Of a DNA stretch of 64,000 bases, positions 1-64,000 are shown one piece after another. The notes beneath the pieces are model-generated. The model was not told the origin of the DNA. It searched no databases and saw only the letters and a program-made list of their open reading frames with translations. This stretch comes from Sphingobacteriales bacterium. GTDB lineage: Bacteria; Bacteroidota; Bacteroidia; Chitinophagales; CAIOSU01. The position numbers were made by a program, and so were the translations under genes. Numbering within the stretch: position 1 is the stretch's first letter; each line of letters begins with the position of its first letter. The stretch lies in assembly GCA_027483645.1 (NCBI GenBank), contig JAIXUD010000010.1, forward strand, positions 188,001-252,000, read 5' to 3'.

Positions 1-395
1 TCGGCTATAGGGGTGTTTATATCAGGGCGATGGCAGAAGTACAAGTCAAGATAATCCACCTGTAAGCGCTTTAGTGCCGCATCGCAGGCTTCCATTACGT
101 GCTTACGGCTCAGGCCTTTTTGGTTGGGCAAGCTGCCACCCCAGAACACTTTGCTGCTCACCACATACGTGCTGCGGTCCCAATTCTTTTTCTTCAGGAT
201 GTTACCCATCACAATCTCCGACTTGCCCGCCGCATAAGTTTCAGCATTATCGAAGAAGTTGATACCATTTTCGTATGCTACGGTCATCAGCTCTTCGGCC
301 ACATCGTCGCCAATCTGTAAACCAAATGTAAGCCATGAGCCCAGCGAAAGGGCACTTACTTGAAGACCGCTACGGCCAAGACGTCTGTATTCCAT
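1..395 (-). CDS. Aldo/keto reductase, Kv-beta-like family (partial, C-terminus outside window)
   Basis: The gene runs off the left edge; 131 N-terminal residues are visible, starting [20 protein letters not shown], which is the typical first strand of the NADPH-dependent aldo/keto reductase TIM barrel. The catalytic Asp and Tyr region is present as [14 protein letters not shown], and the Lys of the tetrad lies in [13 protein letters not shown]. The segments [14 protein letters not shown] and [15 protein letters not shown] fit the potassium-channel beta-subunit/YghZ branch. That branch reduces aldehydes and ketones in the cytoplasm; the substrate cannot be read from the sequence. No partner gene is visible on this side. 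Confidence 0.9.
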
Positions 396-664
396 GATGT
401 GCTAATTTTGTTTTTTAGATTGACGATTTTTGAATGCGCAATCTTATCATTCAATGATAGGCAAAAGATTTGCGTCAGCCAAAAATGTACGGTTATCTAT
501 TGTTATCTTATAGTATTACCCAAAGAGAGGAATTTATGCCACACCTCATTAAATTATTCAAAGTTTAATAGAAAGAAAATGTATCAACCTAAACTATGGC
601 GTTATCAAAGTTATGGCTCAGAAAGATACGGCAGATGGAACAAATTGGCACTTTTTTGGTTTGA

Positions 665-1681
665 ATGAGCTACAACTTGCCACAATTTCCACAACTTAGC
701 ATCAACATGCCAACCACCGTTGCCAACCAAACTAACCTGCAAGCCTTTGCCGCCGATGTACGAGCGGGGCTTGAGCAGCACCCGAAAAGGCTCTCTAGCA
801 GGTACTTTTATAATGTGAAAGGCGATGAGATCTTCCAACTGATTATGCAGTTGCCAGAGTATTACCCAACTCGCTGCGAGTACGAGATTTTTAGTACGCA
901 GAAACAACAGATGCTGGAACTGTTCCGCAACGGGGGCAAGCCGTTTCAGTTAATTGAGTTTGGCGCGGGCGACGGTACTAAAACCAAAGTGCTACTGAAG
1001 CATTTGGTGGAGCAACAGGTAGCATTTACGTATGTGCCGATTGATATCTCCAGCCACGTGCTGGAGCAGTTGAGTGATAGCCTATCACTGGAAATACCGG
1101 AATGTAAGGTGAAACCCTTGGCTTATGAATACTTTGATGCGCTTGAGCGCTTGAGTGCGGATAGCAACGAGCGAAAAGTGATTCTGTTCTTGGGCTCCAA
1201 TATCGGCAACTTTACTGGCGAGCGGGCACATATGTTTCTGCAAGGTTTGGCAGACCGAATGAATTCAAACGACCTCCTGATGGTAGGTATGGACCTGAAG
1301 AAAGATCCATTGACTATATTAAATGCCTACAACGATAAGCAGGGCATTACCCGCGAGTTCAACCTTAATTTGCTAGACCGGATAAACGAAGAGTTGGGCG
1401 CTAACTTCAACCGCCAAAATTTCACCCATTACCCTACTTACGACCCGCTCACTGGCGAAACCAAGAGTTTCATAGTAAGCACTAAAAAGCAACAGGTAAC
1501 GATAGATGCTTTGGGGCAAACTTTTAGCTTTGATGCTTGGGAAGCGATACAAACCGAGCTCTCGCAGAAATACGACCTGTCGATGATTGAAGGCTTAGCC
1601 CACGAAGCTGGCTTACAAATTAAGACTTTACTATACGACTGCAAGCATTGGTTTGTAGATGTGGTATTGGAGAAAGCGTGA
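665..1681 (+). CDS. egtD: L-histidine N(alpha)-methyltransferase (EgtD-like)
   Basis: A 338-residue protein close to the usual EgtD length of about 320. EgtD trimethylates histidine to hercynine using S-adenosylmethionine, the first step of ergothioneine synthesis. Visible family features are SRYFYNVKGDEIFQLIMQLPEYYPTRCE near residues 45-72, the SAM-binding EFGAGDGTKT at 98-107, and LGSNIGNF near 176-183. No EgtB-like sulfoxide synthase or other ergothioneine gene lies beside it in this window. The start is uncertain: Met15 at 707 would also give a complete domain. Transcription probably begins in the 396-664 spacer, where I see no convincing promoter. Confidence 0.85.
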   Translation: MSYNLPQFPQLSINMPTTVANQTNLQAFAADVRAGLEQHPKRLSSRYFYNVKGDEIFQLIMQLPEYYPTRCEYEIFSTQKQQMLELFRNGGKPFQLIEFGAGDGTKTKVLLKHLVEQQVAFTYVPIDISSHVLEQLSDSLSLEIPECKVKPLAYEYFDALERLSADSNERKVILFLGSNIGNFTGERAHMFLQGLADRMNSNDLLMVGMDLKKDPLTILNAYNDKQGITREFNLNLLDRINEELGANFNRQNFTHYPTYDPLTGETKSFIVSTKKQQVTIDALGQTFSFDAWEAIQTELSQKYDLSMIEGLAHEAGLQIKTLLYDCKHWFVDVVLEKA

Positions 1682-1848
1682 GTATACACCTAGTTTTAAC
1701 AGCAATCTTTATTTAGCTAAGCGTATATTTTGGTACGGGCAATCGTCATTCTATTTTTTATTTAAGGCGCTGCCATCGATTTGGTAAATCACCCCAATTG
1801 CAGTAGTTTTAGTTTCCTCAAAAGAACCCGCTAAAAAAACCATATAAC

Positions 1849-3504
1849 ATGCCCTTAAGCAACGAATACCGTTCCATTATCGATAGCGCTGTAGGTGCCA
1901 TCAGCAGCCGCCAGTTTTTTGCACAGTACCCTGAGCACCCAAAAGCCTACGGCGAAGAAGCACCAGGCAAAGCTTTGGAAGCCTTTAACGCCCTGCAAGG
2001 CGAGAAATATACTGCCCTAGCACAAGATGGTGCGGAAGGCTGGATAGGGGAGGAGACCTCGCCTTACACTGGCAAGGCATTGGGCATTACGTACCCAACC
2101 TTCAGCACCGAAACTTTGGTAAACCGCGCCAACAACGCATTCAAAACTTGGAAGAACGTAAGCGTAGATGACCGTGCCGAGGTACTGGTAGCATCTTTGG
2201 AGGCCATCAAACATCACTTCCACCTTATCGCGCAAGCTACGCAGCACACCACGGGCCAAGCGTATATGATGAGCTTTCAAGCTTCAGGCCCGCATAGCAA
2301 TGATAGGGCGCTAGAAGCTTTAGCTTTAGGCTACCAAGAATTGACCCGTTTCCCAGGCTCTTTGATTTGGGAGAAGCCGATGGGCCCAGCTTCGGTAGTT
2401 TTGCACAAGCAGTTTAAGCCAGTGCCGAAGGGTGTTGGTTTGGTTATCGGCTGCTCAACTTTCCCGGTTTGGAATAGCGTTCCGGGCCTGTATGCCAGCT
2501 TGATTACCGGCAACCCGGTTATCGTAAAGCCTCACCCAAAATCGGTATTGCCGATAGCGGTAGTAGTGGCTGAAATTCGCAAAGTATTGACTGCCGCAGG
2601 TTATGACCCGAATGTGGTGCAACTGGCAGTGGATGGCAGCAGTAAGCTCATCACCAAAGAATTGGCCGAGCATGCTGATGTGAAAGTGATTGACTATACT
2701 GGTAGCAGCAGCTTCGGTAACTATATTGAGGCATTACCAAACAAGGTGGTTTTCACTGAGAAAGCTGGTGTAAACAGTGTAATAATTGACAGTGCGCACG
2801 ATTTGAAGCCGGTGTTACAAAACTTATCGTTTGCCGTATCGCTTTATAGTGGCCAAATGTGTACTGCCCCGCAGAACATCTTCATCCCAGCCACGGGCGT
2901 AAAAACCGCGGAAGGTGTAGTTAGCTATGAAGAGGTAGTAAATGCCTTTAAAGATGCCGTAGCAGGCTTAACTGGTCACCCGAAAGCGGGCCCTGGCACG
3001 CTTGGTGCCATACAAAGCGACGCCACTTACAACCGCGCGAAAAATAGCGGCTCTTTGGGCGGAAAAGTGCTGTTAGCTGGAGTTGACGTGGCGAATGCGG
3101 AGTACCCAGAAGCCCGAGTGTATGCACCATCTATCATAGAAGTGGATGCCAAAGATGCTTCGGTTTATGAGAAGGAGTTATTTGGCCCGATTGTGCTGAT
3201 TATCAAAACCCGCGATACCAATCAATCGGTAGAGCTGGCCAAGCGAATGGCGAAAGAGCATGGTGCCATCACCTGTGCTGCTTACACTACCGATGCCGAC
3301 ATTGCTGCTCACATTTTTGAGGAAATGGAGTCGGTATTTACCCCAGTATCCTTAAACCTTACTGGCAACATCTGGGTTAACCAGCATGCTGCGTTTAGCG
3401 ATTTCCACGTTACCGGTGGCAACCCTGCCGGTAACGCTAGCTTCACTAACCCTGAGTACGTTAATAAGCGTTTTGTTTGGGTAGGGCATAGGAGCGTACA
3501 GTAA
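1849..3504 (+). CDS. paaN: Phenylacetic acid degradation protein PaaN (aldehyde dehydrogenase)
   Basis: A 551-residue protein that fits PaaN, the stand-alone aldehyde dehydrogenase of phenylacetate catabolism, rather than the longer PaaZ fusion, because no hotdog hydratase domain follows. The aldehyde dehydrogenase fold is complete: cofactor-binding GNPVIVKPHP near 221, the general-base Glu304 in VFTEKAGVNS and the catalytic Cys338 in SGQMCTAPQN. PaaN would oxidise an aldehyde intermediate in the cytoplasm. No other paa gene is in the window, so its pathway role here is inferred from the family. A strong hairpin with a T-run follows the stop. Confidence 0.88.
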   Translation: MPLSNEYRSIIDSAVGAISSRQFFAQYPEHPKAYGEEAPGKALEAFNALQGEKYTALAQDGAEGWIGEETSPYTGKALGITYPTFSTETLVNRANNAFKTWKNVSVDDRAEVLVASLEAIKHHFHLIAQATQHTTGQAYMMSFQASGPHSNDRALEALALGYQELTRFPGSLIWEKPMGPASVVLHKQFKPVPKGVGLVIGCSTFPVWNSVPGLYASLITGNPVIVKPHPKSVLPIAVVVAEIRKVLTAAGYDPNVVQLAVDGSSKLITKELAEHADVKVIDYTGSSSFGNYIEALPNKVVFTEKAGVNSVIIDSAHDLKPVLQNLSFAVSLYSGQMCTAPQNIFIPATGVKTAEGVVSYEEVVNAFKDAVAGLTGHPKAGPGTLGAIQSDATYNRAKNSGSLGGKVLLAGVDVANAEYPEARVYAPSIIEVDAKDASVYEKELFGPIVLIIKTRDTNQSVELAKRMAKEHGAITCAAYTTDADIAAHIFEEMESVFTPVSLNLTGNIWVNQHAAFSDFHVTGGNPAGNASFTNPEYVNKRFVWVGHRSVQ

Positions 3505-3529
3505 ATATTGATTTTTAGGAGATTTGTAA

Positions 3530-3560
3530 GGGGCGCGGATGTTATTCGCGCCCCTTTTTT
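3530..3560 (+). terminator. Rho-independent terminator of paaN
   Basis: Perfect 8-bp GC stem (GGGGCGCG at 3530-3537, CGCGCCCC at 3547-3554), 9-base loop and a following T-run. Confidence 0.85.
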
Positions 3561-3809
3561 ATCGCAATCACAACACAATGCACGTCATTGCGAGGAATGA
3601 CTTTGCCGATTTTTCATCGGCATTGGAGTGACGCGGCAATCCCATGAAGAGACGAGCGAACTTGGTTAACCGCTGAAGTAAACTTATTATGCATTGGTTC
3701 AATGGTCATCCAACATCATTCTTCGTGGCAGGGGATTGCCGCGTCATTCAACTCCGCGAAAAGCTACGTTTCATTCCTCGCAATTACGTTCGTTGTGTTC
3801 GCAATGATG
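3561..3809. repeat. Imperfect palindromic MITE-like intergenic element
   Basis: The left end (about 3570-3600, containing GTCATTGCGAGGAATGA) is matched by its reverse complement at about 3770-3800 (TCATTCCTCGCAATTACG). An inner pair also matches: TGACGCGGCAATCCC near 3629-3643 and GGGATTGCCGCGTCA near 3732-3746. The whole element is about 245 bp and would fold on itself. The GTCATTGCGAGGA motif is, as far as I recall, a common word of non-coding dispersed repeats in several bacterial phyla. Reading frames inside it look accidental. It lies between the paaN terminator and the 3' end of the phosphodiesterase gene. Confidence 0.75.
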
Positions 3810-3819
3810 CATCTAACAC

Positions 3820-4344
3820 TCAGCCAGCCGCATTGCCCGGCAGCGCGCCGCGCTTGCCCATTTCTACTACTTCCATATTTTTCAAGGTACCTTTATCTAC
3901 GTCAAAGCGAAGTAAGGTTTTGATTTTATGGAAACCCTCAATGCCAGCGGCACCGGGGTTAAGGCAAAGCATGTTGTTGTATTTGGGGTCGCGCATTACT
4001 TTGAGTATGTGCGAGTGCCCGCAGATAAATACCTGTGGGGGGCTAACATCCAGCACCGCCTTCACCCTGCCCGAAAAGCGGGTAGGATAGCCACCAATGT
4101 GGGTTATCCATACATCCACCCCTTCAATACGGAAACGATTATCCAACGGGTATTTGGCGCGCACATCGTGCCCATCAATGTTGCCATAGACTGCTCGTAC
4201 GGGTTTAAAGGCTTCCAGTTGCTGAATAACGGCAATGTCGCCAATATCGCCTGCATGCCATATTTCATCAACATCTTTAAAGTACTCAAACACCTTCGGG
4301 TCGAGGTGGCTGTGGGTATCGGATATAAGGCCTATGCGGGTCAC
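3820..4344 (-). CDS. YfcE/MJ0936-family metallophosphodiesterase
   Basis: A 174-residue calcineurin-like phosphoesterase. All metal-binding motifs are visible: Asp9 and His11 in ISDTHSH, Asp33 in HAGDIGD, Asn55 with Asp57 in GNIDGHD, His82 in THIGG and the GHSH at 109-112. Small enzymes of this family hydrolyse phosphodiesters in the cytoplasm, and their physiological substrate is usually unknown. The gene ends directly beside a palindromic intergenic element. The toxin-antitoxin pair lies 13 bp upstream on the same strand, so the three genes may be co-transcribed. Confidence 0.9.
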   Translation of the reverse strand: MTRIGLISDTHSHLDPKVFEYFKDVDEIWHAGDIGDIAVIQQLEAFKPVRAVYGNIDGHDVRAKYPLDNRFRIEGVDVWITHIGGYPTRFSGRVKAVLDVSPPQVFICGHSHILKVMRDPKYNNMLCLNPGAAGIEGFHKIKTLLRFDVDKGTLKNMEVVEMGKRGALPGNAAG

Positions 4345-4357
4345 GGTGTGGGGTTAG

Positions 4358-4657
4358 TTAACCTTTCATTTTAGAAGGGTCTTGATGGGTATCAAAGAAA
4401 TCAGTTATATACACTGCATCCTCCACTTTATAAATTATCTTGTATCGATTAGAAAATATTATGCGGCGGTGACCCTTATTTAAAGATTCAAGCAAAGGTT
4501 CAATTGGCCCCTTCATGGGAAACCTATCTAGTGCCATTGCTTCCGAAACTAAAGTACGGCCGATGCTTAAGGCTTTTAGTTCACCACGGGTTTCAGCTAA
4601 AAACAAAACCAATGTTTCTAAGCTTTCGATAGCTTCGTCAGTTAATATTACTTTCAT
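4358..4657 (-). CDS. ParE/RelE-superfamily toxin of a type II toxin-antitoxin pair
   Basis: A 99-residue protein with the ParE-like pattern: N-terminal MKVILTDEAIESLETLVLFLAE helices, a central basic segment GHRRIIFSNRYKIIYKVEDA and the C-terminal strand YITDFFDTHQDP. Its start overlaps the stop of the antitoxin gene by 4 bases (ATGA), which implies translational coupling. ParE members inhibit DNA gyrase and RelE members cleave mRNA; the sequence does not decide between them, although the RYKIIYKVEDAVYI segment looks more ParE-like. The partner is the acidic protein directly upstream. Confidence 0.8.
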   Translation of the reverse strand: MKVILTDEAIESLETLVLFLAETRGELKALSIGRTLVSEAMALDRFPMKGPIEPLLESLNKGHRRIIFSNRYKIIYKVEDAVYITDFFDTHQDPSKMKG

Positions 4658-4899
4658 TTCTTGAAAAGATTATTTAATCTTTCCAAGGCTTCCTCTGGTG
4701 TATGTACTCTTCCACTTTTTATATCTTCTTCAGACCTTAATGCACGAGCAATCAATTTCTCCTTAAGTATGGGATCGTATTTAGGCTGTAAACGTTCATA
4801 GATCTCGTCCAATATCCCCGAGTCTTCTTGTTGCTCATCAAGTAGCTTCTTTATCTCCTCTATCTTTTCCTCTTTGGTCAGCTTGCTCATAAAAGTCAT
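4654..4899 (-). CDS. Antitoxin of a type II toxin-antitoxin pair
   Basis: An 81-residue charged, mostly helical protein (start MTFMSKLTKEEKIEEIKKLL; Met4 is an alternative start). It precedes the ParE-like toxin and overlaps it by 4 bases, the usual antitoxin-first order. The C-terminal part, SGRVHTPEEALERLNNLF, is the kind of segment that wraps around a ParE toxin. No clear ribbon-helix-helix or helix-turn-helix is evident, so DNA binding and autoregulation are uncertain. The call rests on gene order and size as much as on the sequence. Confidence 0.7.
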   Translation of the reverse strand: MTFMSKLTKEEKIEEIKKLLDEQQEDSGILDEIYERLQPKYDPILKEKLIARALRSEEDIKSGRVHTPEEALERLNNLFKK

Positions 4900-4942
4900 T
4901 TTGTTACTATAAAGATAACGGCTTTTCTACCAAAAAAGTTAC

Positions 4943-6262
4943 CTATGCCCCAATCATATTCCCCCCGCAAACCCTCAGCGTTTGGCCGGTAATGCCCACG
5001 GCACCTGGGCTGGCAAGGAAGAGCGTGGCCTCGGCAATGTCTTCTGGTAGGCCGCCTTGTTGCAGGTTACTTAGGCGGCGACCACCCTCGCGGGTCATAA
5101 AGGGCATCTTCGCCGTCATGGCGGTTTCTATAAAGCCGGGAGCTAAGGCATTTACCGTAATACCCCGGCTGCTAAGCTCTGGCGCCAAGGCTGCTACATA
5201 GCCTATCAACCCTGCTTTGGTGGCCGCATAGTTGGCCTGCCCAAAGTTACCCGCAAAGCCAGAGATTGACGACATGGCTATTACCCGTCCGCCTTCGTTG
5301 AGTTTATGTAGTAAGGTTTCGTTGAGGCTTATTATGGCTTGCAGGTTTACGTTCAGCACCTGTTCCCAGTACTTGGTATCCATTTTGGCAAGGGTTTTAT
5401 CCCTAGTAATGCCGGCATTGTGCACCAATATATCCAGCGTATAGTGGTTTTGGGTAAGGAAGTCGGCGAGTGCTTTAGGAGCCTCTATGCTACTAATGTC
5501 TTGCAATAGCAGCACCCCGTGTATCTCCGAAACTAAATCGCGGGCTATGTCGGCTTCCTGTGGGCGGTCTACCACTATTACTTTGGCGCCTTCGCGGGCT
5601 AGGCTTTTGGCTATGGCCGCGCCTATGCCTCGGGCGGCACCCGTTACCAATGCGGTTTTGCCTTTCAATGGCTTTGCAAGCGGCGAGTGCTGCGGCGCGC
5701 GCACCTGACTATCCAACCAAATAGTTTGCCCATCGATGAAAGCAGCATAGCGGCTTAGCAAAAACCTAAGTGGGCCTTCAATGCGGTGCTGCATATCTTC
5801 CCAAGCGCCTTCATGTACTATGCGGTTGGCGGTAATGCCTTTACGCCCAACTTCTTTGGCTACGGAGCGGATGATGCCATCCACGGCGCGGTGGGCCGCT
5901 GCAGCTTCAGCGGTATGGGGGTGCTGGCGTTGTATTATTACAATCCTGCCATTCCATTTTACTTTGCCCAGGTTTTTGTTGAAGAAGGCATGTAGCTGGT
6001 CTAGCTTTGCCACGGTTTGCGGGCCATCAAGCTCATACACCAAAGCATCCACCAGTTCGTTGCCCTCTATGGTAGTTGCACCTGCTACCTGTAGCATGGC
6101 CGCGAGCGATATGCCGCCATTCGTTTTTACTTTATATCCAGCCAAAAGCTCCACCTCCCAAGGCTTGTTACTGCGCTGCAATACCGGTGGTAATGGTAAT
6201 GGTAGCTTTAGGTTTTTGATGAACCAACGGAGAGTTTTGCTGTGGATGAGTGAGTCGGGCAT
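4943..6262 (-). CDS. FabG-like 3-oxoacyl-ACP reductase, long (high molecular weight) form
   Basis: A 439-residue protein with two Rossmann-like halves. The C-terminal half is a complete short-chain dehydrogenase: cofactor motif TGAARGIGAAIAKS, NAGITRDKTLAKM, and the catalytic Ser-Tyr-Lys in SSISGFAGNFGQANYAATKA. The N-terminal half lacks these residues and resembles the degenerate flavodoxin-like domain of long FabG4-type reductases. Such enzymes reduce 3-oxoacyl thioesters with NADH or NADPH in the cytoplasm, in fatty acid metabolism. The gene diverges from gltA, sharing a 185-bp intergenic region. Confidence 0.85.
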   Translation of the reverse strand: MPDSLIHSKTLRWFIKNLKLPLPLPPVLQRSNKPWEVELLAGYKVKTNGGISLAAMLQVAGATTIEGNELVDALVYELDGPQTVAKLDQLHAFFNKNLGKVKWNGRIVIIQRQHPHTAEAAAAHRAVDGIIRSVAKEVGRKGITANRIVHEGAWEDMQHRIEGPLRFLLSRYAAFIDGQTIWLDSQVRAPQHSPLAKPLKGKTALVTGAARGIGAAIAKSLAREGAKVIVVDRPQEADIARDLVSEIHGVLLLQDISSIEAPKALADFLTQNHYTLDILVHNAGITRDKTLAKMDTKYWEQVLNVNLQAIISLNETLLHKLNEGGRVIAMSSISGFAGNFGQANYAATKAGLIGYVAALAPELSSRGITVNALAPGFIETAMTAKMPFMTREGGRRLSNLQQGGLPEDIAEATLFLASPGAVGITGQTLRVCGGNMIGA

Positions 6263-6383
6263 GGTGGTGGTGTATTCAAATATGGAGACCTAAAGTTAAT
6301 CCTTTCGAAAGTAAAGAATGTGCGCCAAAAGTGAACAACTTTGCGATTTTTGCATTTAAGCAAGGTTACTACACTATTTAAGT

Positions 6384-6413
6384 TTTGATTTCTACTTTCA
6401 TTGTGTAATTTCG
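6384..6413 (+). promoter_or_regulatory. Probable Bacteroidota promoter of gltA
   Basis: TTTG at 6384-6387, 18 bases, then TAATTTCG at 6406-6413, one mismatch from the -7 consensus TAnnTTTG. Predicted transcription start near 6420, 28 bases before the gltA start. Confidence 0.55.
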
Positions 6414-6447
6414 TGACATTCCTTGAAACCCTTATCCTATTATAGAT

Positions 6448-7734
6448 ATGTCGGAAACAGCGAAACTCATTCTTGACGGTAAAGAATATGAGTTCCCGGT
6501 TATAACCGGTTCTGAAAACGAAAAAGCCATTGACATTAGCAAGCTGCGCGACCAAACTGGTTACGTAACTTTGGATGTGGGATACAAGAATACTGGTGCT
6601 ACCACTAGTAAACTGACATACCTTGATGGGGACGTGAGCATACTGCGCCACGGCGGATATAGCATTGAGGACCTTACCAACCATGCATCGTACATGGAGG
6701 TTTGCTACTTGTTGTTCAATGGCGAGTTGCCAAATGTAGAGCAACTAGCTGCTTTTGAGACCAAAATTAGCCGCCATACCCTGGTACACGAGGATATGAA
6801 GAAGATATTTGACGCATACCCTACCAACAGCCATCCAATGGGTCAGTTGATAGCTATGGTGTCATCTTTATCTTCCTTCTACCCGGCCTCGCTCAACCCT
6901 AACCGTAATGAAGAGGCTAAGCGCCTTACTATGTACCGTATGCTGGCCAAAATGCCGACCATTGTGGGCATGGTATACAAAAAATCTATCGGGCACCCAA
7001 TTATCTATCCGAACAACAACCTGGATTACGTTACCAACTATCTATACATGACTTTCGGCAACGTAACCGAGAACTTTGAGATAGACCCGGTGATTGTTGA
7101 GGCGATGAACAAATTATTGATTCTACATGCCGACCACGAGCAGAACTGCTCTACCAGCACCGTGCGCATAGTAGGTTCGAGCCAAGCTAACTTGTATGCT
7201 GCAATATCTGCTGGTATTGCTGCTCTTTGGGGTCCGCTACATGGTGGTGCCAACCAACAGGTTATTGAAATGCTGGAAAACATTAAGGCTGACGGTGGCG
7301 ATACCGCAAAATGGATAAACAAAGCGAAGGACAAGAACGACCCGTTCCGCCTGATGGGCTTTGGCCACCGCGTATACAAAAACTTCGATCCACGGGCCCT
7401 TTTGATTAAAGAGGCTTGCGATAAAGTATTGAACAAACTGGGCATACACGACCCTATCTTGGAAATTGCCAAGAAGCTGGAGGAAACCGCATTAAAAGAC
7501 CCTTACTTCATTGAGCGTAAATTGTTCCCTAACGTAGATTTCTATTCTGGTATTATTTACCGCGCAATGGGCTTCCCAGTTGAGATGTTTACTCCACTGT
7601 TTGCATTGGGGCGCCTACCGGGCTGGATTTCACAATGGAAGGAGATGATAGACGAAGGCCAGCCAATTGGCCGCCCTCGCCAAATATTTACCGGCTACCC
7701 ACTACGCGACTGGAAGCCGATGGACCAACGCTAA
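6448..7734 (+). CDS. gltA: Citrate synthase
   Basis: A 428-residue type II citrate synthase of normal length, which condenses acetyl-CoA and oxaloacetate to citrate in the cytoplasm. The catalytic residues lie in LHADHEQNCSTSTVRIVGSS (first His), GPLHGGANQQVIEML (second His) and in the segment with FPNVDFYSGIIYRAMG (Asp). FGHRVYKNFDPRA is the CoA and citrate contact. The N-terminal small domain is present, typical of hexameric bacterial enzymes. A promoter lies upstream and a strong terminator downstream, so the gene appears monocistronic. Aconitase is encoded separately near 58.8-61.1 kb. Confidence 0.97.
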   Translation: MSETAKLILDGKEYEFPVITGSENEKAIDISKLRDQTGYVTLDVGYKNTGATTSKLTYLDGDVSILRHGGYSIEDLTNHASYMEVCYLLFNGELPNVEQLAAFETKISRHTLVHEDMKKIFDAYPTNSHPMGQLIAMVSSLSSFYPASLNPNRNEEAKRLTMYRMLAKMPTIVGMVYKKSIGHPIIYPNNNLDYVTNYLYMTFGNVTENFEIDPVIVEAMNKLLILHADHEQNCSTSTVRIVGSSQANLYAAISAGIAALWGPLHGGANQQVIEMLENIKADGGDTAKWINKAKDKNDPFRLMGFGHRVYKNFDPRALLIKEACDKVLNKLGIHDPILEIAKKLEETALKDPYFIERKLFPNVDFYSGIIYRAMGFPVEMFTPLFALGRLPGWISQWKEMIDEGQPIGRPRQIFTGYPLRDWKPMDQR

Positions 7735-7751
7735 TTGATCACTCAAATATT

Positions 7752-7785
7752 ACAAAGCCTCAGCAATGCTGAGGCTTTGTTTTTT
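7752..7785 (+). terminator. Rho-independent terminator of gltA
   Basis: A 13-bp perfect stem (ACAAAGCCTCAGC / GCTGAGGCTTTGT) with a 3-base loop and a following T-run. Confidence 0.9.
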
Positions 7786-7875
7786 AGCAATATATTCAAT
7801 ATGAGGGGTCTGTTGGGTTGTAATTAATTTTCTATTTTGGTTGTTGGTTTTGCGCGTATCACCTAGTAGTAAAAT

Positions 7876-8991
7876 ATGAAAGAGTATTTTAGTAATCTTG
7901 ATCCATTGCGATTTGTAGCGATACTGTTCATTTTTACAGTTCATTTTTTTTTCATTATTCCCCTTTCAGGATTGGAGTTTGCCGGCATACCGCTACAAAA
8001 TATTGCCTTCAATATTGGTGAAACTGGCTTCACCTTTTTTTGTGTGCTTTCGGGTTTTTTGAATGCTTATCTCATCATGGCCGAGATGGGCAGAAAGCAA
8101 GGCCAGATTAATGTAAAAAAGTTTTACATCAGGCGTATATTGCGCATTTGGCCATTGTACTTTGCATTTATCCTGTTTTTTTTAGGCATCTTCCCTCACC
8201 TCAACGAGCGCTTCTTTCATTTACACATTGAACTGCCCTCGCCATTTTACTTCATCTTTTATCTAGTCAATTTTAAAATAGATGCCATTCAAGATGATGC
8301 ATTACCTGTTTATTCAAATTTATGGACCATCTCATTAGAGGAGCAGTTTTACGTTTTTTTACCTTGGGTATTATTGTTTTTTAAGGGTAGGTACAATTGG
8401 TTGTATGCTATATTGTTAAGTATTTTTATTGTCTCCAACTATTTACTTTTCCCAGAGTTCGAAAAGTTTTTTTTCCATACACTGTGCCTTACTTCTGATT
8501 TTTGCATAGGCATTTTTCTTGCACACCAGGCAAATAGCGGCTCCAAGTTTTTTACATGGTTCAAGCAATGGCCTTGGTGGGCTAGGATGCTGCCGTATGC
8601 ATTGGTATTGGTTATTTTTTTCTTTTCGCATTTTGGCGATTTACTGTATACAACCTCGCCAAACTTGTTTATCTACATTGCCGAGAAATTAATACTAGGC
8701 ATGGCCTTAGGGATGATAATTATGGATCAATGTTTTTCCACCAGGGCAATATTTCGGCTAGGGGAGTACCGCTATTTAGTATATCTAGGGCAGATTTCAT
8801 TCGGGCTTTACATCTTCCACGATTTGGGTATTTTCTTAGGATGCCGTTTAGTTTTTTCTGATGATTTTTATTTCCCTGGCATTATTGGGGTGGCATTTGT
8901 GGCATCCCTTCTTATAGCCATTGCATTTGCCATTATTAGTTACCATTGTTTCGAAAAATATTTTTTAAAGTGGAAGGAAAAGTTTTATTGA
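7876..8991 (+). CDS. Acyltransferase 3 family membrane protein (OafA/YrhL-like)
   Basis: A 371-residue integral membrane protein with about ten hydrophobic helices. The N-terminus MKEYFSNLDPLRFVAILFIF and the internal SNLWTISLEEQFYVFLPW are hallmarks of the acyltransferase 3 family, whose members O-acylate surface polysaccharides, lipids or other extracytoplasmic molecules. An early FTVHFFF carries the conserved His. The codon use is markedly T-rich, with many poly-T runs, compared with neighbours, which suggests acquisition from elsewhere or relaxed composition. It stands alone between gltA and a tRNA cluster, so the acceptor is unknown. Confidence 0.88.
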   Translation: MKEYFSNLDPLRFVAILFIFTVHFFFIIPLSGLEFAGIPLQNIAFNIGETGFTFFCVLSGFLNAYLIMAEMGRKQGQINVKKFYIRRILRIWPLYFAFILFFLGIFPHLNERFFHLHIELPSPFYFIFYLVNFKIDAIQDDALPVYSNLWTISLEEQFYVFLPWVLLFFKGRYNWLYAILLSIFIVSNYLLFPEFEKFFFHTLCLTSDFCIGIFLAHQANSGSKFFTWFKQWPWWARMLPYALVLVIFFFSHFGDLLYTTSPNLFIYIAEKLILGMALGMIIMDQCFSTRAIFRLGEYRYLVYLGQISFGLYIFHDLGIFLGCRLVFSDDFYFPGIIGVAFVASLLIAIAFAIISYHCFEKYFLKWKEKFY

Positions 8992-9155
8992 ATTGTGTGG
9001 TAAATTAAAACTTAACCAAGCTATTTGCTGCAATTTTGGGCTGGAGGTAGGGTATTGGTAAAATTTTCTCCTTGTAATATAGCACAGTAGCCAGTAGTCG
9101 TCATTAATTTCTTGAAAAAAAACGTTTTTCCTACACGATAATTCCAGTATTTTAT

Positions 9156-9163
9156 TACATTTG
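9156..9163 (+). promoter_or_regulatory. Probable -7 element of the tRNA-Ser promoter
   Basis: TACATTTG matches TAnnTTTG exactly, 19 bases before the tRNA-Ser 5' end. No TTTG at the -33 distance is obvious. Confidence 0.45.
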
Positions 9164-9182
9164 CGTTCCCATTACAATAACA

Positions 9183-9269
9183 GGAGAGTTGCCAGAGTGG
9201 CCGAATGGGACAGTTTGCTAAACTGTTGTACTGGTAACGGTACCGAGGGTTCGAATCCCTCACTCTCCG
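9183..9269 (+). tRNA. tRNA-Ser (anticodon GCT)
   Basis: An 87-base class II tRNA. The acceptor stem GGAGAGT (9183-9189) pairs with ACTCTCC (9262-9268) and the discriminator is G9269. The anticodon loop sits in CAGTTTGCTAAACTG with anticodon GCT. A long variable arm (near GTACTGGTAACGGTAC) and the T arm GAGGG-TTCGAAT-CCCTC are complete. CCA is not encoded. Confidence 0.97.
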
Positions 9270-9386
9270 CTAGGCTTGCTAGCACTGGAATAGCGGGTCT
9301 TTGCAAAGCTTTGAAAATGTTGGGTTGTATTGAAGATTCGGTAAGAAAGATTCCTGAATTCTTTTCTCAGTTTAATTTATTTAAAG

Positions 9387-9394
9387 TACCTTTG
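9387..9394 (+). promoter_or_regulatory. Probable -7 element of the tRNA-Pro promoter
   Basis: TACCTTTG matches TAnnTTTG exactly, 16 bases before the tRNA-Pro 5' end. Confidence 0.45.
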
Positions 9395-9410
9395 CACCAC
9401 GAAAAAAGTA

Positions 9411-9484
9411 CGGGGTGTAGCGCAGTCCGGTAGCGCACCTGGTTTGGGACCAGGGGGTCGTAGGTTCGAATCCTGCCACCCCGA
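9411..9484 (+). tRNA. tRNA-Pro (anticodon TGG)
   Basis: A 74-base tRNA. The acceptor stem CGGGGTG (9411-9417) pairs with CACCCCG (9477-9483), discriminator A9484. The anticodon stem-loop is CCTGG-TTTGGGA-CCAGG, anticodon TGG. The T arm is GTAGG-TTCGAAT-CCTGC. CCA is not encoded. A terminator follows immediately. Confidence 0.97.
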
Positions 9485-9492
9485 CTTAGAGA

Positions 9493-9524
9493 GAGCTCAG
9501 CAGCAATGCTGGGCTCTTTTCGTT
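9493..9524 (+). terminator. Terminator of tRNA-Pro
   Basis: A 10-bp stem (GAGCTCAGCA / TGCTGGGCTC, one G-T pair) followed by TTTTCGTTTTG. Confidence 0.8.
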
Positions 9525-9548
9525 TTGTGCCAAAATGTAAATTTGATT

Positions 9549-9639
9549 TAGCGCAGTCTGGTAGCGCATCCCGATTTGAATCGGGAGGGTCGTAGGTTCG
9601 AACGGCGCAGCCCTCGCGTAAGCAATCCTGCCACCCCGA
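9549..9639 (+). pseudogene. Rearranged tRNA-Pro-derived pseudogene
   Basis: This is a second copy of the tRNA-Pro body, including its 3' flank (CGACTTAGA). The D arm TAGCGCAGTCTGGTAGCGCA and the 3' half AGGGTCGTAGGTTCGAA and TCCTGCCACCCCGA match tRNA-Pro. Three changes make it non-standard. The 5' acceptor strand (TTTGATT before 9549) cannot pair with CACCCCG. The anticodon arm is replaced by a different perfect hairpin, TCCCGA-TTTGAA-TCGGGA. Twenty-three bases (9603-9625) are inserted in the T loop after TTCGAA. It is not expected to form a functional tRNA. It keeps its own downstream terminator. Confidence 0.8.
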
Positions 9640-9644
9640 CTTAG

Positions 9645-9677
9645 AAAAAGCCTTTCAGGAAACTGAGAGGCTTTTTT
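9645..9677 (+). terminator. Terminator after the tRNA-like pseudogene
   Basis: A 14-bp stem (AAAAAGCCTTTCAG / CTGAGAGGCTTTTT, one G-T pair) ending in a T-run. Confidence 0.8.
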
Positions 9678-9739
9678 AGTTTTGTGAAAAATTGGTGTCC
9701 AATGACCGGCTCAAGAATTTGATTCATTTTGGCAGTTTG

Positions 9740-11224
9740 CTACTGCTGCTCCTCTTCCAATTTCTTCACCAGCCACTCTAATATCTCCCGGTATCCAAAC
9801 TGGTCGATGCTGGAGGCGGTTTTACTGCCTTCGGCCAGCTCGTTTTGCATGGTAGTAAATACAGCCAGTTCCTGGATGGTGGTTTTGGCTTTCGCAAGGC
9901 CTTTCAGGTTTTTAATGAGGTCTTTTTCCGCTGGTCGGGTAGCAAGCCTTTTTTTAGATGAGTTTTGCGTGGAGCTTATAAGGCTTGGCAGTAGTGCTTT
10001 GTTGCCCATTTCATTATGGGCCAATATGGCCCAGTACCAGCTATAGGGGTAGTAGTCGAACACGGCAAAGGTGCGGTCGTTGAGCAGCCAGTTGAAGTAG
10101 TCGATGGCCCTATCGGGCGCATCATCCATCATTAATCCCACACCCAGCATAAACCTAATGGCTCCTTGGTTAAGCGGTACTTCGGTGGCATAGCTGAACT
10201 CAATGGTTTTGCTCACCTTGCTTTCAAACTCTCGAAAAGCCCCTGGTTTCCAAAAGCTTTTGAGGCAATTCAGTTCGCATTCCGTTTCGCAGCGGCTCTT
10301 TAGCCTATCCAGCCCAAGCTGTTGTGAGATGTCAATAGTTTTAAGCTTGGCTATTGTTTCCCTGGCAGCAGCTTCATTTTTCTCCCTAATTCGAGCAGCG
10401 CAGAGTGATGCCATGGTGTTGATGAGCAAATGCGCATATTTATCCATAAACTCAGCAGGCTGCTGCTCCAGTATGCTTACCACTGCTTGGTTGGCCTCGG
10501 CGTGCTCCTTAATTTTGCCATAAACCTTGTGGTATCGGTCCCAAATACCCCAGTAAGTTACCCGGCTTTTTATGGAAAGGTGTATGGGGTCTTTTTGTAG
10601 CAAGCGATGTTTTACTATCTCATCAAGGGTTTTTTTATACACCTCAAATGTTGAGCGTGCTCTTAACACATCCATAAAGAAAATGCCAAACTGCATTTCT
10701 TGCAGTTGGTGCTCACCTGTAGTTAAAAAATCGGTTTTCCATTCCTCGTATTCCTCTTGGCTGTAGCTGCTGAAGGCATGTCGAGTGTTTTGATCATACT
10801 TTATCCAGTTGGTAAGGGGTATAAACTGGGTTTCGCCAAAGTGGCGCGCAATGGCTTGGGCCTTGCTTATTTGGTTTTCTAGGCTTACAGGCAATCTACG
10901 GGCCCTTAGTATGCGCTCTTCCGCCAGCAGGTGATAAATCTGTAGCTCGGGTATATTATCACGGTGGAAGCTTGATAATGCTCGAAGTATAAACTTGAAA
11001 AGATAGTTTTTGCTTACGGATAAGTGCTTAGCGAGTTTTTTCCCTTCTATACTCTTCTTAAGCTCGGCCTCGTCATAGCTTTCCATGCCTTCAATAAAGT
11101 GATAAAGCTTCAGGTAGTTGCCATCGGCAGTGCCGCCATGCATCTGTGCGAATTTGGTGAAATACCCTTTTTCGGTTTTGCTCATCGACTTTATGAGCAG
11201 AAATAGGTCGTCCTTTGGTTTCAT
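9740..11224 (-). CDS. Helical protein of unknown function, 494 residues
   Basis: I do not recognise a named family. The protein starts MKPKDDLFLLIKSMSKTEKGYFTKFA, has no signal peptide or membrane helix, and is predicted from its residue pattern to be almost entirely helical. It has repeated helix pairs such as EFMDKYAHLLINTMASLCAARIREKNEAA and DRAIDYFNWLLNDRTFAVFDYYPYSWYWA that recall TPR-like solenoids. Proteins of this kind are, from memory, common and uncharacterised in Bacteroidota. It is transcribed alone, convergent with the tRNA cluster. A cytoplasmic scaffold or regulatory role would be speculation. Confidence 0.7.
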   Translation of the reverse strand: MKPKDDLFLLIKSMSKTEKGYFTKFAQMHGGTADGNYLKLYHFIEGMESYDEAELKKSIEGKKLAKHLSVSKNYLFKFILRALSSFHRDNIPELQIYHLLAEERILRARRLPVSLENQISKAQAIARHFGETQFIPLTNWIKYDQNTRHAFSSYSQEEYEEWKTDFLTTGEHQLQEMQFGIFFMDVLRARSTFEVYKKTLDEIVKHRLLQKDPIHLSIKSRVTYWGIWDRYHKVYGKIKEHAEANQAVVSILEQQPAEFMDKYAHLLINTMASLCAARIREKNEAAARETIAKLKTIDISQQLGLDRLKSRCETECELNCLKSFWKPGAFREFESKVSKTIEFSYATEVPLNQGAIRFMLGVGLMMDDAPDRAIDYFNWLLNDRTFAVFDYYPYSWYWAILAHNEMGNKALLPSLISSTQNSSKKRLATRPAEKDLIKNLKGLAKAKTTIQELAVFTTMQNELAEGSKTASSIDQFGYREILEWLVKKLEEEQQ

Positions 11225-11446
11225 GGTGGCGGGTATATATTACCGCTGTAAAGCTAGTGCTTGGCAATAGTTATAGCAAACGAGATATAATCGTCGAAAT
11301 GTAAAGATGAGTTAGTTTTTTCTATTTAAACAGCTATTATGCAAGTGAAACAATTCAGAAAAGTGGAGCAATTTTAAAAAGAGATATAGATAGTCGGAAT
11401 ATAAAAATGCCACCTAAATATTTTAGACAAGTTTTCCCTTAACCCC

Positions 11447-11454
11447 TATCTTTG
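11447..11454 (+). promoter_or_regulatory. Probable -7 element of the beta-helix gene
   Basis: TATCTTTG matches TAnnTTTG exactly, 24 bases before the ATG at 11479. It covers the in-frame upstream start at 11452, which argues for 11479 as the true start. Confidence 0.5.
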
Positions 11455-11478
11455 CCCCAACTTAAAAAAATCGAAAAA

Positions 11479-12729
11479 ATGAAAAAGCAATTGCTCCTTT
11501 TGTGCTTAATGGTATTGACCTTGGCAAATGTAAAGGCCGCCGACCTTTTAGTAGAGGAATTTGGCCTTGCGCCGGCCTATAGCAGCATACAAGCTGCAGT
11601 AACCGCCGCCGCCAATGGCGACCGTATTATCATAAAAAACCGCGCGGGCAACATCCCTTGGGTGGAGACCGTAACCATTGCAAAATCTTTAGAGTTATTA
11701 CCTTTCCTCAACGACTCTTTGTTTATTGTACAAGGCAACTATACCATTACCATGGCTACTGGCCGCACGGTAAGCATTATTGGCATGTACAATACCGCTG
11801 GCAATATTGTTACCGGTGGCACTGGCGCATCGGGTTCTAATGCGGTGCTCAATGTATATGGAAGCCAATTGGTTGGTGGCAACCTTTCTGCCACCAGTAA
11901 TTATGTAACAGCCAATATTTATGGTAGCAAAGTTTTTGGACAGGTAAGTATTACTAACGGGACTGTAGTAGGCAACGAGATAAGCAATTCGGGCATAGCG
12001 CTCGAGGTAAATTCGGCCGCTGCTGCCAACAATGATACTATCTTTATTATCGGTAACCGTATAAGCAGTACTACGTCCAACAATAGCAGTTACTACGGTC
12101 TTAACTGGAGCAATAACACCAGCTTTTTTGATATCCGAAACAACCATTTTTCATCCTCTTACTATCCTTTTTATATTGGTGCTACTAAAGCGAGCAATGC
12201 TACGGTAAATAAAATATACAACAATTCCTTTACGGTACTTAACTATACCAGTACCGGTACGGTTTATTGCCTTTTTGTTATTGCCAGTACTAATTCTATC
12301 GTAGAAGTAATGAACAATGTTTTGGATAAAAACTCAACAGGAACCAGCGCAGGCTACGTGGGCATATATGGTTCCATCGGTACCAGTGCTCAAATCAATG
12401 CATACTTCAACTTTGTAGATAACCAGTTTACCACTGCATTTGGAGGTAGCTATACCGTGCAAACCAACAACACCACCAACCAAGCCATAAGCTTGGCGGC
12501 CAACGGCGCACTTAGTGGTGGTATAGGTGTAAACGGTGGCAATCCGGCCAACTTGTTCTTCGACCTTGACCTAACCCGCAACGACGTAGGTGCATGGGGC
12601 GGCTCGTTTACCCAGGCCAACTTCTTCCCATTATTTACCGGTGCAGCGCGCACTTGGTTGACCTCTTACCCTTTTAACGTGCGCACCGGCACCACCCTTA
12701 GCATCAAAGCCACTTCATTCGACAGGTAG
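11479..12729 (+). CDS. Secreted right-handed beta-helix protein
   Basis: From the chosen start the product is 416 residues. It begins with the signal peptide MKKQLLLLCLMVLTLANVKA; an in-frame upstream start at 11452 would add nine residues that spoil it and would lie in the promoter. The mature part is rich in Asn, Gly, Ser and Thr with short repeated strands (for example NIYGSKVFGQVSITNGTVVGNEISNSG). That pattern fits right-handed parallel beta-helix proteins, several of which bind or cleave polysaccharides. No catalytic residues can be assigned, and no T9SS sorting domain is visible at the C-terminus. It lies 48 bp upstream of the first giant repeat protein and may share its transcript. Confidence 0.7.
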   Translation: MKKQLLLLCLMVLTLANVKAADLLVEEFGLAPAYSSIQAAVTAAANGDRIIIKNRAGNIPWVETVTIAKSLELLPFLNDSLFIVQGNYTITMATGRTVSIIGMYNTAGNIVTGGTGASGSNAVLNVYGSQLVGGNLSATSNYVTANIYGSKVFGQVSITNGTVVGNEISNSGIALEVNSAAAANNDTIFIIGNRISSTTSNNSSYYGLNWSNNTSFFDIRNNHFSSSYYPFYIGATKASNATVNKIYNNSFTVLNYTSTGTVYCLFVIASTNSIVEVMNNVLDKNSTGTSAGYVGIYGSIGTSAQINAYFNFVDNQFTTAFGGSYTVQTNNTTNQAISLAANGALSGGIGVNGGNPANLFFDLDLTRNDVGAWGGSFTQANFFPLFTGAARTWLTSYPFNVRTGTTLSIKATSFDR

Positions 12730-12777
12730 TACTTAAGTACGTTCGTGTTTGCATTTTAACCTGTTAAATCAAGAGGA

Positions 12778-15700
12778 ATGAAGTTATTTATAAAACTCAT
12801 ATTGCTGGGTGCCCTGCTGGCGCTGGGTGATGTGGCCGCAATGGCGCAGAACCAAGTGCAGAGCGGTGAGTACTTCTGGGATACTGACCCTGGGGTAGGC
12901 AATGGCACCCCCCTAACGGCGGTGGATGGTAGCTTTAACCAGTCTATTGAGGAGGTATTGCTTAATACTACTAGCCTGCCAGCCGCTGGCCCGCATTTGC
13001 TAAGCATACGTGTAAGGGGCCGTAATAATGCCTGGGGCACCGTTTTTAGTACGGTGGTTGATGTTCAGGCATCGGCCATTGCATCCATCCGCCCGATAAG
13101 CGTAACCGCTGGAGAATACTTTTGGGATGCCGACCCCGGCCAAGGTAACGGTACGGTATTGATAGCTTTTGATGGCAACTTCAACCAAGCCATAGAGGCA
13201 GCAACAGCCAGTACTACCACGTTCCCAAGCGTAGGCGCACATACCCTTAACGTAAGGGTGCGGGGCGGCGATAACACTTGGGGCACCGTATTTAGTGTAG
13301 TGGTTGATGTTCAGGCATCGGCTATTTCGTCCATCCGCCCTATTTCCGTAACCGCCGGCGAATATTTTTGGGATACCGACCCCGGCCAAGGCAACGGTAC
13401 GGTATTGATAGCTTTTGATGGCAACTTCAACCAAGCCATTGAGGCAGCAACCGCTAGTACTACTACATTCCCAAGCGTGGGCGCACATACCCTGAATGTA
13501 AGGGTGCGCGGTGGAGATAATACTTGGGGCACCGTATTTAGCGTAGTGGTTGATGTTCAGGCATCGGCCATTTCGTCCATCCGCCCAATTTCCGTAACCT
13601 CGGCTGAATACTTTTGGGATGCCGACCCAGGCCAAGGCAACGGTACCGTAATGCTAGCATTGGACGGTAACTTTAACCAAGCTATTGAAAGCATTACAGC
13701 TAGTTCGGCAACTTTCCCAGCGGTAGGTGCACATACCCTAAACGTAAGGGTGCGCGGTGGCGATAATACTTGGGGTACGGTTTTTAGCGTGGTGGTTGAT
13801 GTGCAGGGTGCTGCCTTATTGGCCATACGCCCCATCAGGGTTACGGCTGGCGAATACTACTTGGATACCGACCCTGGCCAAGGCAACGCCACAGCCATGC
13901 TATCGTTTGACGGCACGTTCAATGGCGTAATTGAAGCTTTGCGAGGGGGCAACATCCCTTCGCCGATTATTGCAGGCCCGCACACGCTCTATATGCGTGC
14001 CCGTGGTGGCGATAATAGCTGGGGCCCATCTTTTGGCGTAGTGGTAAACATTGATACCACTATTGGCAGCTTTACCAGCCAAATAAATGGCCCAATAAGC
14101 CTGTGTAGCAACCAGCGCACCGGTGTACTGTTCAGCTCGCCAGTGAGCAGTGGCAACACTTATGCGTGGACCATTAACGGTGGCAACATTACTAACGGTA
14201 CTGGCACGGCCAACATTACTGTTGATTGGAACGCTACCGGCCCATACACCTTGCAACTGATTGAGTGCAACAATGGTGCTACCGTATGCGATACGGCAAA
14301 CATTACCGTAACCATATTGCCAACGGCCCAAAGCAGCATCACCCAAACCATTTGCCAAGGGCAGAGCTACTTAGGCTACACCACCAGCGGCACATTTACC
14401 AACACCTATACCGCTGCCAATGGCTGTGATAGCGTTCGCACGCTGGTATTGACGGTAGTAAGCGGCATTACCACTACGTTAAACCAAACCATCTGCCAAG
14501 GGCAGAGTTTCTTGGGGTATACTACCAGTGGTACTTATGTAAACACCTACACGGCTAGCAATGGCTGCGACAGTACCCGCACCTTGGTACTCACCGTAAC
14601 CGCTGCGCCGAGCACCACCGTTAACCAAACTATTTGTTTTGGTGCGAGTTTCTTAGGCTATAGCGCCAACGGCACTTATAGGGATACTTTTACCATTGCC
14701 GGTGGTTGCGACAGCATCCGTGTGTTGAACTTGACAGTTCGCACACAAAGCACCGCTACAGTTAACGCCAGTATTTGCCCAGGGGGCAGTTATGAGGGCT
14801 ACACTACCGCGGGTACTTATATTAATGTGTATACCAACCAGTTTGGCTGCGATAGTACTCGAACGCTTAACCTTACGGTTAGCAATGCGGCTACTAGCAC
14901 AATTAATCAAACCATTTGTTTTGGTGGAAGTTTTCAAGGCTACAGTACTACGGGCGTGTATAGGGATACCTTTACTGTAGGCGGTGGTTGTGATAGTATT
15001 CGCATACTGAACCTCACGGTTCGCCCCAACAATACCAGTACAATTGCAGTCAGCATCTGCTCAGGCGGTAGTTATGCTGGCTATACCACCGCAGGTACTT
15101 ATACCGATACCTACACCGGTGCCAACGGTTGTGATAGCACCCGTACAGTAACCTTAAACGTTCGCCCAGTGAACGCCACCACGGTTAATGTCAGCATTTG
15201 CCCCGGTAGCAGTTATGCGGGTTATACTATGGCAGGTACCTATACCGATACTTATACAGGTGCCAACGGTTGCGATAGTATTCGCACTTTAAACCTTACG
15301 GTGCAGTCGCTTATAACCAACACCATTACCCAAACGGTTTGCTTTGGCGGCAGCTATCAAGGCTATACTGCTTCTGGTACTTACCGCGATACATTTAGCC
15401 TATCAGGTGGTTGCGATAGCATCAGGGTGCTGAACTTGACCGTTCGCCCTGCAAACACCCGTGCAGTATCGGCGAGCATCTGCCCTGGTGGTAGCTTTGC
15501 AGGCTATACCTCCGCTGGTACGTTTATCGATGTTTATACTGACCAATATGGTTGCGATAGCACCCGTACGCTCACGCTTACCGTGGCAAGCCAAAGCACG
15601 ACTAATGTAGATACCACTATTTGTTTTGGCGGTAGCTACCAAGGCTACTCGGCAGCAGGGATTTATCGAGATACCTTTGCCGTGGGCACGGGTTGCGACA

Positions 15701-16485
15701 GTATTCGTGTACTCACATTGGTAATACGCTCGCAGAATAGCAGCTTGGTAAACCAAACCATCTGCTCTGGCCAAAGCTTCGAAGGCTTTACCACAAGCGG
15801 AGTTTATGTAGACACCTTGACCGACCAATACGGTTGCGACAGTATTCGCACGCTCAACCTAACAGTCAGTGCCGCTATTGAGAGAATCGTAAGCCAAACC
15901 ATTTGCGAAGGCGATACCTTCCAAGGGCAAACGCTAGCAGGTACTTATAGAGATACTATTACTACCGCTGGTGGTTGCGATAGCGTATTGGTACTCAACC
16001 TAAGCGTGGATGCGTTGCCAACCTTGCCAGTAATCAGCAGGGCCAACAACATATTGAGCGTTCCGGCAACTTATAGCAGCTACCAATGGTACCAAGATGG
16101 CAGCATATTGATAGGTGCTACGGGCAGCAGTATTGCGGTGCTTACCAATGGCACCTATACGGTGGTGGTAGGCAACGCCGCCAATTGTAAAGTGGAGGCA
16201 ACGGCGTTGCAGGTTACAGGCGTAGGTATTGGCGATGTAAAACCAACTTGGAACTTGGAGTATTACCCTAACCCCACTGATGGAGTATTGTACCTTACCT
16301 TGGCTGGTGCGCCGCAAAGCAACTGGACCGTTTACAACAGTTTGGGCCAATTACTACAAGCCGGTGAAGCAAAAGGCAATGCCACCGAAATAATCAACCT
16401 GAGTATGTATGCCGATGGGGTGTATTACCTAAAAGTGCAGATTGGAGATGAAATAGCTACTCGCAAGCTGCTGTTGGCTAAATAA
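12778..16485 (+). CDS. Giant secreted repeat protein with T9SS type A sorting domain
   Basis: A 1235-residue modular surface or secreted protein. A signal peptide (MKLFIKLILLGALLALGDVA) is followed by five 82-residue repeats (about 29-435) of the type GEYFWDTDPGQGNGT with VRVRGGDNTWGTVF. Next comes a PKD/SprB-like module starting GPISLCSNQRTG (near 440-520), then twelve 47-residue repeats of the type ICPGGSY-GYTTAGTYTDTYT-GCDSTRTLNLTV. The C-terminal sorting domain begins YYPNPTDGVLYLTL and ends YYLKVQIGDEIATRKLLLAK, so export by T9SS is expected. Each 47-residue repeat has two Cys that could form a disulfide. Adhesion is the usual guess for such proteins; no enzyme domain is visible. The next gene is its paralog. 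Confidence 0.88.
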   Translation: MKLFIKLILLGALLALGDVAAMAQNQVQSGEYFWDTDPGVGNGTPLTAVDGSFNQSIEEVLLNTTSLPAAGPHLLSIRVRGRNNAWGTVFSTVVDVQASAIASIRPISVTAGEYFWDADPGQGNGTVLIAFDGNFNQAIEAATASTTTFPSVGAHTLNVRVRGGDNTWGTVFSVVVDVQASAISSIRPISVTAGEYFWDTDPGQGNGTVLIAFDGNFNQAIEAATASTTTFPSVGAHTLNVRVRGGDNTWGTVFSVVVDVQASAISSIRPISVTSAEYFWDADPGQGNGTVMLALDGNFNQAIESITASSATFPAVGAHTLNVRVRGGDNTWGTVFSVVVDVQGAALLAIRPIRVTAGEYYLDTDPGQGNATAMLSFDGTFNGVIEALRGGNIPSPIIAGPHTLYMRARGGDNSWGPSFGVVVNIDTTIGSFTSQINGPISLCSNQRTGVLFSSPVSSGNTYAWTINGGNITNGTGTANITVDWNATGPYTLQLIECNNGATVCDTANITVTILPTAQSSITQTICQGQSYLGYTTSGTFTNTYTAANGCDSVRTLVLTVVSGITTTLNQTICQGQSFLGYTTSGTYVNTYTASNGCDSTRTLVLTVTAAPSTTVNQTICFGASFLGYSANGTYRDTFTIAGGCDSIRVLNLTVRTQSTATVNASICPGGSYEGYTTAGTYINVYTNQFGCDSTRTLNLTVSNAATSTINQTICFGGSFQGYSTTGVYRDTFTVGGGCDSIRILNLTVRPNNTSTIAVSICSGGSYAGYTTAGTYTDTYTGANGCDSTRTVTLNVRPVNATTVNVSICPGSSYAGYTMAGTYTDTYTGANGCDSIRTLNLTVQSLITNTITQTVCFGGSYQGYTASGTYRDTFSLSGGCDSIRVLNLTVRPANTRAVSASICPGGSFAGYTSAGTFIDVYTDQYGCDSTRTLTLTVASQSTTNVDTTICFGGSYQGYSAAGIYRDTFAVGTGCDSIRVLTLVIRSQNSSLVNQTICSGQSFEGFTTSGVYVDTLTDQYGCDSIRTLNLTVSAAIERIVSQTICEGDTFQGQTLAGTYRDTITTAGGCDSVLVLNLSVDALPTLPVISRANNILSVPATYSSYQWYQDGSILIGATGSSIAVLTNGTYTVVVGNAANCKVEATALQVTGVGIGDVKPTWNLEYYPNPTDGVLYLTLAGAPQSNWTVYNSLGQLLQAGEAKGNATEIINLSMYADGVYYLKVQIGDEIATRKLLLAK
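12862..14080 (+). repeat. Five 246-bp in-frame tandem repeats
   Basis: Five copies starting near 12862, 13108, 13354, 13600 and 13846. The middle copies are almost identical at DNA level, and the first and last are diverged. They encode the 82-residue repeats of the giant protein. Confidence 0.85.
14335..16020 (+). repeat. Twelve 141-bp in-frame repeats (47 residues each)
   Basis: Twelve degenerate copies encode the IC...GCDS repeats. Repeats 3-5 closely resemble repeats 8-10 in order (FG-type, PG-type, FG-type), which suggests a block of about five repeats was duplicated. Confidence 0.8.
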
Positions 16486-16502
16486 ATATTGGAATTTCTG
16501 AG

Positions 16503-16536
16503 ATAAGGGAGGGCTTGCGTAAGTGAGCCCTCCCTT
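16503..16536 (+). terminator. Terminator of the giant repeat protein gene
   Basis: A near-perfect 12-13 bp stem around TAAGGGAGGGCT / AGCCCTCCCTTA with a short loop; the T-run after it is weak. Confidence 0.65.
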
Positions 16537-16598
16537 ATGTTTGTTAGGTATGGGTGTAGCCTTGTTGAAAACAGATATGGTATAGCTTTTAGGTGTTG

Positions 16599-16630
16599 TT
16601 TGCACTGAAAAATAAGGTTTTGTATATTCG
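16599..16630 (+). promoter_or_regulatory. Probable promoter of the second repeat protein
   Basis: TTTG at 16599-16602, 20 bases, then TATATTCG at 16623-16630, one mismatch from TAnnTTTG. The predicted start is near 16637, just before the ATG at 16654. Confidence 0.5.
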
Positions 16631-16653
16631 GAACTGCCCTGAACTACCTCCTG

Positions 16654-19600
16654 ATGAAACAACTTACTGCCTTGCTGCTTTTTGTAGCGATTTCTTTACC
16701 TCTCTTTGCACAAATCACCCTATCTACAGCCGATATGCCGGCAGTGCCATCCACCTCTTACCAAGGCATTGATACCGTGCCTATAGGTTTTACTTTGGGC
16801 CAAAACGGTGCCAGCCGCACGTGGAATTTTGCAGCTGCGCTTAGGCACGTTACCGATACGGTGAACCACCGCGTACCATCTACCACAAGCTATGCTAGCA
16901 CTTTTCCATCTGCTACTGATGCTATAGAGGTTAAGGGCAACTACGGCTTTTTTCAGAATAGCACCGCTAAATTGGAGTGCTTGGGCCTTGCAGGCGATTT
17001 GCTGAACACAGGCACCCCGGTGGACGTTACCTTTAGCCCTAGGCTCGATGTGTTTAGGTTTCCGGTAACTTACAATACCAATTTCAGCAGCAATTATGGT
17101 TTTGTAAAAACCGTTGCTGGCAGCACTGTTGGCCAACCCAGTGTAAATAGCATTAGGGTAACATTTACGGCTAGCTTTACCGATACCATAGATGCTTGGG
17201 GCACCATTACTACCCCCATTGGAACCTACAATACCATCAGGGAAAAACGTGTGGAAACCAACCGCACCATAGTGGAGACCAGGCTGTTAAGCTTTTTACC
17301 TTACAGCGTGGTAAGCGATACCCGCGATACCTTATATACCTACACTTGGCTAGCCAAAGAAACCAAAGGCGCTGTACTTACGGCCAATGTAAGTAAAACC
17401 ACAGGTGCCATTACCCGCATTACTTATAGCCTTACGCCGCCGCTGGTAGCCCCCGTGGCCAATTTTACTTGGGCTAACCCTTACGGTGGCTTTGTGCAGT
17501 TTACCAATACCAGCACCAACAACCCCACCAGCTACGCTTGGACCTTTGGCGACGGCGGCACCAGCACAGCTGCCAACCCCAGCCATACCTATGCGGCCAA
17601 TGGCACTTACAACGTGTGCCTTACCGCTACCAACGCCGCTGGCAGCAACCAATATTGCACCAACGTGGTAGTTACCAATGCCTTCAATACCACCATTACT
17701 GGCCCTACACAGCGGTGCAGCAACCAGCGCACCGGCGTGGCCTATAGCGGTACTTCGCGCTCGGGCAATACTTATACCTGGTTGGCGACTGGAGGCAGCG
17801 TAGCCACAGGCGCTGGCACTGCGGCTGTAACCGTAAACTGGAACGCCAGTGGCCCTTACAACCTTCGCTTGATTGAGTGCAACAGTACTGGCCAGTATTG
17901 CGATACGGCCAACTTGGCGGTTACCATATTACCTTCGCCAACTACAACTGTTAACCAAACCATCTGCTTTGGGCAGAGTTTTCAAGGCTATTCAACTAGC
18001 GGTACCTATACCAACACTTATACCGCGGCCAATGGCTGCGACAGTGTGCGCACCCTTAATCTTACGGTAAGGCCCAACAATACCACTACGGTAAACATTT
18101 CCATCTGCCCTGGTGCTAGCTACCAAGGCTATACTACCAGCGGCACTTATACCAATACCTATACGGGTGCCAATGGCTGCGACAGTACTCGTACGCTGAA
18201 CTTGACCGTTCGCTCGGCGAATGTCACCAACATTAACGCCAGCATATGCCCTGGTAGCAGCTATGCGGGCTATACCACTAGTGGCACCTACACCGATACT
18301 TACACCGACGTGAACGGCTGCGACAGTACCCGCACCCTAAACCTTACTGTGCAGGCCAGCATAGTGGATACGCTCGATTTGGCAATTTGCGACGGCAACT
18401 CATACTTTGGCTATACCGCTAGCGGCACCTACTTGGATACCTTTACCGTAAGCGGTTGCGATAGCGTAAGGGTGTTGAATTTGAACGTACTTACCGAGAT
18501 ATTGGAGACGGTTAATGCCAGCATTTGCCCCGGCGATAACTACCAAGGCTATACCGCTGCGGGAACTTATACTGATACTTACACCTCATCAGGGGGTTGT
18601 GACAGTACCCGCACGCTTATCTTAACCTTGCTGGTGCCGGCTACCAGTGCCGTAAACCAAACCATTTGCTATGGCGATATCTACCAAGGGTATAGTACAG
18701 GTGGCACCTATACCGATGTATATACCGCCGCCAACGGTTGCGATAGTACCCGCATTTTGAACCTTACCATAAGGCCACAAAACGTAACATCCATAAGCGA
18801 AACCATTTGCTTTGGCGATAGCTATGCGGGCTACAGCGTAGGTGGCGTATATACCGATGTGCTTACCGATGCCAATGGTTGCGACAGCACCCGTACCATC
18901 AACTTGACCATACTACCGCAGATAACCTCAGCCGTAAGCCAAACCATTTGCGCAGGGCAAATCTTTGAAGGCTATTCCACCAGTGGCACCTTTACCGATG
19001 GGTTTATCGCTGCCGATGGTTGCGACAGCATCCGCACCCTTACGCTTACCGTATTGCCGGCTGCTACATCAACCACTAATGCTACCATCTGTGCTGGGCA
19101 GAGCCTTTTTGTGGGCGGTGCAAACCAAACGTTGGCCGGTACTTACTTTGATACTGTTGCCACTACTGGCGGATGCGATAGCATTATTTCTACTGTATTG
19201 GCGCTTAACCCAGCACCGGCCGAACCTACCATCACCCAAAATGGCGCGGTGCTGAGCATTGATAGCAACAATATAACCAGTATTCAATGGTTTTTGGGTA
19301 ATGATAACATTAACGATGCTACCAATGTAACCTACACTGCTACCGCTAATGGCGAATACTTTGTGGTAGTTACCAATAGCTTCAACTGCGCTGCCATAAG
19401 CGACACGCTAAATGTTACGGGTGTGGGTATTGGTAATGTCGCTAATACTTGGAGGCTTAAGTATTACCCTAACCCAACTAACGGGAAATTTACCCTTGAA
19501 GTAAATGGAGTGAATGATGCCATCTATACCCTGCACAATAGCTTGGGCGAAATCCTACAAACGGGTAGGGTAGGAGCGGCTCTACCCACAACGTTAGATC

Positions 19601-19686
19601 TAGGTGCGTATGCCGAAGGCGTGTACTACCTAAAGGTGCAAGTTGCTGGCGAAGCGATTAACAAGAAGGTGATTCTGGTGAAGTAG
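16654..19686 (+). CDS. Secreted PKD and repeat protein with T9SS type A sorting domain
   Basis: A 1010-residue paralog of the preceding protein. It has a signal peptide (MKQLTALLLFVAISLPLFA), a unique N-terminal region to about residue 270 and a PKD domain (FTWANPYGGFVQFTNTSTN to YCTNVVV). The shared PKD/SprB-like module GPTQRCSNQRTG follows. Nine 47-residue repeats come next (for example SICPGASYQGYTTSGTYTNT). The last repeat carries a short insertion (LFVGGANQTLAGTYFD), and the fourth is one residue short. The C-terminus YYPNPTNGKFTLEV to AEGVYYLKVQ is a type A sorting domain. The two paralogs share their C-terminal halves and differ in their N-terminal modules. A surface adhesin or structural role is inferred only. 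Confidence 0.88.
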   Translation: MKQLTALLLFVAISLPLFAQITLSTADMPAVPSTSYQGIDTVPIGFTLGQNGASRTWNFAAALRHVTDTVNHRVPSTTSYASTFPSATDAIEVKGNYGFFQNSTAKLECLGLAGDLLNTGTPVDVTFSPRLDVFRFPVTYNTNFSSNYGFVKTVAGSTVGQPSVNSIRVTFTASFTDTIDAWGTITTPIGTYNTIREKRVETNRTIVETRLLSFLPYSVVSDTRDTLYTYTWLAKETKGAVLTANVSKTTGAITRITYSLTPPLVAPVANFTWANPYGGFVQFTNTSTNNPTSYAWTFGDGGTSTAANPSHTYAANGTYNVCLTATNAAGSNQYCTNVVVTNAFNTTITGPTQRCSNQRTGVAYSGTSRSGNTYTWLATGGSVATGAGTAAVTVNWNASGPYNLRLIECNSTGQYCDTANLAVTILPSPTTTVNQTICFGQSFQGYSTSGTYTNTYTAANGCDSVRTLNLTVRPNNTTTVNISICPGASYQGYTTSGTYTNTYTGANGCDSTRTLNLTVRSANVTNINASICPGSSYAGYTTSGTYTDTYTDVNGCDSTRTLNLTVQASIVDTLDLAICDGNSYFGYTASGTYLDTFTVSGCDSVRVLNLNVLTEILETVNASICPGDNYQGYTAAGTYTDTYTSSGGCDSTRTLILTLLVPATSAVNQTICYGDIYQGYSTGGTYTDVYTAANGCDSTRILNLTIRPQNVTSISETICFGDSYAGYSVGGVYTDVLTDANGCDSTRTINLTILPQITSAVSQTICAGQIFEGYSTSGTFTDGFIAADGCDSIRTLTLTVLPAATSTTNATICAGQSLFVGGANQTLAGTYFDTVATTGGCDSIISTVLALNPAPAEPTITQNGAVLSIDSNNITSIQWFLGNDNINDATNVTYTATANGEYFVVVTNSFNCAAISDTLNVTGVGIGNVANTWRLKYYPNPTNGKFTLEVNGVNDAIYTLHNSLGEILQTGRVGAALPTTLDLGAYAEGVYYLKVQVAGEAINKKVILVK
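17935..19250 (+). repeat. Nine 141-bp in-frame repeats (47 residues each)
   Basis: Nine degenerate copies of the same IC...GCDS unit as in the upstream paralog. Confidence 0.8.
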
Positions 19687-19708
19687 CAATTGGTATTGGG
19701 GCGTTGCA

Positions 19709-20089
19709 CTATTTCATCCAGGCCTGCCAAGGGATTACTAATGGCAACACCAGCACCCACACTACAAAAAAGCAAGCCATTGCTTTGGGATATGGTTGAT
19801 GGTGAAGTATGGCTGGTAGTGCAACAAATGCCAGCCAACTGCCTTTGTATATAAGCTGTAATAGCAATACAGGAGAAAATACCATTGGTTTCCATAAGCC
19901 CAGCAGCGATAGAATGGCGATGCTCAACCACAAACAACCCACTAGCCTCACCACATCGGTGTACTGGTAGGCGCTCTGGAAAATGGTAGCTGTAGCATAT
20001 TTAGGGTAAAATAAAGCACTTATCCCTATCCAGCCAGCTACTATAATATTGGCTGCAAAAACTATTTTCATGGCTGCCATGGTTAACAT
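19709..20089 (-). CDS. Small four-helix membrane protein of unknown function
   Basis: A 126-residue protein with four hydrophobic helices: IVFAANIIVAGWIGISALF, VRLVGCLWLSIAILSLLGL, VFSPVLLLQLIYKGSWLAFVALPAI and CFFVVWVLVLPLVIPW. Met4 or Met7 are alternative starts. The topology is reminiscent of DoxX-like or similar small membrane families, but no diagnostic motif is visible. It follows the class C beta-lactamase-like gene on the same strand after a 138-bp gap. It is convergent with the repeat protein gene, 22 bp away. Confidence 0.65.
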   Translation of the reverse strand: MLTMAAMKIVFAANIIVAGWIGISALFYPKYATATIFQSAYQYTDVVRLVGCLWLSIAILSLLGLWKPMVFSPVLLLQLIYKGSWLAFVALPAILHHQPYPKAMACFFVVWVLVLPLVIPWQAWMK

Positions 20090-20227
20090 TTACTGGTGAT
20101 GCTAAGCGCTGCATAAACGCATCTATGTTCAAACAGTTTGTGGAGTTGCTCAATAAATCTTCCAGCGCATTTAATAATTGTTCAACAGATGGCGTACTAA
20201 AAAGTTGGGCATAAGTAAGCATGCCAT

Positions 20228-21355
20228 TTAAAACTGGTCGGATATTTGCCTGAAAAAGTGCCACCAATTGGCGCGTTCGGCTTTTAGCCTATCTTCTTTA
20301 TGCGCCAGCAGTACTATAATTAGATTCTTTTCCGGGTTTATGTATATGTGTTGCTTGTATAACCCGATGGCCATAAAATCGCTATAGTTTTTTAGGCCAA
20401 TATGCCAACTATTGTTGTAGCCAAAGCTGCTGCCCTGTGTGGTGTCCCTGCTTATGCTTTGGGCTATCCACTCCTCGTTTATTATTTGCTGCCCTTGCCA
20501 GTTGCCTCGGTGTAGGTATAGCCGCCCGAATCGGGCGTAGTCTTTAGCTTTGGCGTTTAGGCAGCAATACGTTTTTACCTGCCCTTTGGCATCTGTGTTC
20601 CAAGTGGCATCGGCCTCCATGCCCAAGCGTTTCCATATTTTGGTTTCTAGGTATTGGGCGATGGGTGTTTTGGTTGCTTTTTCAATGATCAAGCCCACCA
20701 ATTGGGTATTGATGTTTAAATACTTCTGCTGGCTGCCTGGTGGTACTTCAAAGTCGATACGCTTAAGTGCTTTTTTAAGATTTTTGCCATAGTAGATAAC
20801 CCCATCCATAGCCAATGAGTATTTAATACCCGATGTATGGTTTAGCAAGTGGCGGATGGTGAGCTGGGCAAAGTGTGGGTGATAACTCAGCTCTGGCAAG
20901 TACTTGCTCGCCAGCTCGTCGATATGGGCAATGTGGCCTTCTTGTATGGCGATGCCCAGCAGCGCTGAGGTAAAGGATTTGGCCATCGAATAAGAGGTGT
21001 GGTATTGCTCGGCCATTCTTTTCGGGTGATAGTATTCTACCAGCAGGGTATCATTATGGATAATAAGGAAGGCGGAAACATTGTGTTGGGCAACAATGGC
21101 TTCTACTGGGCTAAAGACTGGTACATCGCTCGTCCAGTCGTCTACTTTTATCAGTTGGCCGTAGTCGATGTTTGTTTGGTGAAAGCTAAAGGTATCAGTA
21201 CCGGTTTGCACGGGTTGGTGGTCAAAGCGTTTACTGTCTTTTGGCCCAGGTCCGGTTAAAAACAATGCCTTTACAGGTAGGCACCCCTGTATGACCCATG
21301 CCGCCGCAAGCATTAGCAAAAGCAAAGAAAACGTAATAATGTTTTTGATCGACAT
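20228..21355 (-). CDS. Serine hydrolase, class C beta-lactamase family
   Basis: A 375-residue protein with the active-site Ser123-x-x-Lys126 in SYSMAKSFTSALLG and the second motif Tyr212-Leu-Asn214 in QQKYLNINTQLV. HLLNHTSGIKYS is the typical loop following the helical subdomain. The N-terminus is one hydrophobic helix ending WVIQGC25, which could be a lipoprotein site although Gln at -2 is unusual. Proteins of this type are often esterases, peptidases or D-aminopeptidases rather than antibiotic-degrading lactamases. The export signal suggests a periplasmic or outer-membrane site. Confidence 0.85.
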   Translation of the reverse strand: MSIKNIITFSLLLLMLAAAWVIQGCLPVKALFLTGPGPKDSKRFDHQPVQTGTDTFSFHQTNIDYGQLIKVDDWTSDVPVFSPVEAIVAQHNVSAFLIIHNDTLLVEYYHPKRMAEQYHTSYSMAKSFTSALLGIAIQEGHIAHIDELASKYLPELSYHPHFAQLTIRHLLNHTSGIKYSLAMDGVIYYGKNLKKALKRIDFEVPPGSQQKYLNINTQLVGLIIEKATKTPIAQYLETKIWKRLGMEADATWNTDAKGQVKTYCCLNAKAKDYARFGRLYLHRGNWQGQQIINEEWIAQSISRDTTQGSSFGYNNSWHIGLKNYSDFMAIGLYKQHIYINPEKNLIIVLLAHKEDRLKAERANWWHFFRQISDQF

Positions 21356-21541
21356 AGGTATTTATCTGATGTTGATTAACTGAATTGTAGGACAAAAAAA
21401 GGGAAAATAGATAGCATTCCTACATCATCTGGCTGTGCTACAACAAAGCTAACCATGAAGTACACAAAGAAAAGGACAATAACATCGATAAGTGAGGATG
21501 TTGGCGTTGTAAGATAGCATAGCACCGGCCCAAGGAACTCG

Positions 21542-21562
21542 TAATCCTTAATCCTTAACTCT
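21542..21562. repeat. Period-7 word array (TAATCCT type)
   Basis: TAATCCT, TAATCCT, TAACTCT in consecutive register, in the spacer before the gene at 21613. Confidence 0.45.
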
Positions 21563-21612
21563 TCCCCTCAACTCCACATTTTATCCTGATATTTGTAGTA
21601 ACAACAACCCCG

Positions 21613-22035
21613 ATGAAAAAGAACTACAAAGAGCTTCCCGTTTTCAAAAAGGCAAACGAGATATTGGAGATCACCAAAGCCATAACCGATGCCATAGACG
21701 AGGAGGACGACATCTTTAACATGAGGGAGTTTATGATGAGCAATGCGCTTACTATGACCTCGAAAATAGTGGGTGCAGAGGGTGGCGACCTCTATAGCCT
21801 ACGCATGGAAAACGCCGTGCTAATAAAGCTGGCCGCCTGCGAACTGAAGACCCAAACCAACATGCTGCGTATTGATAACCTTACTGATGGGCAATATATA
21901 CAGTTGCTGCGAGATGAAGTAGATAACTTTAAGCCGCTGTTTATTGATTGGGTAAAGAGTTTCGATCCTACTGACGATGTTAACGACGGATGGTTGTACA
22001 TTATGCCGCCTAAGGATGACAATGTGGGGTTTTGA
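21613..22035 (+). CDS. Small helical protein, possibly four-helix bundle, unknown function
   Basis: A 140-residue cytoplasmic protein starting MKKNYKELPVFKKANEILEI. The opening KELPVFKKANEILEITKAI and the amphipathic helices that follow (FMMSNALTMTSKIVGAEGG, LYSLRMENAVLIKLAACELKTQTNML) recall the four-helix-bundle family related to 23S rRNA intervening-sequence proteins. The C-terminal tail WVKSFDPTDDVNDGWLYIMPPKDDNVGF is not typical of that family. No partner gene is apparent, and the function is unknown. Confidence 0.7.
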   Translation: MKKNYKELPVFKKANEILEITKAITDAIDEEDDIFNMREFMMSNALTMTSKIVGAEGGDLYSLRMENAVLIKLAACELKTQTNMLRIDNLTDGQYIQLLRDEVDNFKPLFIDWVKSFDPTDDVNDGWLYIMPPKDDNVGF

Positions 22036-22273
22036 GAATAAGTAATACGTAAAATTGAATTGGAATTACTCACTATTGGTTACTAGGAATCGTTATGAAA
22101 CCCCGTCAATGCTCCATTCGAGGACGACATGACTCAGTTGGGAATGGAGCGGAAGCCCCTCTTAATTACTCCACAAACCGCATAAAAACTTACTTTGTGG
22201 ACGACAAAACTAAAGGCTGAGGCAATCATAAATCAGATCCAACAGATCTCATTCATCGTTCAATTGAAGCAAC

Positions 22274-22306
22274 CGTGGACTGTGGACCATCGACCATGAA
22301 CCATCA
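22274..22306 (+). repeat. Period-7 word array (RGACCAT type)
   Basis: Consecutive heptads GGACTGT, GGACCAT, CGACCAT, GAACCAT on the top strand, the same word family as at 27.1, 34.1, 35.7, 38.5, 38.8 and 57.3 kb. Confidence 0.6.
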
Positions 22307-22315
22307 AACAACATT

Positions 22316-22345
22316 TCCCATTTCTTATTTGATATTTCACATTAG
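22316..22345 (+). repeat. Period-7 word array (TATTTCA type)
   Basis: CATTTCT, TATTTGA, TATTTCA, CATTAGG. The TTTG of the second heptad forms the likely -33 box of the prs promoter. Confidence 0.5.
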
Positions 22346-22359
22346 GTTCGCTATCTTTG
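22328..22359 (+). promoter_or_regulatory. Probable Bacteroidota promoter of prs
   Basis: TTTG at 22328-22331, 20 bases, then TATCTTTG at 22352-22359, an exact match to TAnnTTTG. The predicted start is about 20 bases before the prs ATG. Confidence 0.6.
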
Positions 22360-22386
22360 TGCTCCCTTTGCTGATAGATACTCCCT

Positions 22387-23328
22387 ATGAACAACCAAGA
22401 GGTTAAGATATTCTCCGGCAGTGCTTCCAGATACCTGGCAGAACGTGTGGCGGAATCGTATGGACAACCGCTTGGAAGTCTGGCCATAGAGCGCTTTAGC
22501 GATGGTGAGTTTCAACCCATCATCTCTGAGTCGGTAAGGGGCTCGTTCTTTTTCATTATTCAATCAACGTTCCCGTCTTCTGACAACCTGATGGAACTGC
22601 TCATGATTATTGATGCAGCCAAAAGGGCTTCGGCCGACTACATTACCGCGGTTATACCCTACTATGGCCTTGCTCGCCAAGACCGTAAGGACCGCCCCCG
22701 CGTAGCCATTGGTGCCAAATTGGTGGCCAACCTGATTACAGCTGCGGGCGCCAATCGCGTAATGACTATGGACCTACACGCAGGGCAGATACAAGGATTC
22801 TTCGATATTCCGGTGGATCACTTAAGTAGCTCGGCCATCTTTATCCCTTATATCGAAGAACTCGGTTTGGATAACTTGGCCTTTGCATCACCCGATGTAG
22901 GTAGCACCAAGCGTGCCCGTGGTTATGCTCAGCACTTTGAGGCCGACTTGGTGATTTGCGACAAGCACCGTAAGCGAGCCAACGAGATTGAGAGCATGAC
23001 CGTGATAGGCGATGTAAGGGGTAAGAACGTAATAATTGTGGATGACATGGTGGATACCGGTGGTACCCTTGCCAATGCTGCTAACCTCATTATGGAGCAA
23101 GGCGCAAATAGCGTAAGGGCTTACATTACCCACCCAGTACTTTCGGGCAAGGCCTATGAGCGTATCGAAGCCTCTGCACTTACCGAACTGGGCGTGTGCG
23201 ATACCATACCATTGAAACGCCAAAGCGACAAGATTAAGGTACTAAGTGTAGCCAACATCTTTGCCACGGCCATCCGCAATACGCATGAACATAAGTCAAT
23301 AACCTCGCTTTTTGTAAGCGCACTATAA
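22387..23328 (+). CDS. prs: Ribose-phosphate pyrophosphokinase (PRPP synthetase)
   Basis: A 313-residue class I PRPP synthetase of normal length. It transfers pyrophosphate from ATP to ribose 5-phosphate to make PRPP for nucleotide, His and Trp synthesis. Key regions are SDGEFQPIISESVRG near the N-terminus, the flexible-loop region YGLARQDRKDRPR, the metal- and substrate-binding MTMDLHAGQIQGFFDIPVDHL, and the PRPP-binding VIIVDDMVDTGGT. The rplY gene starts 20 bp downstream, a common arrangement, so the two genes probably form an operon read from the promoter at 22328. Confidence 0.97.
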   Translation: MNNQEVKIFSGSASRYLAERVAESYGQPLGSLAIERFSDGEFQPIISESVRGSFFFIIQSTFPSSDNLMELLMIIDAAKRASADYITAVIPYYGLARQDRKDRPRVAIGAKLVANLITAAGANRVMTMDLHAGQIQGFFDIPVDHLSSSAIFIPYIEELGLDNLAFASPDVGSTKRARGYAQHFEADLVICDKHRKRANEIESMTVIGDVRGKNVIIVDDMVDTGGTLANAANLIMEQGANSVRAYITHPVLSGKAYERIEASALTELGVCDTIPLKRQSDKIKVLSVANIFATAIRNTHEHKSITSLFVSAL

Positions 23329-23348
23329 GTATTTTAAACCAATAGACA

Positions 23349-23960
23349 ATGAAATCTATCGCTCTTGAAGCCACCCTGCGTACTGAAAACGGGAAAAAGG
23401 CTGCCAACCATTTGAGAAAAGCCGGTGAAGTGCTATGCAACTTGTACGGCGGCGCGGAAGCCATCGCTTTCTCTGCCCCTTACAATTCATTCACGCCTAT
23501 CGTTTATAGCCCCGATTTCTTTAAAGTAGAGATTAAAGTGGGCGGCAAATCTTACATCGCTTTGGTGAAAGAAATCCAGTACCACCCGGTGACCGATAAA
23601 ATTTTGCACATCGACTTTTTGGAGCTGGTGCCACACAAAGAAATTTTTGCTGACATACCGGTAATATTGGTAGGCCAAGCTGCAGGTGTAAAAGCTGGTG
23701 GTAAATTGGTGCAGAAGTTGCGTAAAGTGAAGGTGAAAGCTACCCCTGAGAACTTGGTTGATAAAATCGAGGTGAACGTGGAGAACTTGAAGTTGGGCAA
23801 ATCCATCAAGGTGAAGAACATCAATCAAGCCAATGTGGAAATTCAAAACCCAGGAGCGGTTCCTATCGCTTCGGTTGAGATTCCAAGGGCACTTCGCGGC
23901 ACGATTAAGGTTGAAGCTGACGAGGAAGAGCTTGTTGCTGAAGAAGCTGAAGCAGAATAA
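23349..23960 (+). CDS. rplY: 50S ribosomal protein L25 (general stress protein Ctc type)
   Basis: A 203-residue long-form L25 with the N-terminal 5S rRNA-binding domain (start MKSIALEATLRTENGKKAANHLRKAGEVLCNLYGG...; YHPVTDKILHIDFLELVPHKEI) and the C-terminal TL5-type beta domain (about 100-190). The acidic tail ADEEELVAEEAEAE is normal for this form. It binds 5S rRNA in the central protuberance of the large subunit. It follows prs closely and is ended by a strong terminator. The peptidyl-tRNA hydrolase gene that often follows is absent here. Confidence 0.95.
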   Translation: MKSIALEATLRTENGKKAANHLRKAGEVLCNLYGGAEAIAFSAPYNSFTPIVYSPDFFKVEIKVGGKSYIALVKEIQYHPVTDKILHIDFLELVPHKEIFADIPVILVGQAAGVKAGGKLVQKLRKVKVKATPENLVDKIEVNVENLKLGKSIKVKNINQANVEIQNPGAVPIASVEIPRALRGTIKVEADEEELVAEEAEAE

Positions 23961-23982
23961 TCGCATCTATATTATAACAATG

Positions 23983-24011
23983 AGCCCGGCAGCATAGCAG
24001 CCGGGCTTTTT
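23983..24011 (+). terminator. Rho-independent terminator of prs-rplY
   Basis: An 8-bp stem (AGCCCGGC at 23983-23990 with GCCGGGCT) and a T-run. Confidence 0.88.
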
Positions 24012-24020
24012 GTATTTTGG

Positions 24021-24055
24021 GTTGGTTATTGGTTATTTGTTGATTGGTTATTGGA
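24021..24055 (+). repeat. Period-7 word array (GGTTATT type)
   Basis: GGTTATT, GGTTATT, TGTTGATT (8), GGTTATT, GG in register. Confidence 0.6.
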
Positions 24056-24145
24056 TGGCGATATCTTCGTTGTGTTCTTTTGGTTTCTTTTCTTTATCTC
24101 GCCTAGGGCGAGACGGTTAAATAAATAACACGTTTAATATGGCCT

Positions 24146-24184
24146 TGGTGTTCTTCGTGAATAAACCTTGTGTTCTTTGTGGTT
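24146..24184 (-). repeat. Period-9 word array (ACCACAAAG type)
   Basis: On the minus strand: ACCACAAAG, AACACAAGG, TTTATTCAC, GAAGAACAC. The same order and register recur at 62545-62589. Confidence 0.6.
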
Positions 24185-24324
24185 AAACTCATAACGGTTT
24201 CATTAGTACAGGCTTTTATCGGGTAAATGATAGTGCTAATCCAAAGTGTGTAAATCCTCACAGGAATTATGGTTAAATTTGGAGGAAGAAGTAGAACGGT
24301 GAGAATAGAATAGTCCGTTTCACA

Positions 24325-24351
24325 TTTTTGATTTCATATTTCATATTTGAC
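24325..24351 (+). repeat. Period-7 word array (TATTTCA type) at a gene start
   Basis: GATTTCA, TATTTCA, TATTTGA. It overlaps the first codons of the longest thioesterase reading frame and argues against the TTG start at 24328. Confidence 0.5.
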
Positions 24352-24354
24352 AAA

Positions 24355-24777
24355 GTGGGCCCGGAAGAATTATACAAAAATGTAGTGGAGAACATGATTC
24401 CCTTCAACCATTTGTTGGGTTTCAAGTTAGAGGAAATTAGGGAGGGATATGCCAAAATACGGGTACCTTTTAGGCAAGAGCTTATTGGTGACCCACGGGC
24501 ACAAGCGCTACATGGCGGTGTAATAGCCACGGCTATGGACACTGTTGGCGGAGCGGCGGGCATGACCACACTCACGAGCTTTGAGGATAAATTGAGCACC
24601 ATTGACATGCGGGTGGATTACCTTTTACCAGGCAAACCGCTAGACTTGATAGTGGAAGGCGAGATAATAAGGAGTGGCAACCGCATTATTGTAACCCGTA
24701 TGACCGCTTGGCAGGAAGACCCCAGCAAGCCGATTGCGGATGGCAAAGGGGTGTATAATGTGAAGAGACACAAGTAA
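24355..24777 (+). CDS. PaaI-like hotdog thioesterase
   Basis: A hotdog-fold acyl-CoA thioesterase of about 140 residues. RAQALHGGVIATAMDTVGGAAG carries the conserved HGG and the catalytic acidic residue of the PaaI/YbgC-type group, and STIDMRVDYLLPGKP and ADGKGVYNVKR are the usual second half. It would hydrolyse an acyl-CoA or aryl-CoA in the cytoplasm. The frame opens at TTG 24328, but those nine codons are a period-7 word array. I therefore place the start at GTG 24355; ATG at 24394 is a shorter alternative. The start is uncertain. Confidence 0.8.
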   Translation: MGPEELYKNVVENMIPFNHLLGFKLEEIREGYAKIRVPFRQELIGDPRAQALHGGVIATAMDTVGGAAGMTTLTSFEDKLSTIDMRVDYLLPGKPLDLIVEGEIIRSGNRIIVTRMTAWQEDPSKPIADGKGVYNVKRHK

Positions 24778-24783
24778 TAATGA

Positions 24784-24818
24784 AGTACGATGTACAAAGT
24801 ACAAAGTACGATGTAAAC
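24784..24818 (+). repeat. Period-7 word array (AGTACGA type)
   Basis: AGTACGA, TGTACAA, AGTACAA, AGTACGA, TGTAAAC. GTAC cores make the array partly self-complementary. Confidence 0.65.
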
Positions 24819-24827
24819 AAAATAACG

Positions 24828-24871
24828 AACTGATCAACCGATTAACAAATCAACTGATCAACAAATCAACC
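24828..24871 (+). repeat. Period-8 word array (AACYGATC type)
   Basis: AACTGATC, AACCGATT, AACAAATC, AACTGATC, AACAAATC, AACC, ending two bases before the M3 peptidase ATG. The same words recur at 40.93-41.03 kb. Confidence 0.65.
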
Positions 24872-24873
24872 AA

Positions 24874-26604
24874 ATGCAGACAAACGTAACGGCACCATCG
24901 CAGCCAATGAAGCGATTTGAGGAGATAGCTTATGAAAGGCCTGATATGGCGCAAGTGGAGCAAGACTTTAACGAGGCGCTTGCTGAGTTTGAGAATGCAG
25001 TGAACGTGGGGGCGCAATTCGATGCTATGGAGCAAATTAATGGTTTGCGCCGTGCGTTCGATACTGCTTCAACCTTAGTATCTATCCGTCATACGGTAGA
25101 CACGCGCGACGCTTATTATGAAGGTGAGCAAGACTTCTTTGATAAGAATATGCCCGTAATAGAAGGTTACATCAACCGCTTTTACAGGGCGCTAGTAGCT
25201 AGCCCTTTCCGTGAGGAGTTGGAGGCGCGCACCGGTAAGCAGTTGTTTGATTTGGCTACCTTGCAGCTCAATACCTTTAGCCCAGAAGTGCTGGAGGATA
25301 TGCAGAAGGAGAACGAGCTTACCAGCGAGTACACCAAACTAATGAGCGCGGCAAAGGTGGAGTTTGAAGGAGAGGAGCGCACATTATCGCAATTGCAGCC
25401 ATTTATGACCGATAAAGACCGTAGCAAGCGCAAGCGCGCTACCGAGGCATTCTTTGGCTACTTAAGCGACAACCACGAGCAGATTGACCGCATATATGAC
25501 GACTTGGTGAAAATACGCCATAAAATGGCCACTAAGTTGGGCTATAAAAATTACGTAGAGCTGTCATATGCCCGCCTTTGCCGCACCGAGTATGATGCCA
25601 AAGCAGTGAAGGGCTACCGCGAATTGATACTGAAAAATGTGGTGCCACTGGTTAGCAAACTTCGCAAGGCACAGAAAGAGCGCATTGGTGTGGACAAGAT
25701 GCGCATCTATGATGAAGGCTTCAAGTTTAATACCGGTAATGCTAGGCCTAAAGGAGATCCTGCATGGATTGTTAAGCACGGCGAAACTATGTACGGCGAG
25801 CTTTCTGCCGAAACGAAGGAGTTCTTCGACTTTATGTTGCAATACAACTTGATGGATTTGGTGGCCAAAACTGGCAAAGCACCGGGCGGCTATTGCACCA
25901 TGCTATCGGAGCAGCAAGCACCGTTTATTTATTCCAACTTCAACGGAACTAGTGATGATATTGACGTGCTTACGCACGAGGCCGGCCATGCTTTCCAAGT
26001 GTATATGAGCCGTGGGTTTGCCGTGCCAGAGTATCGTTGGCCTACCTATGAGGCTTGCGAGATACACTCTATGAGCATGGAGTTCTTTACTTGGCCTTGG
26101 ATGGAGTTGTTTTTTGAAGGGGATACCGATAAATACAAGTATGGCCACGTAACTGCGGCCCTTTACTTTATGCCATATGGCGCTGCGGTAGATGAGTTTC
26201 AGCATGTAATGTACGAGAACCCAGAGATGGCTCCGGCCGACCGTAATCGTATCTGGCGCGAGATTGAGAAGAAATACCTGCCCGTGCGCGACCATGATGG
26301 TATCCAGTTTTTGGAGAAAGGTGCCTTCTGGCAAAAACAGCAGCACATCTTTAATTCGCCGTTCTATTATATCGATTATACCTTGGCACAGATATGCGCA
26401 CTACAATATTGGTTGCGCAGCCAGGAAGACCGCAACAAAGCGTGGGCCGATTATGTTACCCTATGTAAAGCAGGCGGTAGCCAACCATTCTTGCAACTAG
26501 TTGAGTTGGCTGGCCTGCGTTCGCCCTTCGACCCTGAATGCATGCCACAGGTAATGAGGCAGGTGGAAGCTTGGCTAAATACTGTAGACGACGCTAAACT
26601 ATGA
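24874..26604 (+). CDS. M3 family oligoendopeptidase
   Basis: A 576-residue zinc metallopeptidase of the oligoendopeptidase F/M3 type. The zinc site HEAGH is at residues 368-372 (DVLTHEAGHAFQVY), and the third ligand Glu lies in EACEIHSMSMEFFTWPW. DYTLAQICALQYWLRSQED is the usual C-terminal helical cap with the active-site Tyr region. No signal peptide is visible, so it probably cleaves short peptides in the cytoplasm. The next gene starts inside its stop (ATGA overlap), giving a two-gene operon. Confidence 0.93.
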   Translation: MQTNVTAPSQPMKRFEEIAYERPDMAQVEQDFNEALAEFENAVNVGAQFDAMEQINGLRRAFDTASTLVSIRHTVDTRDAYYEGEQDFFDKNMPVIEGYINRFYRALVASPFREELEARTGKQLFDLATLQLNTFSPEVLEDMQKENELTSEYTKLMSAAKVEFEGEERTLSQLQPFMTDKDRSKRKRATEAFFGYLSDNHEQIDRIYDDLVKIRHKMATKLGYKNYVELSYARLCRTEYDAKAVKGYRELILKNVVPLVSKLRKAQKERIGVDKMRIYDEGFKFNTGNARPKGDPAWIVKHGETMYGELSAETKEFFDFMLQYNLMDLVAKTGKAPGGYCTMLSEQQAPFIYSNFNGTSDDIDVLTHEAGHAFQVYMSRGFAVPEYRWPTYEACEIHSMSMEFFTWPWMELFFEGDTDKYKYGHVTAALYFMPYGAAVDEFQHVMYENPEMAPADRNRIWREIEKKYLPVRDHDGIQFLEKGAFWQKQQHIFNSPFYYIDYTLAQICALQYWLRSQEDRNKAWADYVTLCKAGGSQPFLQLVELAGLRSPFDPECMPQVMRQVEAWLNTVDDAKL

Positions 26605-27080
26605 CCCATACTGCTCTTTCTTGGATTTTTGAATTGCTTTGGCTGGTTATGGCCGCTATAATAACCGCCATAGTGCTAGTACCGGTTTATGGCATCATCA
26701 ATAATGATTATTTGGTGCACAATGCGCTGTTCATTTTCTTAACGGTTACTTATTTTAGGCTGTTCATTTTTGTTAAAAAGGTACCCTACCTAACCAATAT
26801 GTGGATGCGCGGTTTCCTCATTTTACCGCTGGGGATATCGTTTTTTCTATTTATGCTGGTAATACAAGGCTACTTATGGGATATGGATGGTGCTACCATC
26901 TCCAGGTTTTTAACCATTGAAAAGGCACACCAATTCAGTAAAGCCATTGACAATGCATACTGGTACTTCCGTAAAGAGTATATCTTCTTTGCAGTGGGCT
27001 GTCAGGTAATGACCATCCTACTTACCTTAAGGCTAGTGCACTCCATGTGGCAGTTCAGCCCAAAGGAAATGAATAGGTAG
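26601..27080 (+). CDS. Four-helix membrane protein of unknown function
   Basis: A 159-residue protein with four hydrophobic segments: ILFELLWLVMAAIITAIVLVPV-like near residue 10, NALFIFLTVTYFRLFIFV, MRGFLILPLGISFFLFMLVI and FFAVGCQVMTILLTLRLV. It starts within the stop codon of the M3 peptidase gene, so translation is coupled. I do not recognise the family. The coupling suggests a function related to the peptidase, but this is inference only. Confidence 0.75.
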   Translation: MTHTALSWIFELLWLVMAAIITAIVLVPVYGIINNDYLVHNALFIFLTVTYFRLFIFVKKVPYLTNMWMRGFLILPLGISFFLFMLVIQGYLWDMDGATISRFLTIEKAHQFSKAIDNAYWYFRKEYIFFAVGCQVMTILLTLRLVHSMWQFSPKEMNR

Positions 27081-27085
27081 TTTTT

Positions 27086-27115
27086 GGACGATGGACCATG
27101 GACGATAGACCATGG
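27086..27115 (+). repeat. Period-7 word array (RGACSAT type), left arm of an inverted pair
   Basis: GGACGAT, GGACCAT, GGACGAT, AGACCAT, GG, followed by TTTTGAA. The partner lies at 27188-27217 in inverse orientation. Confidence 0.7.
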
Positions 27116-27187
27116 TTTTGAAGACGAACAACCTATAACAGACCACCAACATGCAATTAGTGATGTTTTGGTCGCCTGCAACGATGA

Positions 27188-27217
27188 TTCAAAACCGTGG
27201 TCTATGGTCAGTCGTCC
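27188..27217 (-). repeat. Period-7 word array (RGACSAT type), right arm of an inverted pair
   Basis: Reverse complement reads GGACGACTGACCATAGACCA then CGGTTTTGAA, matching the left arm and its TTTTGAA flank. Confidence 0.65.
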
Positions 27218-27236
27218 TTAGTCTAACATAAAACAA

Positions 27237-27269
27237 AACACCCGCTATGGCTTTGCCATAGCGGGTGTT
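27237..27269 (-). terminator. Terminator hairpin between convergent genes
   Basis: A 15-bp perfect stem (AACACCCGCTATGGC / GCCATAGCGGGTGTT). The T-rich tail is on the minus strand, so it mainly serves the acidic protein gene. Confidence 0.8.
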
Positions 27270-27296
27270 ATATAGTGTAGTAAACCCCGTTAACGA

Positions 27297-27560
27297 TTAG
27301 AAATCGTCATCGTCATCGTCGCTGAATTTGTCGAAATCCTCAAAGCGGTGATTGAATTCCTCGAACTCATCATCCTCCTCAGATTTAGCTTTACGACCTG
27401 GTTTTGCGCCGCCGGCAGATTTAGGGGCTGGCTTCTTAGGCTCAGCATCTAGATCGTCATCATCGTCGTCAAAATCATCATCATCATCGAAATCATCCAT
27501 CTCGAGGTCGTCATCCTCTTCTTCATCAGGATCGTAACCTCCATTTTTTTTCCCTGGCAT
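27297..27560 (-). CDS. Highly acidic low-complexity protein, 87 residues
   Basis: The protein starts MPGKKNGGYDPDEEEDDD and is built of Asp/Glu tracts (DDDDDFDDDDDDLDAEPKK, then KFSDDDDDDF at the end). A short basic, Pro/Ala-rich spacer (KKPAPKSAGGAKPGRKAK, about 42-60) separates them. It is presumably disordered. I recognise no domain. The consistent open frame, the MPGKK start and its own terminator support a real gene. A basic-protein or metal-binding role is only a guess. Confidence 0.65.
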   Translation of the reverse strand: MPGKKNGGYDPDEEEDDDLEMDDFDDDDDFDDDDDDLDAEPKKPAPKSAGGAKPGRKAKSEEDDEFEEFNHRFEDFDKFSDDDDDDF

Positions 27561-27701
27561 GGCGTTGACGTGTTTATTTAGGTTTAGTTAAAATCGTTTA
27601 TTACGAGCCTGTGCTCAACTTGTTTCTGTGTTTCTAAGATACAGCAAAAATAAGTTTTCAAAACAAACCAAATAGGGGAAATTGAAATTTTTTACAAAAA
27701 A

Positions 27702-27905
27702 TTATTCTCCCTTGCCTGTTTTAATGTCATCCAAGTCCTCTCGGTCTTTCAACTTCTTGTCTTCCACGTTTTTGTTGAGGAAATGGTTGAGCTTTTCGAT
27801 TGGGGTATTGGTAATTATCTGGCCAAACTCGTTTATACTCATCTCAAACCCTTGCAAGTCTTCATGAACTTGCGGTTTGCCTTCTTTCGGTTTCTTCTTT
27901 GGCAT
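27702..27905 (-). CDS. Small charged protein, 67 residues, unknown function
   Basis: Sequence begins MPKKKPKEGKPQVHEDLQGF and continues with the hydrophobic-charged helix TPIEKLNHFLNKNVEDKKLK. It is Lys-rich, with no signal or membrane segment. It lies downstream of gltX on the same strand, separated by an inverted pair of word arrays. The motif EDLQGFEMSINEFGQIITNTPIE looks like a folded core. I recognise no family. Confidence 0.6.
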   Translation of the reverse strand: MPKKKPKEGKPQVHEDLQGFEMSINEFGQIITNTPIEKLNHFLNKNVEDKKLKDREDLDDIKTGKGE

Positions 27906-27911
27906 GGTGGT

Positions 27912-27943
27912 GGTTATTGGTGGATTAGTTATTGGTTATTAGT
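27912..27943 (+). repeat. Period-7 word array (GGTTATT type), left arm of an inverted pair
   Basis: GGTTATT, GGTGGATT (8), AGTTATT, GGTTATT, AGT. The partner is at 28051-28112. Confidence 0.65.
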
Positions 27944-28050
27944 GAACAGACAACTCAGAAAGTATCACGCTCATGAACTTAATAAAGTTAACCAACTTAT
28001 GATTAACTCCAAACCTTGCAATTACTGTACCAAGTCCATATTTGTTTTAC

Positions 28051-28112
28051 TAATAACTAATAACCAGTAACTAATAACTAGTTTACAAATAACCAATCAA
28101 CTAATAACTAAC
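28051..28112 (-). repeat. Period-7 word array (AATAACY type), right arm, running into gltX
   Basis: Top strand TAATAAC, TAATAAC, CAGTAAC, TAATAAC, TAGTTTA, CAAATAAC, CAATCAAC, TAATAAC, TAACC. It includes the gltX stop codon and its last four sense codons. Confidence 0.65.
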
Positions 28113-29629
28113 CCATCAAATTCCACGAGGCCTTTGTGCATACGCTTCAAGGTTTCGTCGCGGCCGATAAGCACGGCAGTATCAAACACGGCTGGGCCTT
28201 GCATGGTGCCGGTAAGCATAATGCGGATGATTGGCAATACATCACCAAAACCTAAGCCGTGCTGCTCCATAAATAGCTTTACTTCTACTTCTAGAGCCCC
28301 TGCGGTATAATCAGCCAGCTTCTCAACGCGGTCCACCAGTTCAGGGAAAAACTCTTTCTTGCCTTCTTTCCATTTCTTCTTTAGCATGGCCACATCATAC
28401 TGTGCCGGCTCTTGGAAGAAGATTTGGCCCTGATCCCAGAAGTCATTTAAGAAGGTCAATCTCTCACTTAGCAATCGGCTAGCTTCTTCCAAAAACTCGT
28501 TGCTAACAGTTATGCCCTTATCATCCAACTGTGGTTTTACTAGGTTGGCAAGCTCGGCGGGTGGTATGGTTTTGATGTATTGTTGGTTGAACCACTTGGC
28601 CTTCTCAAAGTCGAACTTTGCACCAGCTTTATTAATGCGCTCCAAGCTAAATGCGGCAATCAATTCTTCAGTAGTAAATATCTCTTGTTCGGTACCTGGG
28701 TTCCAGCCTAAGAAGGCCAGCATGTTCAAGAACGGCTCTGGCAAAAAGCCGCGCTCACGGAAACCTTTGCTTACTTCGCCCGTCTCAGGGTTTGTCCAAT
28801 CTAAAGAGAATACCGGGAAACCCAGGCGGTCGCCATCACGCTTGCTCAGTTTGCCATTGCCATCAGGCTTTAGGATAAGCGGTAAGTGGGCGAACTTCGG
28901 CATGGTAGCCTCCCAGCCGAAAGCACGGTATAGCAGCACGTGCGTAGGTGCTGATGGCAGCCACTCTTCGCCGCGGATGACGTGGGTTATCTCCATTAAG
29001 TGGTCGTCTACCACGTTTGCCATGTGGTAGGTAGGCATGCCGTCAGACTTTAGCAGCACCTTATCATCCAATAAACTGCTTTGAAAACTAACCCCACCGC
29101 GTATTACATCTTCAAATACCACTTCTTCATTAGCAGGCACTTTCAGGCGTATTACATACTCATCGCCACGGTTTAGTCGTTCTTTCACCTCATCAGCCGA
29201 TAGCGTAAGCGAGTTGCTCAATTGCATGCGGGTAGTGGCATCGTATTTAAAAGTGCTGGCACCGCCTTGCGTGTTCTCTCGCAGGGTGTTCAAGGCATCG
29301 GCAGTATCGAAGGCATAGTAAGCGTTGCCGCTTGCCAACAACTGCTCCGCATATTGGCGGTACATCGGTTTGCGCTCGCTTTGGCGGTATGGCGCATGTG
29401 GGCCACCAACATGTGGGCCTTCATCTACTTGCAAGCCACACCAAGCCAATGTTTCGATGATATAATCTTCGGCACCTGGCACAAAGCGTTCTTGGTCGGT
29501 ATCTTCAATACGTAGGATAAAGGTGCCGCCCAATTGACGGGCCAAAAGGAAGTTGTACAAGGCGGTACGCACCCCACCAATATGCAGCGGACCCGTAGGG
29601 CTGGGCGCAAAACGTACTCTAGGTTTCAT
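28097..29629 (-). CDS. gltX: Glutamate--tRNA ligase
   Basis: A 510-residue class I aminoacyl-tRNA synthetase that charges tRNA-Glu with glutamate. The chosen start gives MKPRVRFAPSPTGPLHIGG with the HIGH-type motif at 16-19. The frame extends 54 codons further upstream, but that segment is array DNA and breaks the family N-terminus. The KMSKS-type motif is present as GKLSKRDGDRLGFP. The anticodon-binding C-terminal domain ends FDTAVLIGRDETLKRMHKGL. The last residues (LVIS) are encoded in a TAATAAC word array. The SpoU methyltransferase gene lies upstream on the same strand. Confidence 0.96.
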   Translation of the reverse strand: MKPRVRFAPSPTGPLHIGGVRTALYNFLLARQLGGTFILRIEDTDQERFVPGAEDYIIETLAWCGLQVDEGPHVGGPHAPYRQSERKPMYRQYAEQLLASGNAYYAFDTADALNTLRENTQGGASTFKYDATTRMQLSNSLTLSADEVKERLNRGDEYVIRLKVPANEEVVFEDVIRGGVSFQSSLLDDKVLLKSDGMPTYHMANVVDDHLMEITHVIRGEEWLPSAPTHVLLYRAFGWEATMPKFAHLPLILKPDGNGKLSKRDGDRLGFPVFSLDWTNPETGEVSKGFRERGFLPEPFLNMLAFLGWNPGTEQEIFTTEELIAAFSLERINKAGAKFDFEKAKWFNQQYIKTIPPAELANLVKPQLDDKGITVSNEFLEEASRLLSERLTFLNDFWDQGQIFFQEPAQYDVAMLKKKWKEGKKEFFPELVDRVEKLADYTAGALEVEVKLFMEQHGLGFGDVLPIIRIMLTGTMQGPAVFDTAVLIGRDETLKRMHKGLVEFDGLVIS

Positions 29630-29653
29630 AGGGGCAAAGGTAGGTTTTTTCCT

Positions 29654-29688
29654 AGACGCAAGACACAAGACATAAGACACAAGACAAA
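29654..29688 (+). repeat. Period-7 word array (AGACACA type), left arm of an inverted pair
   Basis: AGACGCA, AGACACA, AGACATA, AGACACA, AGACAAA. Bases 29654-29671 are perfectly complementary to 29739-29756. Confidence 0.75.
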
Positions 29689-29738
29689 TTAGGGTTTCAG
29701 TAAATGACTTTTGGTGCCAACCTGCTCTTTTGAAGCAG

Positions 29739-29773
29739 GTCTTGTGTCTTGCGTCTAATAATCTTGTGTCTAT
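29739..29773 (-). repeat. Period-7 word array (AGACACA type), right arm, at a gene 3' end
   Basis: The reverse complement reads AGACACA, AGATTATT (8), AGACGCA, AGACACA, AGAC. It lies at the 3' end of the SpoU methyltransferase gene. Confidence 0.75.
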
Positions 29774-30510
29774 CAATGCCCCTTCCACCACCCCAAAATA
29801 ATCCCCGCTGCCATGGCCGCGTTCAACGATTCGGCACCACCGAAGCGGGGGATGGTGATGGGCAAAGTATAGGGCGCCAAAGAAGGGGAGATGCCGTGGC
29901 TCTCACTTCCTATCAAAAGGATGCCCTCGCTAGGTAGGTGCGTGCTGTAAAGACTTGCCCCATTCATATCAGCAGCGAAAACGGGTATCTGCTTGTGCTC
30001 TTTGAACAGTACTTCAAGGTCGGTATAAATCACTTCCACCCGCACAATGGAGCCCATAGTACTTTGCACGGTTTTAGGGTTGTAGATGTCCACACAATCA
30101 GTGGAGCAATAAACCCGTTTAATACCGAACCAGTCGGCCGTGCGCACTATGGTGCCTAGGTTGCCGGGGTCGCGTACAGCATCCAATGCTATGCTGAGGC
30201 CAGTTGGAGTTGGGACGGTATCAATAGGGGGTATATCAACTAAGGCGATTACTTGGTTGGGCGAGGATAGTGCTGAAGCCTGTTGCAGCTCATCTGCGGT
30301 GATGGGCTCGGCGGCTAAGGCATGTTGCTTAAGCAATGCGCTGTTGGCCTCTATCCATTCGGGCAACGCGAAAAGTTGCGTTATCTTAGCACCTGCTATT
30401 ATAAGTTCGGGTACTATTTTTGCCCCCTCCGCCAAATATTGTTGGTATTGGTGGCGGTATTTATTTCGTTGGAGTGATTGAATATACTTAATTTGTGCCT
30501 TGGACAGCAT
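29773..30510 (-). CDS. SpoU/TrmH-family RNA 2'-O-methyltransferase
   Basis: A 245-residue SPOUT methyltransferase that would methylate a ribose 2'-OH in rRNA or tRNA. An N-terminal substrate-binding segment (QIKYIQSLQRNKYRHQYQQYLAEG) precedes the knot domain: ALDAVRDPGNLGTIVRTADWFG (motif 1), IPVFAADMNGASLYSTHLP to LLIGSESHGIS (motif 2) and ITIPRFGGAESLNAAMAAGIILG (motif 3). The exact target cannot be read. The gene is divergent from the outer-membrane protein gene, and their 5' ends overlap by 16 bp if the longer start of that gene is used. Confidence 0.92.
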   Translation of the reverse strand: MLSKAQIKYIQSLQRNKYRHQYQQYLAEGAKIVPELIIAGAKITQLFALPEWIEANSALLKQHALAAEPITADELQQASALSSPNQVIALVDIPPIDTVPTPTGLSIALDAVRDPGNLGTIVRTADWFGIKRVYCSTDCVDIYNPKTVQSTMGSIVRVEVIYTDLEVLFKEHKQIPVFAADMNGASLYSTHLPSEGILLIGSESHGISPSLAPYTLPITIPRFGGAESLNAAMAAGIILGWWKGH

Positions 30511-30512
30511 TT

Positions 30513-32849
30513 ATGGCCGTTTTGCGGACAATATCCCACATCTTTTTGGTTTGTGCAAGCATAGCGTTGCTATCGGGTTGCGCTAATACCCGTTTCTTGA
30601 GGGAGGGGGAGGTACTCTTTAAGGGTAATAAGGTAGTATATACCGAGGAAGTACCCGAATCAAAACCCAAAGCCCTCTCTGCCGAACTTAAGGAAATAAG
30701 CCAAATGCAACCCAATACCAAGTTTTTGGGCATTGCACAAGCACGGCTATGGTTTTACAACGTTGCCAACCGGCATAAACAAACCAAATTTAGGTTTTGG
30801 ATGAAGGAAAAAATAGGGGAGGCTCCCGTACTTTACGACTCTACCTATGCTGCAAAGTCGGCCCTGCTGATGCAAAACTACCTAGTAAATAACGGTTACT
30901 TTTATGCCGATGTAGATTATAAAACCGCCATTAAGAAGAAAAAAGCCACGGTAGTTTATTTGGTTGACTTGGGCGATGTGTTTAGGGTTAACAATATCAA
31001 ATTTCCGCCTGCCGCTGATTCAGTTACGTCCATTGTACAAGCACGCAAAGATGAGACCGTGCTGGTGCCCTGCGAACCTTTTAAAGTAAGCATGCTAAAG
31101 GACGAACGCGACCGCATTGCCGAAGACTTGCAGGATAAAGGCTATTTCTACTTCAACAGGGAGTATGTGACCTTTGACATGGATAGCAGCAATAGCAAGA
31201 AGCACGTAAATATCTCGATCAAAATCAACCCGCCTTCAGATTCTACCGAGCACGAGCTATACTACATCAACAATGTATTTGTACATACCGATTACTCTAT
31301 TGAGCAGTTTAAAAACACCGTAGAACTGGATACGTTTGCAGTGGGGGAGTACCACTTTATCTATGAAGAGCTGAAGTACCGAACCAACATTCTCATTGGG
31401 GCTATACACTTTGCGCAAGGCCAAAAGTATAGCCGCTTAGATTATAACCTTACCCTCAACCACCTAGCGGAGTTGGGAGTATTTCGCTTTATCAATATCA
31501 AGTTTGTGCCGGTGGAGACTGGGGATGTAAATAAAAAGTACTTGGATTGCATCATAACGCTTACCCCATCAAAAAGACAAGAGTGGGGCGTAGAGGCCAG
31601 CGCCAATAACAATACCACGTTTTTGCTGGGTATATCGGGCACATTTACCTATCGAAATAAGAATATTTTTAAAGGTGCTGAGCTTTTTGAGATAAATGTA
31701 ACCACAGGTTTCGAGACCAACTTTGATAGGGGCAAGGAGTTCTTTAATACCGTTGATATAAGGGCTAATGCTAACTTATACTTCAACAAGTTTATGGTGC
31801 CGTTTCAGTTAGTAAAGTTGGATAAAAGCACCCGGCCGAAAACTATCATCTCCCTACGGAGCAGTTTCCTGCGGCGTATTAATTACTATACCATCTTCTC
31901 TACCAGCGTTAGCTACGGCTACAACTGGCGGCAGGGCGAACAGATTCGGCACCGTTATGACCCTATATCCATTAGCCTGGTGCGAACCTTGTCTCAGAGT
32001 GCTGAGTTTAGGGAGATATTGGACCGCAGTCAAACCCTACGTACCAGTTTTTCGGAGCAGTTGATTGTGGGTATGGATTACACTTTTAATTGGACAGGGA
32101 AATTCGACAAGTATAAAATTTCGCAATGGTTTTTTACTGGTAATGCCGAAACGGCTGGCAACTTTATGCACGGCATATATGGCTTAGCCAATATCAATAA
32201 AGATAATCCACGCCCTTATAAGCTATTCAATATACCATATGCCCAATACGTATTGGTAGATGGCGACATGCGTAATTACCTTAACATTGGCCGCAAGGCG
32301 CGCATAGTATCGCGTCTATTTGGGGGGCTGGGCGTACCTTTTGGCAATTCGGCTGCATTGCCTTACATCAAGCAGTTTTTCTCAGGCGGTAGTACTGGGT
32401 TGCGTGCTTGGCGGGTGCGGTCGCTAGGCCCGGGCTCATTTGTGTTGGAGGGCTCTGATGTAGAGATTGATAACCCCAATATCTTCTTCGACCAAACAGG
32501 CGACATCAAGATAGAGGCCAACCTAGAGCTGCGTTTCGACATCTATAAATTTATAAAAGGGGCAGTATTTTTAGATGCTGGTAATATATGGACGTTGAAG
32601 GCAGACACCTTGCGCCCGGGTGCCAACTTTGAGGTAAATCGATTTTACAAGGAGCTGGCCTTGGGCACTGGTGTGGGCTTCAGGTTTGATTTTTCCTACT
32701 TCGTGTTGAGGTTTGATATTGGCATACCGCTTCACGACCCCGGCTCGCCAAACAAAAACAATTGGGTTATACGCCAATTTAATCTATCAGACCAGCAGTG
32801 GAGGCGAGACAACCTTACTTTTAACTTGGCAATTGGTTATCCGTTCTAA
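30513..32849 (+). CDS. BamA/TamA-family outer-membrane assembly protein with lipoprotein signal
   Basis: About 778 residues from Met at 30513; Met at 30495 adds six residues and would overlap the divergent methyltransferase gene. The N-terminus MAVLRTISHIFLVCASIALL followed by SGC is a lipoprotein signal. POTRA-like segments follow (for example NYLVNNGYFYADVDYKTAIKK and DLQDKGYFYFNREY). A C-terminal 16-strand beta barrel of the Omp85 type comes next, with GGSTGLRAWRVRSLGPGSF as the conserved barrel-lid motif, ending AIGYPF. It probably helps insert or translocate outer-membrane proteins. A lipid-anchored Omp85 of this sort is, from memory, typical of Bacteroidota. Confidence 0.87.
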   Translation: MAVLRTISHIFLVCASIALLSGCANTRFLREGEVLFKGNKVVYTEEVPESKPKALSAELKEISQMQPNTKFLGIAQARLWFYNVANRHKQTKFRFWMKEKIGEAPVLYDSTYAAKSALLMQNYLVNNGYFYADVDYKTAIKKKKATVVYLVDLGDVFRVNNIKFPPAADSVTSIVQARKDETVLVPCEPFKVSMLKDERDRIAEDLQDKGYFYFNREYVTFDMDSSNSKKHVNISIKINPPSDSTEHELYYINNVFVHTDYSIEQFKNTVELDTFAVGEYHFIYEELKYRTNILIGAIHFAQGQKYSRLDYNLTLNHLAELGVFRFINIKFVPVETGDVNKKYLDCIITLTPSKRQEWGVEASANNNTTFLLGISGTFTYRNKNIFKGAELFEINVTTGFETNFDRGKEFFNTVDIRANANLYFNKFMVPFQLVKLDKSTRPKTIISLRSSFLRRINYYTIFSTSVSYGYNWRQGEQIRHRYDPISISLVRTLSQSAEFREILDRSQTLRTSFSEQLIVGMDYTFNWTGKFDKYKISQWFFTGNAETAGNFMHGIYGLANINKDNPRPYKLFNIPYAQYVLVDGDMRNYLNIGRKARIVSRLFGGLGVPFGNSAALPYIKQFFSGGSTGLRAWRVRSLGPGSFVLEGSDVEIDNPNIFFDQTGDIKIEANLELRFDIYKFIKGAVFLDAGNIWTLKADTLRPGANFEVNRFYKELALGTGVGFRFDFSYFVLRFDIGIPLHDPGSPNKNNWVIRQFNLSDQQWRRDNLTFNLAIGYPF

Positions 32850-32853
32850 TAGG

Positions 32854-33315
32854 TTACTTACTCATAATTGTTTGCAATTCTTTATTAGAAATGTCTGGCG
32901 GGTTAATGCCTTCGAGCATTTTTTGTATCACCAGTTGACCTACTTCGACTGCATGGCGCTTTTCCTTAAATCCAGATGCGCCTTTTTTGCCTGGGATAGT
33001 GGTTTGCAGCATTACCAACTTACCATCTTGCCTTATTTCGTATCCTAGGGTGCCGTCGCTATTCAATACAACATTCATACTGAATTGTTCCTTGTAAGAA
33101 GGTTGGGTTACCTCATACATTTTGGTGGGGTCAATGGGGGTAGTATCTCGGGCAATAGTGGTGTTGGTTGCAGTAGTATCTATGCTTGGCACAGCGGCGC
33201 TATTGTTTTGGCTATTAGTAGTTGCCGTTGAAGGTTGATTGCTAGAGTTTCTTTGGCAAGCCATAAATGTACAAGTAATAAAAAGCGCCGTAAGTACACA
33301 GTTTTTGAAAGCCAT
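32854..33315 (-). CDS. DUF4907 lipoprotein
   Basis: A 153-residue lipoprotein: MAFKNCVLTALFITCTFMAC gives the lipobox, followed by a Ser/Thr/Asn-rich linker (about 23-60). The C-terminal domain (YEIRQDGKLVMLQTTIPGKKGASGFKEKRHAVEVGQLVIQKM) matches the DUF4907 pattern of a one-residue-type Gly-Lys turn followed by a helix and PPDIS. The function of the family is unknown. It is convergent with the outer-membrane protein gene, with four bases between them. Confidence 0.75.
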   Translation of the reverse strand: MAFKNCVLTALFITCTFMACQRNSSNQPSTATTNSQNNSAAVPSIDTTATNTTIARDTTPIDPTKMYEVTQPSYKEQFSMNVVLNSDGTLGYEIRQDGKLVMLQTTIPGKKGASGFKEKRHAVEVGQLVIQKMLEGINPPDISNKELQTIMSK

Positions 33316-33432
33316 AACAATGGTTAGTTTGTTTCCGCAATTTTACGATTGTTGCGCATCAATTCCAAATCCATTTATTCAGCGTGGGTTTTTATGTAAC
33401 TTAGCGGCAACTTAAAAATCCCCCCAAACGAG

Positions 33433-34092
33433 ATGAAATTTTTCTTAGATACGGCGAACCTACAGCAGATACAGGAAGCTGCGGCCATGGGCATATTGGA
33501 TGGTGTAACCACCAACCCATCACTAATGGCTAAAGAAGGCATTAAAGGCCAAGACAAAATACTGAAGCACTACAAAGCTATTTGCGATATAGTGGGCAGC
33601 GGCGACGTAAGTGCTGAGGTAATTGCTACCGATTATGAGGGTATGGTTCGGGAAGGTGAGATATTGGCCACTATACATGAGAACATTGTGGTAAAGGTAC
33701 CAATGACGAAAGATGGCGTAAAAGCCATCCGCTACTTTACCGATGCTGGCATCCGCACCAATTGTACGTTAGTGTTTTCTGCGGGGCAGGCTATCTTGGC
33801 TGCTAAGGCTGGTGCTACTTATGTATCCCCATTTATCGGCCGTATTGATGATATCGGCTGGGATGGTATGGACCTCATCACCCAAATAGTGCACATCTAT
33901 GGCGTACAGGGCTTTGAGACGGAAGTATTGGCGGCATCCATCCGCAATCCTTTGCACATTATTAAGTGTGCCGAAATGGGCGCTGATGTGGTTACTTGCC
34001 CCTTGTCAGCTATTGAGGGACTGTTCTTTCACCCGCTTACTGATAGTGGTTTGCAGAAGTTCCTAGAAGATCATAAGAAAGTTAATGGTTAG
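33433..34092 (+). CDS. fsa: Transaldolase-like fructose-6-phosphate aldolase
   Basis: A 219-residue short transaldolase-family protein, with the length of fructose-6-phosphate aldolase or TalC rather than full transaldolase. The start MKFFLDTANLQQIQEAAAMG and GVTTNPSLMAKEG are the family N-terminus. The Schiff-base Lys is at about 88 in ENIVVKVPMTKDG, and SPFIGRIDDIGWDGM is the phosphate-site region. It would act on C6 or C7 sugar phosphates in the cytoplasm. Whether it is an aldolase or a transaldolase cannot be settled by eye. It ends in a shared bidirectional terminator. Confidence 0.9.
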   Translation: MKFFLDTANLQQIQEAAAMGILDGVTTNPSLMAKEGIKGQDKILKHYKAICDIVGSGDVSAEVIATDYEGMVREGEILATIHENIVVKVPMTKDGVKAIRYFTDAGIRTNCTLVFSAGQAILAAKAGATYVSPFIGRIDDIGWDGMDLITQIVHIYGVQGFETEVLAASIRNPLHIIKCAEMGADVVTCPLSAIEGLFFHPLTDSGLQKFLEDHKKVNG

Positions 34093-34105
34093 TTATTTGG
34101 TCAAT

Positions 34106-34128
34106 AGACGATGGACGATGGACCATGG
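34106..34128 (+). repeat. Period-7 word array (RGACSAT type)
   Basis: AGACGAT, GGACGAT, GGACCAT, GG. Together with the inverse array at 35651-35681 it brackets the DUF5689 gene. Confidence 0.65.
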
Positions 34129-34194
34129 TTTGGTTCAAAAGACAACAAACCACGGACAAGAGACCACTTGAGTTTTGCTCAATTACAAAATCAT

Positions 34195-34238
34195 AAAAAG
34201 AAATCGCCCCGCTGAGTTTAGCGGGGCGATTTCTTTTT
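34195..34238. terminator. Bidirectional terminator
   Basis: A 19-bp perfect stem (right arm AGCGGGGCGATTTCTTTTT, 34220-34238) with a 6-base loop between convergent genes; A-run on the left and T-run on the right serve both strands. Confidence 0.92.
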
Positions 34239-34254
34239 ATTCAATAACCAAATA

Positions 34255-35586
34255 TTAATTATCGCCAGCTTTGTAGCGCCAAGCTACGTAGGTGGTACCT
34301 ACAAAGTTGGCAAGCTCAACGTTACCAGAAGACACAAAGCTCGCACCAAAGCCACCGCTATCGCCACCAGCAATAGCAGGGCATACTTTCGTCCAGGTGA
34401 AGTTCTCTGGGTTGTTGCCACCATCGTAGTCGGTGCTAATCAGTACCTCTATACGGGCGCCGTCATCAAATGCATCTTGGGTAGTAAAGGTTAAAATTTC
34501 ATCGCCGGTAATGGTTACTTGTGGTGCAATAAGCCACGTTGTTACTTCTTGTTGGCCGGTTTGGTAGGCTGATATTTTTGCATAAGTTTCGCCGTTGCGG
34601 GTTTCGCTTACCCAGGTAAGGCTGCCCACTTGGGTTATGTTTTTCCAGCCGGGTAAGTTGATATTGCCAGATGAGCCATTGAAGTCCTCATCAAGCAAGG
34701 CTTGAGAGATATTGAAGATGCGCACTTTATCCAAATGGAAACGGGTAGTGCCGTTTACAGGGCCAACGGTTTCAATACATGGGCAACCAGCAGCAGTAAT
34801 CTCAATATCGTTTAAGCCACGGAATTTCAACTGGCTGTCGTCATTAAATACGCTATATACGCCAACAATATTGAAGCTTTCGGTTGGAGTGTTAGTACCC
34901 ACAAACTTGGCAAAATCGCTGGTGCGGGCAATAATAACACCGTTATCGCAATCAATGATGCTACGGTTGCGTGCAGAGCTGCCACCTACTGTGGCCCAGC
35001 TTACGCCAGCATCGTTACCAGCCATACGCACGCTGGTTAATTTAATCAAACGGCTTTGGTGCACATCAGGGTCGAGTTGGCTCGAGGTAATTTCCAAAGG
35101 TACTAGCTCTTGGTTGCAGGCACCTTTTTTAATAAAGTCGCTTACCAATGATTGTGGTATGCGCTCCAAACTGTTATCATCAGGGTTTACTGATGCGCCT
35201 ACTTGTATCAAGCCACCGTAGTTGCTTAGGTACAGGTTGGTCATCTTTACATATACCTTCCTGCCAATTGGGAAGTCGGTATACATGTTGGTTTGGTCAA
35301 CCAATAGGAGGATACCGGCAGTAGCATCTTGTATCACCAGCTCTTTGTAGAAGTTCCCTTCTTGGTCGCTAGATATTACCACACCCTCAATTATCAAGGT
35401 ATCTTCAATTTTTAGGTTGCCACCAGCATAGCGTGCCTTCAGGTCGGCAATAGTGATGTTAGCAGTAAGGGCCTCGTCGTTGCAGCCATTGTTGTCGGGT
35501 TGGTCAAATTCGTCTTTAACACAACTGCCCATGGTAAATGCTAGGGCAAACATCAATATGCTCAGGATACTTTTCTGTTTGTTCAT
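34255..35586 (-). CDS. DUF5689 lipoprotein with choice-of-anchor J domain
   Basis: A 443-residue surface or periplasmic lipoprotein: MNKQKSILSILMFALAFTMGSC is a lipoprotein signal. The DUF5689 region follows (LTANITIADLKARYAGGNLKIEDTLIIEGVVISSD... to DIEITAAGC, about 40-270). A C-terminal choice-of-anchor J/MAM-like domain is marked by DEDFNGSSGNINLPGWKNI, WLIAPQVTITGDEILTF and AWRYKAGDN. The strong upstream partner is the TonB-dependent receptor on the same strand, 98 bp away. The two probably form an outer-membrane uptake pair like SusC/SusD, although DUF5689 itself is not characterised. Confidence 0.85.
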   Translation of the reverse strand: MNKQKSILSILMFALAFTMGSCVKDEFDQPDNNGCNDEALTANITIADLKARYAGGNLKIEDTLIIEGVVISSDQEGNFYKELVIQDATAGILLLVDQTNMYTDFPIGRKVYVKMTNLYLSNYGGLIQVGASVNPDDNSLERIPQSLVSDFIKKGACNQELVPLEITSSQLDPDVHQSRLIKLTSVRMAGNDAGVSWATVGGSSARNRSIIDCDNGVIIARTSDFAKFVGTNTPTESFNIVGVYSVFNDDSQLKFRGLNDIEITAAGCPCIETVGPVNGTTRFHLDKVRIFNISQALLDEDFNGSSGNINLPGWKNITQVGSLTWVSETRNGETYAKISAYQTGQQEVTTWLIAPQVTITGDEILTFTTQDAFDDGARIEVLISTDYDGGNNPENFTWTKVCPAIAGGDSGGFGASFVSSGNVELANFVGTTYVAWRYKAGDN

Positions 35587-35650
35587 TTTCGTAGGAGTAT
35601 ACTAGGAATTAGAAAGTAGTAATTAGATTTTTATAGTTTTTGTTCTAGAA

Positions 35651-35681
35651 CCATGGTCTATTGTCCATCGTCCATTGTCTG
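35651..35681 (-). repeat. Period-7 word array (RGACSAT type)
   Basis: The reverse complement reads AGACAAT, GGACGAT, GGACAAT, AGACCAT, GG. It lies between the TonB receptor and the DUF5689 gene. Confidence 0.65.
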
Positions 35682-35684
35682 TTT

Positions 35685-38462
35685 TTAAAACTTCAGTCCA
35701 ACTTGCACAAAGAAGTTAGTACCGAATGCATAAAAATAATTCGGCGGGAAACGTTCCACATTACGTTCTTCTGAGTCTAATCGGGTTTGTTCAAATCCAC
35801 CGGTTATAAACTTACGATTATTGAGGATGTTGTTCACACCCACTGTTATCATTAAGTCGGTTGTGCGTTCCAATTTGTCAATCCACTTGTTCAAGCGGAA
35901 CGATGCACCACCAAAGAAGTCCAAGGTAAATTGACCTTTCATCTCTTGTTGTTCCAAAATTTGGCCCCAAAGCTCTGAGCCCGGCTCTATCAAATCCACC
36001 GCTTCGTTGGTACGGCGGATGCGATTGAAATCGATATAGATGCGGTCAAAGTAATTCAGGTATAGGCTGGCAAACCAAAATTTGTTGCTACGGTAATTGA
36101 TGCCCAAGTTATTGGCTATTTGTGGGCCATTGGCCACAAAGAAATTCTTCGAAAAAATGGTAATATCTTCAGCCAATATTTCAGCGCTATTATCGAGGGT
36201 TATGGTAGCTTTTTGGCGGCTGGTATATATATTCTGGCCCAATGCAGATACTAAGCTAACGGAGAAGCCAGCAGGCAAAGTAGCTTCAATGGCAAATTCG
36301 CCGCCCATGTGTCGCTTATCGATATTGGTGAGGGCGATGTTTACGAAGTTGCGCTCCAAATCGTAATAGAAGCTATACGTATCGGTACCGTTGTTAAACT
36401 GGGTATAGTAAAATATAGCGCGGGCTTTTAGCTTAGGCGCGCGTAATAAGTACCCACCTTCAAAACTATAGATCTGCTCGCTTTCAAGGTTATTTACCAC
36501 TTGGTTTCGGGTACGTGGCTGTATGTAGGCCGAGCGGGAGAATGGCGCACGGGTCATGTAACCGGCGTTGGCCACTAAGTAATTACGACCATTGATCTTG
36601 TAAGTTACACCACCTTTCAAGCCATAGTTTACAAACTTAAGTTTCTCTGAGTCGCCTTTTGAATCGTTAGGAAACAAGCCACTACGGTAGTTGCCGGTGC
36701 GGTAAAAACTGGTGTATGATACATTGGCGGCAGCAAAAAACTCCCATTTGCTTAAGTTTACAATGCCTTGCACCCAACCAGTAGGCTTGCTAGTGGTAAT
36801 GTTGTAATCGTAACCGTAGCGGTCTCCTTCCTTCACTAAGCGGTTTGGGTTATCCAAATCTGTCTGTATGGCTTCTGAGCTGTCAATAAAATCACGCTCG
36901 GCAAACTGGTTGATATCCAAAAATACATCTCCGCCCAGCAAATCATCTACCAACTTGTAGTTGAAGGTGCGCTGCCAAACATAGCTGGCACCAGCTTGCA
37001 ATATGAACATTTCAGAAAACCTGTGCTCAAATACGGTGCTAGCACTGAAGCGCTGCTTATCGAAGCGCCTATCTTCTATTATATAGCGCGATAGGTTTAC
37101 CGTGGTATCACGGCCAGTGCCATTGTAATTTTCTATCAACTCGCTGCTGCGAGAGTTTACATTATAAAAGCGGTCCCAATCCAGTTGCAACAGGTCAGGG
37201 TTAGTTTCATAGTTGTTTATGGCTTGCTGGCGCAGGGCGCTATCTTCTATATAACTAGGCAGGTTGCGGTAGTAGTCGGGGCGTGGGTCGGGTGCATTGT
37301 ACCAATTAACGGTGGTGCTACCATTGCTACCAAACTGGAAACCAACTGCGGAGTTAAGGTTGCTCTTGTCGCTTATCTTCCAAGTATGGCTAAGGATGCC
37401 AGTGGGTAAGTGGCTATGTACAATATCACTATTGCGCTTCTCACCGTTTTGGTAGCCCCAGTTAGGGTTATAAAAGTTGGAACCAGCTAAGTCGTAAGCT
37501 TCTTGTACGGTAGGCGAGGTTTTGCCTCGCTTGGTAGGTGCCCCAAAAATGCTGAGGTTGATGTTATGGTTTTTAAGCACTTTCTCTACCGCCGCGAAGT
37601 ATGACCATGCATCGTAACTAGTGCCATCCACATAGCCCTGTTGTGCCCAGCGGCGCGATGCCGAAAGAGATACTGCCCAACCTTTTGGCAATACGCCTGT
37701 GTTGTACGTACCCATTAAGCGGTGGGTATAGCTACGGTTGCTGGCAGCATAGCTTATGCGTATCTGTTTGCGTTGGCTGGCAGCACCTGTTTGCACACCC
37801 GATGCACCACCGAAACCACCGAAGGTAAAGTTTACTGGATCAAGGCCCACAACGTTTTCGCGGCTGCGGAATACATCATTCAAGCCGCCCCACTGGTTCC
37901 AGTATGCGCGGCCGTCTTCTAGGTCGTTCATGGGTAGGTTGTCCATGTATACATCCGTGTTCTCGCTATCATATCCACGGATGCGGAAACGGTAACTGCC
38001 AAACATAAATGCTGCGGTATTGATAAACACATCGCGTGAAGAGGTAAGCAAGCCTGAAACGTTCTGGGCGCCATCGCCTCGCAAATCATTTTCACCTAAG
38101 GAAACGGTTGGAATCAAATCCTCGGCCGAAAGCATATCGGTACCGCCTTCTTGGGGTCGTAATTTAATAGAGTCTAACACGTTATCGCCGGCAACTACGT
38201 TAATGTTTACCACCAAGTCATTATACAGGTCGGTTTGTGCCACCAGGGCATAGCTGCCTACGGGTATGTTTTCAAGCAAAAACGACCCATCTATGCTCGT
38301 AATGGTGCTGTAATCGGTTCCTTCTAAAAATACCACCACATTAACCATGGTACGGCCACTAAGAGAATCGGAAACATTGCCAGAGATACGGGCATTTTGG
38401 GCAAATACCGCCAATGTGGAAACCAACATGGCCACGGTAAAGAATAACCTTGATTGAAGCAT
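35685..38462 (-). CDS. TonB-dependent receptor with carboxypeptidase-like regulatory domain
   Basis: A 925-residue outer-membrane receptor. A signal peptide (MLQSRLFFTVAMLVSTLAVFAQ) is followed by a CarboxypepD_reg-like domain (ARISGNVSDSLSGRTMVNVV, about 24-110). The plug domain contains VSGLLTSSRDVFINTAAFMFGSYRFRIRGYD and NDLEDGRAYWNQW. The rest is a 22-strand-type barrel ending NYFYAFGTNFFVQVGLKF. Such receptors import large nutrients or metal chelates using TonB energy. The substrate is unknown; the downstream DUF5689 lipoprotein is the likely partner. A -7-like promoter element lies upstream. Confidence 0.93.
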   Translation of the reverse strand: MLQSRLFFTVAMLVSTLAVFAQNARISGNVSDSLSGRTMVNVVVFLEGTDYSTITSIDGSFLLENIPVGSYALVAQTDLYNDLVVNINVVAGDNVLDSIKLRPQEGGTDMLSAEDLIPTVSLGENDLRGDGAQNVSGLLTSSRDVFINTAAFMFGSYRFRIRGYDSENTDVYMDNLPMNDLEDGRAYWNQWGGLNDVFRSRENVVGLDPVNFTFGGFGGASGVQTGAASQRKQIRISYAASNRSYTHRLMGTYNTGVLPKGWAVSLSASRRWAQQGYVDGTSYDAWSYFAAVEKVLKNHNINLSIFGAPTKRGKTSPTVQEAYDLAGSNFYNPNWGYQNGEKRNSDIVHSHLPTGILSHTWKISDKSNLNSAVGFQFGSNGSTTVNWYNAPDPRPDYYRNLPSYIEDSALRQQAINNYETNPDLLQLDWDRFYNVNSRSSELIENYNGTGRDTTVNLSRYIIEDRRFDKQRFSASTVFEHRFSEMFILQAGASYVWQRTFNYKLVDDLLGGDVFLDINQFAERDFIDSSEAIQTDLDNPNRLVKEGDRYGYDYNITTSKPTGWVQGIVNLSKWEFFAAANVSYTSFYRTGNYRSGLFPNDSKGDSEKLKFVNYGLKGGVTYKINGRNYLVANAGYMTRAPFSRSAYIQPRTRNQVVNNLESEQIYSFEGGYLLRAPKLKARAIFYYTQFNNGTDTYSFYYDLERNFVNIALTNIDKRHMGGEFAIEATLPAGFSVSLVSALGQNIYTSRQKATITLDNSAEILAEDITIFSKNFFVANGPQIANNLGINYRSNKFWFASLYLNYFDRIYIDFNRIRRTNEAVDLIEPGSELWGQILEQQEMKGQFTLDFFGGASFRLNKWIDKLERTTDLMITVGVNNILNNRKFITGGFEQTRLDSEERNVERFPPNYFYAFGTNFFVQVGLKF

Positions 38463-38488
38463 AGGTAGGGTACAAGTGAAAACGGGTA

Positions 38489-38496
38489 CAAAGTTA
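38489..38496 (-). promoter_or_regulatory. Probable -7 element of the TonB receptor operon
   Basis: On the minus strand TAACTTTG, an exact match to TAnnTTTG, about 27 bases before the receptor ATG. No clear -33 TTTG. Confidence 0.45.
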
Positions 38497-38516
38497 ACAA
38501 TAAGAGCTGAATAATT

Positions 38517-38550
38517 AGACCACGGACGATAGACGATAGACCATGGACGG
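38517..38550 (+). repeat. Period-7 word array (RGACSAT type), outer left arm
   Basis: GGACGAT, AGACGAT, AGACCAT, GGACGG in register. The inverse partner is at 38797-38826. Confidence 0.7.
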
Positions 38551-38561
38551 TGAATGTAATC

Positions 38562-38592
38562 GGCTATTGGTTAATTGGTTACTAGTTATTAG
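38562..38592 (+). repeat. Period-7 word array (GGTTATT type), inner left arm
   Basis: GGCTATT, GGTTAAT, TGGTTAC, TAGTTAT, TAG. The inverse partner is at 38743-38772. Confidence 0.55.
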
Positions 38593-38742
38593 AGGCAAAC
38601 AAGTACTTCTGATACAAAAAGTCTCGAAATCACTTGGCTATTCTTAATGAAACCATAACCTGTATAAAGACCTATCCAGGTTTATTTAGTTATTGGTGTG
38701 AAGCATCGAACGAACGTGGACTTTCGACTTTAGGCCCTTTGA

Positions 38743-38772
38743 AACCAATAACTAACAACCATTAACCAATCC
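38743..38772 (-). repeat. Period-7 word array (AACCAAT type), inner right arm
   Basis: Top strand AACCAAT, AACTAAC, AACCATT, AACCAAT, CC. Confidence 0.6.
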
Positions 38773-38796
38773 ACGAAAAATCAATTTTTGAAGCAT

Positions 38797-38826
38797 CCAT
38801 GGTCCTTCGTCCATGGTCCATCGTCC
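38797..38826 (-). repeat. Period-7 word array (RGACSAT type), outer right arm
   Basis: The reverse complement reads GGACGAT, GGACCAT, GGACGAA, GGACCAT, GG. Confidence 0.7.
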
Positions 38827-38934
38827 AAACAACCAACAACTTTTTTTCGCCGCTTCCGTAGAACAAGTGTGTTTGAGCCCTCAATGGGCACCGGAGTATA
38901 GCAATAGTGCTGAGTGATTTTGTGACGAAAAGAA

Positions 38935-40914
38935 TTGTCTATGCGGTTTTGGAATAGTGTCTCGCTAAGGCCTGCCCTTACTTTTATATTTATCATCTTG
39001 TTGGGGCGTATCGCCTCCGCACAGGGCGATGCAAACGAACTTTATTGGTATGTAGATGGCAAAAAGCTATCCTATGACTGGAGCCCAGAGCATTTTGCTG
39101 TGCAGGTACCTACCGATGAGCAGGTGCAACCCCTTACTACCACCTTCATGTCGAAAAAGGAAGCCGTAGTTTGTGCTACCGATAAGTATATTGAGTTTCA
39201 ATTTACTGCTAATATACCGGCTACCAGTAAGCAAAACCATATTCAAGAAATTTTGGCCCAATACAATGCCAACCAAGTGCTACCGGTGTTCTACCAAAAA
39301 GGCACTTCGCAGCCACTTTTTATGGACAACCAGATTATGGTTCGTTTCAAAAAGGGCAACATCAGCCGCGATGAGGTGGCAAATTTTATGCAAAAGCACA
39401 AACTTGCTTTGCAAAACCCGCAGGTATGGAACATGCCCGAGAGCGGCAAGCAGGTATTTATCTTCAGTATGCTTAACAATACGTTGGAGTATACCGCAGG
39501 ACACTTGGCAGGGCAGCTTTTTGAGCAAGAAAAGCAACTGGTAGCTTCGGCCCAACCCAACAGAATGAATATTGTGGTTTCACCTGATGGTGAGGCGATG
39601 GACCCTTCTTCAAACCCCGCCTTTTACAAATCATGGCACTTGGATAATAATGGACAGCAGCTGTTTTGTAGTGCCAAATCGGGTACCGACAATGCTGATG
39701 TACAAGTAAAAGAAACTTGGAGCCTTGGCTACACTGGCGAAGGTATTACCATTGGGGTGGTTGATATTGGTGGATTTGATTACAACCACCCAGCAGTACA
39801 AGGCAGGTTTGCGGCGGGCTGGGATTGTATTAATAATCGTAGCTATGATGCCGGTAACTTCTATTTTTCTGATGCTAGCCAAGGCCATGGCATGGGTGTA
39901 GCGGGTATAATTGTAGCCAGCAGTAGCAACGGTGCCACTGGTGTTGCCCCAGGCGCAAAAGTTTCGCCATTGCTTATCAATGGCTCTGAAGCTTCTATTG
40001 TATTGGCTTTGCAAAAGGCCCTTGAGATGAATCTGGATATTGTAAACATGAGCTTTGCAATGGGTTATAGCGAGGCGGTAAAGCAGCAGGTGCTTAACCT
40101 AGCCAACCTAGGCCGTAACCAATACGGTACCGCTTTGGGTACCATAATCATTACCAGCCATGGTAATAACGGTGCCGACGATGCCGTGAGCCCACAATGG
40201 CCAGCAGCCTATGATGAGGTGATTAGTGTAGCCGCATCAACCCCAGATGACCGACTGAAAACTAGTGCAGACAATTGGAGTATTGGCAATACTTGGGCTA
40301 CCAACTATGGTGGTATGCTCGATTTGGCTGCGCCTGGCGTTTGCATCTATACTACCGACATAAGCGGCCCTAATGGATATGCCAGTACCGATTACACAGG
40401 GTTGCAAAAAACCAGTGCCGCCGCACCCATAGTTGCGGGTGTTGCTGCCTTGCTATTAAGCAAAAACAATGGGCTGCCTTGGAAAGAAGTGCGTACCATA
40501 CTATTTAATAGTGCCGACAAAGTACATAGCAGCGAGTACAACTATAGCCATGATGCCAGCAAAGCTGGCCATAGCCGCGAAATGGGCTACGGCCGCGTAA
40601 ATGCCTACAAAGCGCTGAGCGAGGTAAGTGTAGGTATTACTGATGTACCAACTTTTAAAGTGGATATTAAGGTAGTAAACCCTGTTGAAAACGGGCAGCT
40701 AGAAATCTTCTACCCGGGAGCTGAGCTAGAAGATAACATGACAGTGGGCGTGTATGATATGAGCGGGAAGCTTATGGCTACACAAGCGCTGGGCCGACAC
40801 GAAGATTATGTAACAATTGATGTAATGGACATGACCCCAGGTATGTACTTTGCCCGCTTTATGTACCGCGAAGATGAGCTGGTGCAAACAGTGAAGTTTG
40901 TAAAATTATGGTAA
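38935..40914 (+). CDS. Secreted S8 (subtilisin-like) serine protease with T9SS sorting domain
   Basis: A 659-residue secreted protease. After a signal peptide (MRFWNSVSLRPALTFIFIIL) comes a long N-terminal pro-region (about 30-215: ANELYWYVDGKKLSYDW, FMDNQIMVRFKKGNISRDE). The subtilase domain has Asp277 (VVDIGGFDYNHPA), His318 (GHGMGVAGI), the oxyanion Asn in TSHGNNG and Ser494 (KTSAAAPIVAGVAALL). The C-terminus, VVNPVENGQLEIFYPG to MTPGMYFARF, is a T9SS type A sorting domain. The next gene encodes a protein resembling its pro-region but lacking the protease domain. The product probably acts on the cell surface or in the medium. Confidence 0.92.
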   Translation: MSMRFWNSVSLRPALTFIFIILLGRIASAQGDANELYWYVDGKKLSYDWSPEHFAVQVPTDEQVQPLTTTFMSKKEAVVCATDKYIEFQFTANIPATSKQNHIQEILAQYNANQVLPVFYQKGTSQPLFMDNQIMVRFKKGNISRDEVANFMQKHKLALQNPQVWNMPESGKQVFIFSMLNNTLEYTAGHLAGQLFEQEKQLVASAQPNRMNIVVSPDGEAMDPSSNPAFYKSWHLDNNGQQLFCSAKSGTDNADVQVKETWSLGYTGEGITIGVVDIGGFDYNHPAVQGRFAAGWDCINNRSYDAGNFYFSDASQGHGMGVAGIIVASSSNGATGVAPGAKVSPLLINGSEASIVLALQKALEMNLDIVNMSFAMGYSEAVKQQVLNLANLGRNQYGTALGTIIITSHGNNGADDAVSPQWPAAYDEVISVAASTPDDRLKTSADNWSIGNTWATNYGGMLDLAAPGVCIYTTDISGPNGYASTDYTGLQKTSAAAPIVAGVAALLLSKNNGLPWKEVRTILFNSADKVHSSEYNYSHDASKAGHSREMGYGRVNAYKALSEVSVGITDVPTFKVDIKVVNPVENGQLEIFYPGAELEDNMTVGVYDMSGKLMATQALGRHEDYVTIDVMDMTPGMYFARFMYREDELVQTVKFVKLW

Positions 40915-40927
40915 GGTTTGGTAGCTG

Positions 40928-40951
40928 GTTGATCTGTTGATTGGTTGATCA
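40928..40951 (+). repeat. Period-8 word array (GGTTGATC type), left arm of an inverted pair
   Basis: GGTTGATC, TGTTGATT, GGTTGATC. Its reverse complement matches about 40979-41002. Confidence 0.65.
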
Positions 40952-40961
40952 GGAATATGTA

Positions 40962-41026
40962 AACCCACTGATAGGCCGATTAACCAATCAACTGATACAC
41001 CGATTAACTGATAAACCGATTAACCG
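40962..41026 (-). repeat. Period-8 word array (AACYGATY type), right arm
   Basis: Top strand includes AACCAATC, AACTGATA, CACCGATT, AACTGATA, AACCGATT, AACCG, reaching eight bases before the next ATG. Confidence 0.7.
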
Positions 41027-41033
41027 AAAACCA

Positions 41034-41987
41034 ATGAGAAATCTCCAGAAAATAACCATATTCGGCTTTGGGGCGGTTATCATCACCATGGCATTTGCGT
41101 TCCGCTCGGGAAGCAATGATCCATACTATTATGCCAACGGAGAGAAGCTCTACTGGCAATCTCAATACGACGTTTATGCGTTCCGCACGGTGGACGAGGA
41201 CTCGTTTAAAATGGCCCTTGATTCGGCTGTCGTTGATTATGTAGATTACCGTGGAAATCAACCGGACAAACTGCATTTTGTATTTTTTAGTGCCAATAGC
41301 AGCAACTGGCAGCGGCTGCAGGTAATTGATGATATTGAACGGCATAATTCATTTTCACGCTCGTTTCCAGTGGTTACCATGTTTGAGTATACGCCTGCCG
41401 AAGCTGGCCTGTGGTATGTAGCCGACGACCAGATAATGCTAATGTTCAAAACCGATAGCTTACGCCAAGCGCACCTGCCACGCTTAATGGCTGAATACAA
41501 CTTAGAGCAGGTAAACGACCCTAGCAATTTGCCGGCAGGCGGAAACTATGCCTACATATTGAAGTGGGATGTGAGGGATAGCCTTGTAATGAATAGTATT
41601 GACCTGAGCCGGACCATGTTTGAGCGTGATAGCGCAGTGCTATGGTCGGCAGAGCCGAACTTAATACGCGGCTATGAGCCGGTTTGGCTAGAAGAAGACG
41701 ATATGAGCACGGCTGCCCCCAGTTTGGATAGCGAGGCTAGCGCGGCAACCCTATATGTGGTAAGCCAACCGGGCGGTACACTAAATGTTCATGTTATTTG
41801 CAAACAGCCGCATTATGTTTTCCGCATGTACGATTTGTTTGGTCGCCTACTTACCGAGCGTCGCCTAACGGCTGAAGATACCCAACTGGACCTCAATATC
41901 GGCCATCTTTCTCGCGGTATCTACTTCAGTACTTTGGAAACCACTGGCGGGCAGCCGTTTGCTACCGTTAAGTTTTTGAAGGAGTAA
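41034..41987 (+). CDS. Secreted protease-propeptide-like protein with T9SS sorting domain
   Basis: A 317-residue protein starting MRNLQKITIFGFGAVIITMA (signal or membrane anchor). The in-frame upstream extension to 40941 is word-array DNA, so the later Met is preferred. Residues about 25-225 resemble the pro-region of the upstream subtilase in order: YYYANGEKLYWQSQYDVYAF, then GLWYVADDQIMLMFKTDSLR, then AVLWSAEPNLIRGYEPVW. The subtilase domain is missing and the chain passes straight to a type A sorting domain (FRMYDLFGRLLTERRLT to LSRGIYFSTLET). It could be a stand-alone inhibitor, chaperone or duplicated remnant of the protease. The gene follows the protease after 119 bp. Confidence 0.8.
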   Translation: MRNLQKITIFGFGAVIITMAFAFRSGSNDPYYYANGEKLYWQSQYDVYAFRTVDEDSFKMALDSAVVDYVDYRGNQPDKLHFVFFSANSSNWQRLQVIDDIERHNSFSRSFPVVTMFEYTPAEAGLWYVADDQIMLMFKTDSLRQAHLPRLMAEYNLEQVNDPSNLPAGGNYAYILKWDVRDSLVMNSIDLSRTMFERDSAVLWSAEPNLIRGYEPVWLEEDDMSTAAPSLDSEASAATLYVVSQPGGTLNVHVICKQPHYVFRMYDLFGRLLTERRLTAEDTQLDLNIGHLSRGIYFSTLETTGGQPFATVKFLKE

Positions 41988-42215
41988 TTATCTATTTATT
42001 AGCAGCTACTTCCTGCTCATCATACACTTTTGCGATGCTGTTTTACTTGGTTTAGTTGGTTTGCATAATTTGGCATACCTAGATATTGTGGTTACTTAGT
42101 TTCCCTATTTTTTATGGTAGTTATCTTAGCGCATTAGCAACTAACAATTGGTACTGCGGTATGTAAATGGGTTACTATCCCTAATATGCTAATAGATAAA
42201 AGTTTACTGCATTAT

Positions 42216-42252
42216 TCAAAAAAAAGGCCGACACCCTGAGGGGCATCGGCCA
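42216..42252 (-). terminator. Terminator of the fasciclin gene
   Basis: Stem GGCCGA / TCGGCC with a further CCC / GGG pair around a 2x2 internal mismatch; on the minus strand it is followed by a run of T. Confidence 0.75.
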
Positions 42253-42276
42253 TATAAAAAAGGAACCCACTAAAAA

Positions 42277-43236
42277 TCAAGGAGCAGGCAACAATACTTT
42301 GTCAATAGCGTGAATTACGCCATTGGTTGCCTGTACGTCGGTGGCAACAATGTTGGTCACACGACCGCTGCCATCAGTGATTTTGGCACCGCCAGTCAAA
42401 CCAATGGTGAAGGTACCGCTAGCCAACGGCGTTACTATTTGGCCTTCGGTTAATGAACCTGCCAATACGTTGCCATTTGCTACGTGGTAATTTAATACAG
42501 CTTCCAATGTTGAAGTTGGGATGCTATCCAAAGAAGTTGCACCTAGTTCAACCAACAAAGAATCAAATGCAGCGTTTGTTGGTGCAAATACAGTGAAAGG
42601 GCCAGTACCTGACAATACTGTAGGGTAGTTAGTGGTCAAACCTGGACGAGTCAAAGCCGCTACCAAGGTGCTGAAGTTAGGGTCAGCCAAAGCAAATGTA
42701 GGTATTACTGGCAAGCCAATAACAGCATTAACTTTATGCACCACACCGTTGCTTGCTTCTAGGTTGGCAGCAGTTACAGTCGATCCACCGTTCAAGGTTA
42801 CACCGCCAGTGGTGCTTACATACAATTTTAGCGCGCTGGTAGTAGTACCATAAGTAGCCAAAGTGCTCAAATAGCCAGTAGTAAGGGCAGTACTTGGCAA
42901 CTCTTGGGCTATTACGTGGTTAAGCAATACTTGGGTCAACAATGCTGTTGGCACGTCATCCAAAGTTGCAAAACCATTTGCAGAAAGGAAAGCGGCAAAT
43001 GCAGCATTGGTAGGTGCAAACACAGTAAAGGTACCTTCGGCAGTTAATTCGTCTACCAAACCAGCTTTGGTAACGGCAGCTACCAAAGAAGTAAGGCTAG
43101 TATCGCTTTGTGCAAGCTCTACAAGGTTAAGGGCTTTGGGGGTATTATCATCATCATCGTCATCTTTGTCGCATGATACAAAGGCGATAGATGTTGCCAA
43201 AAACAACATCATAAGTAGTGGGATTCGATTGAACAT
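42277..43236 (-). CDS. Lipoprotein with two fasciclin domains
   Basis: A 319-residue surface lipoprotein. The signal MFNRIPLLMMLFLATSIAFVSC has a lipobox Cys and is followed by an acidic linker DKDDDDDDNTP. Two fasciclin (FAS1) domains follow: LNLVELAQSDTSLTSLVAAV with GTFTVFAPTNAAFAAFL, and FALADPNFSTLVAALTRPG with GPFTVFAPTNAAFDSLL, each ending in a VVHKVNAVI- or VIHAIDKVL-type strand. FAS1 domains usually mediate adhesion. The gene has its own terminator and stands alone. Confidence 0.92.
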   Translation of the reverse strand: MFNRIPLLMMLFLATSIAFVSCDKDDDDDDNTPKALNLVELAQSDTSLTSLVAAVTKAGLVDELTAEGTFTVFAPTNAAFAAFLSANGFATLDDVPTALLTQVLLNHVIAQELPSTALTTGYLSTLATYGTTTSALKLYVSTTGGVTLNGGSTVTAANLEASNGVVHKVNAVIGLPVIPTFALADPNFSTLVAALTRPGLTTNYPTVLSGTGPFTVFAPTNAAFDSLLVELGATSLDSIPTSTLEAVLNYHVANGNVLAGSLTEGQIVTPLASGTFTIGLTGGAKITDGSGRVTNIVATDVQATNGVIHAIDKVLLPAP

Positions 43237-43451
43237 TGTTAAAGTGGTTTTTTGAGTTAAGAATACAGCAATAACATCGCTGTTTTAATTTTGTTTAAAG
43301 AAATCGTAAAAAGATAACAGAAAAGTTAAAGTGTACCATTAGAAGCATTGCGTAATAAGGCAATGTGGTAAAAATTTGCAGGTTGTTGTTATCAGTAACT
43401 CCTTAATTATCGGCAATGCCATCAGGTAAGCCACTTTACAAAATCACCACA

Positions 43452-45611
43452 TTAAGATACCTTTCTATATTTCAACCGAATAGAATTACCAATCACCACC
43501 ACATCTGAGAAGGCCATGGCCAAGGCAGCCACCATGGGGTTAAGTAGGCCAGCCATAGCAATAGGGATGGCCACTAGGTTATAGGCAAATGCCCAAAACA
43601 GGTTTTGCTTAATGGTGATAACGGTTGCCTTACTTACTTTGATGGCTTCGGTAAGGTAAGAGAGGTTGCCATTCAGCAAAATAACCTGAGAACTATCAAT
43701 GGCCACCTCGGTAGCATTGCTAAGCGATATACCTATGGTTGCCTTGGCCAGTGCCGGGGCATCGTTTATTCCGTCGCCAACCATAGCGGTAGGCAATTCT
43801 TTACTTAGCTGGCTGATGATTTCTAGCTTTTCTTCTGGCTTGCGTTCGGCATAAAAGGCATCCATACCCAGGGTAGTGGCTACTTGGTAGCACTTTTCGT
43901 ACCGGTCGCCGCTGAGCAGCACCGTGCGAATGCCGTTGTTTTGCAAGTAACTAATAGTAGCCTTTGCCTCTAGTTTTATCTCGTCTTGCAATTCTATGGC
44001 AGCAAGGAGCTCGTGGTTCTTTAGGATATAGACATCAAAATGGTTATCAGTAGTCAGGTTCCTTGCCAATTGAAAAGAGCCAGATTCGTACACGTTGCCA
44101 TCCTCATCAAAGCCACGCATGCCGCTGCCTTTAATCTCTTCAGTTCGATTAAATGGTATTTCAGCCGCGCCCTTAAACTCCTTCACCAAAGATTTTGCGA
44201 TGGGGTGCGACGATTTTTGCTCTAGGCTTACCAAGATGCTAACCGCTTCGGCTTCGGTTCCTTTAAACAGTTTTACCTGTTTTACTTTGAAATGCCCAGT
44301 GGTAAGTGTGCCCGTTTTATCAAAAACTACCTGCTTCACCCCAGCCAGCTGTTCTACCGTTTTGCCTCCTTTTATAAGTATTCCCGCGCGGGTTACCCTG
44401 CCCACGCCCACCATAATGGCGGTTGGGGTAGCCAACCCCATGGCACAAGGGCAAGCAATGGCCAGTACCGCTACACTACGCAGCACCGAACCTGTTAAAT
44501 CAACACCTAAAACATAATAAGCCAGTAAGAATGCGGAAACGGCCAAGATAATTACCACTGGCACAAATACAGCACTCACGCGATCGGCCAGGCGCTGTAT
44601 ATCGGGCTTGTTTTGCTGTGCGATTTTTACCAACTCAATAATCTGCGCTAGGTAGGTTGACTCGCCCACAGCCTCTACTTGTACCTTAATACTGCCATTG
44701 GCTAGCAAGGTACCGCCGATAACCTTCTGGTCTTTCTTACGCTCCACTGGTAAGCTCTCACCTGTCACTAGCGATTCATCAATAGTGGCATACCCCCAGA
44801 TTATTTTCCCATCAAAAGGAATTTTGTCGCCTGTGTTTACTTGTAGCACATCGCCTCGGCGGATGTTGGAAGATGGTACTTCATCCACTTGGTCTTGGCC
44901 ACTAATGTCCATCCGTACCTTTTTGGCTATGGGCACTTGCAGTTTGCTCAATTCCCGGATGGCGGTGGTGGTTTGCTGCACGCTGCGGTGCTCTATAAGG
45001 TTACCCAATAGCACAAGGGTAATAATGGTAGCCGCGGTTTCGAAGAAAAGGTAATTAGGCCCAAGCTGCATAATAGCCCCAGCTAAGCTATACCCAAATG
45101 CGGCGCTAGAGCCTAGCGTAATAAGCACATCCATATTCGGCACACCCGTGCGAAGGGACGCAAGGGCGCTGCGCCCAAAGTGCCAAAGGCCTACCAGCAT
45201 TACCGGCGTGCTTAGTGCCAGTTGCACCCATGGGTTCATTAATACCGGGTGGTGCCAAAACATGTGCAGTAGCAACGGGATGGTAAATACGGCACAGAAC
45301 ATCAGCTTGCGCTCTAGCGTAAACCCTTTAGCGGGGCTATTGCTGTGGCTATGGCCGTGTTCATCTACCGTTGGTGGCTTTACTACTTGAAACCCCAGTC
45401 GCTCAATACCAGCTTCAATATCGGGCATCTTTACCGTTTCACTCTTCTTAAACCGAACCTCGCTGGTGGCAAAGTTTACAGATACGTTTTCCAGCCCCTG
45501 CTTCTCCAAAAACCTAGAAATGCCCAGCGCGCAGTTGGTACAGGTCATCCCTTCAACTTGCAGCTTTATGTTTTTATCTATTTCGGCAGATTCAGGCATG
45601 TTTATAAACAC
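43452..45611 (-). CDS. Copper-type heavy-metal P-type ATPase
   Basis: A 719-residue P1B ATPase that exports Cu(I) or a similar soft metal from the cytoplasm. The N-terminal metal-binding domain has GMTCTNC (Cys24 and Cys27). A His-rich linker DEHGHSHSN lies near residue 83. Transmembrane CPC is at 387-389 (AIACPCAMGLATPT), the phosphorylated Asp in DKTGT at 431-435, SSHPIAKS in the nucleotide domain and GDGINDAPAL in the hinge. YNLVAIPIAMAG near the C-terminus fits the CopA group. Met5 (45599) is an alternative start. The divergent neighbour encodes a tiny His-rich lipoprotein, suggesting a joint metal function. Confidence 0.93.
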   Translation of the reverse strand: MFINMPESAEIDKNIKLQVEGMTCTNCALGISRFLEKQGLENVSVNFATSEVRFKKSETVKMPDIEAGIERLGFQVVKPPTVDEHGHSHSNSPAKGFTLERKLMFCAVFTIPLLLHMFWHHPVLMNPWVQLALSTPVMLVGLWHFGRSALASLRTGVPNMDVLITLGSSAAFGYSLAGAIMQLGPNYLFFETAATIITLVLLGNLIEHRSVQQTTTAIRELSKLQVPIAKKVRMDISGQDQVDEVPSSNIRRGDVLQVNTGDKIPFDGKIIWGYATIDESLVTGESLPVERKKDQKVIGGTLLANGSIKVQVEAVGESTYLAQIIELVKIAQQNKPDIQRLADRVSAVFVPVVIILAVSAFLLAYYVLGVDLTGSVLRSVAVLAIACPCAMGLATPTAIMVGVGRVTRAGILIKGGKTVEQLAGVKQVVFDKTGTLTTGHFKVKQVKLFKGTEAEAVSILVSLEQKSSHPIAKSLVKEFKGAAEIPFNRTEEIKGSGMRGFDEDGNVYESGSFQLARNLTTDNHFDVYILKNHELLAAIELQDEIKLEAKATISYLQNNGIRTVLLSGDRYEKCYQVATTLGMDAFYAERKPEEKLEIISQLSKELPTAMVGDGINDAPALAKATIGISLSNATEVAIDSSQVILLNGNLSYLTEAIKVSKATVITIKQNLFWAFAYNLVAIPIAMAGLLNPMVAALAMAFSDVVVIGNSIRLKYRKVS

Positions 45612-45631
45612 TTTTGCGTATACTGAGCTAT

Positions 45632-45639
45632 CAAATTTA
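45632..45639 (-). promoter_or_regulatory. Probable -7 element of the P-type ATPase gene
   Basis: On the minus strand TAAATTTG matches TAnnTTTG exactly. The predicted leader is very short, about 14 bases. Confidence 0.4.
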
Positions 45640-45692
45640 CCAAAAAATGCTAGCTTTAGGGCTTCTGTTTAATCACGAAAACAAATCACACC

Positions 45693-45848
45693 ATGAGAAA
45701 ATTCAGACTAATGCTAGTTGTTTTGATGGTTGCAGGTATGTATTCATGTAATGATGCCGCAACTACCGAAGGCACAGAAACCGCTACACCGGTTGACAGC
45801 ACGCACACCCACACTGATGGTGAAAGCCACGAAGGCCACAACCATTAA
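45693..45848 (+). CDS. Tiny His-rich lipoprotein, 51 residues
   Basis: MRKFRLMLVVLMVAGMYSC is a lipoprotein signal with the lipobox Cys at 19. The mature part is about 32 residues and ends in a His-rich tail, THTHTDGESHEGHNH. Short length hides it from usual gene finders. It is divergent from the copper-type ATPase gene and is followed by its own strong terminator, then by another lipoprotein gene. A periplasmic copper- or zinc-binding role is likely from composition and neighbourhood but is inferred. Confidence 0.75.
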   Translation: MRKFRLMLVVLMVAGMYSCNDAATTEGTETATPVDSTHTHTDGESHEGHNH

Positions 45849-45856
45849 CAGAGTAC

Positions 45857-45895
45857 CCGCAGGGTGCCGGCAAGGCACCCTGCGGCAATTTTCAT
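45857..45895 (+). terminator. Terminator of the His-rich lipoprotein gene
   Basis: A 12-bp perfect stem (CCGCAGGGTGCC / GGCACCCTGCGG), a 5-base loop and a T-rich tail. Confidence 0.85.
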
Positions 45896-45928
45896 TCGAA
45901 TTCAATTTAACCCAATTATAAGAGTACT

Positions 45929-46780
45929 ATGAGAAACTGGAAACTATTGCTAGCAGCTATTTGCATAGCAGCCTTTTACTCCTGCAACACGAGCGGTGAA
46001 GGCACTGATGGTGTAAACACCACCGATACCCTGAAGGTGGACATTACCCCTAAAGAAGAAGAACACAAATCGGGAAAGGTAATTGCCGAAAAGAACGGAT
46101 TGAAACTGACCGCAGTGGAAGGTTCGCCAGATTTTCCGCTAGCTGGTTTGAAAATTAACAGCCCTAAGGATGTATCGAAGTTGAAGGCTGGCAAGAATAT
46201 CTTTAACTACGAAGTGACAAACTATGAGCTTGGTGCCCAAACCGGCAGCGACCATGCCGCACACTGTGCCAATAGCGCCCAAGGCCAGCATATTCACCTA
46301 ATATTAAACAATGAACCTTACACGGCCCACTACGAAACCCAATTTGAGCAAGACTTGAAAGATGGCCATTACGTAGCACTGTCGTTTTTGTCACGCTCTT
46401 ACCATGAGAGCATTAAGAATGGCACAGCCCATCAATTGATTCAGTTTACCGTTGGCAACGCTCAGGTAAAGGGTTTGGATTTGACTAAGCCAATCATGTT
46501 TTACAGCCGCCCGAAAGGCGAATACAAAGGCCCCAAAGAAACGGACCGCGTATTGCTGGACTTCTTTTTGGCGAACGTAGACCTTGGCGACAACGGCTAC
46601 AAAGTACGTGCAACCATCAACGGTACCGATTTCTTGTTTACCAAATGGGAGCCTGTATTTATTGAAGGTTTGCCGCTTGGCGATGTAACCATTAAGCTGG
46701 AATTACTTGATAAGGATAACAACTTGGTAAATGCGCCATACAACCCAGTGGAGCGCACCGTGAAGTTGTTGGCAGAATAA
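45929..46780 (+). CDS. Lipoprotein of unknown function, 283 residues
   Basis: The signal MRNWKLLLAAICIAAFYSC carries a lipobox Cys. The mature protein has a beta-rich look and a His/Cys-containing segment (GSDHAAHCANSAQGQHIHLILN, about 107-128), followed by SFLSRSYHESIKNG. Similar proteins in Bacteroidota are, from memory, sometimes labelled phosphopeptide-binding, but I see no FHA-type motif and do not adopt that name. Position next to a His-rich lipoprotein and a copper-type ATPase makes metal handling possible. A terminator follows. Confidence 0.75.
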   Translation: MRNWKLLLAAICIAAFYSCNTSGEGTDGVNTTDTLKVDITPKEEEHKSGKVIAEKNGLKLTAVEGSPDFPLAGLKINSPKDVSKLKAGKNIFNYEVTNYELGAQTGSDHAAHCANSAQGQHIHLILNNEPYTAHYETQFEQDLKDGHYVALSFLSRSYHESIKNGTAHQLIQFTVGNAQVKGLDLTKPIMFYSRPKGEYKGPKETDRVLLDFFLANVDLGDNGYKVRATINGTDFLFTKWEPVFIEGLPLGDVTIKLELLDKDNNLVNAPYNPVERTVKLLAE

Positions 46781-46806
46781 GGTCAATGAGTTTTAGGAGA
46801 TACATG

Positions 46807-46837
46807 AAAGCCCGGCGCGTGAGTGCTGGGCTTTTTT
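46807..46837 (+). terminator. Terminator of the lipoprotein gene
   Basis: Stem AAGCCCGGC / GCTGGGCTT (one G-T pair), 8-base loop and a run of T. Confidence 0.85.
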
Positions 46838-47006
46838 ATGATACTAAGCCATACTTTAATTGTCATCTTTTAGCCAAACCGCCAGATGCAAGCAAGTGGA
46901 AAGTAAGTGATATAAAAGTAATACTCGCTTCGAAATGGCAGGCAAATTGTGTATATTTAGTCAACAATTCCACCATCTTATCGTTATCACCATTAACGTA
47001 CACGAT

Positions 47007-48239
47007 ATGCCACACATAGCCCGACTGATAATCTTTGCACTTGCCCTTACCTTCCATCAATCGCTATGGGCGCAGCCGCCGAGCAGGGGTAGGGCTACCG
47101 AGTTGATCATTGCCGGTGATAATGCCTTGCAAGTGCTCGACTTAGAGATGGCCATTGAGTACTATTCATCCGCTATTAGTCTTGACCCTAGCTTTGCAGA
47201 TGCATATATGAAGCGGGCAAATGCCTATTCCATTGCTGGTAGGGGAGTGGAAGCACAAGCCGATTACAATAGAGCCATCAACATCAATCCTTACATTGAT
47301 TACTTATACGATACGCGGGCAAAGATCAAGATTTTGGTAGCTGATTTTAAAGGGAAGCTAGTGGATATTGAGAACTTTGATGGAGGCCCTGCCGACATTA
47401 CGCAAGATTACCTGTTGCTGCAAATGAGGAGCAATTTCCCCATGCAGCTGTCGCAATTGGATAGTTTAATAGCGGTTGACCCTACCAAATCGCAGCAATT
47501 TGCTATTAGAGCACTGTTGCGTTGGGAAGGCGATGATATAAATGGCGCACTATCAGATGCCAACCAAGCCTTGGAGCTAAACCCTACCAATGCATTTGCC
47601 CATAATGTACTAGGTTTGCTGCAATTGGGCAATTACGATTACGAAGCTGCTTTAGCTTCGTTTGAAGCTGCCCTTAAAATTGATGACCGTTATCCGGCCG
47701 CTTACTTAAATAGGGGAAGGGCACACAACTTAATGGGCAACCCATTGATAGGATTAAAAGATATGGACCGCGCCATTGAGTTGGATAGCAGCTTTGCCTT
47801 GGCATATTTAAGCCGTGCCACAGTGCAAAAGGGCTTAGGAAATGCTAGTGCCGCCATTTCCGACTTTGATAAGGTTATTGCCATGCACCCTGATTTTGCA
47901 GATGCGTATTTTTCCCGTGGCTTTGCACGTAAAATGCTGGGGGATTATGGCGGTGCTATTAGGGATTATGACCAGACTATATTGTTGAACCCTAACGAAC
48001 CAAGCTCTTACAATAATCGCGGTATTTTGAGGGTATTGGCCGATGATTATGCTGGGGCAAAGAAGGATTTTCGCATGGCTATTAGCATCGAGCCTGATTA
48101 TCCTGCTGCATATCACAACCTGGGAATGTCTTTAATCATGAACCACTCCCGCACCGAGGGGTGCGAATATTTGCAAACCAGCATGAACAGTGGTTTTATG
48201 AACGCAAGTGAAGAGTACAAGTATTTTTGTACTCAATAG
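47007..48239 (+). CDS. Exported TPR-repeat protein
   Basis: A 410-residue protein. The frame opens earlier, but MPHIARLIIFALALTFHQSL gives a clean signal peptide ending WAQ and is taken as the start. The remainder is a series of tetratricopeptide repeats, for example AMEIYYSSAISLDPSFADAYMKRANAYSIAG-like at the N-terminus and DYDQTILLNPNEPSSYNNRGILRVLADDYAGAKKDF near the C-terminus. It probably acts as a periplasmic or surface scaffold for protein contacts. No operon partner is evident. Confidence 0.85.
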   Translation: MPHIARLIIFALALTFHQSLWAQPPSRGRATELIIAGDNALQVLDLEMAIEYYSSAISLDPSFADAYMKRANAYSIAGRGVEAQADYNRAININPYIDYLYDTRAKIKILVADFKGKLVDIENFDGGPADITQDYLLLQMRSNFPMQLSQLDSLIAVDPTKSQQFAIRALLRWEGDDINGALSDANQALELNPTNAFAHNVLGLLQLGNYDYEAALASFEAALKIDDRYPAAYLNRGRAHNLMGNPLIGLKDMDRAIELDSSFALAYLSRATVQKGLGNASAAISDFDKVIAMHPDFADAYFSRGFARKMLGDYGGAIRDYDQTILLNPNEPSSYNNRGILRVLADDYAGAKKDFRMAISIEPDYPAAYHNLGMSLIMNHSRTEGCEYLQTSMNSGFMNASEEYKYFCTQ

Positions 48240-48699
48240 TTGAATATTTTTTTCAACATCATACAACCATTTCCTGCTTTATGTCGTTTAGTTACTATAT
48301 GCTTTGACCATTCTTTTTTCCTGATACTGCTACCTACATAAGCGGGATAAAGAAATAGCTTACATTGTTTGACCAACTAACGTAACATGACCCATGGACC
48401 AGTTATTTATTACCGTTTTACAGACCGCAGGCTTGGTGGTAGCAGCATGTATAGTTACTGATTATGCAATAATCCGTGTGGTGCGCTATCGCAATATGAA
48501 GCAGGTAGACCGCATGCACTCTTAATTTGTTGGGTAGGCGTAAAGCCTCTTTATCGTTTCTAAGAAAATACTTGTGCTTTATCGTTTAGTGCCAATAGAT
48601 ATTTGCGGTTATTGGGCTATTTCTGGATGTGCTTAAACCTTCAATGCACCTAGGTGTTATCCATTGCTAAGCTAACCCACTTTTATATTGACATAATTC
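48240..48699. other. 460-bp intergenic region with one possible small gene
   Basis: It contains a short open frame at 48394-48525. I see no terminator-grade hairpin, repeat or promoter consensus in the rest. Confidence 0.5.
48394..48525 (+). CDS. Possible small membrane peptide, 43 residues
   Basis: MDQLFITVLQTAGLVVAACI continues as VTDYAIIRVVRYRNMKQVDR. It has one hydrophobic helix followed by a basic tail, the shape of a small inner-membrane peptide. The ATG is preceded by another out-of-frame ATG. Evidence is limited to the coherent amphipathic composition and its position in an otherwise empty 460-bp spacer, so this is a candidate only. Confidence 0.35.
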   Translation: MDQLFITVLQTAGLVVAACIVTDYAIIRVVRYRNMKQVDRMHS

Positions 48700-50007
48700 A
48701 TGCGCCCATCTATCTCTATCCTTTGGTTTCGTCGCGATTTGAGGCTCGATGACAATGCCGCCCTGCATCATGCCTTACAAAGCGACCATCTGGTGTTGCC
48801 CATATTTATATTCGATACCGCGATACTAGATGCCCTGCCCCGCAACGATGCCCGAGTTGAGTTTTTACACCAAACCCTTGCCAATATCAACCAGCAATTG
48901 AAAGCCAAGGGTACTATGCTTGTGGTAAAGCATGGCAAGCCAATTGAGGTGTGGAAGCAATTGCTAGAAGAGTATGATGTAAAGGCACTCTATGCCAACC
49001 GCGATTATGAGCCTTATGCCAGAGAGCGTGATAAGGCTGTATTTGAAATGCTTGAGGCAAAAGGCATCCCCTTTAAAAGCTACAAAGACCACGTAATATT
49101 TGAGAAAAACGAGGTAGTTAAAGATAATGGTGAGCCTTATGTAGTTTATACCCCCTATAGCAAGCTGTGGTTAGCAAAGTTAACAGATAAGGATTTGGAG
49201 AGTTACCCCTCGGGGCTCGCATCTAGCAACTACTACCAAACGGCTTGGCAAGAGCCAATATCCTTGGCGCAATTGGGCTTTAAACCTTCTGGCCTCGCCT
49301 TCCCAGGTACTACGGTTACCGATGGGCTGTTGGCCAAATATCAAGACAAGCGCAATTTCCCTGCTGAGCCAGGCACCTCGCAGCTTGGGCTGCACTTTCG
49401 GTTTGGCACGGTAAGTATAAGGGAGAAAGCCCGACAAGCGAAAGCCAATAGCGCCACCTACCTGAATGAATTGATTTGGCGGGAGTTTTACCAAACCATA
49501 CTTTGGCACTACCCGAGGGTGGTGAAGGAGGCTTTCCGCAAAGAGTATGACCGCATAGAGTGGCGCAACAACGAGCAGGAGTTTGAGCGCTGGTGCCAAG
49601 GCCAAACCGGCTACCCGCTGGTGGATGCTGGTTTGCGAGAGCTAAATGCTACGGGCTATATGCACAACCGGGTGCGCATGGTGGTGGCCAGTTTCCTTAC
49701 CAAGCATTTGCTTATTGATTGGCGCTGGGGCGAGGCTTACTTTGCCGAAAAGCTTTTGGACTTCGACCTAGCCAGCAACAACGGGGGCTGGCAATGGGCG
49801 GCAGGTACAGGTGTTGATGCCGCACCTTACTTTAGGGTATTCAACCCAACATTGCAACAAGAGAAGTTTGACCCTAATGGAAAGTATGTGCGCAAGTGGG
49901 TACCTGAAGTGAATAGCCCTAGCTATCCTAAACCGATGGTGGAACATGCCCTAGCACGGGATAGGGCCTTAACTACGTACAAAAAGGCGCTGAATGGTAC
50001 CTCTTAA
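48700..50007 (+). CDS. phrB: Deoxyribodipyrimidine photolyase (CPD class I)
   Basis: A 435-residue photolyase that repairs cyclobutane pyrimidine dimers with blue light. The N-terminal alpha/beta domain starts SILWFRRDLRLDDNAALHHAL. The FAD domain contains LNELIWREFYQTILWHYP, GYPLVDAGLRELNATGYMHNRVRM and WRWGEAYFAEKLLDFDLASNNGGWQWAAGTG, with the electron-transfer Trp residues and the FAD-contact Asn. Cryptochromes are less likely at this length, and the conserved repair residues look intact. The gene is convergent with the M28 peptidase gene, and the stop codons overlap by 4 bases. Confidence 0.93.
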   Translation: MRPSISILWFRRDLRLDDNAALHHALQSDHLVLPIFIFDTAILDALPRNDARVEFLHQTLANINQQLKAKGTMLVVKHGKPIEVWKQLLEEYDVKALYANRDYEPYARERDKAVFEMLEAKGIPFKSYKDHVIFEKNEVVKDNGEPYVVYTPYSKLWLAKLTDKDLESYPSGLASSNYYQTAWQEPISLAQLGFKPSGLAFPGTTVTDGLLAKYQDKRNFPAEPGTSQLGLHFRFGTVSIREKARQAKANSATYLNELIWREFYQTILWHYPRVVKEAFRKEYDRIEWRNNEQEFERWCQGQTGYPLVDAGLRELNATGYMHNRVRMVVASFLTKHLLIDWRWGEAYFAEKLLDFDLASNNGGWQWAAGTGVDAAPYFRVFNPTLQQEKFDPNGKYVRKWVPEVNSPSYPKPMVEHALARDRALTTYKKALNGTS

Positions 50008-51167
50008 GCTTTATATTTCCCGGTGTCACAACCTTCTATAAAGTTTACCAATACGGTCTTTAGGCTCTCTAACCCTTCTGGGTCAAGGTTTTCTAGCTTA
50101 TCCAAGCGGGTATGGTAGCAAGGGTCGAATTGCGTTGAGTCCATACCGATAATACTTACCGCAGGCAGCCCCTGCATACCAAAACTGCTGCCATCAGTGG
50201 CGCCCACGCTTAGGTTGATGTGCTTTACAGGTACTCCGCTATCAGCAAATGCTTGGTTCAAGGCAGCTACCACTGTTTTGCCGTAGCGCACACGGGTGTT
50301 TATCTCGCTGGTAATGATACTTAGGTGCTGCTTATCCTTTATAGTATCCACGTTTACCAGCAATGCCTTTTCTTTCAAGAGCTGCTGGCGGTTTTGGCGG
50401 GCATAGGCGGTGCTGCCGCGCAGTCCGCACTCCTCACTGCCAAAGCTAACCAAGCGCAGGCGGGTATTTTTTAAGCGGCTTTTGCCAGCCTCGCCATTAC
50501 CGAATACCTTGGCCATCTCTATAGCCAGCGCTACCCCAGTAAGGTTGTCTATTGCACCGTCTACTACCTGCTTGCCATGCATGGCATACATGCTAAAGGT
50601 TGCTGGCGAAAGCACAGCCAATACTATCAAAACAATATCGGCCCAAGCCACGCCAGTGAGCCACAGTATCAGCAGCACTGGCCCCTGTAGCACATACAGT
50701 GCGCCAGCTAGTATAGTAAGCATACCGCCAAAATTCTTCAAATGATACCACCACTGAAACTCGCGCACGCTATCAATATGCCCTGCTACTATTATGGTTT
50801 GTGTTACTTCGCCTTGGGGCTCCAAAGTGGCATGTACGTTGGATGATTCCATTTGAGGGAAAAGGAAATCGATCCAATTGCGATAGGTGAGAAAGTGCCC
50901 GAAAAACAAAATGCCATTAACAAAAGCCAACACCGTAGCGGCTGGCAATGAAAACCAATACAGCCCCAAGCTCACAAAAAAGATGACGGTGAAGATTTTA
51001 AGGGCTAGAAACTTTGCGGTAAGGGCAGCTTTAAATGGCTGCAACTCGGCAACCGCCCCCAGCGATTGGAAGTGCTCTTTTACAAATGCCTGTGCCGCAG
51101 CTTCTTCTTTGCTGCCAGCTAACCTACCGCCAAAGCGGCTTATTACCGTTTCGATAAATAACATCAT
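50004..51167 (-). CDS. Membrane-bound M28 family metallopeptidase
   Basis: About 387 residues from the double Met at 51164-51167; an in-frame Met at 51179 would add four residues. Zinc ligands are visible: His-x-Asp in VAGHIDSVREF, Asp in GAIDNLTGVA, Glu-Glu in GSEECGLRGS, Asp in LLVNVDTIKDK and the final His in CYHTRLDKLENL. Hydrophobic helices occur near 45-80 (LKIFTVIFFVSLGLYWF, TVLAFVNGILFFGHF) and around 140-190, so the enzyme is probably membrane anchored. M28 members are aminopeptidases; the substrate is unknown. The 3' end overlaps the photolyase stop. Confidence 0.88.
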   Translation of the reverse strand: MMLFIETVISRFGGRLAGSKEEAAAQAFVKEHFQSLGAVAELQPFKAALTAKFLALKIFTVIFFVSLGLYWFSLPAATVLAFVNGILFFGHFLTYRNWIDFLFPQMESSNVHATLEPQGEVTQTIIVAGHIDSVREFQWWYHLKNFGGMLTILAGALYVLQGPVLLILWLTGVAWADIVLIVLAVLSPATFSMYAMHGKQVVDGAIDNLTGVALAIEMAKVFGNGEAGKSRLKNTRLRLVSFGSEECGLRGSTAYARQNRQQLLKEKALLVNVDTIKDKQHLSIITSEINTRVRYGKTVVAALNQAFADSGVPVKHINLSVGATDGSSFGMQGLPAVSIIGMDSTQFDPCYHTRLDKLENLDPEGLESLKTVLVNFIEGCDTGKYKA

Positions 51168-51195
51168 AACTAGACACAAGATAAGGAGGAGATGA

Positions 51196-51230
51196 GAAAT
51201 AGGAAATAGGAAATAGGAAATAGGAAATAG
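51196..51230 (+). repeat. Perfect period-7 array (GAAATAG x5)
   Basis: Five exact copies of GAAATAG, preceded by AGACACA, AGATAAG at 51172-51185, just upstream of the M28 peptidase start. Confidence 0.85.
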
Positions 51231-51284
51231 GTATGCCTTAACGATAATATAATTTCTAGTTCCTCCAACCTAATTCCTTAATTA

Positions 51285-51326
51285 CAAGAAACACCGAAGG
51301 CACCCTGTTGTGGATGCCTTCGGTGT
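51285..51326 (-). terminator. Terminator of the small T9SS protein gene
   Basis: A 12-bp perfect stem (ACACCGAAGGCA / TGCCTTCGGTGT), 12-base loop; on the minus strand a TTTCTTG tail follows. Confidence 0.75.
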
Positions 51327-51357
51327 GTGGAGTGAAAAACTATTCGGTGTATTGTTA

Positions 51358-52077
51358 TTACCTAATCTTAGAAATAGATTTGGTAAGGATTACATTGTTG
51401 TTCTTATCGAAAATGCGAATCATATAAACGCCTTTTTGCAAATCAAGCAAATCAATGCGGCTGCTAGCATCGTTTGGCTCTGCAAATTGCGTGATTACTT
51501 TCAAGCCCAGCATATTATAAACCTCAATTCTGCTTACGTTCATTAGGTCGGGGCGCTTTACTATCACAAACTCCTTAGCAGGATTGGGGTAGATTTGTAT
51601 ATCGCTAACACTGCCGTTGCTCAAAGGCGTCGCCAAGGATGTATAAGTGGTAAGGTTAGCACCAAAGTAGGCTGTTTTCTCAGAACCCGCGCTATCAATC
51701 TCTTCGTAGAATCTTACACGCATGTACCCTGAGCCTGTGGCAGAATCATTGGCAAAGTGTGCATCGAAAGTTTCACTACTATTAGCTGCAATAGTTATAG
51801 TACCAGTATCAACATCATAAAAGAAGCAATTGCCACCTGAAATACAAATTTGATTGCCCAACCATGATGGATCAAAGCTATTTTCATAGCGCTTCCATTT
51901 TACATTCACGGTTTTGGTGGTGCTTAAATTGGTTACAGTGGTCTTCAACACAAAATCAGCACGTCTTGCATGATCAGTGCCCGTAACAGAATCGCTGCTC
52001 AACGTAAATGACTGTGCAGACAGTGTTCCGACACTTAGTAAGCATACAATTAACAATACGGTTAAGGTCTTTTGCAT
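51358..52077 (-). CDS. Secreted protein with T9SS type A sorting domain, 239 residues
   Basis: A signal peptide (MQKTLTVLLIVCLLSVGTLSAQ) is followed by a beta-sandwich-like region (about 22-150; VLKTTVTNLSTTKTVNVKWKRYENSFDP, NSSETFDAHFANDSATGSGYMRVRF). The C-terminal sorting domain is IQIYPNPAKEFVIVKRPDLM to KGVYMIRIFDKNNNVILTKSISKI. The middle part looks like a small immunoglobulin-like fold similar to proteins with a Cys pair (GNQICISGGNCFFYD). The function is unknown. It is monocistronic and has a terminator. Confidence 0.85.
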   Translation of the reverse strand: MQKTLTVLLIVCLLSVGTLSAQSFTLSSDSVTGTDHARRADFVLKTTVTNLSTTKTVNVKWKRYENSFDPSWLGNQICISGGNCFFYDVDTGTITIAANSSETFDAHFANDSATGSGYMRVRFYEEIDSAGSEKTAYFGANLTTYTSLATPLSNGSVSDIQIYPNPAKEFVIVKRPDLMNVSRIEVYNMLGLKVITQFAEPNDASSRIDLLDLQKGVYMIRIFDKNNNVILTKSISKIR

Positions 52078-52322
52078 CGTTAGTTTTTTTAAACAGCAAC
52101 ACTAAGATACCTACAAATTGCTTACATCACAAATTATTTTCGCAAGAACTTAACAATCATTAACTAAAGAGTACAATTTGAGAGACAATAAGGACGTTGA
52201 AAATTTTGTTGCTTCGCTCAAAAAAAAAGCTAGCCACGATTAAGAAAAAGTTAAGAGAATGAGTATCTTGCGTATTCAATCCTTATTCTTTCATCTATTG
52301 TTATCATTTTAAAAAAAGCGAA

Positions 52323-54713
52323 ATGGCACGTTTTTATTTTTTAATTACTTTTTTATCTACTTTTTTGGTCACAACGGTTTCTGCACAGGTGTTTGTCGAC
52401 CAAAATTTTGAAGCCGGCACTTTACCTGGTGGATGGTTGCGACAGCAGAGTACTCCTTCTAAAGGTTGGGAATTTGGTAATAATTCCACCAAAGGAAGCG
52501 ACAATGTGGCCATACCATCACATACCAGCTTTGCGATATCGAACGACGACGCCTATGATAACAATGCGGCTACTGCAAACATTGCTAACCGCGATATGCT
52601 AATAACACCGTCTTTTAGTTTAGCAGGTATAAACACTGCATTGCTTAAATTCGATGCTTTTTATACTGGTCAATATGGTTCATTGGCATCTGTGGAGATT
52701 AGTACCAACGGAGGAAGTAGCTGGACATTATTACAAACTCTTGCTACCAGCCCAGGTTGGCAATCAATTACTGTTGATTTGGCTGCTTATACCGGGCAAG
52801 CAAATGTGAAACTTGCGTTTGTGCATAATGATAGTGGCCAATGGGCTCATGCTTTTGGTGTAGATGATGTGCTTGTTTTGCAACCATTTGCTAACGATGT
52901 GCAATTGGTGTCTGTATCGCTGCCATCAGCCACTCAATTGGCGAGCCTTCCAGTTTCTATTACGGTTCGCAATTTTGGCACATCAGTGCTTAATTCGTTC
53001 CAATTTACTTGGACGAAAGACAATGGTACGCTTTCTTTCACTGACGAAGTAAATGGACTGGGCTTGGCTCCAGGTGGAGTAGCAACACTATTGCACAATA
53101 GCAGTGTTGTATTGGCCACCGAAGGCTTAGATACAGTAGTGGTTACCTTAAGCCTACCCAACGGGCAGGTAGATAATACGGTAAATAACCGTATTTCATC
53201 AGTTATCGCTACTTCTTTAGGAACAGTAGATCACAACGTTGTATTTGAGCAACATACCGGTACTTGGTGCGGCTGGTGCCCTGATGGTATGTTGGTGTTG
53301 GAGTCAATTGTTAATAGCGATAGTACCCTTATACCGGTTACCCTTCACGACGATGATGGAATGGATTTTGCTGATGGCAACACTGTAAATGGTGCTTTGG
53401 TTGCTGGTTTCCCGTCAGGGTCGATTGATCGATTTAAATTTGATGGACAAGCCAAAGTTGGCGTATCCCGAAATCTATGGGAAGACTTAGTTGCAGAGCG
53501 CTCCACCTTCAAGTCGTTTGCTAGTGTATCGGCCTCCAATAACTACAACGCTACAACTAGGGAGCTTACAGTGGATGTTGAAGCCCAATTTTTAAAGAGC
53601 CTTACCGGAGACTACCGTGTAAATGTATACATAGTAGAAGACAGCGTAACTGGCACTGGCTCGGGCTTCAGTCAAAGAAATTTCTTTAGAAACAACCCTG
53701 ATTATGTGGGCCATCCATTTTATAGTTTACCCGATCCAATGGTAGGTTTTGTGCACCGTCATGTTAGCCGTTATTTTATGGGTGGCGCATGGGGTCAGGC
53801 AGCTGTTATACCTACATCTATTGTCCCGTTAACTCCATATGACCACACATTTACATACACATTGCCTGCTGGCTGGAACGAAGATAGAATACGTTTGATA
53901 GCTGTAATTCAAAAGTATGGTACAACGGCCAACGATAGGCAAATTATTAACGCTATTTCGATGCCATTGAATAGCAGCAATGCTAATGACTTGGAAGTAG
54001 CACCAGCACCAGCTGATGTGGCTATTAATTATCTTATAAATAGTGCTTGCGGCGGCGGTATGGAAGGCGAAGCTAGCGTAACTCCTATCGGCTGTAGCGA
54101 TTGCACTTTTCAATGGAGCAATGGACAAACAGGTTTAAATTTGTTCGATGTTATACCAGGTACTTATACAGTAACTATGTCAAACACTACTGGTATCAAT
54201 GTTGTAAAGTCAATAAACATATATGGCCCAATATTGCTTAACCCGAATATTGTGTATAGCGGTGGTATCGGCAATGTAACACTAAACATTCAAGGCGGTA
54301 AAGCTCCATATACAATCAACTGGAGCAATGGCGGAACTACTGCCACACAGAGCGCCCTAGCATACGGCGACTACCAAGTTACCGTTACCGATGGTAATGG
54401 TTGCAGCACGGTTCAAACTTTGAAAATCTCCTTGGCTACAGGCGTTATTGATGTGGCAAGTACGATCAACTTCAATGTGTACCCTAACCCAACTGCAGGC
54501 AACGTAACCGTTGAGGCCGACTTGGCCAATGCTGACCAGGTAACTATTCAAGTATTCAATACTATGGGCGCCTTGGTAAGCGAGCGTACATTGAGCGGCC
54601 AAGCACAAGTGCGCGAGGTGCTCGACCTTACCGCACAAGCCAATGGCGTATACATCGTGAAAGTTACGGCTGACGGTAGCACAGGCGTAAAACGCTTGGT
54701 ACTGAACCGCTAA
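52323..54713 (+). CDS. Omp28-related T9SS-secreted protein with choice-of-anchor J and SprB modules
   Basis: A 796-residue secreted protein. A signal peptide (MARFYFLITFLSTFLVTTVSAQ) is followed by a choice-of-anchor J domain (about 25-187). The Omp28-like thioredoxin-fold domain carries CGWC at 316-319 (EQHTGTWCGWCPDGMLVLES). A SprB-like repeat sits near 655-705 (GNVTLNIQGGKAPYTINWSNGG). The C-terminus, FNVYPNPTAGNVTVEADL to NGVYIVKVTADGSTGVKRLVLNR, is a type A sorting domain. The CxxC suggests a redox or disulfide role outside the cell, but Omp28 function is not established. A terminator follows the stop. Confidence 0.87.
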   Translation: MARFYFLITFLSTFLVTTVSAQVFVDQNFEAGTLPGGWLRQQSTPSKGWEFGNNSTKGSDNVAIPSHTSFAISNDDAYDNNAATANIANRDMLITPSFSLAGINTALLKFDAFYTGQYGSLASVEISTNGGSSWTLLQTLATSPGWQSITVDLAAYTGQANVKLAFVHNDSGQWAHAFGVDDVLVLQPFANDVQLVSVSLPSATQLASLPVSITVRNFGTSVLNSFQFTWTKDNGTLSFTDEVNGLGLAPGGVATLLHNSSVVLATEGLDTVVVTLSLPNGQVDNTVNNRISSVIATSLGTVDHNVVFEQHTGTWCGWCPDGMLVLESIVNSDSTLIPVTLHDDDGMDFADGNTVNGALVAGFPSGSIDRFKFDGQAKVGVSRNLWEDLVAERSTFKSFASVSASNNYNATTRELTVDVEAQFLKSLTGDYRVNVYIVEDSVTGTGSGFSQRNFFRNNPDYVGHPFYSLPDPMVGFVHRHVSRYFMGGAWGQAAVIPTSIVPLTPYDHTFTYTLPAGWNEDRIRLIAVIQKYGTTANDRQIINAISMPLNSSNANDLEVAPAPADVAINYLINSACGGGMEGEASVTPIGCSDCTFQWSNGQTGLNLFDVIPGTYTVTMSNTTGINVVKSINIYGPILLNPNIVYSGGIGNVTLNIQGGKAPYTINWSNGGTTATQSALAYGDYQVTVTDGNGCSTVQTLKISLATGVIDVASTINFNVYPNPTAGNVTVEADLANADQVTIQVFNTMGALVSERTLSGQAQVREVLDLTAQANGVYIVKVTADGSTGVKRLVLNR

Positions 54714-54737
54714 GAATTACGTAATGATATCTAGTAG

Positions 54738-54770
54738 ACGGGCGGCCTTTGGGTCGTCCGTTTCTGTTTT
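54738..54770 (+). terminator. Terminator of the Omp28-like gene
   Basis: A 10-bp stem with wobble pairs (ACGGGCGGCC / GGTCGTCCGT) and a T-rich tail. Confidence 0.7.
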
Positions 54771-54970
54771 ATCTAAATTCAACTATCCATTGAAACAAAT
54801 TGAATTGATAAGCATTATGATAAGGGTTAAACAACTGCAATTTGCCTGTAATGATAATCATTAGAAAGTATCAAGCGAGCGAGAAGGTGCCAATTTGAAG
54901 AAAACTGGTTTGTATTAATAAATGTCATTTTCAAATTTTCAAATTGCCAAACCCTAAGATTTTCATCCGC

Positions 54971-55002
54971 ACATTGGTACATTTGCACATAAGCACATAA
55001 TC
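54971..55002 (+). repeat. Period-8 word array (ACATTWGC type) before ligA
   Basis: ACATTGGT, ACATTTGC, ACATAAGC, ACATAATC, ending seven bases before the ligA ATG. The same words recur inverted just after ligA. Confidence 0.65.
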
Positions 55003-55009
55003 AAAGCAA

Positions 55010-57118
55010 ATGTACACCCCCGCACAAGAAAAGGAATACCTAGACCTCAGCCGCCGCATGCTGGCTACCCCCGAACCACAAACGCAAGAGGATGCCGATA
55101 AAATTGTAAAAGACCTTCGGGATGCGATAAGGTTTCATGATTGGCGTTACTACGTGCAGGCCGAGGCGGTGATTACCGACTTTGATTACGACCAGCTCTT
55201 TAAGCGCCTTAAAGACATTGAAGCACAGTACCCAGCTTTGATGCTTGCCGATTCGCCTACGCAGCGAGTAGCTCTAGGCCTTACAGAGGAGTTTGTAGCC
55301 GTAGAGCATAACCTGCCTATGCTATCGTTGGACAATAGCTACAACGAGGCCGACATTACCGAGTTTGATACCCGTCTACGCAAACTGGTCGGCACGGAAG
55401 GTATTGAATACTGCGTGGAGCCGAAGTTTGACGGTAGCAGTATTGCCTTGGTGTATGAAAATGATGTGTTGGTGCGAGCTGCCACGCGGGGTGATGGCGT
55501 AATGGGCGAGGATATTACCAACAACGCCAAAGCATTAAAGTCAATACCCCTGAGGGCTGATTTCTCCAAGTATGGTATCGTAAAAGCCGAAGTGAGGGGT
55601 GAGGTAATCATTCGCAATGAGGTATTTAGCGCAATGAATGAGAACCGCCGTGAACTGGGATTGAAAACCTTCCAGAACTCCCGCAACACTGCCGCTGGAG
55701 CATTGCGCCTAAAGGATAGTGCCGAAGTAGCCCGCCGGGGTTTGGAGGCTATCATTTATCAGATAGGCTATGCGGTGGACAAAGATGGCAAAAACGTACT
55801 CGGTAATGGCATTGAATCCCATTTCGAGAGTATTCAAACCCTATATAAGCTTGGCTTTAATGCTCCGGTAAAAGAACTGGGCAAATACACTACCGTGCAA
55901 CAAATTGTGGCGCATTGCGCGGAGTGGGAGGAAAAGCGCAACAGCTTCCCTATTGAAATTGATGGCATGGTAATAAAGCTGGATAATTATGAGAAGCAGC
56001 AGCAAACCGGCAGTACATCGCACCATCCGCGCTGGGCGATAGCCTTTAAATTCAAGGCTCGACAGGCTCATAGTGTATTGGAACGGGTGGAGTTCCAAGT
56101 TGGCCGCACAGGTGCGGTTACGCCTGTGGCAAAGATAACGCCGGTGCCGCTGGCAGGTGTTACCATCGGGTCCATATCGTTGCACAACGAGGATTTTATT
56201 CTGGAGAAGGACATTATGCTGGGCGATACCGTGCTAGTGGAACGAGCCGGTGATGTGATACCGTATATAGCTGGTGTAATTACCACCGCCCGCACCGGCA
56301 ATGAAATCCCTATAATCTTTCCAAGGGAATGCCCTAGTTGCAATTCCACTTTGGTAAAGCCCGATGGCGAGGCCATCTGGCGCTGCGTGAACTTGGATTG
56401 CCCTGTGCAGCAAGAAGAGCGCATCATCCACTTTGTGAGCAAGGGCGCTATGGATATTGAGGGCTTGGGTAAAGATATTGTGAGGCGTTTCCTTGCCGAA
56501 GGTATCATTAAGCAGGTGCAAGACATATATCAGTTGGATTACGACCACATTGGTAGGCTTGAAGGCTGGAAAGAACGCAGTGTAAACAACCTAAAACATG
56601 GTATTGAAGCCAGTAAGAGCCAGCCGTTGTGGAAGCTGTTTACGGCTTTGGGCATACGCCATATAGGTAATACCACCGCTAAGGTGCTGGCCAAGAAAGT
56701 GAAGTCAGCCTTGGATTACCAAACATGGACCCAAGAGCAACTGATGGAGCTGGAAGACATCGGCCCGAAAGTAGCCGAGAGCGTATACGACTTCTTCCAT
56801 ACCGAAGCAAACATACAACTGCTTACCGAGCTGCAACAACTGGGCGTAAATATTGAAACCAAGCTAGAAGAGGTACAGCCCGCTAATAACAAATTGGACG
56901 GTAAGAGCTTCCTCTTTACCGGTACGCTCACCAAATTCACCCGCGATGAGGCCCAAGGTTTGGTAGAACAAAACGGCGGCAAACTCATCAGCGGCGTAAG
57001 TAAGAACCTAGACTACCTAGTTGCAGGCCCTGGAGCTGGTAGTAAGCTTACCAAAGCGCAAAGCATACCTACAATTCAGATAATTGATGAGGATGTATTT
57101 TTGGAAATGATAAGTTGA
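55010..57118 (+). CDS. ligA: NAD-dependent DNA ligase
   Basis: A 702-residue LigA of normal length, which seals nicks in replication and repair using NAD. Domain Ia carries YDQLFKRLKDIEAQYP. The adenylated Lys139 is in EPKFDGSSIALVYEND, followed by motif III VRGEVIIRNEVF. OB-fold residues lie in VGRTGAVTPVAKITPVPL. The zinc finger has CPSCNSTL and CVNLDCPVQ. Helix-hairpin-helix repeats include FTALGIRHIGNTTAKVLA and ELEDIGPKVAESV. The BRCT domain (SFLFTGTLTKFTRDEAQGLV) forms the C-terminus. The stop codon lies at the edge of a period-8 word array. Confidence 0.97.
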   Translation: MYTPAQEKEYLDLSRRMLATPEPQTQEDADKIVKDLRDAIRFHDWRYYVQAEAVITDFDYDQLFKRLKDIEAQYPALMLADSPTQRVALGLTEEFVAVEHNLPMLSLDNSYNEADITEFDTRLRKLVGTEGIEYCVEPKFDGSSIALVYENDVLVRAATRGDGVMGEDITNNAKALKSIPLRADFSKYGIVKAEVRGEVIIRNEVFSAMNENRRELGLKTFQNSRNTAAGALRLKDSAEVARRGLEAIIYQIGYAVDKDGKNVLGNGIESHFESIQTLYKLGFNAPVKELGKYTTVQQIVAHCAEWEEKRNSFPIEIDGMVIKLDNYEKQQQTGSTSHHPRWAIAFKFKARQAHSVLERVEFQVGRTGAVTPVAKITPVPLAGVTIGSISLHNEDFILEKDIMLGDTVLVERAGDVIPYIAGVITTARTGNEIPIIFPRECPSCNSTLVKPDGEAIWRCVNLDCPVQQEERIIHFVSKGAMDIEGLGKDIVRRFLAEGIIKQVQDIYQLDYDHIGRLEGWKERSVNNLKHGIEASKSQPLWKLFTALGIRHIGNTTAKVLAKKVKSALDYQTWTQEQLMELEDIGPKVAESVYDFFHTEANIQLLTELQQLGVNIETKLEEVQPANNKLDGKSFLFTGTLTKFTRDEAQGLVEQNGGKLISGVSKNLDYLVAGPGAGSKLTKAQSIPTIQIIDEDVFLEMIS

Positions 57119-57192
57119 TGTACCAATTTATCGATGTGCTGATATACCAATTCTAATGTAACAATGTGCAGATGTATCGATTTACCAATTGG
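57117..57192 (-). repeat. Period-8 word array (GATGTACC/GTGCTGAT type) after ligA
   Basis: GATGTACC, AATTTATC, GATGTGCT, GATATACC, AATTCTAAT (9), GTAACAAT, GTGCAGAT, GTATCGAT, TTACCAAT, TGG. It overlaps the ligA stop and pairs with 57214-57251. Confidence 0.65.
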
Positions 57193-57213
57193 AAATATTA
57201 ATTTGAATTCGAA

Positions 57214-57251
57214 GCATTGGTACATTAGCACATCAGTATATTAGCACATTA
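57214..57251 (+). repeat. Period-8 word array (ACATTAGC type), inverted partner
   Basis: GCATTGGT, ACATTAGC, ACATCAGT, ATATTAGC, ACATTA. The reverse complement matches about 18 of 21 bases of the preceding array. Confidence 0.65.
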
Positions 57252-57302
57252 TTTCCGCCTTATCTTCGCCACTAACCGCTCCATATCGTTTGTTGAAGCA
57301 GG

Positions 57303-57332
57303 CTATGGTCTATCGTCTATCGTCTATCGTCC
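57303..57332 (-). repeat. Period-7 word array (RGACGAT type)
   Basis: The reverse complement reads GGACGAT, AGACGAT, AGACGAT, AGACCAT, AGC, immediately after the stop of the ABC permease gene. Confidence 0.7.
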
Positions 57333-57336
57333 AAAA

Positions 57337-58554
57337 CTATTCATACCTCAGTGCCTCAATAGGGTCCAACCTACTGGCTTTAATGGCGGGATAAATGCCA
57401 GCTGCTAAGCCGATTAATAGGCAGAAGAAGAACCCACCGCCAATCCATTGCCAAGGCATTATAAAACCTACGCCTAATACTATGGACAGCACGTTGCCAA
57501 TTAATATGCCTATAATAATACCTGCAACGCCACCGGTTTGGCAAATTACAAGCGTTTCTACTAAAAACTGGATAACGATATGCCCACTCCGCGCACCAAT
57601 GGCTTTGTTGATGCCGATTTCTCGGGTACGCTCGCTTACCGAAACCAACATTATATTCATGAGCGCAATACCCGAACCGAAGAATGTAATAAACCCTATG
57701 AGGTAAGCGGCAAGTTGTATATACTGCGTGTTTTCGATAATGCTTTGGGCGATGCGGTCGCTGCGGTTCATTTCAAAGTTTTCCTCCTCTAACGGATGTA
57801 GGCCACGAACCAGGCGGAACGTACCTGTGGCATCATCCATAAGCGCATCCATAATCTCGGCATCCTCCATGCCGACAGTTACTACATATGGGCGTTCATC
57901 GCGGTTGAAGTTTCGGCGGGCGTTCAATTCTGTTATGAGCACCAGGTTGTCGTTGCTCATCATGCTGTTACCTTTAGCCTCCAGCACACCCACCACTTGA
58001 TACCGAAAACTGCCTATTGAAACGATATTATTGATGGCCGAATCCACTTTCGTAAAGAGTGACTTGGCAACGCTTGCCCCAATGATGGCAATGTTGTTGC
58101 CGCTCTGTGTTTCTTGTACCGAGAAGTTTCGCCCCAACTGAAACTCGTACCCCGAAATGGCGATGTAATTTTCATCAACACCCATCACGTTTACATTGGG
58201 ATTGGTTTTTTTGCGCTGGTACTTTATGGTAGCACCTTGGCTAGCATTGGTGGAGATGGAGACAGTGGCGCCTTCCATAATAAAAAGCTCTTTGAACCGC
58301 GCCGCATCTTTATATAGTACCTTGGGGTATTCCTTCTCACTCTCATCTTGCACACGCTTGGTGCGGATGGTAAAGTTGGTGCCGCCAACCTTGCTGAGGT
58401 TGTTTACCAAATAATACTTCATGCTATCCACCGCGGTAAGGATGCCCACGATGGCAGAGAGGCCTATGGCAATAATCATAAACGTGAGTACAAACCGCAG
58501 CATATTGCCCCGGATGTTCCGCCACGCTAAGAGTATGTTGTGCCCGATGTTCAT
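57337..58554 (-). CDS. ABC transporter permease, MacB/FtsX type
   Basis: A 405-residue permease. The N-terminal helix [22 protein letters not shown] is followed by a MacB periplasmic core (about 45-250; [20 protein letters not shown]). Three C-terminal membrane helices come last, with the typical FtsX motif [29 protein letters not shown]. Such proteins use ATP hydrolysis by a separate subunit to export lipoproteins, antibiotics or peptides. No ABC ATPase or membrane-fusion partner lies in this window, so those subunits must be encoded elsewhere. Confidence 0.9.
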
Positions 58555-58763
58555 TAAAGGTGCAAGTTAGGGAGGATTTAGGGAAAAAGTGTTTATTGCT
58601 TCATAGCCGTCGGGTCTAAATTATTCCAGGGCAAACAATAAGGGTTTGAATTATGTCACTTACATGGTGGATGCTTCGTCTTTATTGCAAATCAATCACC
58701 CTTAACACAATTTATCCCAACAATAACATACCCTATTCCTACTATTCTATCCCTAATTATTAG

Positions 58764-58771
58764 TAATTTTG
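58764..58771 (+). promoter_or_regulatory. Probable -7 element of the aconitase gene
   Basis: TAATTTTG matches TAnnTTTG exactly, 44 bases before the ATG. No -33 TTTG is seen. Confidence 0.4.
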
Positions 58772-58815
58772 CACCGTGAAAACTTTGATGCACCACCTGT
58801 AAACAAAATATTACT

Positions 58816-61098
58816 ATGGCATTTGATTTCCAGAGGATACAAAAGGTTTACGACGCTCTGCCGGAGCGCGTAGCTAAAGCCCGCCAAATTGTTGGCCGTC
58901 CGCTTACCCTTACAGAGAAAATCCTCTATTCTCACCTGTTCGAAACACAGGAGCCCGTTAACTTTCAACGTGGCAAATCGTACGTTGATTTTGCGCCAGA
59001 CCGTGTAGCCATGCAAGATGCTACCGCACAAATGGCCCTATTGCAGTTTATGCAAGCTGGCAAGCCGCAAGCTGCCGTACCTTCTACCGTGCACTGCGAC
59101 CACTTGATTTTGGCCAAAGACGGTGCTAAGAAAGATTTGACCGAATCGCTTGAAGTGAACAAAGAAGTGTTCAACTTCTTGGGTTCTGTATCCAATAAAT
59201 ACGGTATCGGCTTCTGGAAACCAGGTGCAGGTATCATCCACCAAGTTATCTTGGAAAATTATGCTTTCCCTGGCGGCATGATGATCGGTACCGACTCTCA
59301 CACCGTTAACGCGGGCGGCCTTGGTATGGTTGCTATTGGCGTTGGCGGTGCCGATGCCGTTGACGTAATGGCTGGCATGGCTTGGGAGCTGAAATTCCCT
59401 AAACTGATTGGTGTGAAGCTAACCGGCAAAATGAGCGGTTGGACTTCGGCTAAAGACGTTATCCTTAAGGTTGCTGGCATCCTTACCGTAAAAGGCGGTA
59501 CTGGTGCTATTGTTGAGTATTTTGGTCCAGGCGCTGAAACCTTTAGCTGCACAGGCAAAGGTACCATCTGCAACATGGGTGCTGAGATTGGCGCTACCAC
59601 CTCTATCTTCGGATATGACGATAGCATGAAGCGCTACTTGATTTCTACCGACCGTGCCGATGTGGCTGCTGCTGCTGATGCCGTTCGCGAGCACTTAACT
59701 GCTGACCCTGAGGTTTACGCAAACCCTGAAACCTACTTCGATCAAGTTATCGAAATTAATCTTACCGAGCTGGAGCCGCATATCAACGGCCCGTTCACCC
59801 CAGATTTGGCTTGGCCTTTGTCAAAATTTGCACAAGCAGTACGCGACAACAACTACCCGCAAGAGTTGGAAGTTGGTTTGATTGGTAGCTGCACCAACTC
59901 TTCTTACGAAGATATTAGCCGTGCCGCCTCTTTGGCCAAACAGGCTATTGATAAGAACCTGAAAGTAAAAGCCGAGTATACCATCACCCCAGGCTCAGAA
60001 GTAGTACGCTACACGGTAGAGCGCGACGGATTTTTGGATACTTTCGAGAAAATTGGTGGCGTGGTAATGGCAAATGCTTGCGGCCCGTGCATTGGCCAAT
60101 GGAGCCGCCATACCAATGACCCTAACCGCAAGAACTCAATCATCACTTCGTTCAACCGTAACTTTGCGAAGCGTAACGATGGCAACCCGAACACCCACTC
60201 TTTTGTGGCTTCGCCTGAGATTGTTACCGCATTTGCCATTGCTGGCGATTTGACCTTCAACCCGATTACCGATACCCTCATCAACCGTGATGGTGTTGCC
60301 GTGAAATTGGACGAGCCAACTGGCTTGGAGTTGCCGCCAAAAGGCTTTGACGCTGAGGACCCAGGCTATCAAGCACCTGCTGCCGATGGCTCAACCGTAC
60401 AGATTATTGTTGACCCAGCATCTGAGCGCTTGCAACTACTGGAAGGCTTTAAACCTTGGGAAGGTACCGACATTAAAGGCTTGAAGCTTTTGATTAAGGC
60501 CAAAGGCAAGTGTACTACCGACCACATTTCGATGGCGGGCCCATGGTTGCGTTTCCGTGGCCACTTGGATAACATTGCCAACAACACCCTTACCGGTGCC
60601 ACCAACTTCTTTAACGAGAAGGTGAACGCAGTGAAAAACCAACTAACCGGCGAGTTTGTAGAAGTACCAACCGCAGCCCGTGCTTATAAAGCTGCCGGTA
60701 TTGGTAGCATAGTAGTAGGCGACGAGAACTACGGTGAAGGCAGCAGCCGCGAGCACGCAGCCATGCAGCCGCGCCACTTGGCAGTACGTGCCGTATTGGT
60801 TCGCTCATTTGCCCGCATCCACGAAACCAACTTGAAGAAGCAAGGTATGTTGGGATTGACTTTCGCCAACCCGGCCGACTACGATAAAATCCAAGAGGAC
60901 GACAATATCGACATCGTGGGTCTTACTAGCTTCGCGCCTGGTGTACCGCTTACTTTGGTGCTAAACCACAAAGATGGCAGCAGCGAGAACATCACTGTAA
61001 ACCACACCTACAACGAGCAGCAAATTGAGTGGTTTAAAGCCGGTAGCGCTTTGAACAAAATCAAAGAAGAAGCTGCTTTGGCTGCTGGTAAGAATTGA
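58816..61098 (+). CDS. Aconitate hydratase
   Basis: A 760-residue mitochondrial-type aconitase that interconverts citrate and isocitrate through a [4Fe-4S] cluster. Cluster ligands are Cys359 ([11 protein letters not shown]), Cys422 and Cys425 ([11 protein letters not shown]). [14 protein letters not shown] and the C-terminal swivel domain ([51 protein letters not shown]) are also present. The length and motif order are closer to the eukaryotic/AcnA-mito type than to bacterial AcnB. It is monocistronic, with a strong terminator. Confidence 0.96.
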
Positions 61099-61120
61099 GG
61101 AAGTAGGAATTAGATTATAC

Positions 61121-61158
61121 AAGCGGCTGCATCGAAAGATGTGGCCGCTTTTTTTTTT
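61121..61158 (+). terminator. Terminator of the aconitase gene
   Basis: A 13-bp stem with two wobble pairs (AAGCGGCTGCATC / GATGTGGCCGCTT), GAAA loop and a run of ten T. Confidence 0.9.
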
Positions 61159-61203
61159 AAGTGTTTGCATACACGATTCTAACATTAAATGTACATTCAC
61201 TAA

Positions 61204-61965
61204 ATGAAGCATAGCAAAAAGAAATTTACTTATGAGAAATCGTTAGGTTCAAATGTTGGAGAGACTATTTTGAATGCTGCGACTACCCTTCCACCTAATA
61301 CTTCACAAAATTTGGAAGAAGATTATATTGCTACAGTGATAACAGATGATCATCGCATGATAGGTTGCTTCAAAGTAGCACATGAAGGCAGGAATTATTT
61401 TATACCCGAGCCCGATCCAATAGTATTGTATTTTGAAACCGCGAGAGGATTATCCAAAGATATTACTCAATACAAACAGAACCTAATTAGTAGTTTGGGG
61501 CTTGTGGAAGTTAGTTTAGAGAAGAGCTATGATTATTTTTCTAGAGCAATGGCAAGCACATTGTTTATGTTTAATTGCCTAGAAGCCTTTGTCAATAGCC
61601 TAATCCCTTTAGATTATAAGTATTCAAAAAAAATGCCACAAAAAACCGAGGTATATACTAGAGATCAAATCCTGAGAGAGATTTCTTTTGAGGTAAAAAT
61701 GAAGACCATAATTCCCATTGTTACAAACAAAAATTTCCATGTAGACTTCGGTCATAAGTTTGAAACTATAAAAAATTTAAAGCAACTAAGAGATAATATA
61801 GTTCATACAAAATCTCATCCAAAGGGAAAACATATTCAATACAATCATCTTTATGCCTTGGCTTTAGATTTCAAATATTCCGCAGCAATAGAACATATTA
61901 AAGATTACATAAATTATCACGATCCAAATCGAATTGAAGAGTGCTTATGTGGTAAGGAAGATTAG
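61204..61965 (+). CDS. Possible HEPN-type protein, 253 residues, unknown function
   Basis: A cytoplasmic protein with no signal peptide, much more A/T-rich than its neighbours. The region about 95-205 looks helical (LVEVSLEKSYDYFSRAMAST, FMFNCLEAFVNSLIPLDY). It contains Arg196-Asp-Asn-Ile-Val-His201 in NLKQLRDNIVHTKSH, which fits the R-[ND]-x3-H motif of HEPN RNases. The N-terminal ~95 residues are unassigned (YIATVITDDHRMIGCFKVAHEGRNYF). The lone position and composition suggest recent acquisition. No nucleotidyltransferase or antitoxin partner is seen. The HEPN assignment is tentative. Confidence 0.65.
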   Translation: MKHSKKKFTYEKSLGSNVGETILNAATTLPPNTSQNLEEDYIATVITDDHRMIGCFKVAHEGRNYFIPEPDPIVLYFETARGLSKDITQYKQNLISSLGLVEVSLEKSYDYFSRAMASTLFMFNCLEAFVNSLIPLDYKYSKKMPQKTEVYTRDQILREISFEVKMKTIIPIVTNKNFHVDFGHKFETIKNLKQLRDNIVHTKSHPKGKHIQYNHLYALALDFKYSAAIEHIKDYINYHDPNRIEECLCGKED

Positions 61966-62009
61966 TTGTCTGAGTATCACAGGCTCAATAGGTCAGTTAT
62001 ATTTGGATA

Positions 62010-62531
62010 TCAATTTAACCGATACCTTCCCTGCACAACCCCACCACCAAAATCCTTCAACTCCAACAACTCCAATTTCGCCTCGCGAGTGGAGGTGTGC
62101 CAAAGCGGGATGCCATCACCCAAAAGCACCGGTATCTGGGTGAGGATAAGCTCGTCAATCAATTTGGCTTCGTAGAGGGTTTTGATGATTTCGCCACCGC
62201 CGATGAGCCAGATGTCTTGTTGGGCGTTGGTTTTTAGGTGGCGCACAAAGTCGGCGGGGTGGTCGTTTATCCAAGTGATGTTGTCCTCGGGTGCGTTCGC
62301 GTTGCGGCTGAAGACGTAGTTGGTTAAATCGGGGTATATCGGGTCGCCGAAGCCTTTTACTACTTGATAAGTTTTGTTACCCATTAAGGTGGTGCTGATG
62401 CCAGCGAGAAACGCTTTGTAGCCGAAGTCGCTGCCATCTTCGGGTATTGGTGGAAGCCAATCAAGGCTATCATCTTTACGGGCGATGTAGCCGTCCATAC
62501 TGGCGGCTATGTAGAGGATTACTTTGGCCAT
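62010..62531 (-). CDS. RibD/DHFR-like reductase family protein
   Basis: A 173-residue protein from Met at 62531 (MAKVILYIAASMDGYIARKD); the frame opens nine codons earlier in repeat DNA. The IAASMDGYIARKDDSLDWL start, LMGNKTYQVV, NAQQDIWLIGGGEIIKTLYEAKLIDELILT and the IPLW-type C-terminus are typical of the YyaP/YwjB-like DHFR-fold family related to RibD C-terminal domains. NADPH-dependent reduction of an unknown substrate is expected. True dihydrofolate reductase is unlikely because of the sequence pattern. Confidence 0.88.
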   Translation of the reverse strand: MAKVILYIAASMDGYIARKDDSLDWLPPIPEDGSDFGYKAFLAGISTTLMGNKTYQVVKGFGDPIYPDLTNYVFSRNANAPEDNITWINDHPADFVRHLKTNAQQDIWLIGGGEIIKTLYEAKLIDELILTQIPVLLGDGIPLWHTSTREAKLELLELKDFGGGVVQGRYRLN

Positions 62532-62544
62532 GTGGTTCGGTTGA

Positions 62545-62589
62545 ACCACAAAGAACACGAAGTTTGGTCACAAAGCGCACAGAGAAGAG
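62545..62589 (+). repeat. Period-9 word array (ACCACAAAG type)
   Basis: ACCACAAAG, AACACGAAG, TTTGGTCAC, AAAGCGCAC, AGAGAAGAG, in the same order as the array at 24146-24184. It lies just upstream of the DHFR-like gene. Confidence 0.6.
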
Positions 62590-62600
62590 CGGTTTTTTAT

Positions 62601-63446
62601 CTACAATTCAAACACCTTCTCCTCCTGCAACTTACCATTGAGCTTTAGGCGCACGTAGTATTTACCCTCTTCATATCCGCGCACCTCAATGCGGAATTTC
62701 ATAGTGCTTTTGCCGCTTTTTACCATCATATTTTCTTGTATCACCATTACTGTTTCGCCCCCTTCGTTGTAGATGGCTAGGTGGGCGGTGCCTGCCATGG
62801 GCAGGGCAAACTCAAAGTTGGCGTGTATGATGGCAGGTTCTTGTGTAAAAACTTGGCCTGGTGGCGGTGTTGCTTTCTCTACGTTGTACCATGTTAGTGG
62901 CTTGCCTGTTAGGGTGTGCATGTAGTTTACCAAGTCTTTCATTTTGGCTGGGTCGATGCCATATACGTTTTCTAGCCCATCACCGTTGATGATGGCCCAT
63001 ACGGCTGATTGACCGAGGTCATCGTGATAATTTTTCTGGGCGATGTACTGGGCCAGTTTCAATAGTGTATCGCCAGCCATAGCCCCCAATAGATAACTGC
63101 TGCCCATACTGGGCGAACCGTTGCTGGGTTGTATGCACATGGCGTTTATTACCACCTTGCGCTTGGTGCCGCTAGCTAGCACTAGTTGGCGGTCTTCTGT
63201 AATGATAAGGTCTTGCTCGGTGCTGTCCTCACTATCTAGGGTAAGTCCGGCGGGTATATCAATGGTCAGTTCTTTCTTGGATAGGCTCTCAATGTTAAGC
63301 GCCATTACCTTGCCGGTAAAGCCACCTTCACCAACGGCTTTCACGGTAATGTAGCCTTTGGTCATGGCTTCCTTCAAACTTATAGGGGTTGCACCCAACA
63401 CAGGCAGCGTAGCACAAACCAGCAACAATAGCAGTAGTTGTTTCAT
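62601..63446 (-). CDS. Exported protein of unknown function, 281 residues
   Basis: The signal peptide MKQLLLLLLVCATLPVLGA is followed by a beta-rich domain (about 25-105) with VKAVGEGGFTGKVMALNIESLSKKELTIDIPAG. A helical stretch comes next (GSSYLLGAMAGDTLLKLAQYIAQKNYHDDLGQSAVWAIING), then a C-terminal domain ending KFRIEVRGYEEGKYYVRLKLNGKLQEEKVFEL. That tail resembles, but is not clearly, a T9SS sorting domain. I recognise no named family. It is transcribed on the same strand as the DHFR-like gene but separated by a repeat array. Confidence 0.7.
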   Translation of the reverse strand: MKQLLLLLLVCATLPVLGATPISLKEAMTKGYITVKAVGEGGFTGKVMALNIESLSKKELTIDIPAGLTLDSEDSTEQDLIITEDRQLVLASGTKRKVVINAMCIQPSNGSPSMGSSYLLGAMAGDTLLKLAQYIAQKNYHDDLGQSAVWAIINGDGLENVYGIDPAKMKDLVNYMHTLTGKPLTWYNVEKATPPPGQVFTQEPAIIHANFEFALPMAGTAHLAIYNEGGETVMVIQENMMVKSGKSTMKFRIEVRGYEEGKYYVRLKLNGKLQEEKVFEL

Positions 63447-64000
63447 ATTGCGAAATTTACAATAAAAACGGAGAAACTGCTAAGGCTATTATATGGTGGG
63501 GATAAAATACGGGTTGGTACGGATGGGGGGAGGGGTTTGCAGATTGCAACATTGCTGTTAATATTTCTAAAATGCTGGAAGAACGGTTTTAATAAGGGAC
63601 TATTGTTTTTTTAATTTTTTTTAATTTGAAGCACGGAGCGGTTTGCGGTCAGACGGCTACGGTAATGCGGGTAGAGGTTAAAGAATCGTGGTGCTTAAGC
63701 TCGTAGTGGCCGTTCGACCGATATGCACCGATTGGATTTTGCCAAAGGGCTATAATTATTGTAAATACAGGATGAACAGGGCAGCGGTATTTGGGAGTTC
63801 GGAGCGTTAGCGGTCGGACGCCCTTTCCGAATAGAAGGTCCTGATACAGCTTAGTTTAGTGCCCGCTCCATCGTAGTCGTCTGACCGCTTCCAACATATA
63901 GGAGGTAACAGTTTACATTAGATTCGATAGCGCCCTGCCCTTCCCCCTCAATTATCCCCGCTCAAATCAATCTCCGTATTATCGCCAATGTTTAGGCTTT
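63447..64000. other. 554-bp right-edge region with a four-copy inverted/direct repeat
   Basis: No gene is supportable. It contains copies of a motif close to GCGGTCAGACGGCTACG: direct at about 63645-63661 and 63810-63820 (AGCGGTCGGACG), inverted at about 63701-63720 and 63872-63888. The rest, including the last 100 bases, shows nothing I can name. Confidence 0.6.
63636..63890. repeat. Four-copy GCGGTC-GACG repeat, two direct and two inverted
   Basis: Copy at 63645-63661 and the inverted copy at 63872-63888 are complementary at about 16 of 17 bases, with weaker copies between them. Confidence 0.6.

What the first reader, a model, noticed from the sequence alone, without database searches (positions are those of the whole stretch)
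38517..38826. Nested inverted word arrays in one divergent promoter region
Between the TonB receptor and the secreted protease, two different word families are arranged A-B-(150 bp)-B'-A'. The nesting of two families suggests that one whole palindromic unit was inserted or built at once, not two separate events. It is placed between two divergent surface-protein genes and could influence both.
Basis: seen in the sequence. Interest (0 to 1): 0.6.

Follow-up and report, generated by a model that had tools for sequence, protein, structure and literature searches.

The report
Mirrored heptamer arms between genes
The mirrored A-B-B'-A' repeat is real, but it is one example of many short seven-letter word arrays that this bacterium's genus places, pointing inwards, at the ends of the gaps between genes, and whose words change from species to species.

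Summary
A (38515-38556), B (38557-38592), B' (38738-38770) and A' (38796-38828) are colinear mirror arms: alignment score 30, 0 of 1000 shuffles reach it; the strand folds with z about -4.

It is not an isolated unit. The A word has 457 near matches in this 4.27-Mb genome against 38 for the reversed control. In a 464-kb sample, 88 of 291 intergenic regions carry heptad or octad arrays, pointing inwards (p = 3.5e-8) and often flush with stop codons.

The 'one unit built at once' reading is weak. B arms are always paired in the sample (7 of 7); A arms are mostly single, though paired somewhat above chance. Two other sites show one A arm gained alone. The locus lies on a gene order not found in the relatives examined, whose flanks lack the arms.

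Best reading: nested, independently acquired copies of dispersed word-arm elements with defined ends, retained in non-coding space. At orthologous gaps words are swapped between species, sometimes on both arms together. No transposase for the A or B arms was identified.

The parts
38515..38556 (-). outer left arm A: degenerate heptads (GACSATR type; C-strand reads CCATGGTCTATCGTC towards the receptor-like gene)
38557..38592 (-). inner left arm B: GGTTATT/GGTTAATT words
38593..38737 (.). middle, 145 bp; no second copy of 38593-38742 in the own-genome sequence held; contains a small hairpin at 38657-38682
38738..38770 (+). inner right arm B'
38780..38796 (+). leader ATCAATTTTTGAAGCAT just inside A'; TTTTGAAGCA or TGCAGCA leaders are shared by several word families elsewhere
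38796..38828 (+). outer right arm A': four heptads CCATGGTCCTTCGTCCATGGTCCATCGTCCAA
38489..38496 (-). TAACTTTG, matches the Bacteroidota -7 box TAnnTTTG (consensus recalled) upstream of the receptor-like gene; TAAATTTG at the same place in the relatives
   Evidence: and recalled consensus
35685..38462 (-). receptor-like gene (925 aa; CarboxypepD_reg domains)
38935..40914 (+). S8 protease gene (start codon uncertain, 38935 or 38941)
35653..35684 (+). single A arm flush with the stop of the receptor-like gene; missing from G002 and G003

Best explanation
The locus is a composite of dispersed intergenic word-arm elements. Each arm is a short module of about 28-31 nt (four heptads, or octads in one family), pointing inwards from the edge of an intergenic region; several families have a common inner leader (TTTTGAAGCA or TTTTGCAGCA), and A arms often end outside in C(C/T)AA. 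An inner B..B' pair, which elsewhere in the sample always comes as a pair, is enclosed by two outer A arms, which elsewhere mostly come singly. The arms were most likely acquired in more than one step by a copying or mobilising process that places them in a fixed orientation, and were kept because the space between a gene's end and the next gene's promoter is free. The mirror look follows from the fixed inward orientation and from pairing of some families. The site is also a gene-order junction not seen in the relatives. Shown: anatomy, copy number, polarity, flush placement, nesting, absence in relatives, word swapping. Inferred: acquisition in steps, a mobilising process, selective neutrality. 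Not shown: any effect on the two genes.
For: Copy number: 457 near matches against 38 in the control. Arrays occur in gaps, not genes: 57 lag-7 arrays in 70 kb intergenic, 2 in 389 kb coding, 0 in shuffled gaps. Polarity: left G>C 44 of 66, right C>G 47 of 64, odds ratio 9, p = 3.5e-8; A arms 20 of 21 inward in the sample and 30 of 31 in the A-selected loci. Flush: 25 of 56 stop-side arrays lie within 5 nt of the stop codon. Defined length: 28 of 60 A arrays are exactly 28 nt and only 2 are longer. Leader inside against outside: A 24 against 2 of 54, C 8 against 0 of 18, H 5 against 0 of 8. Other A-A' pairs enclose different inner layers (A2 in L012; D in L023; none in L015). A whole mirrored unit in G000 (155 bp) where three relatives have 8-11 bp (L042 13219-13373). 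Single A arm gained at two sites.
Against: No second copy of the middle and no transposase with A or B arms at its ends was found; of seven Y1 transposase genes six have inverted flanks, all of other sequence. The leader is absent from families B, Oct, D, F, G (0 of 10, 17, 11, 4, 4) and not enriched for A2 (4 inside, 5 outside, of 14). The left A arm of this locus has no leader. A arms are paired more often than chance in the lenient search, which leaves room for a paired unit. Non-array gap edges show a weaker skew of the same sign (odds ratio 2.6), so part of the polarity may have another cause.
Confidence: 0.5

Rival explanations
1. One compound palindromic element (A-B-middle-B'-A') was inserted in a single event.
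For: All four arms lie between the two points where homology to relatives stops (about 38501 and 38833); colinear mirror; a whole mirrored unit of another family was gained elsewhere (L042 13219-13373).
Against: No second copy of the middle in the own sequence held; other A-A' pairs have other inner layers; A arms mostly single.
Confidence: 0.17
2. Local origin: heptad arrays arise by replication slippage and one arm is copied to the other through hairpin-templated repair (quasi-palindrome correction), so arms change in concert.
For: Arms within a gap resemble each other more than arms of different gaps (mean 11.1 against 6.9, p <= 0.001); at L042 1934-2027 both arms carry other words in another species with nearly the same gap length.
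Against: The same words recur at hundreds of sites and several families have the same leader; length is capped near four heptads; arms score below 10 against each other in 12 of 27 gaps.
Confidence: 0.15
3. Selected regulatory element: arms act as binding sites or RNA structures controlling both divergent genes, like the translational role suggested for TAACTGA repeats.
For: Arms abut the promoter region of the receptor-like gene (about 19 nt from a -7-like box) and the conserved upstream stretch of the protease; a long stem is possible.
Against: Relatives keep both genes without any arms; A arms occur at stop edges more often than at start edges (14 against 7 in the sample); words differ between species.
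Confidence: 0.1
4. The arrays are scars of gene-order rearrangement (made when two broken ends are joined).
For: This locus and three other array-bearing gaps of the same 20 kb are junctions.
Against: Over 52 scorable gaps, junctions are 11 of 28 with arrays and 6 of 24 without, p = 0.21; arrays also sit in gaps whose gene order is conserved (17 of 28).
Confidence: 0.05

Closest known systems
TAACTGA heptamer direct repeats (MacGregor 2015, PMC4679880; abstract, one section and passages read)
   Same: Short intergenic heptamer arrays of two to six copies, a fixed orientation towards start codons, found in some Bacteroidota beside 'other heptamer direct repeats'; close relatives of two species there had shorter gaps without repeats; a role in rearrangement was suggested.
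   Different: Here many degenerate word families, mirrored inward arms at both start and stop edges, nesting, a shared leader; exact TAACTGA doublets are absent.
REP/BIME palindromes and TIRs of Y1 (RAYT/TIRYT) transposases (PMC3733652; passages read)
   Same: Many small intergenic palindromic elements, often near 3' ends of genes, sometimes inserted inside other palindromes.
   Different: Arms are heptad arrays, not 20-40 nt stem-loops; the Y1 genes here have other inverted flanks.
MITEs (recalled)
   Same: Inverted arms around a non-coding middle, many copies.
   Different: No shared middle found, A arms mostly single, no parent transposase or target duplication identified.
Cyanobacterial STRR heptamers (recalled, no paper read)
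   Same: Heptanucleotide intergenic arrays.
   Different: Mirror polarity and word swapping are not part of what I recall of them.
DRT10 telomerase-like reverse transcriptase (PMC12632851; search listing and passages)
   Same: RNA-templated tandem repeats; the template loop is poorly conserved between systems.
   Different: 9-nt repeats in antiviral cDNA, not chromosomal arms; no such enzyme was searched for here.

Membership tests
TAACTGA heptamer repeats | direct repeats of TAACTGA | tested here: not met
   0 exact doublets in 464 kb of own and 317 kb of relatives' sequence; 35 single copies in the own sample
TAACTGA heptamer repeats | fixed orientation towards the start codon, intergenic, few copies per set | tested here: met
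   start-edge right arrays C>G 27 against 6, left G>C 25 against 9; arrays nearly all intergenic
REP/BIME | 20-40 nt stem-loop tagged by GTAG or CGTC | tested here: not met
   arms are four-heptad arrays; leader is mainly GAAGCA or GCAGCA
REP/BIME and TIRtrons | a Y1 transposase gene flanked by the same repeat | tested here: inconclusive
   7 Y1 genes; 6 of 7 have inverted flanks of other sequence; one (L205) lies inside a D..D' arm pair, none seen inside A or B
MITE | repeated copies with a common middle | tested here: not met
   middle 38593-38742 has no other match at E <= 1 in the own sequence held, roughly an eighth of the genome or less
MITE | target-site duplication | not testable with these tools
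   no relative has the empty site, gene order differs
DRT10-like RNA-templated repeats | reverse transcriptase and template RNA carrying the word | not tested

The most novel reading that the evidence does not exclude
The arms are made by a templated repeat-adding activity: a nucleic-acid template specifies a species-specific word, G-richer-strand heptads are added outward from gene edges at broken or nicked DNA, and a change of template swaps the word at many sites. This would explain inward polarity, a cap of about four heptads, a common leader with variable words, and concerted change of both arms, and would be a telomerase-like process on a bacterial chromosome.
Probability: 0.05. Interest if true: 0.95.

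Novelty: new variant of a known kind. Interest (0 to 1): 0.55.

Why it matters
Intergenic heptamer repeats in Bacteroidota have been mentioned (PMC4679880) but not explained. A genome in which about 30% of sampled gaps carry them, with strong polarity, defined arm length, nesting and different words at the same orthologous gap in different species, makes the question of how such arrays spread and turn over directly testable. It also warns that mirrored repeats between divergent genes need not be operators of those genes.

Tried and rejected
Chance: rejected. Rearrangement scars: tested with two synteny tables; weak and not significant (gaps of 50 bp or more: arrays in 8 of 10 broken and 17 of 31 conserved gaps, 41 without anchors dropped; junctions 11 of 28 with arrays against 6 of 24 without, p = 0.21, 30 without anchors dropped). 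Mobile element with conserved middle: no support. Virus or plasmid carriage: a 22-mer of A has no exact match in viral contigs; the 341-bp locus has no match among plasmids. Rfam: only two tRNAs in the window. Sequence words in papers: none of six typed words found. Literature searches; no paper describing mirrored multi-family heptad arms was listed, within an open-licence library only. A weak-pattern pairing test was discarded because the palindromic CCATGG core makes one array match both strands; one search replaced it. Gene starts come from my own simple caller, so start-edge distances are rough; stop-edge distances are firm.

Full report
Setting. The window is G000:C21:188001-252000 of a 4.27-Mb genome in 23 contigs. 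Its nearest relatives held are named as Bacteroidota metagenome assemblies (a Sphingobacteriales MAG and a MAG labelled Chitinophaga pinensis, at 76-77% identity of the receptor-like protein).

Observation. The two halves align through both families in order with score 30, against a shuffled maximum of 16 in 1000, and fold as a nested stem (RNA z -3.99, DNA z -4.12).

It is one case of many. With up to three mismatches the A word has 222 plus 235 matches in the genome against 17 plus 21 for the reversed word. In a sample of 464 kb (window plus 20 stretches at fixed places; 373 genes and 291 intergenic regions of 30 bp or more by my caller), lag-7 arrays number 57 in 70 kb of gaps, 2 in 389 kb of coding sequence and 0 in shuffled gaps; lag 8 gives 20, 0 and 0. 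At a laxer threshold 88 of 291 gaps have arrays, of about ten word families.

Rules of placement. Of 130 arrays in 86 gaps (after dropping low-complexity ones), left ones are G>C (44, against 19 C>G, 3 equal) and right ones C>G (47, against 12, 5 equal), p = 3.5e-8; edges of gaps without arrays show the same sign more weakly. 37% lie within 10 nt of a gene against 14% for random placement; at stop edges 25 of 56 lie within 5 nt of the stop codon. For A alone 20 of 21 arrays point inwards. Array length is capped: 28 of 60 A arrays have exactly four heptads and 2 have more; the shorter counts come from a strict pattern that a substitution breaks. Inside the array several families share TTTTGAAGCA or TTTTGCAGCA: A 24 of 54, C 8 of 18, H 5 of 8, outside 2, 0 and 0; B, Oct, D, F and G have none, and A2 is not enriched.

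Pairing and nesting. In 27 gaps with an array in each half, arms match as inverted repeats better than in permutations (11.1 against 6.9, p <= 0.001); 15 of 27 score 10 or more. B is strictly paired (7 of 7, expected 0.31); A is not in a strict search (1, expected 0.38) and moderately in a lenient one (6, expected 1.65, p = 0.003). The five A-A' pairs found within 600 bp have inner layers of A2, D, B or none. A whole Y1 transposase element with its own inverted flanks sits inside a D..D' pair whose left arm starts a few nt after the preceding stop codon (L205). PMC3733652 (passages) reports REPs inserted inside palindromes, so nesting as such is known.

Relatives at this locus. The receptor-like gene is found in G001, G002 and G003, where its upstream neighbour reads as another gene, and the protease in G002, G003 and G004 (in G001 only its end) with another neighbour; none of the six flanks has arms. 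Homology ends near 38501 and resumes near 38833. Over all scorable gaps arrays and junctions are not significantly associated.

Turnover. At orthologous gaps with conserved gene order, of 73 comparisons arrays are in both species in 16, in G000 only in 20, in the relative only in 4 and in neither in 33. L042 13219-13373 is 155 bp with mirrored octads in G000 and 8-11 bp in three relatives. At L042 1934-2027 G000 has GGTTATTGG-type and G002 AAATTTGAAAATG-type words on both sides, with gap lengths of 94 and 91. At L042 16311-16465 the four species have arrays at both edges with three different word sets in gaps of 142-155 bp. Some gaps keep the word (L046 5891-6050, TCTTGTG in three species). 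Single A arms were gained at window 35653-35684 and about 57300-57335, both next to stop codons.

Distribution. With two mismatches the A word is frequent in G000 (256) and present in the four congeners (17 to 60), near absent in the two other genera of the family (1 and 0), and high in one distant genome (G037, 103). Heptad arrays of other words, some mirrored, occur sporadically in loci from other Bacteroidota.

Mechanism. I favour stepwise acquisition of dispersed arms with defined ends, with B as a paired unit and A mainly as single arms. The mobilising agent is not identified. Local slippage with hairpin copying explains concerted arms but not the shared words, the leader and the length cap. 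A regulatory role is possible; the A arm begins about 19 nt from a -7-like box of the receptor-like gene, but relatives do without the arms. DRT10 shows that bacteria can make templated tandem repeats (PMC12632851, passages, 9-nt units); a chromosomal counterpart is my boldest reading and is untested.

Noticed in passing
L205-L210 (G000:C2:178217, C10:667434, C1:82217, C9:70281, C5:3604, C21:179335): Six of seven Y1 transposase genes lie between inverted repeats of up to about 150 bp; some of these repeats resemble families dispersed in other gaps (TIRtron-like).
   Followed up: partly
L205 1316-2165: A Y1 transposase with its own inverted flanks sits inside a D..D' heptad pair that starts a few nt after the preceding stop codon: a nest with a gene in the middle.
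   Followed up: partly
sampled gaps, e.g. window 3505-3819, L047 13320-13531, L043 19467-19866: Other dispersed intergenic palindromes, such as CGTCATTGCGAGGAACGA, TTAACCACAAAGAACACAAAG and CCCTTCGACAAAAGCTCAGG types.
   Followed up: no
L042 16311-16465 and orthologous gaps in G002, G003, G004: Similar gap length and arrays at both edges in four species but three different word sets.
   Followed up: partly
G037 (same order, other family): 103 matches to the A word, 80 of them on one strand, in a distant genome while most others of the order have few or none.
   Followed up: no
G046 and G058: The reversed (not complemented) A word used as control has 36 and 41 matches, so these genomes may carry their own related arrays.
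   Followed up: no
window 13025-13888: 3.5 copies of a 246-bp tandem repeat (84% match) inside a long predicted gene.
   Followed up: no
window 27081-43451: The blocks between 27.1 and 43.4 kb map to several separate places in G003, where the genes on either side (about 26-27 and 43.5-45.7 kb) are neighbours.
   Followed up: partly

Follow-up and report, generated by a model that had tools for sequence, protein, structure and literature searches.

Proteases that are exported as T9SS cargo have to cross the periplasm and the outer membrane without attacking the cell, and the accepted safeguard is a pro-domain encoded in cis. In the periplasm, for example, gingipains, which are T9SS proteases, are held inactive by their pro-domains (PMC10202324). 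Stand-alone inhibitors built on a subtilase propeptide (MEROPS I9 type) include Plasmodium SUB1-ProM, Toxoplasma MIC5, Pleurotus POIA1, yeast PBI2 and Arabidopsis SPI-1, of which SUB1-ProM is encoded beside subtilase genes and inhibits one of those subtilases (PMC6993865). In Streptococcus pyogenes, the gene adjoining that of SpeB codes for the propeptide analogue Spi, an inhibitor of SpeB, according to the account cited in PMC2873492. Among the Bacteroidota, the T9SS-exported KLIKK proteases of Tannerella are encoded beside genes for dedicated secreted inhibitors, the potempins (PMC7296668).

The locus described here, found in a window of 64,000 nucleotides (the whole stretch of DNA that was analysed) from a Bacteroidota genome, consists of a T9SS subtilase gene and a directly following orphan gene for a pro-region without catalytic domain. 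Like the I9-type stand-alone inhibitors, the orphan is based on a subtilase propeptide and encoded by a gene of its own. Those inhibitors are, however, eukaryotic, and the three classic members are small proteins reported to have no significant sequence similarity to propeptides, whereas the homology of the orphan is traceable, its pro-region is bipartite (block A and an apparently I9-like block B), a T9SS C-terminal sorting domain (CTD) is attached, the pro-region of the partner has diverged and inhibition is a prediction. SpeB–Spi, as far as portrayed in the citing paper, likewise joins a bacterial secreted protease to a neighbouring propeptide-analogue gene, but involves a C10 cysteine protease of unrelated fold and no T9SS tail. 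Potempins resemble the orphan, for which inhibition is predicted, in being encoded next to a Bacteroidota T9SS protease; they are small lipoproteins encoded upstream, in contrast to the downstream, propeptide-derived orphan with its T9SS CTD instead of a lipobox. Gingipain pro-domains finally act in cis on a cysteine protease, while the orphan is a separate gene beside a subtilase.

A preliminary description of this DNA knew of no system of exactly this layout. In a literature search that mostly covered papers available without subscription a T9SS-sorted stand-alone subtilase pro-region was indeed not found; stand-alone subtilase propeptides and Spi are, on the other hand, already described. 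New is thus the T9SS-sorted bipartite stand-alone propeptide next to a protease whose cis copy has eroded, each ingredient being known separately. A co-encoded and separately exported pro-region would, if true, add a second type of safeguard, or a regulator, to the cis pro-domain.

Architecture of the orphan and its partner subtilase

The orphan gene (41034-41987, + strand) encodes 317 amino acids which comprise, from N- to C-terminus of the translation, a putative signal peptide, a bipartite pro-region, a linker and a T9SS CTD. The mechanically derived open reading frame extends over 40941-41987 and opens with TTG, but the biological start is placed at the ATG at 41034 because the family homologues measure 315-320 amino acids. 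Judged from sequence, the hydrophobic N-terminal segment (residues 1-23, 41034-41102; MRNLQKITIFGFGAVIITMAFAF) is signal-peptide-like; it contains no cysteine and therefore no lipobox. The subsequent two-block pro-region of about 190 residues is homologous to that of the adjoining subtilase. Block A (residues 24-112, 41103-41369), delimited by alignment and the HMM of cis pro-regions introduced below, carries the motif YYxNGxKLYWQxQxDVYAFR which also recurs in cis pro-regions from other families. The predicted I9/fervidolysin-like block B (residues 113-216, 41370-41681) ends in E207-P-N209. According to the alignment, a poorly conserved acidic linker (residues 217-240, 41682-41753) occupies the place of the subtilase catalytic domain and leads to the T9SS CTD (residues 241-317, 41754-41984; PF18962, TIGR04183). 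In a Pfam and NCBIfam scan of all 317 residues this tail was the sole match, which upholds the earlier statement that the orphan lacks a catalytic domain and carries its own sorting domain. The PF18962 score of the tail stays below the cut-off (E 3e-4, 21.5 of 27 bits; TIGR04183, E 0.006), but the cut-off is passed by the orthologues in genomes G005 and G006 (28.9 bits each) and by a catalytic-less copy in a genome of another family, G055 (46 bits), and the alignment indicates retention of the tail in all orphan orthologues. The genome encodes SprA (TIGR04189, 2635.9 bits) and therefore has a T9SS.

The partner (38941-40914, + strand; 657 amino acids) is an S8 subtilase (PF00082, E 6e-39) composed of a signal-like N-terminus, its own diverged pro-region (residues 29-212, 39025-39576, + strand), the catalytic domain and a T9SS tail that scores over the cut-off (TIGR04183, 27.4 bits). 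In the residue alignment the catalytic positions D275, H316, N409 and S492 are all in place. Between the two genes lie 119 bp (40915-41033, + strand) in which a terminator-like site was not found on the strand of the genes. This intergenic stretch is built of degenerate repeats of short motifs (CCGATTAACC/TGATTGGTTGAT-like).

BLASTP aligns residues 27-209 of the orphan with residues 31-207 of the protease (22% identity, E 3e-7), and a second HSP links their C-terminal tails. A profile alignment of the two N-terminal regions, suggested by the preliminary description, was highly significant (hhalign of eight orphan pro-region sequences, A3, versus six protease pro-region sequences, A4: probability 99.1, E 9.2e-19, 183 columns). 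Moreover, the protease pro-region HMM assigned 40.9 bits to the orphan versus 5.0 bits to the best of 1000 composition-preserving shuffles, and a search of the own genome with the orphan returned the neighbouring protease as the only other match. The three sequence blocks originally noticed (Y-Y-NG-KLYW, DDQIMLMFK and W-AEPNLIRG) all fall within the alignment in the same order, and the propeptide-like nature ascribed to the orphan is thereby borne out. A single-sequence similarity of residues 23-111 to the N-termini of M1 peptidases (E down to 9e-7) was discarded; it amounted to 5.6-14.2 bits with the orphan profile and was absent with the cis profile.

AlphaFold2 models of the orphan (pLDDT 42.1, four sequences) and the partner (pLDDT 32.6, three sequences) are both too poor for a fold comparison. 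Residues 133-205 of the orphan are predicted as β-α-β-β-α-β with a pLDDT of about 42-80 in this block of a model that has 42 as a whole. The same element order characterizes the subtilisin propeptide. The segment of the G006 protease that matches block B aligns with positions 6-81 of 81 of PF22148, the fervidolysin N-terminal pro-domain, below the cut-off (E 0.016). In the alignment, the orphans close block B with E/Q-P-N, and E207-x-N209 fits the helix-capping pattern E-x-D/N represented by E69/D71 of BPN' and Glu146/Asn148 of SUB1-ProM (PMC6993865). Secondary structure prediction, PF22148 match and E/Q-P-N ending are consistent with an I9-like block B but are no proof of it. Fold searches of the PDB with the orphan model covered the tail only; they matched nothing but the Ig-like domain at the C-terminus and listed no propeptide fold, and among other Ig-like folds the T9SS CTDs 8gl8, 8gl6 and 7pq4 were found (Z 4.8-5.9). 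The pro-region profile matched no PDB sequence up to E 10, and for block A no known fold or relative outside this T9SS subtilase family was matched.

Cis pro-regions in other families

A class-level scan with the orphan profile revealed S8 proteases (L110-L115) which bear the same pro-region in cis, and a second order-level scan added two more (L119 and L120). The cis proteases scored possess T9SS-type tails wherever the gene is complete, with that of L110 below the cut-off. Aligned with the cis pro-regions of other families, the orphan reaches an E-value of 5.9e-36 (hhalign). Leaving aside the degenerate L110, the catalytic domains of the cis proteases match that of the partner with E 1e-57 to 1e-75, compared to 1e-48 and weaker for the paralogues in its own genome, and are its closest relatives found here. 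On the basis of the shared pro-region and the closer catalytic domains, the orphan, the partner and the cis proteases thus belong to one T9SS subtilase family.

An HMM built on six cis pro-regions taken from other families (cis HMM) gave 83-143 bits for the seven orphans of the family and 9.6-74 bits for the own pro-regions of six partners. The orphan outscores the pro-region of its partner in each genome, with 143 versus 9.6 bits in G005, 83 versus 20 in G006 and 117 versus 56 in the window. Judged by these sequence scores, it is the orphan which retains the canonical pro-region, and the partner's own which has eroded. In the pro-region tree, a branch with 99/98 support parts the partner pro-regions from those of orphans and cis proteases, and a topology that unites orphans and partners is disfavoured (p-AU 0.035); as several branches are long, the HMM comparison is the more reliable of the two. 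The view of the orphan as a plain copy of its neighbour's pro-region is too simple in the light of both analyses.

In the tree, the catalytic-less copy in G055 clusters with cis pro-regions from other families, and a single clade of all catalytic-less copies is rejected (p-AU 0.023), with the long branches as a caveat. Both results suggest a second origin, and the G055 copy seems, from sequence relationships, to have arisen independently. G055 contains one complete copy, without a protease beside it on its contig, and two further fragments at contig ends. Behind the complete copy (L100 12854-13889, G055:C49), at the end of the contig, a repeat (about GTTGTGAATTGATTTCAAATTGTATATTTACATAAG) occurs twice with a spacer and may mark the beginning of a CRISPR array.

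Two of the cis subtilases deviate in their catalytic positions. L110 (5539-7677, G510) combines a canonical pro-region and a T9SS-like tail with the loss of all four catalytic positions (D→G, H→Y, N→G, S→N) and might illustrate another way in which a pro-region carrier without catalytic function arises. Two genes downstream of it follows an S8 protease whose motifs are intact; as G510 has many S8 genes, this adjacency may be due to chance. In L112 (4267-7848, G426), the catalytic Asp is changed to Glu and the oxyanion Asn to Arg, and its activity is doubtful.

Conservation of the pair and selection

The same gene pair, which the preliminary description had proposed to look for elsewhere, is kept in 7/7 family genomes seen (five within the genus and two from other genera, i.e. 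three genera), with the orphan directly following the subtilase on the same strand; the G001 contig carries just the 3' part of the protease. The two outcomes which that description had named as contradicting it, dissimilar N-terminal regions (here compared as profiles) and a pair conserved nowhere, did not occur. The genes are never more than 119 bp apart; in G006 the gap is 18 bp, and in G005 stop and start codon overlap by 1 nt. The outer neighbours of the pair differ between the window, the genus and the other genera. A gene for a fasciclin-like repeat lipoprotein (42277-43236), convergent with the orphan, adjoins it genus-wide (76-84% identity); in neither of the other genera is it conserved at this position. 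In an order-level profile scan (396 genomes, 164 genera) orphans were confined to the source family and G055. Further catalytic-less copies were not detected in class- and phylum-level scans of about 400 genomes each, in 87 genomes of one other order and in a few more, all draws being partly overlapping samples and the phylum draw bringing no further genomes. Nor was an orphan found beside any of the remaining S8 genes in this genome.

Purifying selection acts on the orphan (dN/dS 0.06-0.08 in close genus pairs), most strongly in block B (0 to 0.065) and least in the linker (0.25-0.40). Between G002 and G003, block B is identical at a dS of 0.36. Between the window and its genus relatives, block B identity is 74-76% in the orphan versus 65-69% in the protease's own pro-region, for which dN/dS is 0.03-0.17 in the G002-G003 pair. 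The orphan ratios disfavour a decaying pseudogene.

A possible role in trans

As the pair is kept throughout a bacterial family, the orphan probably serves the protease as a brake, or as a folding aid, that is exported on its own. We favour, with a probability of roughly 0.55, a stand-alone trans-acting pro-region which is co-expressed with the partner, exported by the T9SS and chiefly a lasting inhibitor of the partner; co-transcription, export, binding and inhibition are what we infer. The orphan would descend from a subtilase of the same family, most likely as a tandem copy from which the catalytic domain was lost while signal peptide, pro-region and T9SS tail remained. Expressed together with the intact protease, it would pass Sec and then the T9SS as separate cargo. 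The I9-like block B might bind the mature catalytic domain like the subtilisin propeptide, with its sheet on two surface helices, the E/Q-P-N element near the helix caps and the following segment directed towards the cleft. Because the orphan has no junction to a catalytic domain of its own, it would escape cis autoprocessing and persist as inhibitor, thereby protecting secretion route and cell surface.

This proposal is in line with the full pro-region homology, the strict pairing despite changing neighbours, the purifying selection, the intact catalytic residues of the partner, the cis HMM scores, the E207-x-N209 pattern, SprA and the occurrence of the same pro-region in cis on the partner's closest relatives found here, and has precedents in stand-alone propeptides that inhibit subtilases and gingipain pro-domains that inhibit T9SS proteases (PMC10202324). 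Against it count the G055 copy without adjoining protease, the low confidence of both AlphaFold2 models, the match of block B to a known pro-domain family only below the cut-off and that of block A to no known fold, and, against the tandem duplication in particular, the separation of orphan and partner pro-regions in the tree, again with long branches. Furthermore, a second lasting inhibitor would have to be removed or titrated, since the partner retains a pro-region of its own.

The erosion of the partner's pro-region wherever an orphan exists suggests that part of its function has passed to the orphan, so that a folding role is conceivable as well. In the form that the partner's pro-region lost its chaperone function and the orphan folds the catalytic domain in the periplasm prior to T9SS export, such a role is unlikely as the principal one, although it would account for that erosion in every orphan genome (down to the 9.6 and 20 bits of G005 and G006), genomes with a canonical cis pro-region gave just that single match, and propeptides of mesophilic subtilases are both chaperones and inhibitors (PMC10580911). 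A periplasmic helper needs no T9SS tail, yet all orthologues keep it, and the partner's pro-region is still under selection. More tentatively, at clearly less than even odds, a zymogen pro-region may have been transferred from cis to trans in this bacterial family, such that the canonical pro-region now acts as a separate T9SS-exported inhibitor and/or folder, the protease's own decays and catalytic-less copies arose at least two times.

An inhibitor or decoy of broad range, directed against own paralogues or proteases of other organisms and paired with the partner by history only, would suit the several other S8 proteases of the genome, the family-wide rather than partner-specific character of the retained pro-region and the solitary G055 copy; the strict association with one protease across three genera renders it improbable. 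The preliminary description had also considered localisation. An orphan that binds the mature protease and anchors the complex at the surface by its T9SS tail would agree with the conserved pairing of two proteins with tails of their own, but a protease already so equipped needs no second anchor and a canonical pro-region suggests a cleft-facing role, which makes such an adaptor decidedly improbable. A functionless relic of a truncated subtilase is hardly credible: the orphan is in effect a subtilase minus its catalytic domain, but it is intact in all seven genomes, its dN/dS is low, block B is identical in G002 and G003, and G055 provides a second, apparently independent copy. The series of pro-regions in cis only, eroded in cis and present in trans, and carried by a dead protease makes the evolution of an inhibitor from its enzyme directly testable.

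A different arrangement, reminiscent of potempins and KLIKK proteases, occurs in the same genome and family as the orphan. At L089 4313-6696 (G000:C10 about 218312-220695), L101 4247-6666 and L102 3895-6356, a lipoprotein gene lies directly upstream of a different T9SS subtilase of 552-565 amino acids, with a 4-nt overlap in two cases and a spacing of 5 bp in the third. The arrangement is orthologous across three genera (lipoproteins 42-44% identical), the one lipoprotein scanned has no Pfam family, and the two genes may form a protease-inhibitor pair of that kind.
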